Virus record (IMG/VR): IMGVR_UViG_3300031951_001142
Coordinates: 1-24,807 of that record
Strand: one strand, 5' to 3'
DNA length: 24,807 nt
DNA from: a virus
This document shows, in pieces, positions 1 through 24,807 of the stretch; within the stretch, counting starts at the first letter, position 1; the number at the start of each line of letters is the position of its first letter. Below the pieces are notes generated by a model. It made no database searches, was not told where the DNA came from, and saw only the letters and a program-made list of their open reading frames with translations. A program made the translations under genes and the position numbers.

Positions 1-2
1 CC

Positions 3-254
3 GCCACGGTGCAGTCGCTGAAGCGCGGCCGGTTCGGCACGGCCGAGCAGTTCGAGCCCGCTCCGTACCGTGTCGAGCGCAGCTACGCCGACGGCACGCT
101 GCGGGTGATCCGGCAGCGGCCGGAGGAGACGGCCGAGTGGCAGGAACGCGAGCGGGTCCGCCGGGCGAAGCAGAGGCCGCCGAAGCCGTCGGCGAAGGCG
201 AAGACGCGGGGGAAGAAGGTGCGGGAATGGGATGGGGAGGGAAACGATGAATAG
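3..254 (+). CDS. Hypothetical basic protein, 5' end probably outside the window
   Basis: The reading frame is open from the first bases of the window, so the gene probably begins upstream; a GTG at 9 is the only start candidate near the edge, with no Shine-Dalgarno visible before it. The visible 83 residues have no domain I recognise. The C-terminal half is highly charged and basic (runs of Arg/Lys around RVRRAKQRPPKPSAKAK, then KTRGKKVRE), as in small nucleic-acid-binding proteins, but that is only a composition argument. It ends 8 nt before the ATG of the methyltransferase gene and on the same strand, so the two are probably co-transcribed. Its place just before the terminase genes would fit a regulatory or packaging accessory role; I cannot assign one. 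Confidence 0.5.
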   Translation, partial: ATVQSLKRGRFGTAEQFEPAPYRVERSYADGTLRVIRQRPEETAEWQERERVRRAKQRPPKPSAKAKTRGKKVREWDGEGNDE

Positions 255-262
255 GGGAAACC

Positions 263-1531
263 ATGAGTAGGGGAAAGACCGCCGCAGCGTCGGCGTTTCG
301 CAGCCGGATCGTCGGCGAGGGCGACGAGGCGCCGGACCAGCTGCTGGCCAACCCGCTGAACTGGCGCGTGCACCCGAAGGAGCAGGTCGACGCGCTCGAG
401 GGCCTGCTGAAGCAGGTCGGGTGGGTGCAGCGCGTCATCGTCAACAAGCGCACCGGGCACGTGGTCGACGGGCACGCGCGCGTCGCCCTTGCCCTGCGGC
501 GCAGCGAGCCGAAGGTGCCGGTGCTCTACGTCGACCTGTCGGAGGCCGAGGAGCGGCTCGTGCTGGCCGCGATCGACCCGATCGGCGGCATGGCCGGGCG
601 CGACGACGACATGCTGGCGCAGGTGCTCGACGGGCTGACGGCGGAGGACGCGGGGCTGCAGGCGCTGCTCGACGATCTTCGGCCCCCTCCGGCCGCCACC
701 GAAGGGATGACGGACCCTGACGATGCGCCACCAGCGCCGATTGAACCCGTCACGAGGCCGGGCGACGTGTGGCTTCTGGGGCGGCACCGCATCGTCTGCG
801 GCGACAGCACCAAGGCCGAGGATGTCGCCAAGGCCCTGAACGGCGTGAAGCCGCACCTGATGGTGACGGACCCGCCTTATGGGGTGGAGTACGACCCGAA
901 GTGGCGCGCTCGGGCCGGCGTCAACAAGAACAAGAAGAAGATGGGCGAAGTGTTGAACGACGACCGAGCCGACTGGCGCGAGGCATGGGAGCTTTTCCCC
1001 GGCGACGTTGCCTACGTCTGGCACGCATCGTTGTTTACCCGGGAAGTGCTCAACAGCCTGGAGGTCTGCGGCTTTAAGCATCGGTCCATGATCATCTGGG
1101 CAAAGGACCGCTTCACCCTTGGCCGCGGCGATTACCACTGGCAGCACGAGCCTGCGTGGTATGTGGTCCGGGACGGGAAGGCTGGGCAGTATGTTGGCGG
1201 CAGAAGCCAGTCGACCGTTTGGAGCATTCCGGCACGCGACGACAGCGGCGTCGGGCACGGAACGCAAAAGCCCGTCGAGTGCATGAAGCGCCCGATCGAG
1301 AACAACAGCAGCCCGGGGCAGGCCGTGTATGAGCCCTTCAGCGGCAGCGGCACGACGATCATCGCGTGCGAAATGACTGGCCGGTCTTGCCACGCGCTGG
1401 AGCTGTCGCCGGCCTACGTCGATGTCAACGTGAGGCGCTGGCAAGCCTTCACCGGCAAGGCCGCCACCCTCGAAGGCGACGGCCGCACCTTCGACGAGAT
1501 CGCCGCGGAGCGCGTGCCGGCCGAGGCCTGA
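263..1531 (+). CDS. ParB-like N-terminal domain fused to a beta-class DNA methyltransferase
   Basis: 422 residues. Residues about 25-105 resemble the ParB/Srx-like domain often joined to phage methylases (VVDGHARV at 67-74). The catalytic part starts near 165: motif IV is DPPY at 203-206, a conserved HGTQKPVE lies at 332-339, and the SAM-binding motif FSGSGTT is at 359-365. Motif IV before motif I is the beta-class order, and DPPY favours N6-adenine methylation, though N4-cytosine is not excluded. Likely role: modifying phage DNA against host restriction, or marking DNA before packaging. No cognate endonuclease is visible, so it looks like an orphan enzyme. The start is supported by AGGGGA just upstream. 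The catalytic half is visibly less GC-rich than the ParB half (for example 870-1130), suggesting a mosaic origin. Family call is firm; target base and site are unknown. Confidence 0.9.
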   Translation: MSRGKTAAASAFRSRIVGEGDEAPDQLLANPLNWRVHPKEQVDALEGLLKQVGWVQRVIVNKRTGHVVDGHARVALALRRSEPKVPVLYVDLSEAEERLVLAAIDPIGGMAGRDDDMLAQVLDGLTAEDAGLQALLDDLRPPPAATEGMTDPDDAPPAPIEPVTRPGDVWLLGRHRIVCGDSTKAEDVAKALNGVKPHLMVTDPPYGVEYDPKWRARAGVNKNKKKMGEVLNDDRADWREAWELFPGDVAYVWHASLFTREVLNSLEVCGFKHRSMIIWAKDRFTLGRGDYHWQHEPAWYVVRDGKAGQYVGGRSQSTVWSIPARDDSGVGHGTQKPVECMKRPIENNSSPGQAVYEPFSGSGTTIIACEMTGRSCHALELSPAYVDVNVRRWQAFTGKAATLEGDGRTFDEIAAERVPAEA

Positions 1532-1532
1532 C

Positions 1533-2000
1533 ATGCCCACGAACACCACCAACGCCGCCCGCGCCGCCCGGGGCCTCGAGCACCAGCGCCAGGCGCTCGA
1601 GCTGCGCCGCGCCGGCCTGGGCTACGAGGCCATCGGCGCGCAGCTGGGCCTGAAGAAGTCGCAGACCCACCGGCTCGTGCAGGCGGGCCTGGCCGAGTGC
1701 CGCGCGCAGGTCACGGCCAACGCCGACGAGCTGCGGTCGGAGGAGCTGTCGCGCCTGGACGGCATGCTGCAGGGCCTGTGGCCACGGGCGCGGAAGGGCG
1801 AGGTCAGCGCGGTCGACCGGGTGCTGAAGATCGCAGAGCGCCGGGCGAAGCTGCTCGGGCTGGACGCGCCTGAGAAGCGCGAGCTGTTCGGCAAGGGCGG
1901 CACGCCGCTGGTGCCCGGCGCGCTCGACCCGTCGGGCCTCTCGACGCAGACCCTGCAGGAACTGCTCGCCGCCCGCGATGCTGCAGCTCGCCGAGGCTGA
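1533..2000 (+). CDS. terS: Terminase small subunit (putative)
   Basis: 155 residues. The N-terminal third contains a helix-turn-helix-like segment (residues about 20-52, RRAGLGYEAIGAQLGLKKSQ), followed by a helical, charged region and a short C-terminal tail, which is the usual plan for small terminase subunits: DNA-recognition HTH, oligomerisation helices, and a tail that contacts the large subunit. It starts one base after the methyltransferase stop and its last 23 nt overlap the large-terminase gene, which is the usual pairing. The protein would recognise the packaging site on concatemeric phage DNA and load the large subunit. The sequence itself is divergent, so the call rests on HTH, size and position; a different HTH regulator is the alternative. 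Confidence 0.75.
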   Translation: MPTNTTNAARAARGLEHQRQALELRRAGLGYEAIGAQLGLKKSQTHRLVQAGLAECRAQVTANADELRSEELSRLDGMLQGLWPRARKGEVSAVDRVLKIAERRAKLLGLDAPEKRELFGKGGTPLVPGALDPSGLSTQTLQELLAARDAAARRG

Positions 2001-3396
2001 CTGGCTGGCGATCGAACGCGAGGCCTGCAAGCGCAGCCTCGTCACGTTCATTCGCCGCGCCTGGTCCGTGCTCGAGCCGGGCCAGCCCTACGTGCACGGC
2101 TGGCACATCGACGCGATGGCCGAGCACCTGGAGGCCGTCACTGCGGGCCAGATCACGCGGCTGCTCATCAACATCCCGCCGGGCACGATGAAGTCGCTGA
2201 TGACCGGCGTCCTGTGGCCGGCGTGGGAGTGGGGGCCGCAGGGCCTGGCGCATTACCGCTTCATCGGCGCCAGCCACGAGGCCTCGCTGGCCACGCGCGA
2301 CAACCTCCGCATGCGCCGGCTGATCCAGTCGGAGTGGTTCCAGGGCCTGTGGCCGATGGCCTTCACCAGCGACCAGAACGAGAAAACTTACTTCGAGAAC
2401 GAGAAGGCCGGCTGGCGGCAGTCGTGCGCGGTCAAGTCCATGACCGGCCGGCGCGGCGACCGCGTGGCCTGGGACGACCCGCACAGCGTGGAAGACGCGC
2501 ACAGCAAGGCGGCGCTGGCCGAGGCCGAGCGGGTGTTCGCCGAGACCTTGCCGACCCGCCTAAACAACCCCGACCGCAGCGCCATCGTCATCACGATGCA
2601 GCGGCTGCACGAGTCCGACATCAGCGGCCTGATCCTGTCGCGCGACCTGGGCTACGACCATCTGTGCCTGCCGATGGAGTGGGACGAGCCGCGCAAGGCC
2701 ACGAGCATCGGCTTCGTCGACCCGCGCGCGGAGGTCGGCGAGCTGCTGTTCCCGGAGCGCTTCCCGCGCGCTGTCGTCGACCGCGACAAGAAGGTCATGG
2801 GCGCCTACGCCGTGGCTGGGCAGCTGCAGCAGCGGCCGTCGCCACCGGGCGGCGAGGAGTTCCAGCCCGACATGATCGGCACCATCGACGCCATCCCGGC
2901 CGGGCGCATCAACTGGTGCCGCGGGTGGGACTTGGGCGCGACCGAGGGCGCCGGCAGCTACACGGCGGGCGTCAAGGTGGGCTGGCATGCCGACGGCCGC
3001 GTCATCATCGCCGACGCGCGACGCGAGCAGTTCGCCGTGCACAAGCGCGACGCCTACATCCGCGCGACGGCCCAGGAGGACGGCCGCACGCTCAAGCAGA
3101 GCCTGCCTCAAGACCCGGGGCAGGCGGGCAAGACGCAGGTCGCGGGCTTCGCGGCGCTGCTGGCCGGGCACGAGTGCCACTTCAGCACGGAGAGCGGCGA
3201 CAAGGTCGTGCGCGCCCGGCCGCTGGCGAGCCAGGTCAACGCCGGCAACGTGGTGATGCTGCGCGGCAAGTGGAACCGGGACTTTACCGACGAGCTGCGC
3301 ACGTTCCCGAACGGCACGTACAGCGACCAGGTCGACGCGGCCTCCCGGGCGTTCGCCGGGCTGCTCGAGCCGGTTCCCGAGTCGCGGGTCTTCTAG
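1978..3396 (+). CDS. terL: Terminase large subunit (ATPase and nuclease)
   Basis: 472 residues, normal for the family. N-terminal packaging ATPase: Walker A NIPPGTMKS at 65-73, Walker B VAWDDP at 163-168, and the coupling segment IVITMQR at 203-209. C-terminal RNase H-like nuclease: the first acidic residue in GWDLG (Asp318), a further Asp in PQDPG (379), and the closing acidic cluster in SDQVDAASRA (Asp450, Asp453). The pattern matches the psiM2-type large terminases (C-terminal domain family TIGR01630). The enzyme drives DNA into the prohead through the portal and cuts the concatemer. The start overlaps the small-subunit gene by 23 nt and has no clear Shine-Dalgarno, so translation is probably coupled. 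Whether packaging is headful or site-specific cannot be judged here. Confidence 0.95.
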   Translation: MLQLAEADWLAIEREACKRSLVTFIRRAWSVLEPGQPYVHGWHIDAMAEHLEAVTAGQITRLLINIPPGTMKSLMTGVLWPAWEWGPQGLAHYRFIGASHEASLATRDNLRMRRLIQSEWFQGLWPMAFTSDQNEKTYFENEKAGWRQSCAVKSMTGRRGDRVAWDDPHSVEDAHSKAALAEAERVFAETLPTRLNNPDRSAIVITMQRLHESDISGLILSRDLGYDHLCLPMEWDEPRKATSIGFVDPRAEVGELLFPERFPRAVVDRDKKVMGAYAVAGQLQQRPSPPGGEEFQPDMIGTIDAIPAGRINWCRGWDLGATEGAGSYTAGVKVGWHADGRVIIADARREQFAVHKRDAYIRATAQEDGRTLKQSLPQDPGQAGKTQVAGFAALLAGHECHFSTESGDKVVRARPLASQVNAGNVVMLRGKWNRDFTDELRTFPNGTYSDQVDAASRAFAGLLEPVPESRVF

Positions 3397-3403
3397 GCCC
3401 CCG

Positions 3404-3413
3404 TTCCTAGCAT
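3404..3413 (+). promoter_or_regulatory. TTCCTAGCAT motif before the portal gene
   Basis: TTCCTAGCAT ends 9 nt before the portal ATG. The same ten bases precede the protease/scaffold gene and the gp10-like gene. There is no Shine-Dalgarno between motif and ATG. TAGCAT fits the TANNNT pattern of a -10 box, which would give an essentially leaderless mRNA, but no good -35 is visible. GCAT (3410-3413) can also pair with ATGC at the start codon (3423-3426). Function is inferred. Confidence 0.4.
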
Positions 3414-3422
3414 CGGCCCCCT

Positions 3423-5108
3423 ATGCCCGAGCTCACCATCAACGCCGACGACCTGCGCGCGCTCGTGCGGTCGCGCGAATCGCTGCTGTACGGCTCGCTC
3501 GACGAGAAACGCCCGCGGGCCTGGAGTCAGTTCGGGTATCCCGAGACGCTGACGCCCGACCGCCTGCTGTGCGCCTACCTGCGCGGCGGCCCGGCCTTCC
3601 GCGCCGTGCACCACGTGCTCGACCGCTGCTGGCAGGAATGGCCGCGGGTGAAGCTGAAGGCCAGCGACGACGAATCGACCTGGGAGACCCGGCTGCAGGG
3701 CATCCTGGAGAAGGTCGCCGCCTGGCCGAAGCTGCAGGACTGGGACCGCCGCAACATGGTCGGCCGCTTCTCCGGCCTGATCCTGCGCGTGGCCGACGGG
3801 AAGCAGCTGCGCGAGCCGCTGATGCGCGCGTCGCGGCTGGTCGACCTGGTGCCGGTGTACGAGCACCAGCTCAAGGTGACGGCGTGGGACAGCGACAGCG
3901 CGAGCGAGACCTTCGGCCAGCCGACCATGTGGCAGTACCGCATGCGCACCAGCGACCGCCAGGACACCCAGGGCAAGCCCGAGCAGTGGGTCGACGTGCA
4001 CCCGAGCCGCATCCTGATCCTGGCCGAGGGCGCCGTCGGGGATGACTTCTTCGACGGCATCCCGCTGCTGCAACCCGGGTTCAATGCCTTGGTCGACCTG
4101 GAGAAGGTCAGCGGCGGAGCGGCCGAGAGCTACCTGAAGAACAGCGCCCGCACGCTGCGGTTCGTCTTCGACAAGGATGCCGACCCGACGAAGCTGGTGC
4201 AGCCGAGCACGCCCGGCGCGGCCGTGACGTCCGACGACGTGCGCGCCACGATCAACGACCGCGTCGACCGGCTGAACAGCAACGTCGACAGCGCCATCGT
4301 CGGCCAGGGCGTGACGGTGGACACGCTGCAGACCACGATGCACGACCCGCGCGGCGCCTGGGAGATCGCGGCGAACACCTTCGCGGCGGCCGTGGGCATC
4401 CCGTTCACCATCTTGTTCGGCCAGCAGACCGGCCGCCTGGCCAGCGACGAGGACAAGGCCGCCGACAACGCCCGGTGCAAGTCGCGCCAGCGCAACCTGC
4501 TGACGGGCGCCGTGACCGCCGTCATCCGCCGGCTGCAGGCCTGCGGCATCGTCGAGGCCTCGGACTTCGAGGTCGAATGGGCGCCGCTCGACGCGATGGG
4601 CGACGACGCGAAGGCCGACCAGGGCGGCAAGATGGCCACGATCAACAAGGACATGGTCGCCGCCGGCCGGAGCGCCCCCTTCAGCGAGAACGAGATCCGC
4701 AAGGTGCTGGGGTACGAGGAGGAGGCCGAACTCGACGACATGCCGGGCGAGGGCGACCCGGACGACGACGATCTCGACCCGCTGCCGGCGCGCGACGAGC
4801 CCCCGCCGCGGCCCGCGCCGACCGGCAACGCCGTCACCGTGCTGCCGGCCGCGCCCGACCTGACCGGCCACTTGAACGCCGCCATCGGCGCCATGCGCGC
4901 AGCTGCTGAGCGGCCCATCGCCGTGCACGTGCACCAGGCGCCGGTGCAGGTCAACGTCCCGCCCGCCGAGCTGCATGTGCACCAGGGCGACACGCACGTC
5001 ACGGCCAAGATCGAGGGCCGCGGCACGGTGATCCGCACGCCCGTGCATGACGAGAAGACCGGCCGCATCAAGCACGTGATCGAGAAGCCGGCCGAGGGCG
5101 GCGCGTGA
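3423..5108 (+). CDS. Portal protein, DUF1073/HI1409-like
   Basis: 561 residues. The body (about 40-440) carries the features of DUF1073/DUF935-type portals: a tyrosine/tryptophan-rich N-terminal clip, and the segment around GIPFTILFGQQTGRLASDED, followed by a long helix (ARCKSRQRNLLTGAVTAVIRRLQ). Portals form the dodecameric ring at one capsid vertex through which DNA is packaged and the tail attaches. After an acidic stretch (EEEAELDDMPGEGDPDDDD) and a proline linker comes a His/Val-rich tail (about 498-530, HVHQ twice) and a C-terminal strand segment (RGTVIRTPVHDEKTGRIKHV). Such tails occur in related portals. The gene follows the terminase by 26 nt and lacks a Shine-Dalgarno; a TTCCTAGCAT motif lies just upstream. 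Some databases name this family after an anti-CBASS protein; nothing here supports that activity. Confidence 0.88.
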   Translation: MPELTINADDLRALVRSRESLLYGSLDEKRPRAWSQFGYPETLTPDRLLCAYLRGGPAFRAVHHVLDRCWQEWPRVKLKASDDESTWETRLQGILEKVAAWPKLQDWDRRNMVGRFSGLILRVADGKQLREPLMRASRLVDLVPVYEHQLKVTAWDSDSASETFGQPTMWQYRMRTSDRQDTQGKPEQWVDVHPSRILILAEGAVGDDFFDGIPLLQPGFNALVDLEKVSGGAAESYLKNSARTLRFVFDKDADPTKLVQPSTPGAAVTSDDVRATINDRVDRLNSNVDSAIVGQGVTVDTLQTTMHDPRGAWEIAANTFAAAVGIPFTILFGQQTGRLASDEDKAADNARCKSRQRNLLTGAVTAVIRRLQACGIVEASDFEVEWAPLDAMGDDAKADQGGKMATINKDMVAAGRSAPFSENEIRKVLGYEEEAELDDMPGEGDPDDDDLDPLPARDEPPPRPAPTGNAVTVLPAAPDLTGHLNAAIGAMRAAAERPIAVHVHQAPVQVNVPPAELHVHQGDTHVTAKIEGRGTVIRTPVHDEKTGRIKHVIEKPAEGGA

Positions 5109-5518
5109 ACGGCGCCTACACGACGGCCCTGGAGGGCCTGCTCGACCGCACGGTCGACCTGACCGGCGACGTGCGCGTGGCGCTGGTGCGCTCGACCTAC
5201 ACGCCGGATCTGGACTTCGACGCGGTGCTCACCGACCTGGGCGGCGCGATCAACGGCCGCAGCGGCACGCTGACCGGCGCTGAGTTCACGGCCGGCACCT
5301 TCGACGCCGACGACACCACGCTGACTGCCGACGCGGCCGTGGCCTGCAACGCGCTGGTGCTGTACGTGCACACCGGCGACGACAGCACGGCCCGGCTGGT
5401 GGCCTACGTCGACGACCCGGCTATCGGCCTGCCCTTCACGCCGGCCGCAGGGCAGGGCGTCAACATCGTCTGGGACAACGGACCCGGGCGCATCTTCAGC
5501 ATCAGGAGAACCGCATGA
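5105..5518 (+). CDS. Phage structural protein, small beta-rich
   Basis: 137 residues starting with GTG; the GTGA overlap with the portal stop shows translational coupling. The N-terminus (TVDLTGDVRVALVRSTYTPDLDF) and the middle segment LDADDTTL-like (FDADDTTLTADAAVACNALVLYVHTGDDS) match a plan I know from many tailed phages, where proteins of 120-150 residues with a beta-sandwich appearance sit among head or fibre genes and end with an aromatic strand (here GVNIVWDNGPGRIFSI). Their exact place in the virion is mostly unknown. It is the first of six small structural genes between portal and minor head protein. I infer a virion-surface or fibre-associated role. Confidence 0.7.
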   Translation: MNGAYTTALEGLLDRTVDLTGDVRVALVRSTYTPDLDFDAVLTDLGGAINGRSGTLTGAEFTAGTFDADDTTLTADAAVACNALVLYVHTGDDSTARLVAYVDDPAIGLPFTPAAGQGVNIVWDNGPGRIFSIRRTA

Positions 5519-5955
5519 GCATGAGCAACACCGCCGAGACCGCGCTTCTTCGGCTGCTTTTCCAGAACACCGCCTTCGCCAACATCGGCGACGCCAGCGG
5601 CCTGCAGCCGTCGGCCGCCGCGGGCAGCTTCTTCGTGCGCCTGCACACCGCCGACCCCGGCGAGGCCGGCACGGGCGACACGAGCGAGGTGGCGTACACC
5701 GGATACGCCCCGGTCGGCGTGGCGCGCAGCGCCGGCGGCTTCACCGTGACCGGCGACCAGGTGAGCAACACCGCGACTGTGCAGTTCGGCGAGTGCACTG
5801 CGGGCAGCGCGACGGCCACGCACTTCAGCGTCGCCATGGGCGCGGGCGCGGGCGCGGCCATTCTGTACCGGGGCGCCCTCAGCGCGGCGCGCAGCATCAG
5901 CGCCGGCATCACGCCGCTGTTCAACCCGGGCGCTCTGACGGGCACGGTGAACTGA
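5515..5955 (+). CDS. Tail-fibre-like / Gp80-like structural protein
   Basis: 146 residues. The opening NTAETALLRLLFQNTAFANIGDASGLQPS and the FFVRLHTADPGEAGTGDTSEVAYTGYAPV block are characteristic of a widespread small phage protein usually annotated as tail fibre protein (the mycobacteriophage gp80-like family). The rest is alternating Gly/Ala/Thr strands. ATGA overlap with the previous gene and AGGAGA at 5504-5509 support the start. The family is commonly found beside structural genes; a proven function is lacking as far as I know. The position next to the portal, not the tail, suggests attachment to capsid or neck, which is inference. Confidence 0.75.
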   Translation: MSMSNTAETALLRLLFQNTAFANIGDASGLQPSAAAGSFFVRLHTADPGEAGTGDTSEVAYTGYAPVGVARSAGGFTVTGDQVSNTATVQFGECTAGSATATHFSVAMGAGAGAAILYRGALSAARSISAGITPLFNPGALTGTVN

Positions 5956-6815
5956 TGCTGGATTCGCTGTCGGCCATCAATCGAGCCTTCGATGAGGGCC
6001 GGTGGCATCTGCAGCGCTTCACCAAGAACGCGGGCACGGCCTACGCGCTGCAGTGGGCTGACCCCACCTTCGCGTCCGGGCAGCCGGCCTACGATGCCCA
6101 CGTCGGCGCCGCGCTGGCCTTCACGCCGACCGTGGCCGTGCGCAACGATGCGATTTACTTCCCCGACTGCGCGCCGGGCCAGGAGCGCCGGCTCATCAGC
6201 GCCACGTTCCGCGGCGCGCAGGGCGGCGGCTTCAACGGCGCCGAGAGCTTCGTCGTCTATGACCTGCTCGGCTTCTACCCGCTGATCGACGGCGACAGCA
6301 CCGACGAGCAGGCGATGGACAACACGGCCGCGCTGCCGCGCTACAGCAGCGGGGATGGCGTCTGCGCCGTCATGGTCAACCACGTCGCGCCGGCCGTGCA
6401 GGGCGGGGTAGGGCTGCTGACGTACACCGACGCGGCCGGCGTGCAGCGCAGCAGCACCATCGGCGTGCCGCTGAACGGGGTCAACCTCGTCTGCAGCAGC
6501 GCACGCGACACCGTGGACCTCGATGTCGGCCCGCTGGCGATGAGCCTGAACGCGCCGCGGGGCGTGCGGCGGATCGACGCCATCCAGTACACGACGCCAC
6601 CCGGCGGCCTGCACGCGATCTACCTGATCCGGCCGCTGGCCACCGTCGTCGGCGGCGACAACCTGCTGGCCGTCGAGAAGGACTTCTACCGCTCCGGCGC
6701 GCTGCACTGCCCGCGCGTGCACGACGGCGCCTGGCTCGGCTTCTTCAACCGCATCGGCTCCGGCACCGCGCGCTCTGTCGCGTGGTGGGGCCATTTCACC
6801 TTTGCCTGGGGCTAG
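5955..6815 (+). CDS. Virion structural protein, first of a tandem paralogous pair
   Basis: 286 residues from the ATG at 5955, chosen because it overlaps the previous stop (TGATG); the frame stays open further upstream, but that part lies inside the preceding gene. The protein is rich in Gly, Ala, Thr and aromatic residues, without signal peptide or membrane segment. It aligns end to end with the product of the next gene: TAYAL/AAYAL near the N-terminus, a conserved xYDLLGFYP / VDVQGYWP strand, PRYSSGDGV / PRYTDGAGL, LIRPLATV / LCRPLAQI, and a shared CPRVHDGAWL / LPRVQDGACL followed by an F-x-WG end. Proteins of this plan occur as virion proteins in many large phages. I infer a capsid-surface or fibre component. 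Confidence 0.75.
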   Translation: MLDSLSAINRAFDEGRWHLQRFTKNAGTAYALQWADPTFASGQPAYDAHVGAALAFTPTVAVRNDAIYFPDCAPGQERRLISATFRGAQGGGFNGAESFVVYDLLGFYPLIDGDSTDEQAMDNTAALPRYSSGDGVCAVMVNHVAPAVQGGVGLLTYTDAAGVQRSSTIGVPLNGVNLVCSSARDTVDLDVGPLAMSLNAPRGVRRIDAIQYTTPPGGLHAIYLIRPLATVVGGDNLLAVEKDFYRSGALHCPRVHDGAWLGFFNRIGSGTARSVAWWGHFTFAWG

Positions 6816-6817
6816 AC

Positions 6818-7699
6818 ATGCCGATCGCATCAATGGACCAGCTGGTCGCCGCCATCAGCGCCGGCAAGACGACCCGCTACGACTGGAACAAGATCACGGG
6901 CGCCGCGGCCTACGCGCTGGGCCGGTGGTATGACCTGAGCGCGCTCGCGGGCCTGCCGGTGGCGAACAGCTACCCTGGCACGGCCCTGGCCTGGCGCGCG
7001 TGCGATGAGAGCACCGGCAACGGCACCGACATCTTCGGCATTCCGCACGGCGGCAACGTGACGGCGGACGTGAAGCACCTGCTCAACATGGCCGCATGGA
7101 GCACGGCGGCCACGGGCGTGCCCGGCACGCTGATGCTGGTGGACGTGCAGGGCTACTGGCCCGGCATCAACATGAACGTCGCCACGCTGCAGACCCTGAC
7201 CGGCGCGCCCGCGCCGCGCTACACCGACGGCGCCGGGTTGCGGGCATTCCTGTCTGTGCGCACGACGACGGGCGCGACGGCCCATAACCTCAGCTACAGC
7301 TACACCAACCAGGCCGGCACGACGGGCCGCGTGCAGCCCGTCACGGTGTCGTGCACTGCCTCGGCCATCGTGCCGCACATCACGCACAGCGGCACGGCAG
7401 CCAACAACTACGGCCCGTTCCTGCCCCTTGCTTCGGGCGACAGCGGCATCCGCAACTTCGCCAGCGTACAACTGTCGGCGGCCTCTGGCGCTGGCACGGC
7501 GGCGCTGGTGCTCTGCCGGCCGCTGGCGCAGATCACGCTGTCGGTCGTGGGCCTGATGACCGAGAAAGACCTGCTGAACCAGATCCCGAGCCTGCCGCGG
7601 GTTCAGGACGGCGCATGCCTGACGTGGCTCTGGGGCGCCGGCAACGCGACGGCCGCGGCCACGACCTTCGCGGGCGGCGCCGAGTTCGTCTGGGGCTGA
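6818..7699 (+). CDS. Virion structural protein, second of a tandem paralogous pair
   Basis: 293 residues starting at ATG 6818, two bases after the previous stop; the frame is open 12 codons further up but only inside the preceding gene. The N-terminus (SMDQLVAAISAGKTTRYDW, then a W/Y-rich segment) and the block LMLVDVQGYWPGIN are typical of a structural protein found in many phages. It is a diverged duplicate of the gene before it: same length, same order of conserved strands, same PRVxDGA and FxWG endings. The second half contains a long Gly/Thr/Ser beta region. Likely part of the same head-surface assembly as its neighbour, possibly forming mixed oligomers; that is inference from the tandem duplication. 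Confidence 0.78.
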   Translation: MPIASMDQLVAAISAGKTTRYDWNKITGAAAYALGRWYDLSALAGLPVANSYPGTALAWRACDESTGNGTDIFGIPHGGNVTADVKHLLNMAAWSTAATGVPGTLMLVDVQGYWPGINMNVATLQTLTGAPAPRYTDGAGLRAFLSVRTTTGATAHNLSYSYTNQAGTTGRVQPVTVSCTASAIVPHITHSGTAANNYGPFLPLASGDSGIRNFASVQLSAASGAGTAALVLCRPLAQITLSVVGLMTEKDLLNQIPSLPRVQDGACLTWLWGAGNATAAATTFAGGAEFVWG

Positions 7700-7700
7700 C

Positions 7701-8453
7701 GTGGCGATGTACCCGAACGGGCGCTATCTGACGGCGACAGCCGGGCGTCAGTTCGGCCCCGGCGCGGGGCTCGAGGTGCTCGGCCGGAACCTGGGCGACC
7801 GCTTCGCAAAGGGCTTTGGCACGTTCGCGCCGACTGCCAGCGCCCCGGACGGCTACGGCATGGCCGGGCTGGTGCCGCCGCGCGTGGCCGGCAGCATGTC
7901 GGCGCTCGGCCCGGTCGCCGCTGTCGCGGGCGCTGCCTCGCTGCTGCAGGGCGCCCCGATGATCGGCACGGCGGCCATGACGCTGACGCCCGACCCCGCA
8001 TCGCTGGGGCTGGTGGTCTCCATGTCGGGCGACGGCGCCTTCAGCCTGGCGGGCGCTGGCAGCTTGGCCGGCGTGGTGCAGCTCACCGGCACCGCGGCGC
8101 TGTCTTTCGCCGGCACCGCGGGCCTGTCCATGATCGTGCCCTTCGAGGGCGCGGGCTCCTTCTCGTTCGCCGGCAGCGCGGACCTGCGCGGGCGCCTCAG
8201 CATGCAGGGCGAGTGGACGCCGTTCACCGCGCTGTCGCCCGAGGGCCTGGCTGCCGCGGTGTGGGAGCGCATCATCGAGTCCGGCTTCAGCGCTGAGCAG
8301 GTGCTGCGCATTGTTGCCGCGCAGGCCGCCGGTGACGCGACCGGCCTCGAGGGCCCGTCTGCCGTCTTCAAGTCGCTCGACGGCACGAAGAACCGCATCG
8401 CCGGCACGTACAGCGCCGGCACCCGCAACGTCACGTCACTCGACGGTAGCTGA
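7701..8453 (+). CDS. Repeat-containing phage structural protein
   Basis: 250 residues from GTG 7701; ATG 7707, two codons on, is an equally good start. After an N-terminal 60 residues the protein has about five tandem 20-residue repeats (69-168) of Gly/Ala/Ser with alternating hydrophobics, for example SGDGAFSLAGAGSLAGVVQL, suggesting a beta-solenoid or trimeric beta fibre. The C-terminal 75 residues (EGLAAAVWERIIESGFSAEQ, then AVFKSLDGTKNRIAGT and ending in VTSLDG) are a module I recognise at the ends of many phage structural proteins, probably for assembly. It overlaps the next gene by 1 nt (TGATG). Likely a short fibre or spike associated with the head; location inferred. Confidence 0.72.
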   Translation: MAMYPNGRYLTATAGRQFGPGAGLEVLGRNLGDRFAKGFGTFAPTASAPDGYGMAGLVPPRVAGSMSALGPVAAVAGAASLLQGAPMIGTAAMTLTPDPASLGLVVSMSGDGAFSLAGAGSLAGVVQLTGTAALSFAGTAGLSMIVPFEGAGSFSFAGSADLRGRLSMQGEWTPFTALSPEGLAAAVWERIIESGFSAEQVLRIVAAQAAGDATGLEGPSAVFKSLDGTKNRIAGTYSAGTRNVTSLDGS

Positions 8454-8887
8454 TGAGCGCGCTCGGCCGGTGGCTCGGTTCCTGGGCCGGCCGCTGGTAC
8501 GGCGCGGCGGGTGGCGAGGGGCCGCCGCCTGCGCACGTCATCGAGGCCCGCGGCGTTGCGGTCGACGTTACGGTCGGCCGCCCCAGCGTCACGCCGGTCG
8601 CTCCGCCCGAGCCCGAGCCCCCAGCCGTCGGCGGATGGTCGGCACCGTGGAAGCCCGCGCCGCGCCGCGTCACCGCCGCGCCGGTCCTCGCCGAGGCCCG
8701 CGTCGGCAGCCCCCGCATCACGCTGCAGCTGCGCGCGGTGCATGCAGGCATGCAGGCATGCAGCGCCGGCCGCCCGCTGGTGCTGACCGACCCCGTGCCG
8801 CCGAAGCGCCGCGCAGCGCCGAAACCGACCGGGCCGACGCCGGCCGAGCTGCAGGCCGAGGACGAGCAGCTGCTGCTGATGGACTGA
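8453..8887 (+). CDS. Small phage protein with Trp/Gly-rich N-terminus
   Basis: 144 residues. The start overlaps the preceding stop (TGATG). The N-terminus SALGRWLGSWAGRWYGAA belongs to a W-G-rich motif seen at the start of small proteins next to phage structural genes carrying the same C-terminal module as the previous gene, so the two probably work together. The rest is Pro/Ala/Arg-rich and probably disordered, with two short similar segments (IEARGVAVDVTVGRPSVT and LAEARVGSPRITLQL), and an acidic C-terminus (QAEDEQLLLMD). Function is unknown. The DNA includes a short tandem repeat at 8741-8763. The reading frame uses the same GC-rich codons as its neighbours. Confidence 0.65.
   Translation: MSALGRWLGSWAGRWYGAAGGEGPPPAHVIEARGVAVDVTVGRPSVTPVAPPEPEPPAVGGWSAPWKPAPRRVTAAPVLAEARVGSPRITLQLRAVHAGMQACSAGRPLVLTDPVPPKRRAAPKPTGPTPAELQAEDEQLLLMD
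8741..8763 (+). repeat. Three tandem copies of an 8-bp unit
   Basis: The unit CATGCAGG occurs at 8741 and 8749, with a third copy at 8757 ending before the last G (CATGCAG). Each copy borders a GCATGC palindrome. The unit is not a multiple of three, so gain or loss of a copy would shift the frame of the gene that contains it. Confidence 0.7.
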
Positions 8888-8894
8888 CCCGACC

Positions 8895-9845
8895 ATGATG
8901 AACCGCATCCGCCCCCGCTCGCCCATCATCCCGGGCGACACGACCGACCGCACCGGCAGCGGGCCCGTGCAGCGCCGGGCGATCAAGGCCATCCGCCAGC
9001 GCTGGGCTGGGCTCACGGCCGAGGTGCTGGCCATATTCGCGCGCATCCGGGTGATCGGCGAGGTCGCCCAGAACGACACCAGCGGCACGCCGCGGACGAT
9101 CTACGCCCTGACCCCCGAGGAGCTCGCCGCCGTAACGCAAGCGTTACGCGAGGCCTTCGACCGCTGGATCGAGGCCGTGGCCGGCGGCAGCTACCGGACG
9201 CACTGGTACGCGCAGATCGACGCCGATGCCGCCCAGCTCGGGCTGGCGCAGACCGTGGCGAACCTGACCGCGCTGTCGGCCACCTACTCGGCCTCGCGCA
9301 ACATCGGCGCGGCGCTGATGAGCCAGGGCTTCCAGAACCGCGTGGCCATGGCGCAGATCAAGTCCTACGAGCACTGGGTCGGGCTGTCGGCCGGCGAGAA
9401 GTCGGCGCTGTCGCAGATCATCGGCCGCGGCATCGTCGACGGGAAGAACCCGCGCGTGGTGGCGAAGGAGATCGCCGAGCGCATGGGGGTGTCGCGGGCT
9501 CGGGCTGAGGGTTACGCGCAGACAGACGTGACCGACACGCTGCGCATGGCCCGCCTGGATGAACGCGACTGGGCAGTCGAGAACCTGGGCATGGACATCG
9601 GCCTGCTGTGGAAGTCGGCGCTGATCCCGACGACCAGGCCGACCCACGCGGCGCGCAACGGCCGCACCTACACCAGCGCCGAGGTGCGGGACTTCTACAG
9701 CCGGGACGGGAACATCTACCGCTGCCACTGCAGCGTGACCGAGGTGCTGCTCGACGACGACGGCCGCCCGATGCTGACCGACCGGGCGAAGGAAACTAGC
9801 CGCACCGAGCTGGCCGCGTGGCGCAGGAAGCAGCCCGCGCGCTGA
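8895..9845 (+). CDS. Minor head protein, Mu gpF / SPP1 gp7-like head morphogenesis
   Basis: 316 residues. The C-terminal domain is the recognisable part: YAQTDVTDTLRMARLDERDW, then LWKSALIPTTRPTHAARNGR, TYTSAEVRDFYSRDGNIYRC and HCSVTEVLLDDDG. This is the phage Mu F-like (SPP1 gp7) head morphogenesis domain, including its conserved Cys/His end (YRCHCSV). The N-terminal 200 residues are mostly helical. Such proteins are present in few copies, bind the portal and are needed for infectious heads, probably through DNA ejection. ATG 8895 (followed by a second ATG) lies 7 nt after the preceding stop; no Shine-Dalgarno is seen. The gene ends the first transcription block: a strong terminator follows. 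It also holds an unusual palindrome at 9131-9148. In related phages it usually follows the portal directly; here six genes intervene. Confidence 0.9.
   Translation: MMNRIRPRSPIIPGDTTDRTGSGPVQRRAIKAIRQRWAGLTAEVLAIFARIRVIGEVAQNDTSGTPRTIYALTPEELAAVTQALREAFDRWIEAVAGGSYRTHWYAQIDADAAQLGLAQTVANLTALSATYSASRNIGAALMSQGFQNRVAMAQIKSYEHWVGLSAGEKSALSQIIGRGIVDGKNPRVVAKEIAERMGVSRARAEGYAQTDVTDTLRMARLDERDWAVENLGMDIGLLWKSALIPTTRPTHAARNGRTYTSAEVRDFYSRDGNIYRCHCSVTEVLLDDDGRPMLTDRAKETSRTELAAWRRKQPAR
9131..9148. repeat. Perfect palindrome with 8-bp arms inside the minor head gene
   Basis: CGTAACGC-AA-GCGTTACG: two 8-bp inverted arms around an AA spacer. In the coding frame it reads Val-Thr-Gln-Ala-Leu-Arg with GTA for Val and TTA for Leu, codons that are rare in this GC-rich sequence. 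It could be a protein-binding operator or an RNA hairpin; no function is shown. Confidence 0.6.
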
Positions 9846-9855
9846 TCCGTAGCAT
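9846..9855 (+). promoter_or_regulatory. Variant of the TTCCTAGCAT motif (TCCGTAGCAT)
   Basis: Directly after the minor head stop, TCCGTAGCAT is followed 5 nt later by an ATG (9861). The match covers TAGCAT and the GCAT/ATGC pairing of the other copies, but the only frame behind this ATG runs antisense through the minus-strand genes and does not look coding. It may be the remnant of a gene start lost when the minus-strand cassette was inserted. Confidence 0.25.
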
Positions 9856-9918
9856 CGCCCATGCCGGCTAGGGGTGGCCGGTTCATCGTTGTTGTCTCCT
9901 GCCCTCGCGGGCACCTCG

Positions 9919-9951
9919 GCCCCGGCGTCGCAAGGCTCCGGGGCTTTCTTT
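9919..9951 (+). terminator. Rho-independent terminator after the first head block
   Basis: GCCCCGG (9919-9925) pairs with CCGGGGC (9938-9944) across a 12-nt loop and is followed by TTTCTTT (9945-9951). A small GCCC/GGGC hairpin precedes it at 9901-9912. It would stop + strand transcription before the oppositely oriented cassette. The GC stem could also work on the minus strand, but no T-run is present in that direction. Confidence 0.75.
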
Positions 9952-9953
9952 CG

Positions 9954-10121
9954 TCAGAGCCCTCGGACGGTGTTGCCGTAGAACCGCACGCGCTGCAGCT
10001 CGGCCTCGTGCTCGCGGCGCCGATCCTCGCGGTCTTCGCGCAGCCGGCTCATGTAGCCGAAGTGCCAGCCGAAGAAGGCGCCGATCAGGACGCCGATGCA
10101 GAGCCAGACGAAGGCGGTCAT
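9954..10121 (-). CDS. Small single-pass membrane protein, 55 residues
   Basis: Reading on the minus strand from ATG at 10121 to TGA at 9954 gives 55 residues. The start overlaps the stop of the upstream minus-strand gene (ATGA), a strong sign of translational coupling. Residues 2-23 form a hydrophobic helix (TAFVWLCIGVLIGAFFGWHF); the remainder is a charged, Arg/Glu-rich cytoplasmic-type segment (SRLREDREDRRREHEAELQR) likely to be helical. This plan is seen in small inner-membrane phage proteins such as spanin parts, holin-like or superinfection-exclusion peptides, but no motif decides between them. With one helix and a short basic tail it lacks the layout of common holins. Function unknown. 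Confidence 0.65.
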   Translation of the reverse strand: MTAFVWLCIGVLIGAFFGWHFGYMSRLREDREDRRREHEAELQRVRFYGNTVRGL

Positions 10122-10675
10122 CGCGTCGCATCCTCAGAAAGCCGCGCCAGCAGCGCCAGCTCGTCGGCGCTGAACGTCGCATCCACGCCGCCAGTCCCGG
10201 CCCGCTTCAGCAGGTCCGACCCCTCGGACTGCACCACGAGGCGGACGTAGCGGCGGAGGAGGTCGGCATGGTCAACGCTGTCGGCTGGGAACTCGATCTT
10301 CTTCAACGTGACGCCGCCGTGGTCGACGTAGAAGTCCGCCCCCACCATCACCAGGACGCCGCCAAGCTCGGCAGCAATCCGCAGCGCGGCTTCGTGTCGC
10401 GTCAGCGGCCAAGAAGGGGCGTGGATGGCGCGATCGGGGGCGGCGTGGTCGACGGCGCCCGGCTGCGGCTCCGGGATGCGGCCGAGCAGGCGGCCTTCCA
10501 TGAGCGCGAGCCCGAACCAACTGTCAGGCCACCCCTCAAGCCGGAAGACCTCCTCGTCGCCGTCAATGACGGAGATCATGCCGCTCCAGACCTGCACGAC
10601 TTCGACGTCGCCGTTCGGTCGCTGGAGCCAGTACCAGCCGTCGGGCGGCGGCGCTGTAGGATCTACGGTAGCCAT
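10118..10675 (-). CDS. Unknown protein of a minus-strand moron-like cassette
   Basis: 185 residues on the minus strand from ATG at 10675, supported by AAGGA about 9 nt upstream. The first 60 residues (PPPDGWYWLQRPNGDVEVVQ, then GWPDSWFGLALMEGRLLGRI) look like a small tryptophan-rich beta domain of a kind common in phage accessory proteins; the second part is mixed alpha/beta with a central segment (AALRIAAELGGVLVMVGADF) and a charged C-terminal helix. No catalytic motif, signal peptide or membrane helix is visible. It is co-transcribed with the 55-residue membrane protein whose start overlaps its stop. Opposite orientation, own upstream region and a flanking terminator are typical of morons, which often serve the lysogen (exclusion, defence or fitness). 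Specific function not recognised. Confidence 0.7.
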   Translation of the reverse strand: MATVDPTAPPPDGWYWLQRPNGDVEVVQVWSGMISVIDGDEEVFRLEGWPDSWFGLALMEGRLLGRIPEPQPGAVDHAAPDRAIHAPSWPLTRHEAALRIAAELGGVLVMVGADFYVDHGGVTLKKIEFPADSVDHADLLRRYVRLVVQSEGSDLLKRAGTGGVDATFSADELALLARLSEDATR

Positions 10676-10740
10676 GAGGCGGTTCCTTCGCTGAGTGGTC
10701 AGAATCCCGGGGTCGATTCGCAGTCGCCTCGGGCTTCGCC

Positions 10741-10769
10741 ATTGTGGGGCCCGCGACAGTGCCGCGCAA
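10741..10769 (-). promoter_or_regulatory. Weak promoter candidate for the minus-strand cassette
   Basis: On the minus strand, TTGCGC (10764-10769) and CACAAT (10741-10746) are separated by 17 nt, the standard spacing, and point towards the 185-residue gene about 65 nt downstream. The -35 matches only in its first three bases. It lies in the 117-nt divergent gap, where a promoter is expected; no better pair was seen. Confidence 0.25.
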
Positions 10770-10774
10770 CGCCG

Positions 10775-10784
10775 TTCCTAGCAT
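10775..10784 (+). promoter_or_regulatory. TTCCTAGCAT motif before the protease/scaffold gene
   Basis: An exact copy of the motif found before the portal gene, ending 8 nt before the ATG at 10793. Here the adjoining bases form a hairpin, CATGC (10782-10786) with GCATG (10791-10795), which encloses the start codon. After the terminator and the opposite-strand cassette, + strand transcription must restart in this gap, which favours a promoter role. Confidence 0.45.
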
Positions 10785-10792
10785 GCGCCGGC

Positions 10793-12115
10793 ATGAAGCA
10801 ATCGCGCGTGCACATCCTGTCGGCGGTCAACGCCGGCGCCGTGTCCAAGTCGGGTGGCCGGTACACCGTGGCGAACGTCGTCGGCTGTGTCGACGGCCTC
10901 GTGATGAACGGCATGCTGTACCCGGGCGAGCAGCTGGCCTCGGCCGCGCCGTCCCTCGAAGGCAAGCCCGCACCCGCCGGCCACCCGAAGGACGACGCCG
11001 GCCGCTACATCAGCGCGCTGAGCGGGAATGCCCTGCTGACCAGCTACGCGGGCGCCGTGTGCACGAACGTGCGGCACGAGGGCGGCCGGACGCTGTACGA
11101 CGTCGTCGTCAACGAGGCCCAGGCCAAGGCGCACCCGGACGGCGCGAAGCTGGTCGAGCGGCTCGAGGCGGCCATGAACGGCAGCAACGCCGAGCCGATC
11201 CACGTGTCGACCGGCCTCTTCTGCAAGGCCATCACGGCCAACGGCGAGAGCCTGGGCAAGAAGTACCAGCGCATCGCCACCGAGATCACCTACGACCACT
11301 CGGCCTTCCTGCTGAACGAGAGCGGCGCCGGCACGCCGGAGCAGGGCGTCGGCATGTTCCTGAACGCGGCCGGCGAGGCTGAGCAGGTCGAAGCGGTGGC
11401 CGTGAACGAGGCGCTCGACCGGCGCGGCGAAGGCCTCGGCTCGTGGGCTCAGGGCCTGCTGCGCAAGCTGCTGGGCAACGAGGACGAGCTCAGCCTCGAT
11501 CAGATCCGCGACGGCCTCTACAAGGGCCTGCCGAAGGGTGGCTGGGTCCGCGAGGTCTTCGCGCGCTACGCCGTCTGGTCAGACGCTGACGGCCGGATGT
11601 ACCGCCAGGACTACACCGTGGCTTCGGATGGGTCGTCCGTAGCATTTTCTGGGACTGCTCAAGAGGTGCGCGAGAAGCGCGAGTACGAGCCGATCAACAA
11701 CCTGCAGAAGGACGCCATGAAGGACATGCTCATCGCCGCGCTGAACGCCGCCGGCATCAAGACCGAGGGGCTGACCGAAGCGCAGCTGCTGTCGGCCTAC
11801 AACCAACACGTCAGCACCGCGGCCGTCGCCCCGGTGCAGGCCAAGCTCGACGCCGCAAACGCGCAGCTGCAGACGCTGCAGGCCAACGCGCAGCAGGCCG
11901 AAGCCGCCGAGCTGGCGACGCTGGCCACCGAGCTGGCCGCCAACTCCAAGGGCCTGACCGCCGACGACTTCAAGGCCATGGGCCTGAAGCGCTGCAAGGA
12001 GCTGAAGGCCAACGGCACGACCGCTGCGCCGGTGCTGCCGGGCGCTGGCGCCGCAACCGGCTCGGGCGAGCGCCAGCGCTACAGCCTGAACGAAGACTTC
12101 ACCAAGACCGCCTGA
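10793..12115 (+). CDS. Prohead protease with C-terminal scaffold region (DUF2213-like)
   Basis: 440 residues from ATG 10793; the open frame extends upstream, but that part is antisense to the minus-strand gene. Residues 1-200 resemble DUF2213/prohead protease-like proteins: the segment CVDGLVMNGMLYPGEQLA, then AGHP (His64) and HVSTG (Ser139), with TYDHSAFLL at 166-173, are candidates for the catalytic His/Ser and product-binding strands. A middle domain (about 232-300, GWVREVFARYAVWSDADGRM) is the insert often seen in this family. From 340 to 385 the sequence becomes an Ala/Gln-rich coiled coil (QAKLDAANAQLQTLQANAQQ), typical of scaffolds. The fused product would guide capsid assembly and then be cleaved. 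It lies before decoration and capsid genes, the expected place. Catalytic residues are inferred. Confidence 0.82.
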   Translation: MKQSRVHILSAVNAGAVSKSGGRYTVANVVGCVDGLVMNGMLYPGEQLASAAPSLEGKPAPAGHPKDDAGRYISALSGNALLTSYAGAVCTNVRHEGGRTLYDVVVNEAQAKAHPDGAKLVERLEAAMNGSNAEPIHVSTGLFCKAITANGESLGKKYQRIATEITYDHSAFLLNESGAGTPEQGVGMFLNAAGEAEQVEAVAVNEALDRRGEGLGSWAQGLLRKLLGNEDELSLDQIRDGLYKGLPKGGWVREVFARYAVWSDADGRMYRQDYTVASDGSSVAFSGTAQEVREKREYEPINNLQKDAMKDMLIAALNAAGIKTEGLTEAQLLSAYNQHVSTAAVAPVQAKLDAANAQLQTLQANAQQAEAAELATLATELAANSKGLTADDFKAMGLKRCKELKANGTTAAPVLPGAGAATGSGERQRYSLNEDFTKTA

Positions 12116-12128
12116 AGGAGAACGGACC

Positions 12129-12599
12129 ATGGCTGGCAATCGAGTTTTCCGCGGCGGCCGAAGCGAGCCCCGCACCATCAGCGACCGCACCGTCACTGGC
12201 GCGCTGCTGCCCTGCACGGCCGTGGCCGTCGGCGCCAGCGCGTTCACGCAGGCCACGTCGGCAAGCGGTGTGCGCCTGGCGCTGCTCGGCAACCGCGACT
12301 TCTACGGCGCGAGTGCTGACGGCTTCACCACCACGAACCCGCTCCTGACGCCCTACGTCAGCGGCGAAACCGGCGTGGCCTACAGCCTGCAGCCCGACGA
12401 CCAGGTGGTCTGGGCGATGGCCGCCGGCACCTACACCAGCGGCCAGGAGCTGACGGTCGCGGCCAACGGTCGCCTCGCGGCGGCGGCGGCCACCAACATC
12501 GTCGTTGCCTACTTCGACGACGCAGCGCTCTCGGGTGTCGCGCTCGCGGCCGGCGCTCTCGCCGACGTGTGCGTGGCGAACTTCTACACCAAGGCCTGA
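12129..12599 (+). CDS. Capsid decoration protein (putative)
   Basis: 156 residues with a strong Shine-Dalgarno (AAGGAGA, 8 nt before the ATG), expected of an abundant product. The chain is beta-rich and poor in charged residues, with TVTGALLPCTAVAVGASAF near the start, a central QPDDQVVWAMAAGTYTSGQE strand pair, and an Ala-rich end. Position directly between protease/scaffold and major capsid gene is the classic place of a head decoration (cement) protein, as lambda gpD or the DUF2190 group. I do not recognise the family from sequence alone; the call depends on location, size and predicted expression. It would bind capsid surface positions and stabilise the expanded shell. Confidence 0.68.
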   Translation: MAGNRVFRGGRSEPRTISDRTVTGALLPCTAVAVGASAFTQATSASGVRLALLGNRDFYGASADGFTTTNPLLTPYVSGETGVAYSLQPDDQVVWAMAAGTYTSGQELTVAANGRLAAAAATNIVVAYFDDAALSGVALAAGALADVCVANFYTKA

Positions 12600-12609
12600 C
12601 GGAGGGCGC

Positions 12610-13611
12610 ATGGACTACAAGCTGAACTTCACCAAGGATCAGGAAGACCTGATCTGGAACGAGCGCCACGCCTTCGATGCACGCATGGAGGCTCTGGCAG
12701 CCAACAGCGGCGCCATGGTCGGCAACGCGCTGCCCATCCCGCTGGACGCCTGGCGCCGCATCGACAGCCGCGCGCAGGCCATCGCCCGCAGCCGGCTCGC
12801 CGTGTTCGGCCGCCTCGCGCAGGCCAACACCACGCCCGTCGGCATCGCTGACCTGCTGAGCTACTACGCGCAGACCACCGACTCCAACGAGGTGCTCGTC
12901 ACCATGGACGGCCGCGTCGAGACGAAGGGCGACCAGGCCAACGTGCAGATGGTGGGCACCCCGGTGCCGATCGTCACCACCGGCGCGCGCTTCGGCTGGC
13001 GTCAGATGGAGGTGATCCGCCGCGGCGGCAACATGATCGACCAGGCCACCTTCGCCAACGGCCAGCGCCGTCTGGCCGAGTGGCTGGAGAACATGGTGCT
13101 GAACGGCGTGCCGACCGTGAACGTGGCCGGCGCCAGCATCCAGGGCCTTCGCACCTTCACGCAGCGCTTCACGGGCAACCACACGTTCACGCTGGCCACG
13201 GCCACGGGCGCGAACTGGGTCACGGCCGTGAACCAGATGCTGTCGGGCCTCGAGTCGCGCAACCAGTTCGGCCAGGTGACGATCTTCGTGAACCAGGGCG
13301 ACTACCGCAGCATCGACACGCGCGACTACGCGGCGAACTACCCGGGCACGATCCTGCAGCGCCTGCTGGCGATCAGCCAAGTGGCCGAGATCGTCCCGGC
13401 GTCGAGCGTGCCGGTGAACGAGCTGATCGGCGTCGCCGACATCGGCTCGGGCGAGTGGGGCAGCGTGCTGTCGGCCATGCCGATCACGACCCGGCCGAAG
13501 ACCCGCCAAGACCCGGAGGACGACTACGTCTTCACGATGATGGCGGCCCAGGCCCTGCAGCTGCGCGCTGACGCGAACGGCCAGTCGGCTGTTGCGCATC
13601 TGGTGCTGTGA
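12610..13611 (+). CDS. Major capsid protein, HK97-fold (encapsulin-like type)
   Basis: 333 residues from ATG 12610, chosen because GGAGG sits 5 nt upstream; the open frame reaches further up only inside the previous gene. The N-terminal helical segment (1-75) is short, so no large delta domain is present. Then come GDQANVQMVGTPVPIVTTGA and RFGWRQMEVIRRGG (127-140), NMVLNGVP (161-168), a central A-domain-like region with VTIFVNQGDYRSID (223-236), and the strand DYVFTMMAAQALQLRA near the end. This order resembles capsid proteins of the DUF6260/encapsulin-like group found with DUF1073 portals. It would form the icosahedral shell. HK97 fold is inferred from the family; no Lys/Asn crosslink motif can be judged. 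Confidence 0.85.
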   Translation: MDYKLNFTKDQEDLIWNERHAFDARMEALAANSGAMVGNALPIPLDAWRRIDSRAQAIARSRLAVFGRLAQANTTPVGIADLLSYYAQTTDSNEVLVTMDGRVETKGDQANVQMVGTPVPIVTTGARFGWRQMEVIRRGGNMIDQATFANGQRRLAEWLENMVLNGVPTVNVAGASIQGLRTFTQRFTGNHTFTLATATGANWVTAVNQMLSGLESRNQFGQVTIFVNQGDYRSIDTRDYAANYPGTILQRLLAISQVAEIVPASSVPVNELIGVADIGSGEWGSVLSAMPITTRPKTRQDPEDDYVFTMMAAQALQLRADANGQSAVAHLVL

Positions 13612-13615
13612 CAGC

Positions 13616-13894
13616 ATGAAGGTGCTCGTCACGTTCCTGGCGGCGCCGTGGCCTGCGGGCACGGTGCCCGGCCACGTGGTCGAGCTCGTGGGGTGCGACA
13701 GCATCCCGCTGTGGGCCGTCGGCAAGTGCGAGAAGGCGGCCGACGATGCCGGGGTAGTGTCCACCTGGACGCGGCCCGGCTTCGTCGTGCCGGCCGAGCT
13801 CCCCGGCGAGCCCGCGAAGAAGCCGCAGGGCGAGCCCGTGGTGAACCCGGCCCCCGCCCGCAAGACCGCGAAGGCCCAGGCCGCCGCCGGCTGA
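13616..13894 (+). CDS. Small unknown protein after the capsid gene
   Basis: 92 residues from ATG 13616, four bases after the capsid stop; there is no Shine-Dalgarno, so translation is probably coupled. The N-terminal half is compact (MKVLVTFLAAPWPAGTVPGH, VVELVGCDSIPLWAVGKCEK) and the C-terminal third is a Pro/Lys/Ala-rich, presumably disordered tail (PAPARKTAKAQAAAG). Small genes of this size and layout commonly sit between capsid and connector genes and are usually unassigned. It might be a head-assembly accessory or minor decoration protein; I do not recognise a family. Codon use matches its neighbours, which supports it as a real gene. Confidence 0.6.
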   Translation: MKVLVTFLAAPWPAGTVPGHVVELVGCDSIPLWAVGKCEKAADDAGVVSTWTRPGFVVPAELPGEPAKKPQGEPVVNPAPARKTAKAQAAAG

Positions 13895-13918
13895 GCCCGC
13901 GCACCGCCGTCGCCCGCC

Positions 13919-14287
13919 ATGCTCACGCTGCTGCAGGCGACGGCCTACCTCGACGAAACGCTCGGCATCACGGTGCCGAGCTTCGTCCTTCAGGCCGCCG
14001 TCGACGACGTGGCCACGCGCGAGGCCGCGATGACGACCGCGGGCTACAGCGCCTCGACCATCGTGCGCATCCAGGCCATGGCCGTGGCCATCCTCGCCGG
14101 CGCCGACTTCGCCCGCCGCATCAAGTCGCAGGCCGCCCCGAGCGGCTCGTCGCGCAGCTTCGAGAACGTCGACGACGCGCTCTCCCGCCTGCGCCGCGCG
14201 CTGTCCGCGCTCGACACCGCGAACACCGTCGCCGACCTGCTCGGCCCGGACCCGAAGACCGGAACCCTGCTGCTCGTGACCTGCTGA
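13919..14287 (+). CDS. Head-tail adaptor / neck protein (putative, gp6-like)
   Basis: 122 residues, almost wholly helical: LTLLQATAYLDETLGITVPS at the N-terminus, then DVATREAAMTTAGYSASTIV, a central hydrophobic helix and a C-terminal helix pair (RSFENVDDALSRLRRALSAL). All-helical proteins of 100-125 residues right after the capsid gene are usually the head-tail connector that docks under the portal (HK97 gp6, SPP1 gp15 type; DUF7370-like). The protein would complete the head after DNA packaging. In most phages the head-closure gene follows directly; here it is 5.7 kb away at 19951, with a surface-protein cassette between them. No Shine-Dalgarno is visible at ATG 13919. Family call is by architecture. 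Confidence 0.7.
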   Translation: MLTLLQATAYLDETLGITVPSFVLQAAVDDVATREAAMTTAGYSASTIVRIQAMAVAILAGADFARRIKSQAAPSGSSRSFENVDDALSRLRRALSALDTANTVADLLGPDPKTGTLLLVTC

Positions 14288-14319
14288 TGCGGGCGGCACC
14301 AGGCTGACCAGCCCCGCAC

Positions 14320-15996
14320 ATGGCCACGATCCAACCTGACAGCATCTCGGTCGCGTCGAGCGTGACGACGGCCTACGCGGGGCGGGCTGCGCCTACGCCG
14401 CCGCCCCCGCCCCCGCCGCCACCCCCGGCCCCTGCGTTGACCCTCGTCCCCGGCACGGCCAGCGCCACGGTAGGCGTGGCCGCCACCGGCTGGCGCGTGG
14501 ACAACACCGGCAGCGTGCCTGCCGCGGCCAGCGTCAACGTGCCCGCCGAGCTGTCCAGCAGCTTCAGCAACGGGCAGACCATCGCGGCCGGTGCCAGCGT
14601 GGCCTTCACCCTCACAGCGCTCGTGTCCGGCGCGCGCAGCGTGGCGCTCAGCAGCAGCACCCCGGGCGCGGTCATCAGCGGCAGCCCGGGCACGTTCACG
14701 GGCGTGTCGGCGCCGCCCCCGCCCCCGCCCCCGCCCCCGCCCCCGCCGCCGCCGCCGCCGCCAGCCCCGCCCGACTACATCAAGGCCCCGCCGGCCGGCG
14801 TCTCCAGTCTCGCTGCGCTCATCGGCGACAGCAACACCGAGCACAGCTTCAGGTCGACCCAGGCCTACTGGCGCAACGGCCTGCTGGGCGGCGTGCTGGA
14901 CATGCGCGCCAACAGCGGCAAGTCGGGCGTCGCCATCCTCGACCTGATCAGCCAAGTCGACGCCGTTTACACCAACGGCAGCAACCCGGGATTGCAGGGC
15001 CTGCCTCCGCTGGGCTGGGTGATCCTGCAGTTCGGGACCAACGGCTGGCGAGGTGTGACCTCAGTCGACTCGACCATGCGCTCGCAGTTCACCACGTTGG
15101 TGAACAAGCTCAAGCTGGTCGCTGAGCACGTCGTGATCATCACGATGCCACCGGCCGGCGGTGTCACCACGCCGCGCGCGGCAGGCTACCCGGTGGTCCG
15201 TGCGTACTTCCAAGAGTTCGTCCTCGCGGACTCCTCGAATCGCACCCACCTGATCGACGGCTGGGGCAGCACCATCGACAGCAGCGGGAACATCATCCCC
15301 GAGATGTGGCTGGTGGACGAGTACCACCCGAGCGGCGCCGGCTCGCGCCAGGTGGCGCTGACCGAGTTGCCCCAGTGGCAGGCCCTGCTGGCGAACCAGA
15401 GCTACGCCCGCGCGCCGTTGGTCACAAGCGCGGCCGACGTGTTCCCGGCCCAGCCGCAGTGGATCAACAACCCCACCGCCACGGGCACCGTCAGCGTCAG
15501 CGGCGCGTGGACTGGCACGCTACCCACCGGCTGGAACATCGGCACCAACGGCAGCGGCATCGGCGGCACGGTGGAGATCATCCCCGCGACTGCCGGCGAC
15601 CCGAACCCGGTGCCCTGGGTGCGCATCCGCCCGACCACGCAAAGCAGCTTCGCGCAGATCAGCCTGACGTTTGCCGCCTCGGGCCGGGCCATCACCGCGA
15701 GCGACCCGAGCGAGCTCGAGCAGTTGGTCGAACTGCGCTTCAACGGCATGCAGCGTTTCAACCAGCTGGAGTTCTGGATCCAGGCCGCCGGCTCCGTCAA
15801 GTTCGTGCAGACGGCCTACCTGCGCTGGGGCCCGACCATCGGCGCTAACGAGCAGGTTGTGTTGCGTCAGCGGTACTACCGCGATTCGTCCACGGTCGGC
15901 GGCACTCCGCTGGGCGTCATCTACATCTACAGCGTGGTCGCGGGCAGCGGCGACGTGGGCTACATCGACGTGCGCTGCCCGTCGGTGAGGGGGTGA
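14320..15996 (+). CDS. SGNH-hydrolase virion protein with polyproline linkers
   Basis: 558 residues in clear modules: a 24-residue N-terminus; ten prolines (27-36); an Ig-like beta domain (about 40-130); seventeen prolines (132-148); an SGNH/GDSL hydrolase (about 160-360); and a beta-rich C-terminal region (about 365-558). All four SGNH blocks are present: GDSN with Ser171, Gly200 in NSGKSG, GTN with Asn241, and DEYH with Asp333 and His336. Enzymes of this fold on phage particles can remove acetyl groups from surface polysaccharide, as shown for the coliphage G7C tailspike gp63.1. No signal peptide is seen, so I infer a virion component whose enzyme is held away from the particle by stiff linkers. 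Substrate is unknown. Placement among connector genes is unusual. Confidence 0.83.
   Translation: MATIQPDSISVASSVTTAYAGRAAPTPPPPPPPPPPAPALTLVPGTASATVGVAATGWRVDNTGSVPAAASVNVPAELSSSFSNGQTIAAGASVAFTLTALVSGARSVALSSSTPGAVISGSPGTFTGVSAPPPPPPPPPPPPPPPPPAPPDYIKAPPAGVSSLAALIGDSNTEHSFRSTQAYWRNGLLGGVLDMRANSGKSGVAILDLISQVDAVYTNGSNPGLQGLPPLGWVILQFGTNGWRGVTSVDSTMRSQFTTLVNKLKLVAEHVVIITMPPAGGVTTPRAAGYPVVRAYFQEFVLADSSNRTHLIDGWGSTIDSSGNIIPEMWLVDEYHPSGAGSRQVALTELPQWQALLANQSYARAPLVTSAADVFPAQPQWINNPTATGTVSVSGAWTGTLPTGWNIGTNGSGIGGTVEIIPATAGDPNPVPWVRIRPTTQSSFAQISLTFAASGRAITASDPSELEQLVELRFNGMQRFNQLEFWIQAAGSVKFVQTAYLRWGPTIGANEQVVLRQRYYRDSSTVGGTPLGVIYIYSVVAGSGDVGYIDVRCPSVRG
14398..14427 (+). repeat. First proline-codon tract (10 codons)
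   Basis: Ten consecutive proline codons, mostly CCG and CCC, encode residues 27-36 of the SGNH protein. The minus strand carries several runs of five G here and could form a G-quadruplex. It precedes the Ig-like domain and acts as a stiff spacer in the protein. Confidence 0.8.
14713..14763 (+). repeat. Second proline-codon tract (17 codons)
   Basis: Seventeen proline codons: alternating CCG and CCC giving a CCCCCG hexamer array, then pure CCG ending in CCA. It encodes residues 132-148 just before the SGNH domain. Such an array is prone to copy-number slippage in whole codons, so linker length may vary between related phages. Confidence 0.85.
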
Positions 15997-15997
15997 C

Positions 15998-16126
15998 ATG
16001 GCGGCAAGCAACAGCTGCTCTTCCTTCTGCCGCGAAGCGGCGGGCGGCGCCAGTGATGCGCTGCAAGTCGCCGCCTCGCTCGGCTTCTCGCTCCTTGAGA
16101 TGCTGCACACCTGGGAGAGCCTGTGA
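15998..16126 (+). CDS. Possible small gene, 42 residues
   Basis: ATG 15998 follows the SGNH stop by one base, and the TGA at 16124-16126 overlaps the GTG start of the next gene (GTGA). Both junctions have the spacing of the other coupled genes here, and without this ORF the 126-nt gap would be unexplained. The product begins MAASNSCSSFCREAAGGASD and ends in a mildly hydrophobic helix (ALQVAASLGFSLLEMLHTWE). It has no recognisable family. It might be a small structural or chaperone-like peptide for the neighbouring fibre proteins, or merely a coupling ORF. A longer overlapping frame (GTG 15993) runs into the next gene out of frame and is not convincing. Confidence 0.5.
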   Translation: MAASNSCSSFCREAAGGASDALQVAASLGFSLLEMLHTWESL

Positions 16127-18222
16127 AGCTGCCGAAGGTCACGATCGCGCTGCCGCAAGGCGCGGCGCTGAAGACGACGCGCCGCAAGGGCGATACGTCG
16201 GCGAGCGTGCTCGTGACGGTGAACCGTGGCACCGAGGTGGTGGTCGTGCGCGAGGCTGCGCCGGTCCCCGCGCCACCGGCTCCAGTGCCTGCGCCGCCTG
16301 CCCCCGCCCCGCAGCCGCCCGCGCCGCAACCGCCCGCCCCGCAGCCTGGGTTCATCAGGATCGAGCGCAAGACGCTCGATCGGCACGGCAGGCACGTTTG
16401 GTTCGGCGCCTGGGCCTGGGGCGACTCGTACAACCGCAGCACCGAGGAAATCCGCTTGTCGCCCGGCCAGCGCGTTTCCCTGGAGGCGTGGCGCGGCCGG
16501 GTTTTCGGCAGGGCTGAGATGCCAGAGCACACGTACACGCTGCTGCTCGATGGTCTCGCCTTGGCGACCGCAACCGCGCGCGCCGGCCAGCCGCGCTTCA
16601 ATTTCGAGTTTGTAGTGCCCGAGCTGGCGCCGGGGTGGCACGGTATCGACATCGGTGGCCTGCAGCCCGGCGAAGAAAGCATCAACTACTTCGCCCGCGT
16701 GGTCGGCGGCGTTGATACGCTGGTGCCGGTGGTGCAGTCGTCGCTCGAACTGTCGCACCGCCACCAGCCGCGCGACGCCAACGGCAACCTGCTGCCCGAC
16801 ATCCACTTTGCGCACGCCTGGGCCTGGGTGCCTGTCGGGCCTGCTGTGGCGCGGCCGACAGCGGATCACACCTATTTGCCCGTGACCGATCCGCGCGAGC
16901 AGACCGCGGACATGCTCGTGCCCGGCGACGCCTACCCGCCGACGATGCTGCGCAGCCTGCCGGGCGGCGGCAATTCCGCGATGGGCGCGCAGGCGTACTT
17001 CTGGGATCAGTGCATCGGCCTCAACGGCCGGGATGAGGGCCTGTTCCACCTCGACGGACCGCGGGGCATCGGCACGACCTGTTTCGTGACGCACCTCGAA
17101 GTCGGCCGCGCTACCGAGACACAAGACCCGCGCAGCACGCCCCGGAAGTTCGTCTACGGCTGCGAGCCGCGTCGCGTGTTCCGGGTCAGCAACACGGGTG
17201 AAGTGGTGACGCTGGCCGGCCGCCGCGGTACGCCCGGCGCCTACGAGCTTGTGGGCGATTGGTCCGCTGTGCCCGAGGCGATGCGCGGCTTCAAACTGCT
17301 GTGGGGCTCGTGCTGGGACTCGCGCACGTTGAGGGTGGACCCGAGCATGCCCCTGGTGGGCGGCCGTCCGGCGCACCCCAAGAACCCGCGCATGTACGTC
17401 GTGGACAGCATGCGCAACTCGCTGTACAGGCTGGAGTTCGACGGCCGCAGCCACGAGACGCCGGCCCGGGTGTTCCTCATCGCCACGCTGCCGGGCATGT
17501 GGGATTGCGTCGAAGACCCGAGCACGAACACCGTCATCGTCAGCCTGCGCGATCAGCACAAGGTCATCCGTATGACCTTCGACGGCGAGGTGTTGGAAAC
17601 GCTGCTCGAGCGCGACCCCACGCGGCCCGGCGCCGCGACGGTGGACTACCGGCACACGGCCTGGCTGCAGGGGACCACGCTTGAGCAGGCGCAGGCGCAG
17701 ACCATCCTGGCGCCTGAGGGCCTGTACCTGCAGGAGACCGAGCTCTACATCGGCAGCCGGGTCATGGAGCAGATCCCGGTGCTTGACCTGACCACGCGCC
17801 GCATCGTCCACCGCTACCCCGTGCCCGGTGCGCGCGGCCAGCACTTCGTCAAGTTCGCTGTGGGTGACGAGACTTTCGGCGGCAAGCAGACGGTGTTCCC
17901 GGCCACGTTCGCGGTGCAAGAAGGTGGGCAGTGGTACGGCATCCGCCGCGACGGCTCGCGCTGGATCAACAACGCGCCTTTCGCCCTCGACACCTACCAG
18001 ATGAGTTTCGCGGTCGGCGGCGGCCGGCTCATCGCTGGCGGCAGTGACTACGGGCTGCGGCGCTACTACAAAGGGCCGCGCCTGGACATGCCGCTCTACC
18101 GGCAGGGCGAAGCCGAGTTCTTCGCCATGCACGGCCGGATCGTGTACGGGCCGCGTGGCGTGGGTCGCTTCGATGTACCAAACGCCAGCCCAGCGCTCAG
18201 GTACTTCCTCGATCACAACTAA
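16123..18222 (+). CDS. Large putative beta-propeller virion protein with Pro/Ala hinge
   Basis: 699 residues from a GTG that overlaps the previous stop. A short N-terminal beta domain (1-45) is followed by a PAPPAP/PQPPAP hinge (47-75) and an Ig-like region (about 77-205). The rest (about 210-699) has repeated strand patterns such as RVFRVSNTGEVVTLAG, PRMYVVDSMRNSLYRLEFDG and TVIVSLRDQHKVIRMTFDGE, in which a short aromatic strand is followed by a D/N-G turn, as in NHL/SMP-30-like beta-propellers. I infer a propeller used for binding a host-surface ligand; enzymatic activity is possible but no active site is identified. No signal peptide is present. Codons are visibly less GC-biased than in the capsid genes, hinting at separate acquisition. 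It may equally be a tailspike-type protein. Confidence 0.7.
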   Translation: MKLPKVTIALPQGAALKTTRRKGDTSASVLVTVNRGTEVVVVREAAPVPAPPAPVPAPPAPAPQPPAPQPPAPQPGFIRIERKTLDRHGRHVWFGAWAWGDSYNRSTEEIRLSPGQRVSLEAWRGRVFGRAEMPEHTYTLLLDGLALATATARAGQPRFNFEFVVPELAPGWHGIDIGGLQPGEESINYFARVVGGVDTLVPVVQSSLELSHRHQPRDANGNLLPDIHFAHAWAWVPVGPAVARPTADHTYLPVTDPREQTADMLVPGDAYPPTMLRSLPGGGNSAMGAQAYFWDQCIGLNGRDEGLFHLDGPRGIGTTCFVTHLEVGRATETQDPRSTPRKFVYGCEPRRVFRVSNTGEVVTLAGRRGTPGAYELVGDWSAVPEAMRGFKLLWGSCWDSRTLRVDPSMPLVGGRPAHPKNPRMYVVDSMRNSLYRLEFDGRSHETPARVFLIATLPGMWDCVEDPSTNTVIVSLRDQHKVIRMTFDGEVLETLLERDPTRPGAATVDYRHTAWLQGTTLEQAQAQTILAPEGLYLQETELYIGSRVMEQIPVLDLTTRRIVHRYPVPGARGQHFVKFAVGDETFGGKQTVFPATFAVQEGGQWYGIRRDGSRWINNAPFALDTYQMSFAVGGGRLIAGGSDYGLRRYYKGPRLDMPLYRQGEAEFFAMHGRIVYGPRGVGRFDVPNASPALRYFLDHN

Positions 18223-18238
18223 GCTCGGAGCGTCTCAC

Positions 18239-19951
18239 ATGTCATTGCAAAACTCCGGTTCGCACAACCGAGGCTTGCTCGTCGCGAACACCGTGTACCA
18301 GCGGAACATCGAGATCAGCGCTGGTGCGAACCGGAGAATCTTCGTCGGGACCGCCGCCCAGCGGTTCTACATCGACACGCAGCTCTCGATCACCTTCAAC
18401 GGCGTCGCTGGGACGCTGGTGGCCGAGACCAGCACCGGCCCTGCGCCGCGGGTCCACATCTGGCGCTGGGACGATCCGGCAGTCGGGGTGGGCTTGCTGG
18501 AGGTGAACAACAACGTCAACCGCAACGACGGCATTTGGTTCTGGATCGTCGTTGACGAGTCGACTGGTGCCGTCACCTTTGCTCTTGACGAAAGTGCCTC
18601 GGACAACAACGCCAACCCTGCGGCGGTCGTGCCGGCGTCGAGCATTGCGTTCATGATCGCGCACGGGCTTGAGGCGTCGAACGGCGGATCAACGCCGTTC
18701 AGCACGATCGGAGCCGCTGATGGCGTGATCGTCACGGGATCCGCCCCGAACCGAACCTACCCCTCAAACACACAGCTTGCCGCGGTGACGGTGGTTGTGC
18801 CGCAGGGCGCAGCCGCCCCCGTCATCACCGGCCCCACCGGCGCCGCCGGCGCGGCCAGCATCACGCACAGCGTCAACGAGCTGCAGAACAACGCCGGCAC
18901 CTGGTCGGCCACCAGCGGTAGCGCGTGGAGCCTGTCCGGCACCGATGCCGGCTTGCTGAGCATCAGCTCGGGCGGCGTCGTCACCCTGGCCGCGGGCAGC
19001 TTCGACCGCGAGACGAAGGCCTCGTACTCGTTCAACGTCCTGCGCGACGCGGTGGCCCAGGCCGTCACGCTCAACATCAACAACGTCAACGAGGCGCCCA
19101 GCTTCAGCGGCCCCGACATCAGCGTGCCGGGCCTGGTGGTCGGCTCGGCCATGTCGAGCATCAATGCCGCGCTGCGGTTCGCCGACCCCGACGCCGGCGA
19201 CACCGGCACCTACAGCGCCGTGGGCACCTGGCCGGCTGGCGTCACGGTCAACAGCGCCGGCCTCATCAGCGGCACGCCCAGCGCCGCGGGCACCTCGAGC
19301 AACCTGCGCGTGCGGCGCACCGACGGCGGCGCGCTCACGGCCGACAGCAACCTGTTCAGCATCACCGTGTCGGCGAGCTCGACGCCGGTGTCGTTCACCG
19401 GCACCGTCAGCGCGCAGAGCGGCACCGTGGGCACGGCCTTCAGCTGGGCCGGCTCGGCGCTGGCGAGCTTCTTCTCCGGCAGCCTGACGCCCTTCGCCTA
19501 CAGCGTCAGCGCGGGCAGTCTGCCGCCCGGCCTGACGCTGAACAGCGGCACGGGCGTCGTCAGCGGCACGCCCAGCTCGGCTGGCACCTTCAACGCCACC
19601 TTCCGCGCGCTCGACACCGGCAGCAACGCGGCCACGAGCAACAGCGTGGCGTTCACGATCGCTGCGGCGCCGCCGCCTCCGACCGGCCCCACGCTGCCCG
19701 CCGTGGCCACCGACGCCACCGGCAGCACCCGGCGCACCGGCCAGACCACGCGCATGGTGGTCGAGCCCTTCACCAGCATCGAGGCGCTGGGCACCGGGGT
19801 TCGCACCATCGCCACGGGCACGACCGACGCGACGACGGGTGAGGTCACGCTCACCGGGCTGTCGCCGGGCACCTATGCGGTCCTCGGCTTCTTCCCGAGC
19901 ACCGGCGCCACTATCGCGGGCGTGCGGTTCCGCCTCGTCACGGTGAGCTGA
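18239..19951 (+). CDS. Cadherin/Ig-like repeat adhesin, probable fibre protein
   Basis: 570 residues from ATG 18239 with GGAG about 9 nt upstream; the open frame extends up only inside the previous gene. Residues 1-190 form a unique beta domain (VHIWRWDDPAVGVG, DGIWFWIVVDESTGAVTFAL). Then follow a cadherin-like repeat (about 207-284, ending in NNVNEAP) and two putative-Ig (He_PIG-type) repeats with GVTVNSAGLISGTPSAAG at 334-351 and GLTLNSGTGVVSGTPSSAGT at 431-450. After PPPP comes an 85-residue C-terminal domain. Such repeats serve as extended adhesive stalks on phage surfaces. The base composition shifts sharply near 18810, between the unique N-terminus and the repeats, suggesting a mosaic fusion. 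The stop overlaps the next start (TGATG). Likely a receptor-binding or reversible-adhesion fibre. Confidence 0.77.
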   Translation: MSLQNSGSHNRGLLVANTVYQRNIEISAGANRRIFVGTAAQRFYIDTQLSITFNGVAGTLVAETSTGPAPRVHIWRWDDPAVGVGLLEVNNNVNRNDGIWFWIVVDESTGAVTFALDESASDNNANPAAVVPASSIAFMIAHGLEASNGGSTPFSTIGAADGVIVTGSAPNRTYPSNTQLAAVTVVVPQGAAAPVITGPTGAAGAASITHSVNELQNNAGTWSATSGSAWSLSGTDAGLLSISSGGVVTLAAGSFDRETKASYSFNVLRDAVAQAVTLNINNVNEAPSFSGPDISVPGLVVGSAMSSINAALRFADPDAGDTGTYSAVGTWPAGVTVNSAGLISGTPSAAGTSSNLRVRRTDGGALTADSNLFSITVSASSTPVSFTGTVSAQSGTVGTAFSWAGSALASFFSGSLTPFAYSVSAGSLPPGLTLNSGTGVVSGTPSSAGTFNATFRALDTGSNAATSNSVAFTIAAAPPPPTGPTLPAVATDATGSTRRTGQTTRMVVEPFTSIEALGTGVRTIATGTTDATTGEVTLTGLSPGTYAVLGFFPSTGATIAGVRFRLVTVS

Positions 19952-20652
19952 TGGACCGCAACCTGCTCAGCACGATCCCGGTCGGCATCAGCGCCGGGCT
20001 CGAGATCGCCGGGCCGCCGGAGTGGGGCCTGCTGGGCTCGCAGATCCTGGCCGAGACGGCGACCGGCACGCACGGCCCCGGCGCGCTCATCAACGACGGC
20101 CTCAACCCCGCGCTGCTGTACGTGCCCGTGCTGCTGAGCCGCAGCGCTCCGGCCTTCACGCTGTACCCCAACGGCAGCTACGAGGGCCCAAACCCGTCGA
20201 GCGCGACATATGCGTTGTACGAGCAGGGCACGGGCCGCGTGCTGGCTGGCGACCCGGGCACGATCACGATCTCGACACCGCTGCCGCCCGGCTCCTACCT
20301 GCCGCAGCCCACGACCTCGGCCAGCTGGTCCTACCGGCAGACCGCCACCCTCTGGCCGCTGACCGGCCGCGACGAGTGGACCGGCGCTGTCACGCACGGC
20401 GCCCCGGCGCTGTTCCTCTGCGACTATGCCGAGGACGACGTGCGCATGCGCTCGGCCAGCGGCGAGGAGTTCACCTCGAAGCTGCTGATCTACACGTCGC
20501 TGCCCGGCGTGAAGCAGGGCGACATGGTCAAGATCGGCGCATCTGGCGTGGCCGACCCGTTCGCGGCCGGCGCCGAGGAGGTGCGAGCGGTGCGCACCTG
20601 GGCCGACACGTTCAAGGCCGAGGGCGACCCGGACTTCCGCATCGCCACCTGA
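19951..20652 (+). CDS. Head-closure-like protein with an extra N-terminal domain
   Basis: 233 residues. The C-terminal half from about residue 128 (YRQTATLWPLTGRDEWTGAV, then GAPALFLCDYAEDDVRMRSA, GEEFTSKLLIYTS, GDMVKIG, PFAAGAEEVRAVRTWADTFK) has the size and strand layout of a phage head-closure or stopper protein, which seals the DNA-filled head under the adaptor. The first 120 residues (GISAGLEIAGPPEWGLLGSQ and ALLYVPVLLSRSAPAFTLYP) look instead like a small beta domain of a fibre-associated protein. The start overlaps the adhesin stop, so this domain could be the docking site for the adhesin cassette. That role is inference. The alternative is that the whole protein is one unfamiliar connector. 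Confidence 0.62.
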   Translation: MDRNLLSTIPVGISAGLEIAGPPEWGLLGSQILAETATGTHGPGALINDGLNPALLYVPVLLSRSAPAFTLYPNGSYEGPNPSSATYALYEQGTGRVLAGDPGTITISTPLPPGSYLPQPTTSASWSYRQTATLWPLTGRDEWTGAVTHGAPALFLCDYAEDDVRMRSASGEEFTSKLLIYTSLPGVKQGDMVKIGASGVADPFAAGAEEVRAVRTWADTFKAEGDPDFRIAT

Positions 20653-20676
20653 CGGCGCGCGGCCCCGCGGTGGGCC

Positions 20677-20686
20677 TTCCTAGCAT
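20677..20686 (+). promoter_or_regulatory. TTCCTAGCAT motif before the gp10-like gene
   Basis: Third exact copy of the motif, ending 7 nt before ATG 20694. CATGC (20684-20688) and GCATG (20692-20696) form a 5-bp hairpin enclosing that start codon. There is no Shine-Dalgarno. The motif itself contains an in-frame ATG (20685), an alternative start three codons earlier. Confidence 0.42.
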
Positions 20687-20693
20687 GCCCGGC

Positions 20694-21086
20694 ATGGATC
20701 GCAACCGTGTCCGCGTGGTCAACCGCATGCCGCAGTTTCTGACGGCGACGCAGGCCCGCGCCCAGCGCACGGTGCTGACGATGCTGATCCCGATCGGCAG
20801 CGAGGCCGCGGGCATGATCCCGCGCGCCACGTCGGACCTCATCAACTCGCAGACGCGCGAGACCGAGATGAACGGCACCGTCGTGCGCGGCCGCATCGGG
20901 TTCATGGCCGAGTACGCGGCCGCGGTGCACGAGGCGCCCGGCACGCTGCTCGGCAAGAACGTGCCGCGGCCCAATGGCCTGGGCGTCGTCTGGGGCCCGT
21001 CCGGCGAGCCCGAGTTCCTGAAGAAGGGCGCCGAGCAGGCCAAGCCGCTGGTCGAGCAGGCGCTGCGCCGGGGGATGCGGCTGTGA
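20694..21086 (+). CDS. HK97 gp10-like neck / tail-completion protein
   Basis: 130 residues from ATG 20694; ATG 20685 in the same frame would add MPG. The middle (VRGRIGFMAEYAAAVHEAPG) and the end (GEPEFLKKGAEQAKPLVEQA) match the pattern of HK97 gp10-like proteins, in which a beta strand with a YAxxVHE motif is followed by a loop and a final helix (xFLxKA). These proteins join head to tail or complete the tail end. The gene lies between head-closure and tail-terminator genes, the standard order. It overlaps the next start by 4 nt (GTGA). A TTCCTAGCAT motif replaces the usual ribosome site, suggesting its own expression control. Confidence 0.83.
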   Translation: MDRNRVRVVNRMPQFLTATQARAQRTVLTMLIPIGSEAAGMIPRATSDLINSQTRETEMNGTVVRGRIGFMAEYAAAVHEAPGTLLGKNVPRPNGLGVVWGPSGEPEFLKKGAEQAKPLVEQALRRGMRL

Positions 21087-21445
21087 GCATCGCCCAGCGC
21101 ATCGAGGCCGCGATCCGCCCGGTGCTGCCCGGCGTCGTGCTGTCTTTCGGCCGGATCCACGGCGCACCCGACCCGCTCAAGCGCTACGGGGTGATCCGCC
21201 CCGCTGGCGGCAGCAGCGGCGACCGCGTGCGCCGGCCTCAGTTCACGCTCGACCTCATGGGCCTGAAGGACGGCGACGCCACACAGACCGCGGCCCTCGT
21301 CGAAGCGGCCATCCAGCGCATGCGCGAGCCTGTCGCCGGCCTGGTGTTCCTGGCCCCGAGCGAGCCCAGCTTCACCACCACCGCCGAAGGGCGGCCCCTT
21401 TCTTCGGTCGCCATCGCGGCGATCACCGAAACCGCACCTGTCTGA
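21083..21445 (+). CDS. Tail terminator protein (putative)
   Basis: 120 residues from GTG 21083 overlapping the gp10-like stop. The layout is alpha/beta: an N-terminal helix (IAQRIEAAIRPVLPG), strands with KRYGVIRPAG and PQFTLDLMGL, a helix (TQTAALVEAAIQRMREPVAG) and paired C-terminal strands. Proteins of this size and fold between the gp10-like and tail-tube genes are tail terminators (lambda gpU-type / DUF3168-like), which form a ring that stops tail-tube growth and docks to the head. The sequence is too divergent for a firm family match by eye, so the call is from position, size and predicted fold. Confidence 0.68.
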   Translation: MSIAQRIEAAIRPVLPGVVLSFGRIHGAPDPLKRYGVIRPAGGSSGDRVRRPQFTLDLMGLKDGDATQTAALVEAAIQRMREPVAGLVFLAPSEPSFTTTAEGRPLSSVAIAAITETAPV

Positions 21446-21463
21446 CCGCAGAGGAGAGAGACC

Positions 21464-21913
21464 ATGCCCGCCTACACCGGCCGCGACGTACTGATCGAGT
21501 TCGCCATCGGCGACGAAAACGCCACCCTCGGCTCGCTGGTCTTCAAGACCCTCGGGATGATGCGCGGCAAGGGCATGAACGTGAACTGGGACGTGGTCGA
21601 CGCCACCGGCGACAAGAGCCCGCAGTTCACGCGCCAGAGCCTCGTGACCTACAAGCAGGTCGAGTTCAGCGGCGACGGCGTGGCGTACACCGAGGCCGTG
21701 CACAACCAGGCCGAGCTCAAGGCGCACATCTACAACCCGGGCGCCGGCACTGCGAACCAGCCCAAGGCCTGGATCCGCCAGACCGCGCCGGACGGCGTGA
21801 CCGTCGGCCCGTTCATCTTCAGCGCCTGGGAGAGCGCGTCGCCCTACGACGACGTCGTCACCTGGAGCACGAGCGCGCAGTCGAACGGCGCCGTCACCTT
21901 CACGCCGGCCTGA
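21464..21913 (+). CDS. Major tail (tube) protein
   Basis: 149 residues with a strong AGGAGAG Shine-Dalgarno, as expected for a product made in many copies. It starts AYTGRDVLIEFAIGDENATL, has a KGMNVNWDVVDATGDKSPQF segment and ends with KAWIRQTAPDG, GPFIFSAWESASPYDDVVTW and SNGAVTFTPA, a combination I recognise from TP901-1-like tail tube proteins (phage_tail_2 type). It polymerises around the tape measure to form the tube. Only one tube-type gene and no sheath gene are seen, which supports a long non-contractile tail. The GAVTFT ending is common to many tube proteins. Confidence 0.86.
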   Translation: MPAYTGRDVLIEFAIGDENATLGSLVFKTLGMMRGKGMNVNWDVVDATGDKSPQFTRQSLVTYKQVEFSGDGVAYTEAVHNQAELKAHIYNPGAGTANQPKAWIRQTAPDGVTVGPFIFSAWESASPYDDVVTWSTSAQSNGAVTFTPA

Positions 21914-21940
21914 CCGCCGCACCACTCAGGAGCCTGAACC

Positions 21941-22285
21941 ATGCCCGCCATCAACAGCATCGAAGCCAACGCCATCGGCGACTTCTCGGCCCCGATCACC
22001 ACGCTCACGGCCAGCGACACGATCACCTTCAATCCGGGCCGCGTGCAGCTGCTGGTCATCCGCAACCCGACCGGCGGCTCGCTCACGCTCAAGATCGACG
22101 GCGACGCCGGCACGACCGTGGCCGTCCCGGGCCTGGGCAACGTCAGCGTTGCGGGCGGCTACGACATCGTCGTCGGCGCAGGCCTGTCGCGCGCCGTGCG
22201 GCTGTCGACCATCAGCAGCTACTGCCAGGGCGTGGTGACGCTGACGGGCGCGGCCACTGCGGTCGTGCAGCTGTTCAACATCTGA
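21941..22285 (+). CDS. Small beta-rich structural protein next to the tail tube gene
   Basis: 114 residues with a good Shine-Dalgarno (AGGAG). Beta strands alternate with Gly/Thr turns: TASDTITFNPGRVQLLVIRN, SLTLKIDGDAGTTVAVPGLG and SVAGGYDIVVGAGLSR. Such small proteins occur beside capsid or tail-tube genes as decoration units. The strong ribosome site and location suggest it is an abundant virion protein, perhaps a tail-tube decoration protein, but no family is firmly recognised. It does not look like an enzyme. The next gene follows after 18 nt and has no clear ribosome site. Confidence 0.65.
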   Translation: MPAINSIEANAIGDFSAPITTLTASDTITFNPGRVQLLVIRNPTGGSLTLKIDGDAGTTVAVPGLGNVSVAGGYDIVVGAGLSRAVRLSTISSYCQGVVTLTGAATAVVQLFNI

Positions 22286-22303
22286 CCGGCCTCTGCCCCG
22301 GGC

Positions 22304-22945
22304 ATGCTGGTCGAGCACGGCTTCGTCCGCGCGCAGCTGCCTGACGGGCGCGAGTGGACCTTCACGCCCAGTTTGGGGCGCATGGAGTCGCTCGGTCAAT
22401 CCGAGCGCGACGACGCCGCTGTCGGCTTCGATCCGACCATCCCGGTGCGAATCTACGCCGAGCTTCACGGCCCGCAGGCACTCAAGGCGGCGCGCGTCGT
22501 GTTGCGCCATCTGTGGGACGGCGGCGAGGACCACATAGACGGCGCGCTCGGTTTCTTCGCGCCCGGCCCACTCAGGCCACTGCAATCAGTGTTCGGCGGC
22601 GACCCGCCAGCCTGGATTGATGGCGGCATCCCCGACGACGAGCAGATCATCATCGCCCGTCACCTGATGCAGCACGGGATCTGCGGAAGGCCCGAGGGCG
22701 AGGCCGGGCAGGAAGGCGGCGGCCGTTACAGCGAGAGCTTCAAAGCGGGCGAGTTCATCACGCTGGCGCGCTCAAGCCTAGAAATGTCGGCCGCCGACGC
22801 CGCGGCGCTTTCCATGACCGAACTGCAGCAGCTCATGGCCGTGAAGTTCCCGCCGCAGGAAGGCGCCGCGAAGGGCAAGAACGTGCCCACCCGGGCCGAG
22901 TACGAGGCGGCGATGAAGCGGCTGAAGGAGCGGCGCGGTGAATAG
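22304..22945 (+). CDS. Tail assembly chaperone (DUF6246-like)
   Basis: 213 residues between tail tube and tape measure, the constant place of tail assembly chaperones. It begins with a strand pair (MLVEHGFVRAQLPDGREWTF and TPSLGRMESLG), has a helical middle (QALKAARVVLRHLWDGGEDH) and a Gly-rich loop, and ends in a charged helix (TRAEYEAAMKRLKERRG). The layout resembles the DUF6246 phage family. These chaperones coat the tape measure until the tube assembles. Many phages use a -1 frameshift here; I found no slippery heptamer or extension frame. The stop overlaps the tape measure start by 8 nt. Codon use is less GC-biased in places (22440-22680), as in a mosaic gene. Confidence 0.74.
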   Translation: MLVEHGFVRAQLPDGREWTFTPSLGRMESLGQSERDDAAVGFDPTIPVRIYAELHGPQALKAARVVLRHLWDGGEDHIDGALGFFAPGPLRPLQSVFGGDPPAWIDGGIPDDEQIIIARHLMQHGICGRPEGEAGQEGGGRYSESFKAGEFITLARSSLEMSAADAAALSMTELQQLMAVKFPPQEGAAKGKNVPTRAEYEAAMKRLKERRGE

Positions 22946-24807
22946 CCCGGGTGGCATGAACGTCGGCGGCGTCTACTACGACGTCGAGCTCAACACCGGC
23001 CAGCTGCTGCAGGACAGCCGCAAGGCCGACAGCGCCCTGCGCGGCGTCGAGTTCCGCATGGGCGCCGTGGCGCTCGCCGTCAAGGCCCTGGCCGCGGCGC
23101 TGGCCCTCATCAAGATGGCCCAGGTCGCCGACGACATGCGCCTGCTGTCGGCCCGGGTCGAGGTGGCTGCCGGCAGCATCGAGCGCGGCGCCGAGGCGAT
23201 GAACGCGCTGGCGCGCATCAGCGTCCGCACGCAGACCGCGCTGGCCGACAGCGTGCAGGTCTTCACCCGCCTGAACAGCTCGATCATGCAGATGGGTGGC
23301 ACGCAGCAGGACACGCTGCGGATCACCGAGCTGCTGGCCATGGCGATCAAGGTCAGCGGCGCCAGCGCCACCGAGGCCGCCAGCGCCATGACGCAGTTCG
23401 GCCAGGCGCTCGGCTCCGGCCAGCTGCAGGGCGACGAGCTGCGCAGCCTGCTCGAGAACGCGCCGTACCTGATGAAACAGCTGGCCGCCGGCATCGGCGT
23501 GCCGGTGGGTGCGCTGAAGAAGCTCGGCGAGGAGGGCAAGCTGACGGCGGATGTCGTGACGGCGGCGCTCACGAAAGCGGCCGGGCAGATCGAGACCGAC
23601 TTCAAGCGGCTGCCGCAGACCTTCGAGGCCGCCATGATGGCCCTCGTCGACCAGCTGCGCGCGGCAAGCCAGGCGGCCGACGACTTGAGCGGCACCAGCA
23701 GCGTGCTCACCGGCGTGGCCAACGGCACCGCCGAGGCCGTGGGCCTTCTCGCAGACCAGCTCCGGGCCGCCACGGGCGAGGCCAACAACCTCGGCCGCAA
23801 CGACGCCATCGGCGAATGGTCTCGCCGCACGACCCTGGTGCTGTCCTACGTGGCCGACGCCGCCGACCTGACCTGGCAGACGCTGAGCGTGCTCGGCAGG
23901 AACGTGGCCTTCGTCTTCCAGGGCGTGGGCCGCGAGATCGGCGGCATCGGTGCACAGATCGCCGCCGTGATGCGCGGCGACCTGGCGCAAGCGGCCGAGA
24001 TCCGCGACCAGATGGTGGCCGACGCTGCAGCCTCGCGCGCAGCACTCGACGCAGCCGACGCGCGCAGCCTGGGCCGCCGCCAGCTGGCCGGGCAGGCGAT
24101 GCGCGAGCGCATTGGCGCGATGGGGAACACGGCCGGCAGCTACATGGACCGCAGCGACCGCATGGCGGCCGGCGGCCAGCCGAGCACGCTGAAGGCCCCG
24201 CCCGCGCCCCCGCCGAAAGCCAAGAAGGCCGGCGGCGAGAAGGACGCCGGCGACGACGCGCTCGACCAGATCAAGCAGCAGATCGCCGCCGAAGCGAAGC
24301 TCGCGCAGATCGAGAGCGACCGCATCCGCCTGGCCGACGAGCGTGCCGCGAAGGAGGCGGCGGCCGAAGAAAAGACCCGGCGCGACCGCGAGCAGGGCCG
24401 GCAGTTCGCCGTCGGCGTCATGGGCGAGGCCGACCCCATCGTGCGGCTGCAGCAGGAGCTGGAGGCGAAGAGTGCGCTACTTGTGCAGTACGCGGCGCTC
24501 GATGAACAGAACCTCGCGCTGTACGCGCAGGCAAAGGTCGCGCTCGAGCAAGACACCGCCGCGCGCATCACCGAGATCCTGGCCGGGCAGGAAGAGAAGC
24601 GCCTCGCCCTGCAGTCGCAGGCCCTGAACGCCTACGGCAGCCTGTTCGGCAGCCTGGCTGACCTGTCCAAGCAGTTCGCGGGTGAGCAGAGCGGCATCTA
24701 CAAGGCGATGTTCGTCGCCTCGAAAGCCTTTGCCATCGCCGACGCGATCCTCAAGATCCAGCAGGGCATCGCCAATGCCGCCGCGCTGCCGTACCCGGCG
24801 AACATCG
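22938..24807 (+). CDS. Tape measure protein, 3' end outside the window
   Basis: At least 623 residues; the frame is open to the window edge. GTG 22938 is preferred because GAAGGAG lies 7 nt before it; ATG 22956 is the alternative. An N-terminal hydrophobic helix (about 42-60) leads into the tape-measure domain (TIGR02675-like, about 55-240): NALARISVRTQTALADSVQV, then SAMTQFGQALGSGQLQGDEL and APYLMKQLAAGIGVPVGALK. A Pro/Ala/Lys linker near 417-430 precedes a long coiled coil (about 435-560), and the end reads YKAMFVASKAFAIADAILKI, the conserved segment near the C-terminus of lambda-type tape measures. The protein sets tail length and is ejected with DNA. The visible length suggests a moderate tail, although the true end is unseen. 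Confidence 0.9.
   Translation, partial: MNSPGGMNVGGVYYDVELNTGQLLQDSRKADSALRGVEFRMGAVALAVKALAAALALIKMAQVADDMRLLSARVEVAAGSIERGAEAMNALARISVRTQTALADSVQVFTRLNSSIMQMGGTQQDTLRITELLAMAIKVSGASATEAASAMTQFGQALGSGQLQGDELRSLLENAPYLMKQLAAGIGVPVGALKKLGEEGKLTADVVTAALTKAAGQIETDFKRLPQTFEAAMMALVDQLRAASQAADDLSGTSSVLTGVANGTAEAVGLLADQLRAATGEANNLGRNDAIGEWSRRTTLVLSYVADAADLTWQTLSVLGRNVAFVFQGVGREIGGIGAQIAAVMRGDLAQAAEIRDQMVADAAASRAALDAADARSLGRRQLAGQAMRERIGAMGNTAGSYMDRSDRMAAGGQPSTLKAPPAPPPKAKKAGGEKDAGDDALDQIKQQIAAEAKLAQIESDRIRLADERAAKEAAAEEKTRRDREQGRQFAVGVMGEADPIVRLQQELEAKSALLVQYAALDEQNLALYAQAKVALEQDTAARITEILAGQEEKRLALQSQALNAYGSLFGSLADLSKQFAGEQSGIYKAMFVASKAFAIADAILKIQQGIANAAALPYPANI

Follow-up and report, generated by a model that had tools for sequence, protein, structure and literature searches.

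An optional leader-led gene pair between conserved head genes in an uncultured phage clade

Comparison with related viral contigs shows that two small minus-strand genes of an uncultured phage, which we call A185 and B55, belong with their leader to an optional unit, found whole or not at all, between conserved head genes. The same comparison shows a shared leader standing before differing cargo, cargo proteins that are mosaic, and cargo that diverges faster than the genes on either side. Our leading explanation, held tentatively, is that leader, A185 and B55 make up an exchangeable unit that acts at the inner membrane to exclude competing phages or abort their infections.

The site and its occupancy among relatives

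The window, by which we mean the whole stretch of DNA analysed, is a single virus record of 24,807 bases with about 70% GC, and is probably an incomplete piece of a genome. Profile searches place on its plus strand the genes for terminase large subunit, portal, head morphogenesis (HM), a phrog_760/DUF2213-type head protein (SC), head decoration, major virion protein and tape measure. HM (8895-9845, plus strand; phrog_758, E 3.9e-72; PF04233 Phage_Mu_F, E 3.5e-10) forms the left flank of the site and SC (10793-12115, plus strand; phrog_760, E 4.8e-86) the right; SC reaches the Pfam family DUF2213 at E 0.074 only, and the phage records that match it label it a DUF2213 protein, prohead protease or coat protein. 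At 54-60% identity, SC has relatives in genomes named Roseateles, Pseudacidovorax, Rhodoferax and Comamonas and in a Burkholderiaceae MAG, so we take the wider host group, at group level only and not as the window's own host, to be Burkholderiales; two further, more distant matches are to Henriciella and Novosphingobium. The window's phage is an uncultured one, kin to phages of Burkholderiales bacteria. A second variable stretch lies at about 4774-8898, where some 4.1 kb of plus-strand genes from portal to HM, members of phrog_644 and phrog_240 among them, correspond to about 0.6 kb in the related contig L008, and at 14437-15996, amid virion genes, a protein matches phrog_6102, a lipase of the moron category, at E 2.4e-12.

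The inserted unit, comprising leader, A185 and B55, occupies about 816 bp (9954-10769, minus strand) that are missing from relatives in which the site is empty. By blastn, window 9801-9953 aligns with L008 4825-4977 and window 10770-10850 with L008 4978-5058; a stricter alignment run put the junctions at 9951/4974 and 10770/4978, and the ends of the insert are uncertain by a few bases. The site is empty in L008 and L009, whose HM protein is 98% identical to the window's, and in L020 too. The insert runs from the stop codon of B55 to a promoter-like -35 hexamer, and so looks like a whole transcription unit minus its terminator. Its GC content (0.686, against 0.705 with an sd of 0.022 for the window) lies within one standard deviation, so composition shows no mark of recent foreign origin. 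An assembly chimera is unlikely because the cassette is also found in another contig, L002, with 99.56% nucleotide identity over 4047 bp and both proteins 100% identical.

Relatives of SC were found at 76 loci, and both flanks could be placed in 60 of them, the other 16 being dropped as lacking an HM flank, cut, or too distant. The spacing between HM and SC across these 60 was at least 400 bp in 30, under 150 bp in 23 and intermediate in 7, with a maximum of 2620 bp. Because many loci are near-duplicates, the close relatives (SC 81-93% identical) were sorted manually into 12 site types: window/L002, L003, L004/L005, L006, L007, L008/L009, L010, L011, L012/L013/L015/L019, L014/L016/L017, L018 and L020. 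Leader and minus-strand cargo occur together in four types (window, L004, L006 and L007, counting the first cargo genes of L006 and L004, which were located by tblastn and reading), two types are empty (L008 and L020), and in the remaining six the site is taken up by small genes on the plus strand, by a predicted lipoprotein or by noncoding sequence. Predicted lipoproteins, their lipobox judged by eye, are cargo in the sister types L003, L004 and L012. Farther afield, the two head genes are directly adjacent in Pseudomonas phage JBD44 and 370 bp apart in Cronobacter phage ENT47670, and in Escherichia phage ASO78B a stretch of about 7.5 kb, with genes in either orientation, separates the orthologous head genes; the interval is thus variable well beyond the window's clade. 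At the same site, a noncoding stretch of about 430 nt (L012 4562-4992; L014 and L018 4561-4992; L004 4556-4992; L003 2516-3006) has a final 290 nt or so that is nearly invariant while the flanking genes are only about 90% identical; an exact 21-mer from it was found in 11 viral contigs, every one of which belongs to the set compared for this site, and the stretch matched nothing in Rfam and no tRNA.

An earlier note on this DNA had described the pair as a moron-like cassette, of a kind that often protects the lysogen. The anatomy stands, with the site empty in L008/L009 and L020, variable content elsewhere and no late start motif on the pair's own strand, and the comparison of syntenic sites that the note proposed found presence and absence, the pair not being conserved at the site in all relatives. 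A protective role gained no support: no family was matched, no terminator follows the pair in its own direction, and the clade is not demonstrably lysogenic. In the broad sense of the word, in which the flanking genes adjoin where the unit is absent, L008/L009, L020 and JBD44 make the unit a moron, and its absence from relatives would fit a unit that phage growth can do without. A strict moron is flanked by its own promoter and its own terminator and is expressed from the repressed prophage, and here no terminator was found in the unit's direction: the scanner lists no intrinsic minus-strand terminator within about 650 nt downstream of the pair (near 9300-9956), and the minus strand there holds no 8-mer with at least six T. 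We therefore file the unit as a moron in the broad sense only.

Signals at the borders and in the leader

To the left, at 9846-9956 on the plus strand, alignment A2 and folding point to a structured, RNA-like element of three hairpins, the last of which appears to be the terminator of the upstream head operon. The element begins with CGTAGCAT (9848-9855), contains a near-invariant GTCTCCT stretch and an AGGGGT loop, and recurs in L003, L004, L006-L012, L014, L020, L022 and possibly L036 (1907-2022). In alignment A2 (11 sequences), 7 of 24 pairs show two-sided changes and 97.9% of cells are paired, values reached by none of 500 shuffles; the independent covariation events are nonetheless few, because much rests on three divergent rows (L006, L020 and L022), of which L022 is imperfectly aligned. 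Single-sequence folds of five copies beat shuffles by only a modest margin (z -0.4 to -2.6), and Rfam offered no credible match. The 3' hairpin folds and is followed by a T-rich tail, and compensatory changes support it; a simple terminator scanner with a loop limit of 8 missed it. The element as a whole may represent a small RNA, or it may be no more than a leader followed by a terminator.

To the right, just beyond the insertion, the next head gene, SC, has the start-associated motif TTCCTAGCATG (10775-10785, plus strand), recognised from motif counts, so the pair does lie between a terminator and a restart motif, as the earlier note had it. The string CCTAGCAT occurs three times in the window against 0.13 expected, a number that none of 100 shuffles reached; the longer pattern shows no enrichment when two mismatches are permitted (3 against 2.18 expected). 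In the form CTYCCTAGCAT, the motif lies in the window at 3404-3414, 10775-10785 and 20677-20687, and it is also present in loci L003-L065. Over these loci (63 of the 76), CCTAGCAT has 109 distinct contexts on the late strand and 4 on the other, and it is absent upstream of A185 on the minus strand. TAGCAT stands 5-10 nt before a start codon in 63 distinct contexts, with a Shine-Dalgarno-like stretch in one of them, and 18-38 nt before it in 57, with such a stretch in 37; no conserved -35 accompanies it. Because the near class is without Shine-Dalgarno sites and the far class mostly has them, the pattern suggests that TAGCAT is a -10 element and that the near class consists of leaderless late genes. 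Among the papers listed by a literature search on the core string, none dealt with these phages, which is no proof of novelty. The start-associated sequences of cluster K mycobacteriophages, as described in PMC3203893, are likewise short, strand-biased and placed immediately before many gene starts; the sequence there is GGGATAGGAGCCC, whereas the motif here is CTYCCTAGCAT, its near class preceding starts that lack Shine-Dalgarno sites.

The cassette has a leader of its own (10676-10769, minus strand), with TTGCGC (10769-10764), a 17-nt spacer, CACAAT (10746-10741), a hairpin-prone stretch and a Shine-Dalgarno-like AAGGA. These roughly 95 nt ahead of A185 are near-identical in L007, very similar in L006 and diverged but recognisable in L004, and the genes behind the shared leader differ among the window, L006, L007 and L004. 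The pattern TTGCGS-17-CACAAT is kept in the leaders of all four site types; it is a weak sigma70-like match called by eye, and the promoter scanner listed none. We infer that the leader would act as a sigma70-like promoter, driving leftward transcription independently of the late genes. Against shuffles, the leader folds no better in the window (z -0.2), moderately better in L007 (z -1.9) and strongly better in L004 (z -3.8). Its 15-mer core, GGCGACTGCGAATCG, is shared by 37 stretches of viral contigs, the whole leader recurring only in those at the site (L093, L101, L105, L111 and L120). The idea that the core marks a widespread RNA hairpin was dropped, since hairpin-like copies in L116 and L122 fall in apparent coding sequence, and no copy of the leader was found as an operator in the close relative G002.

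The gene pair and its mosaic cargo

A185 (10118-10675, minus strand, 185 residues) and B55 (9954-10121, minus strand, 55 residues) both start with ATG, and their reading frames overlap by ATGA. Chance open reading frames are common at 70% GC, and coding potential was therefore tested. Codon log-odds are +58 for A185 and +37 for B55, whereas six frames that overlap them or lie nearby score -23 to -105; per codon, A185 scores 0.32 bits, half of the 0.68 bits of B55, and third-position GC is 0.84 for A185 and 0.93 for B55. Both genes look protein-coding, and with exact reading frames, these scores and relatives encoded elsewhere, the two overlapping minus-strand genes that had been proposed at 9954-10675 are confirmed. 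So is the single-pass membrane protein of 55 residues: B55 has one hydrophobic stretch, from residue 1, with a best 19-residue Kyte-Doolittle mean of 1.98, followed by a charged C-terminal tail. The best such mean in A185 is 1.46, so it has no clear membrane segment and is predicted to be soluble.

Neither protein was recognised in the earlier note, and family searches agree. A185 matches no family at E<=1 in Pfam, NCBIfam or PADLOC and has a best PHROGs value of 0.095; B55 likewise has no family in these collections, with insignificant PHROGs matches; and no exclusion, defence or anti-defence family was matched by either protein in Pfam, NCBIfam, PHROGs or PADLOC, the last giving no match for seven proteins at E<=1. 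Assignment of B55 to the LapA domain (PF06305) was rejected: E is 9e-5, but the score is 22.7 bits against a gathering score of 28, and the L006 homologue scores 13.6 bits. Homologues of A185 were absent from 50,697 phage records, 72,556 plasmids and the viral contigs beyond the window's clade, and 399 Burkholderiaceae-type genomes gave 11 weak matches (E 1.7e-4 to 0.0095), many within long frames of other proteins. A single-sequence scan with B55 returned L002 only, and six genomes carrying SC relatives held no B55. The structure model of A185 (mean pLDDT 47.8) is too poor for a fold search, and that of its N-module (mean pLDDT 66.9) has no BFVD or PDB match at E<=0.001. The idea that this module might be DUF551 was abandoned: Pfam gave no match, and 3 of the 50 listed fold matches of the same model carry that name, but at E 2.3-2.8. 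DUF551 is absent from 150 genomes of the same family.

What relatives there are reveal a patchwork. The N-module of A185 (about residues 1-70) is 54% identical over its first 70 residues to the cargo of L007 and 47% to that of L006, the last 48 residues (the C-module, about 138-185) match, at 90% identity, the end of an L004 protein that differs elsewhere, and the B55 homologue in L006 is 73% identical. The two ends of A185, and B55 as well, recur apart from one another among relatives, and L007 and L004 have relatives of parts of A185 with no recognisable B55; it is from gene overlap only that a partnership of the two may be inferred. Cargo changes faster than its surroundings, because in these loci the proteins on either flank keep 87-95% identity (95% and 87% for L007, 88% and 88% for L006) against 54% and 47% for the N-module. 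As a rough guide, the sequences being short and partly saturated, dN/dS is 0.35-0.91 in five cargo comparisons, all below 1, and 0.09-0.35 in eight comparisons of flanks.

Possible function and known systems

Exclusion or abortive defence is our first choice because known exclusion genes, as described in PMC10884400, PMC7067206 and PMC9936078, are often small, orphan, membrane-linked and similarly placed. B55 would be anchored in the inner membrane by one helix, its charged tail probably cytoplasmic, with A185 as a soluble, fast-changing partner. Together they might exclude or abort infection by competing phages, either from a prophage or early in infection, and one could imagine that A185 supplies the specificity and B55 the membrane step.

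Another possibility is that the same unit serves the lytic cycle, in which its own sigma70-like promoter would switch it on early, for host takeover or counter-defence and not for protection of a lysogen. Although we hold it with less confidence, this is nearly as likely as exclusion because the clade is not demonstrably temperate: a tyrosine integrase was found in 7 of 21 records tested, all seven of them more distant relatives, and none lies within the 37.6 kb of G002. Distant relatives also carry minus-strand cargo at the site that resembles early or regulatory genes, a KorA/TrfB-like gene (L043, E 1.3e-7) and a phrog_2201/transcription-regulator-like gene (L052), and L058 has a Bro-N protein there on the plus strand. 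However, the close clade has none of these regulatory genes, no anti-defence family was matched, and prophages are common in the wider group, the more distant relatives being prophages. G002 does have a YdaS/Cro-like regulator; in L130 8640-9080, the YdaS/P22-Cro-like gene faces TAGCGC..CGCTA inverted repeats over a promoter-like stretch, an arrangement that resembles an immunity-type control region but has no repressor that we recognise. G002 also encodes an RNA ligase 1-like protein (L130 17529-18083; PF17720, E 9.3e-11).

We consider it unlikely that the pair is a passenger, neutral or in decay, which chance recombination has left as orphan debris in a tolerant stretch between genes. The patchwork of A185, its codon score at half that of B55 and a cargo dN/dS above that of the flanks would fit, but the frames are intact and overlapping, none of the five cargo comparisons reaches a dN/dS of 1, the leader is kept across site types, and the cassette is preserved in L002. 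A role in lysis, with B55 as a holin-, antiholin- or spanin-like accessory, seems very improbable: ASO78B does have lysis genes between its orthologous head genes, and B55 and an L006 relative have weak holin PHROG (E 0.044 and 0.16) and i-spanin (E about 1) matches, respectively, but all of these matches are insignificant, no endolysin adjoins the pair, and near relatives lack it. Least credible of all is a virion component, suggested by the location amid head genes, given the opposite strand, the absence from relatives with a 98% identical HM, and a late start motif that is missing upstream of A185 and biased 109 to 4 to the late strand.

Exclusion remains our preferred reading. A more specific model, which we regard as doubtful, makes the site a cassette-exchange platform, with the conserved three-hairpin RNA element and its terminator on the left, a leaderless late promoter on the right and swappable minus-strand cargo behind a shared promoter-leader; the cargo would be an exclusion device in two parts, pairing a variable soluble sensor of reassorted modules with a more constant one-helix membrane effector. 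If exclusion or host control is the right reading, an uncultured phage clade would offer a cleanly bounded variable site where small anti-phage or host-control genes can be found by position, with the shared leader as a handle for finding further cargo; the start-associated motif, which suggests leaderless late genes, and the covarying RNA element are specific, testable side results.

RexAB of phage lambda is a two-gene exclusion system that combines a soluble with a membrane protein, RexB having several membrane segments. A185 and B55 share the soluble-plus-membrane arrangement and, as proposed here, the exclusion role, but we saw no sequence relation, and B55 has one membrane segment where RexB has several. 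PMC7067206 names RexAB as a moron locus and describes another, STMMW_20121 of prophage ST64B, which lies antisense to lytic genes with its own promoter, a position called characteristic of morons. The unit resembles it in antisense placement and in a putative promoter of its own; expression of STMMW_20121 was seen by RNA-seq, whereas that of the unit is predicted (PMC7067206). Exclusion genes are likewise described for Fc02 (PMC9936078), and Ltp is an example of lipoprotein cargo known in exclusion (PMC3952083), the kind of cargo predicted here in the sister site types L003, L004 and L012. P2-like phages have defence hotspots between two conserved genes (PMC9122126), and both they and the present site are small, high-turnover loci in such a position; the hotspots described carry recognised and tested defence systems, unlike the unrecognised cargo here. 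In Pseudomonas phage JBD26, Tab is an 83-residue moron between terminase genes with demonstrated anti-phage activity (PMC10884400). Like the unit, it is a small orphan protein between conserved late genes in some relatives only and has its own promoter (a predicted one in our case); Tab is one gene within a late operon, whereas the unit has two opposite-strand genes, one for a membrane protein, known from sequence alone. Set beside these systems, the unit is an accessory insert of an ordinary kind, with unusually clear boundaries and new genes.

Follow-up and report, generated by a model that had tools for sequence, protein, structure and literature searches.

Siphophage receptor-binding devices are usually sought 3' of the tape measure gene. 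In a 24,807 nt stretch of viral DNA (the window; positions 1 to 24,807 of IMG/VR record IMGVR_UViG_3300031951_001142), a set of genes of surface-protein type is situated among the head-tail connector genes, which raises the question of what these genes encode, how they came to lie there and where on the virion their products might act. We consider it reasonably probable that the locus is a cassette for an exchangeable, modular appendage, integrated into the head-tail connector, that binds and trims host surface polysaccharide.

Organization of the locus

The cassette occupies positions 14320–19951, between a DUF7370/phrog_786 gene and a phrog_797 gene (Table 1). A first, sequence-only reading of the window had placed an SGNH hydrolase, a 42-codon ORF, a propeller protein and an adhesin between two connector genes, and our analysis recovered exactly this arrangement. 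The tight coupling described in that reading was also evident: a 1 nt gap (15996/15998) separates gene A from the 42-codon ORF, which overlaps the propeller gene by GTGA (16123–16126); 16 nt separate the propeller gene from the start of gene B; and gene B overlaps the phrog_797 gene by TGATG (19949–19953). The mechanically defined ORF of gene B begins at 18044, and the likely ATG is at 18239. No sigma-70-like promoter was found within 13500–21500. The 42-codon ORF had a third-position GC content of 0.81, against 0.88–0.97 for the cassette genes and their borders.

Table 1. Features of the cassette, its borders and the second variable site
Feature	Position	Strand	Details
Second variable appendage site, flanked by the portal and MuF genes	5105..8887	+	5515–5955 matches PF23140, 8jou_a
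DUF7370/phrog_786 protein, presumed head-tail adaptor, left border	13919..14287	+	122 aa; PF24085 E 2.8e-22, phrog_786 E 5e-21
Gene A, SGNH hydrolase	14320..15996	+	558 aa; Lipase_GDSL_2 E 6e-9
Conserved anchor peptide of gene A, MATIQPDSISVASSVTTAYAGR	14320..14385	+	100% identical in L009/L010/L016
Polyproline linker 1, left swap junction	14398..14427	+	DNA identity with relatives ends nearby
Polyproline linker 2, spacer to enzyme	14713..14763	+	P17 run
42-codon ORF, translationally coupled, uncertain	15998..16126	+	GAGGGGG before ATG; overlaps next GTG
Proline-rich linker, beta-sandwich domain and predicted NHL beta-propeller	16123..18222	+	699 aa; AF2 and Foldseek
Gene B, He_PIG (cadherin/Ig-like) adhesin	18239..19951	+	570 aa; He_PIG E 7e-20
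phrog_797 protein, stopper-like, right border	19951..20652	+	233 aa; phrog_797 E 8e-27, residues 123–233 only
Variable N-terminal extension of connector protein	19951..20304	+	82–89% identical in L009/L016, 58% in L045
phrog_797 core, stopper/head-closure-like	20305..20652	+	phrog_797 E 8e-27
HK97 gp10-like gene (tail completion/neck), to the right of the cassette	20676..21086	+	phrog_5 E 1.6e-6

Insertion and exchange among relatives

The adjacency of connector genes that the sequence-only reading had assumed for other phages holds for relatives of this lineage: in Shigella phage Sf11 and in the Citrobacter and Mannheimia phages, the DUF7370 gene lies directly 5' of the phrog_797 gene. Because the two genes are adjacent in these outgroups, which lack the cassette, we regard the cassette as an insertion; locus L046 has a 78-aa ORF only. 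The gene order DUF7370, phrog_797, phrog_5, PF23842, tail tube is common to the window and its relatives.

Approximately 20 related IMG/VR contigs carried an insert of 3.0–5.8 kb at the same site, belonging to at least six unrelated types, and the genes flanking it were ~60–98% identical among relatives. Within the close group, no contig that spans the site lacked an insert between the connector genes. The cassette proteins differed from type to type. At the DNA level, a search of phage records with the window returned two short methyltransferase matches and nothing else, and a search of genome contigs, together with 369 Mannheimia-class genomes, yielded the Mannheimia prophage alone.

The same kinds of payload recurred with unrelated sequences: SGNH, SASA, NHL, BNR_4, Kelch, PKD, He_PIG, fn3 and Ig_3. 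The N-terminal anchor of gene A, MATIQPDSISVASSVTTAYAGR, which was 91–95% identical in L012/L013/L036 and recognisable in L045, carried swapped SGNH, SASA, BNR_4 and PKD/Kelch payloads, and the proteins behind it were mutually unrelated across loci. The swap junctions coincided with proline-rich linkers: DNA identity to L009, L010, L012, L013, L016, L017, L018 and L036 broke off at 14423–14434, and a proline run at residues ~123–148 was present in every anchor-type gene A checked. Homologues of cassette genes were also found elsewhere, among fibre-like genes in the unrelated phage L007, between lysis and packaging genes in L067 and after the portal gene in MW202621.1. Propeller homologues in L064 and L070 lay one gene or several adhesin-like genes 5' of a gp6-like connector gene. 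A phrog_3758 'virion structural protein' was encoded by the first gene of the L035 cassette and 5' of the SGNH gene in L007.

Domains of the cassette proteins

The gene A product begins with an N-terminal anchor of 22 aa, which is followed in order by polyproline linker 1, a spacer of ~95 aa, polyproline linker 2, an SGNH esterase domain (residues 168–343) and a C-terminal beta region. The SGNH call was upheld by the Pfam match and by intact catalytic motifs (GDSN 169–172, GTNG 239–242, DEYH 333–336), comprising the Ser, Gly, Asn and His blocks with Asp-x-x-His, all of which are kept in the L007 protein (~59–60% identical). The domain is predicted to be a sugar-esterase-like enzyme, with polysaccharide as its putative substrate.

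The beta-propeller suspected in the 16123 product was reproduced by AlphaFold2 (pLDDT 68 overall, core blocks mostly 76–97), and Foldseek matched the model to the NHL domains of TRIM71, Thin and TRIM3 in the PDB (E to 7e-14, TMt 0.65–0.70, probability 1.0); the modelled fold is a multi-bladed NHL propeller. The Ig/cadherin-like assignment of gene B likewise held, with two He_PIG stretches; a conserved C-terminal domain follows an APPPP linker (19667 onward), and its C-terminal ~80 aa are common to L010, L013, L016, L019 and L045. Unrelated intracellular folds, which the sequence-only reading had named as contrary evidence, were not found: the propeller and connector were examined by structure prediction, and the SGNH hydrolase and adhesin by Pfam only. 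Neither gene A nor gene B had a tblastn match in phage records, and sequence searches of the PDB with gene A, gene B, the propeller profile, phrog_797 and DUF7370 gave nothing usable.

A variable domain is fused to the connector protein

The 19951 product had been described as head-closure-like. Only its C-terminal half resembles a connector; residues 1 to ~118 form a variable extension, which belongs functionally with the cassette. Across the window and its relatives, phrog_797 carried extensions of 118, 168, 191 or 331 residues, or none (as in L022), in three sequence classes. Similarity of the window's extension to those of L035, L006 and L055 was no higher than to shuffled sequence, and hhalign comparisons with the L035 extension and the free-standing L036 protein were not significant. 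In every informative locus, the class of the extension tracked that of the gene B C-terminus, pairing the window with L010, L013, L016, L019 and L045 (and the more diverged L009), versus L006 and L035.

The phrog_797 gene sits between the adaptor gene and the gp10-like/terminator genes, as stopper genes do. The seven best Foldseek PDB matches of its core were all phage neck or connector entries (XM1, Douge, Pa193, phiCD508, E217, 7-7-1 and Milano), at E values of 0.1–0.7 and from a weak model (pLDDT 55). A match of the phrog_797 profile to Pizza6 had no passing stretch and was discarded. Sf11 gp77 belongs to phrog_797 (E 1e-42), and gp77 and gp78 were detected in purified Sf11 virions by mass spectrometry (PMC12724387); the extension fused to the window's homologue should therefore be on the virion. 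Sf11 and its relatives share the DUF7370/phrog_797/gp10 order with the window, but Sf11 has neither cassette nor phrog_797 extension. The cryo-EM study of Sf11 left its neck proteins unnamed (PMC12724387), and for phages of this kind we offer a putative neck assignment, with gp76 as the adaptor, gp77 as the stopper and gp78 as the gp10-like protein.

Position and function of the products

The recurrence of an exchangeable cassette at the same site in ~20 contigs, and the fusion of part of it to the joint protein, make a swappable host-gripping device on the neck probable; attachment of the cassette proteins to the virion is likely. We propose that the phrog_797 core forms a neck ring from which the N-terminal extension would protrude outward as a platform, on which gene B probably docks via its conserved C-terminal domain. 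The gene A and propeller proteins would be attached by short N-terminal anchors and held off on stiff proline-rich linkers. The propeller and Ig domains may bind capsule, O-antigen or exopolysaccharide, from which the SGNH domain would strip acyl (acetyl) groups, and this reversible gripping and trimming would precede engagement of the conventional tail tip. Specificity could change by exchange of modules between linkers. One point against an outward platform is that the stopper N-extensions of lambda and R4C contact the adaptor and are not described as outward-facing (PMC10276861), though the extension there folds as a helix. Nor does the place of a gene establish that of its product on the virion, given the homologues situated elsewhere in L007, L067 and MW202621.1.

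The sequence-only reading had proposed a neck- or head-mounted apparatus acting on surface polysaccharide, formed by all four ORFs as one unit. The apparatus gains partial support from the surface-type folds, fixed-site exchange, polysaccharide-type payloads and the variable domain fused to a connector. The unit survives as an exchangeable set at a fixed site; joint action of all four ORFs is less certain, as the 42-codon ORF is unconserved, with no homologue in any locus.

An unlikely alternative is that the products are appendages of the capsid, such as head fibres or spikes, rather than of the neck. Related proteins do occur in head modules, after the portal in MW202621.1 and beside a GP4 fibre-I-like protein in L070/L071; among relatives of gene B, certain Ig domains hit phrog_4069 (Hoc-like head decoration); and the head fibres of RcGTA bind capsule (PMC7296036). 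However, the variable extension that tracks gene B is fused to a connector and not to a capsid protein, and the close group always has its cassette between the connector genes. Somewhat less probable still are receptor-binding proteins of the tail tip or shaft, for which the locus would be a convenient late-operon insertion site. The closest pair of SGNH domain and gene B N-terminus (~60% and 45%) lies near the fibre-like genes of L007, and Sf11 tailspikes are located at the tail tip (PMC12724387), but the gene A anchor of L007 differs from that of the window's group, relatives retain separate tail-tip genes 3' of the tape measure gene, and the domain fused to phrog_797 would be left unexplained.

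It is very improbable that the products leave the infected cell as soluble enzymes or moron-type proteins outside the virion. PHROG does place phrog_6102, the sole match of gene A there, in its 'moron, auxiliary metabolic gene' category, but independent moron genes are unlikely because no promoter was found, the genes overlap those of the connector and the anchor is conserved; moreover, no signal peptide is evident, and the connector to which variable domains are fused has a homologue present in virions. An assembly chimera or chance insertion in a single contig can be dismissed because ~20 independent contigs from different samples have an insert between the same genes, although one relative (3300033992_000512; L011/L036) looks chimeric, with two portal genes.

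The locus provides evidence, at the level of sequence, that a group of environmental phages has a second and hypervariable site of host interaction at the head-tail joint, where a connector protein carries swapped surface domains. More tentatively, and with slightly less than even confidence, we suggest that the stopper acts as an evolvable host-recognition platform, bearing unrelated N-terminal grafts and a matching adhesin/esterase cassette swapped at proline-rich linkers, such that host range would be set at both neck and tail tip. Further cassettes could be sought by a simple rule, namely a long insert that separates the adaptor gene from the stopper gene.

Comparison with known systems

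The cassette resembles the neck passage structures (NPS) of lactococcal 936/P335 phages and the putative whisker of Alteromonas phage R7M in principle, but not in sequence or anchor. The NPS, an appendage of the collar that is ascribed to the head-tail connector, is accessory to the tail-tip receptor-binding protein; its N-terminus is conserved, and its C-terminus falls into seven exchangeable classes, among them carbohydrate-binding and carbohydrate-esterase-like folds (PMC6669499). The window's group similarly combines a constant N-terminus with exchangeable carbohydrate-active classes. However, the NPS is a single protein with a BppU-like N-terminal domain of ~130 residues and a coiled coil, whereas the cassette spans more than one gene, its anchor measures 22 aa, its linkers are of proline and the stopper itself carries fused variable domains; a Pfam search (E<=1, sequence only) found no BppU-like beta-sandwich or trimeric coiled coil in gene A, where polyproline directly follows the anchor. 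In R7M, whiskers are visible at the head-tail interface by TEM, and ORF28, the second most abundant virion protein, is the putative whisker (PMC8265664; MT345684.1). We found ORF28 to be a large PKD/Ig protein, encoded directly 5' of the adaptor gene, which the stopper gene follows. Unlike the cassette, it is a single gene before the adaptor, without an enzyme or propeller match, in a separate lineage (Queuovirinae).

The head spikes of RcGTA sit on eleven capsid vertices via a five-fold jellyroll base protein (PMC7296036). Like these auxiliary fibres, gene A has a short N-terminal peptide anchor; the leucine/glycine repeat of the RcGTA fibre N-terminus was absent by eye from MATIQPDSISVASSVTTAYAGR. 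SGNH-type polysaccharide deacetylases of Aristophanes (PMC8471582) and Possum (PMC9569702) are attributed to virion appendages acting on host surface polysaccharide; these are tail appendages, whereas the window's SGNH gene lies in the connector region.

A homologue of fibre I (gp80) of Ralstonia podophage GP4 is encoded outside the cassette, at the second variable site of the window (PF23140, E 1e-16; PDB 8jou_a, E 1.4e-5), and such a homologue neighbours a propeller gene in L070/L071. The window's protein belongs to phrog_240 ('head protein'), and the second site has no insert in L038/L041.

Gene content of the cassette

The window, a 24.8 kb IMG/VR virus record, has the gene set of a siphovirus head–neck–tail module. 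At the DNA level, phage records showed nothing similar to it except a short methyltransferase match, and the genome contigs searched for relatives yielded none other than Mannheimia.

Genes of the window and its cassette
Feature	Position (nt)
Terminase	
Portal	3423
MuF protein	8895
phrog_760 protein	10268
Capsid protein	within 12505-13611
DUF7370/phrog_786 (presumed adaptor)	13919-14287
Gene A (SGNH hydrolase)	14320-15996
42-codon ORF	15998
Propeller gene	16123-18222
Gene B (He_PIG adhesin)	18239-19951
phrog_797 (stopper-like)	19951-20652
HK97 gp10-like gene	20676
Terminator	21083
Tail tube	21464
Tape measure	22938 to window end

The cassette genes listed by the sequence-only reading were right, with small changes. 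Gene B is present but starts at 18239, not upstream; the 42-codon ORF has no homologue in any compared locus (L numbers), and its gene status is uncertain; the supposed connector is a chimera, of which the C-terminal half is phrog_797 and the rest is not. Gene A matched Lipase_GDSL_2 (E 6e-9; PHROGs label 'lipase, moron') and carries the SGNH motifs GDSN (169-172), GTNG (239-242) and DEYH (333-336), all retained in a 59%-identical protein from another phage. The proposed beta-propeller, initially backed by a weak match to SGL (E 0.007), was upheld by an AlphaFold2 model (alignment of seven sequences; pLDDT 68, most core blocks 76-97), which Foldseek matched with probability 1.0 to NHL propellers, at a best E of 7e-14 and TMt values reaching 0.70; a beta-sandwich domain precedes the propeller in the predicted structure. 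The Ig/cadherin-like character of gene B was also upheld, by two He_PIG stretches (E 7e-20).

Exchange of modules at a fixed site

DUF7370 directly adjoins phrog_797 in Sf11, Citrobacter and Mannheimia phages, and just a 78-aa ORF separates them in L046, a syntenic 49 kb contig (about 35-60% identity). In the close group, all contigs that reach across this position carry an insert, of about 3.05 kb (L009, L010, L018), 3.15 kb (L021-L025, L030-L033, L041), 3.39 kb (L045), 5.43 kb (L016, L017), 5.66 kb (window) or 5.76 kb (L020/L035). After allowing for overlapping and redundant records in the locus list, about 20 independent contigs carry a cassette, of at least six unrelated types. On the contig shared by L036 and L011, the sequence past the cassette (L036:15694-17281) holds a head-tail joining gene (phrog_5774) and another portal gene (phrog_21); this may be either an assembly chimera or a cassette that a different phage also has.

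Gene A opens with a conserved anchor of 22 residues (100% in L009/L010/L016, 91-95% in L012/L013/L036, recognizable in L045), behind which the sequence differs among loci. The payload is SGNH in the window, a SASA esterase in L010, a BNR_4 propeller in L013 and L045, PKD plus Kelch-like in L016 and Kelch-like in L036; the SASA and Kelch matches in L010, L016 and L036 fall under Pfam's curated cut-offs, which the SASA match in L063 clears. All anchor-bearing versions have a proline run directly behind the anchor and a second at about residues 123-148, ahead of the payload. DNA identity to eight loci stops at 14423-14434, within or bordering the first run of proline codons (14398-14427). Identity returns at 19628-19680, around an APPPP linker (19667), in most same-class loci; L009, L010 and L018 share an Ig stretch further left, L016 and L017 resume already at 18813, and L006, L022 and L035 resume at 20279-20304, where phrog_797 has its PPGSYLPQP linker (20284). 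Selection for domain-boundary joins, rather than recombination in the repeats, would give the same picture. Ala/Gly-rich, AxxAGGAL-like repeats (L035:10834-12408, L035:14574-16478, L055:1650-2990, window 7701-8453) occupy the proline-linker places of other cassettes and are perhaps an alternative linker.

Propeller, SASA and SGNH/gene B pieces recur in other contexts, which indicates that cassette modules travel between unrelated phages, often, not always, in head-neck modules. A propeller homologue (28%) follows the portal in MW202621.1; others lie one gene ahead of a gp6-like connector (PF05135) in L064, and, in L067, with lysis genes on one side and terminase genes on the other (read from ORFs). 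That of L070 stands within a 12 kb run of adhesin-like genes, from portal to PF05135 connector, opening with a GP4 fibre-I-like protein; the order in L071 is identical. In L063 a propeller (54%) precedes a SASA esterase, as in L006. L007 pairs SGNH with the gene B N-terminus behind a different anchor, near fibre-like genes and immediately behind a phrog_3758 virion protein; phrog_3758 is also the first cassette gene of L035.

The connector extension and virion placement

The phrog_797 core is 60-98% identical among loci. Its N-terminal extension is absent from the L022 group and outgroups, and measures 118 aa in the window type, 168 aa in L035, 191 aa in L006 and 331 aa in L055. The window extension aligned to the latter three no better than shuffled sequence, and those of L006 and L055 match each other (47% over 97 residues); there are therefore three sequence classes. 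Where both segments were readable, the window-type extension was always paired with the window-type gene B C-terminus (window, L010, L013, L016, L019, L045); in L009 both occur in diverged form. Because the two segments adjoin in the DNA, linkage alone would produce the same pairing.

Purified Sf11 virions contain gp77 and gp78 among the listed proteins, the neck proteins being left unnamed (PMC12724387). Gp77 is the phrog_797 homologue (match 21717-22058; phrog_797 E 1e-42), gp76 corresponds to DUF7370 and gp78 is gp10-like (L078:3615-4743); these are the likely neck proteins, which would fill a point left open by that cryo-EM paper. Foldseek with the weak phrog_797 model gave phage neck or connector entries in the first seven places at E 0.1-0.7, and the stopper assignment thus rests mainly on gene order and virion data. 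Unless it is cleaved off, a fused domain has to end up on the virion along with its connector, and we infer that the extension is exposed outward. In R4C a stopper extension contacts the adaptor (PMC10276861); such a role seems unlikely here, because the window and L035 have adaptors 98% and cores 82% identical while their extensions are unrelated.

A putative host-surface device

The cassette would be an exchangeable neck-mounted device for gripping and trimming. In its working it would resemble the neck passage structure (NPS) of 936 phages (PMC6669499), whose classes include carbohydrate-binding and esterase-like ones, and the whiskers of R7M (ORF28; PMC8265664); we found that ORF28 contains PKD and Ig domains and lies directly ahead of the adaptor gene. 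Further precedents are the RcGTA head fibres (PMC7296036) and the Milano collar (PMC10491603). At the sequence level, anchor and architecture place the cassette outside the lactococcal NPS family. The sequence-only reading, an apparatus at the neck or head that binds and modifies host surface polysaccharide, is partly supported, its underlying observation being confirmed: some form of virion-attached host-surface apparatus is probable, and a neck device somewhat favoured.

Behind their tape measure gene, relatives have genes of tail-tip type as well (matching DUF1833 and Phage-tail_3); the cassette therefore comes on top of this equipment. The first gene past the tape measure encodes about 690-720 aa in L054:5026-7086 and L033:15248-17419, possibly a second extended tail protein of the same phages; in L046 the genes there are short (121 and 156 aa) and begin similarly.

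A second variable appendage site lies between portal and MuF gene (window 5105-8887), holding a phrog_644 protein, a GP4 fibre-I-like protein (PF23140) and others that matched nothing; L038/L041 have no insert there. In L021, L025, L031, L041 and relatives (e.g. L041:3842-5737), the first MuF match covers residues 2-284 and a second, about 860 nt downstream, residues 258-313 (52-60%), as if the C-terminal part had been duplicated, or displaced by insertion. The phrog_760 gene (10268-12115) probably starts near 10793, because its match begins only at residue 176; a 185-aa minus-strand ORF (10118-10675) sits between it and the MuF gene.
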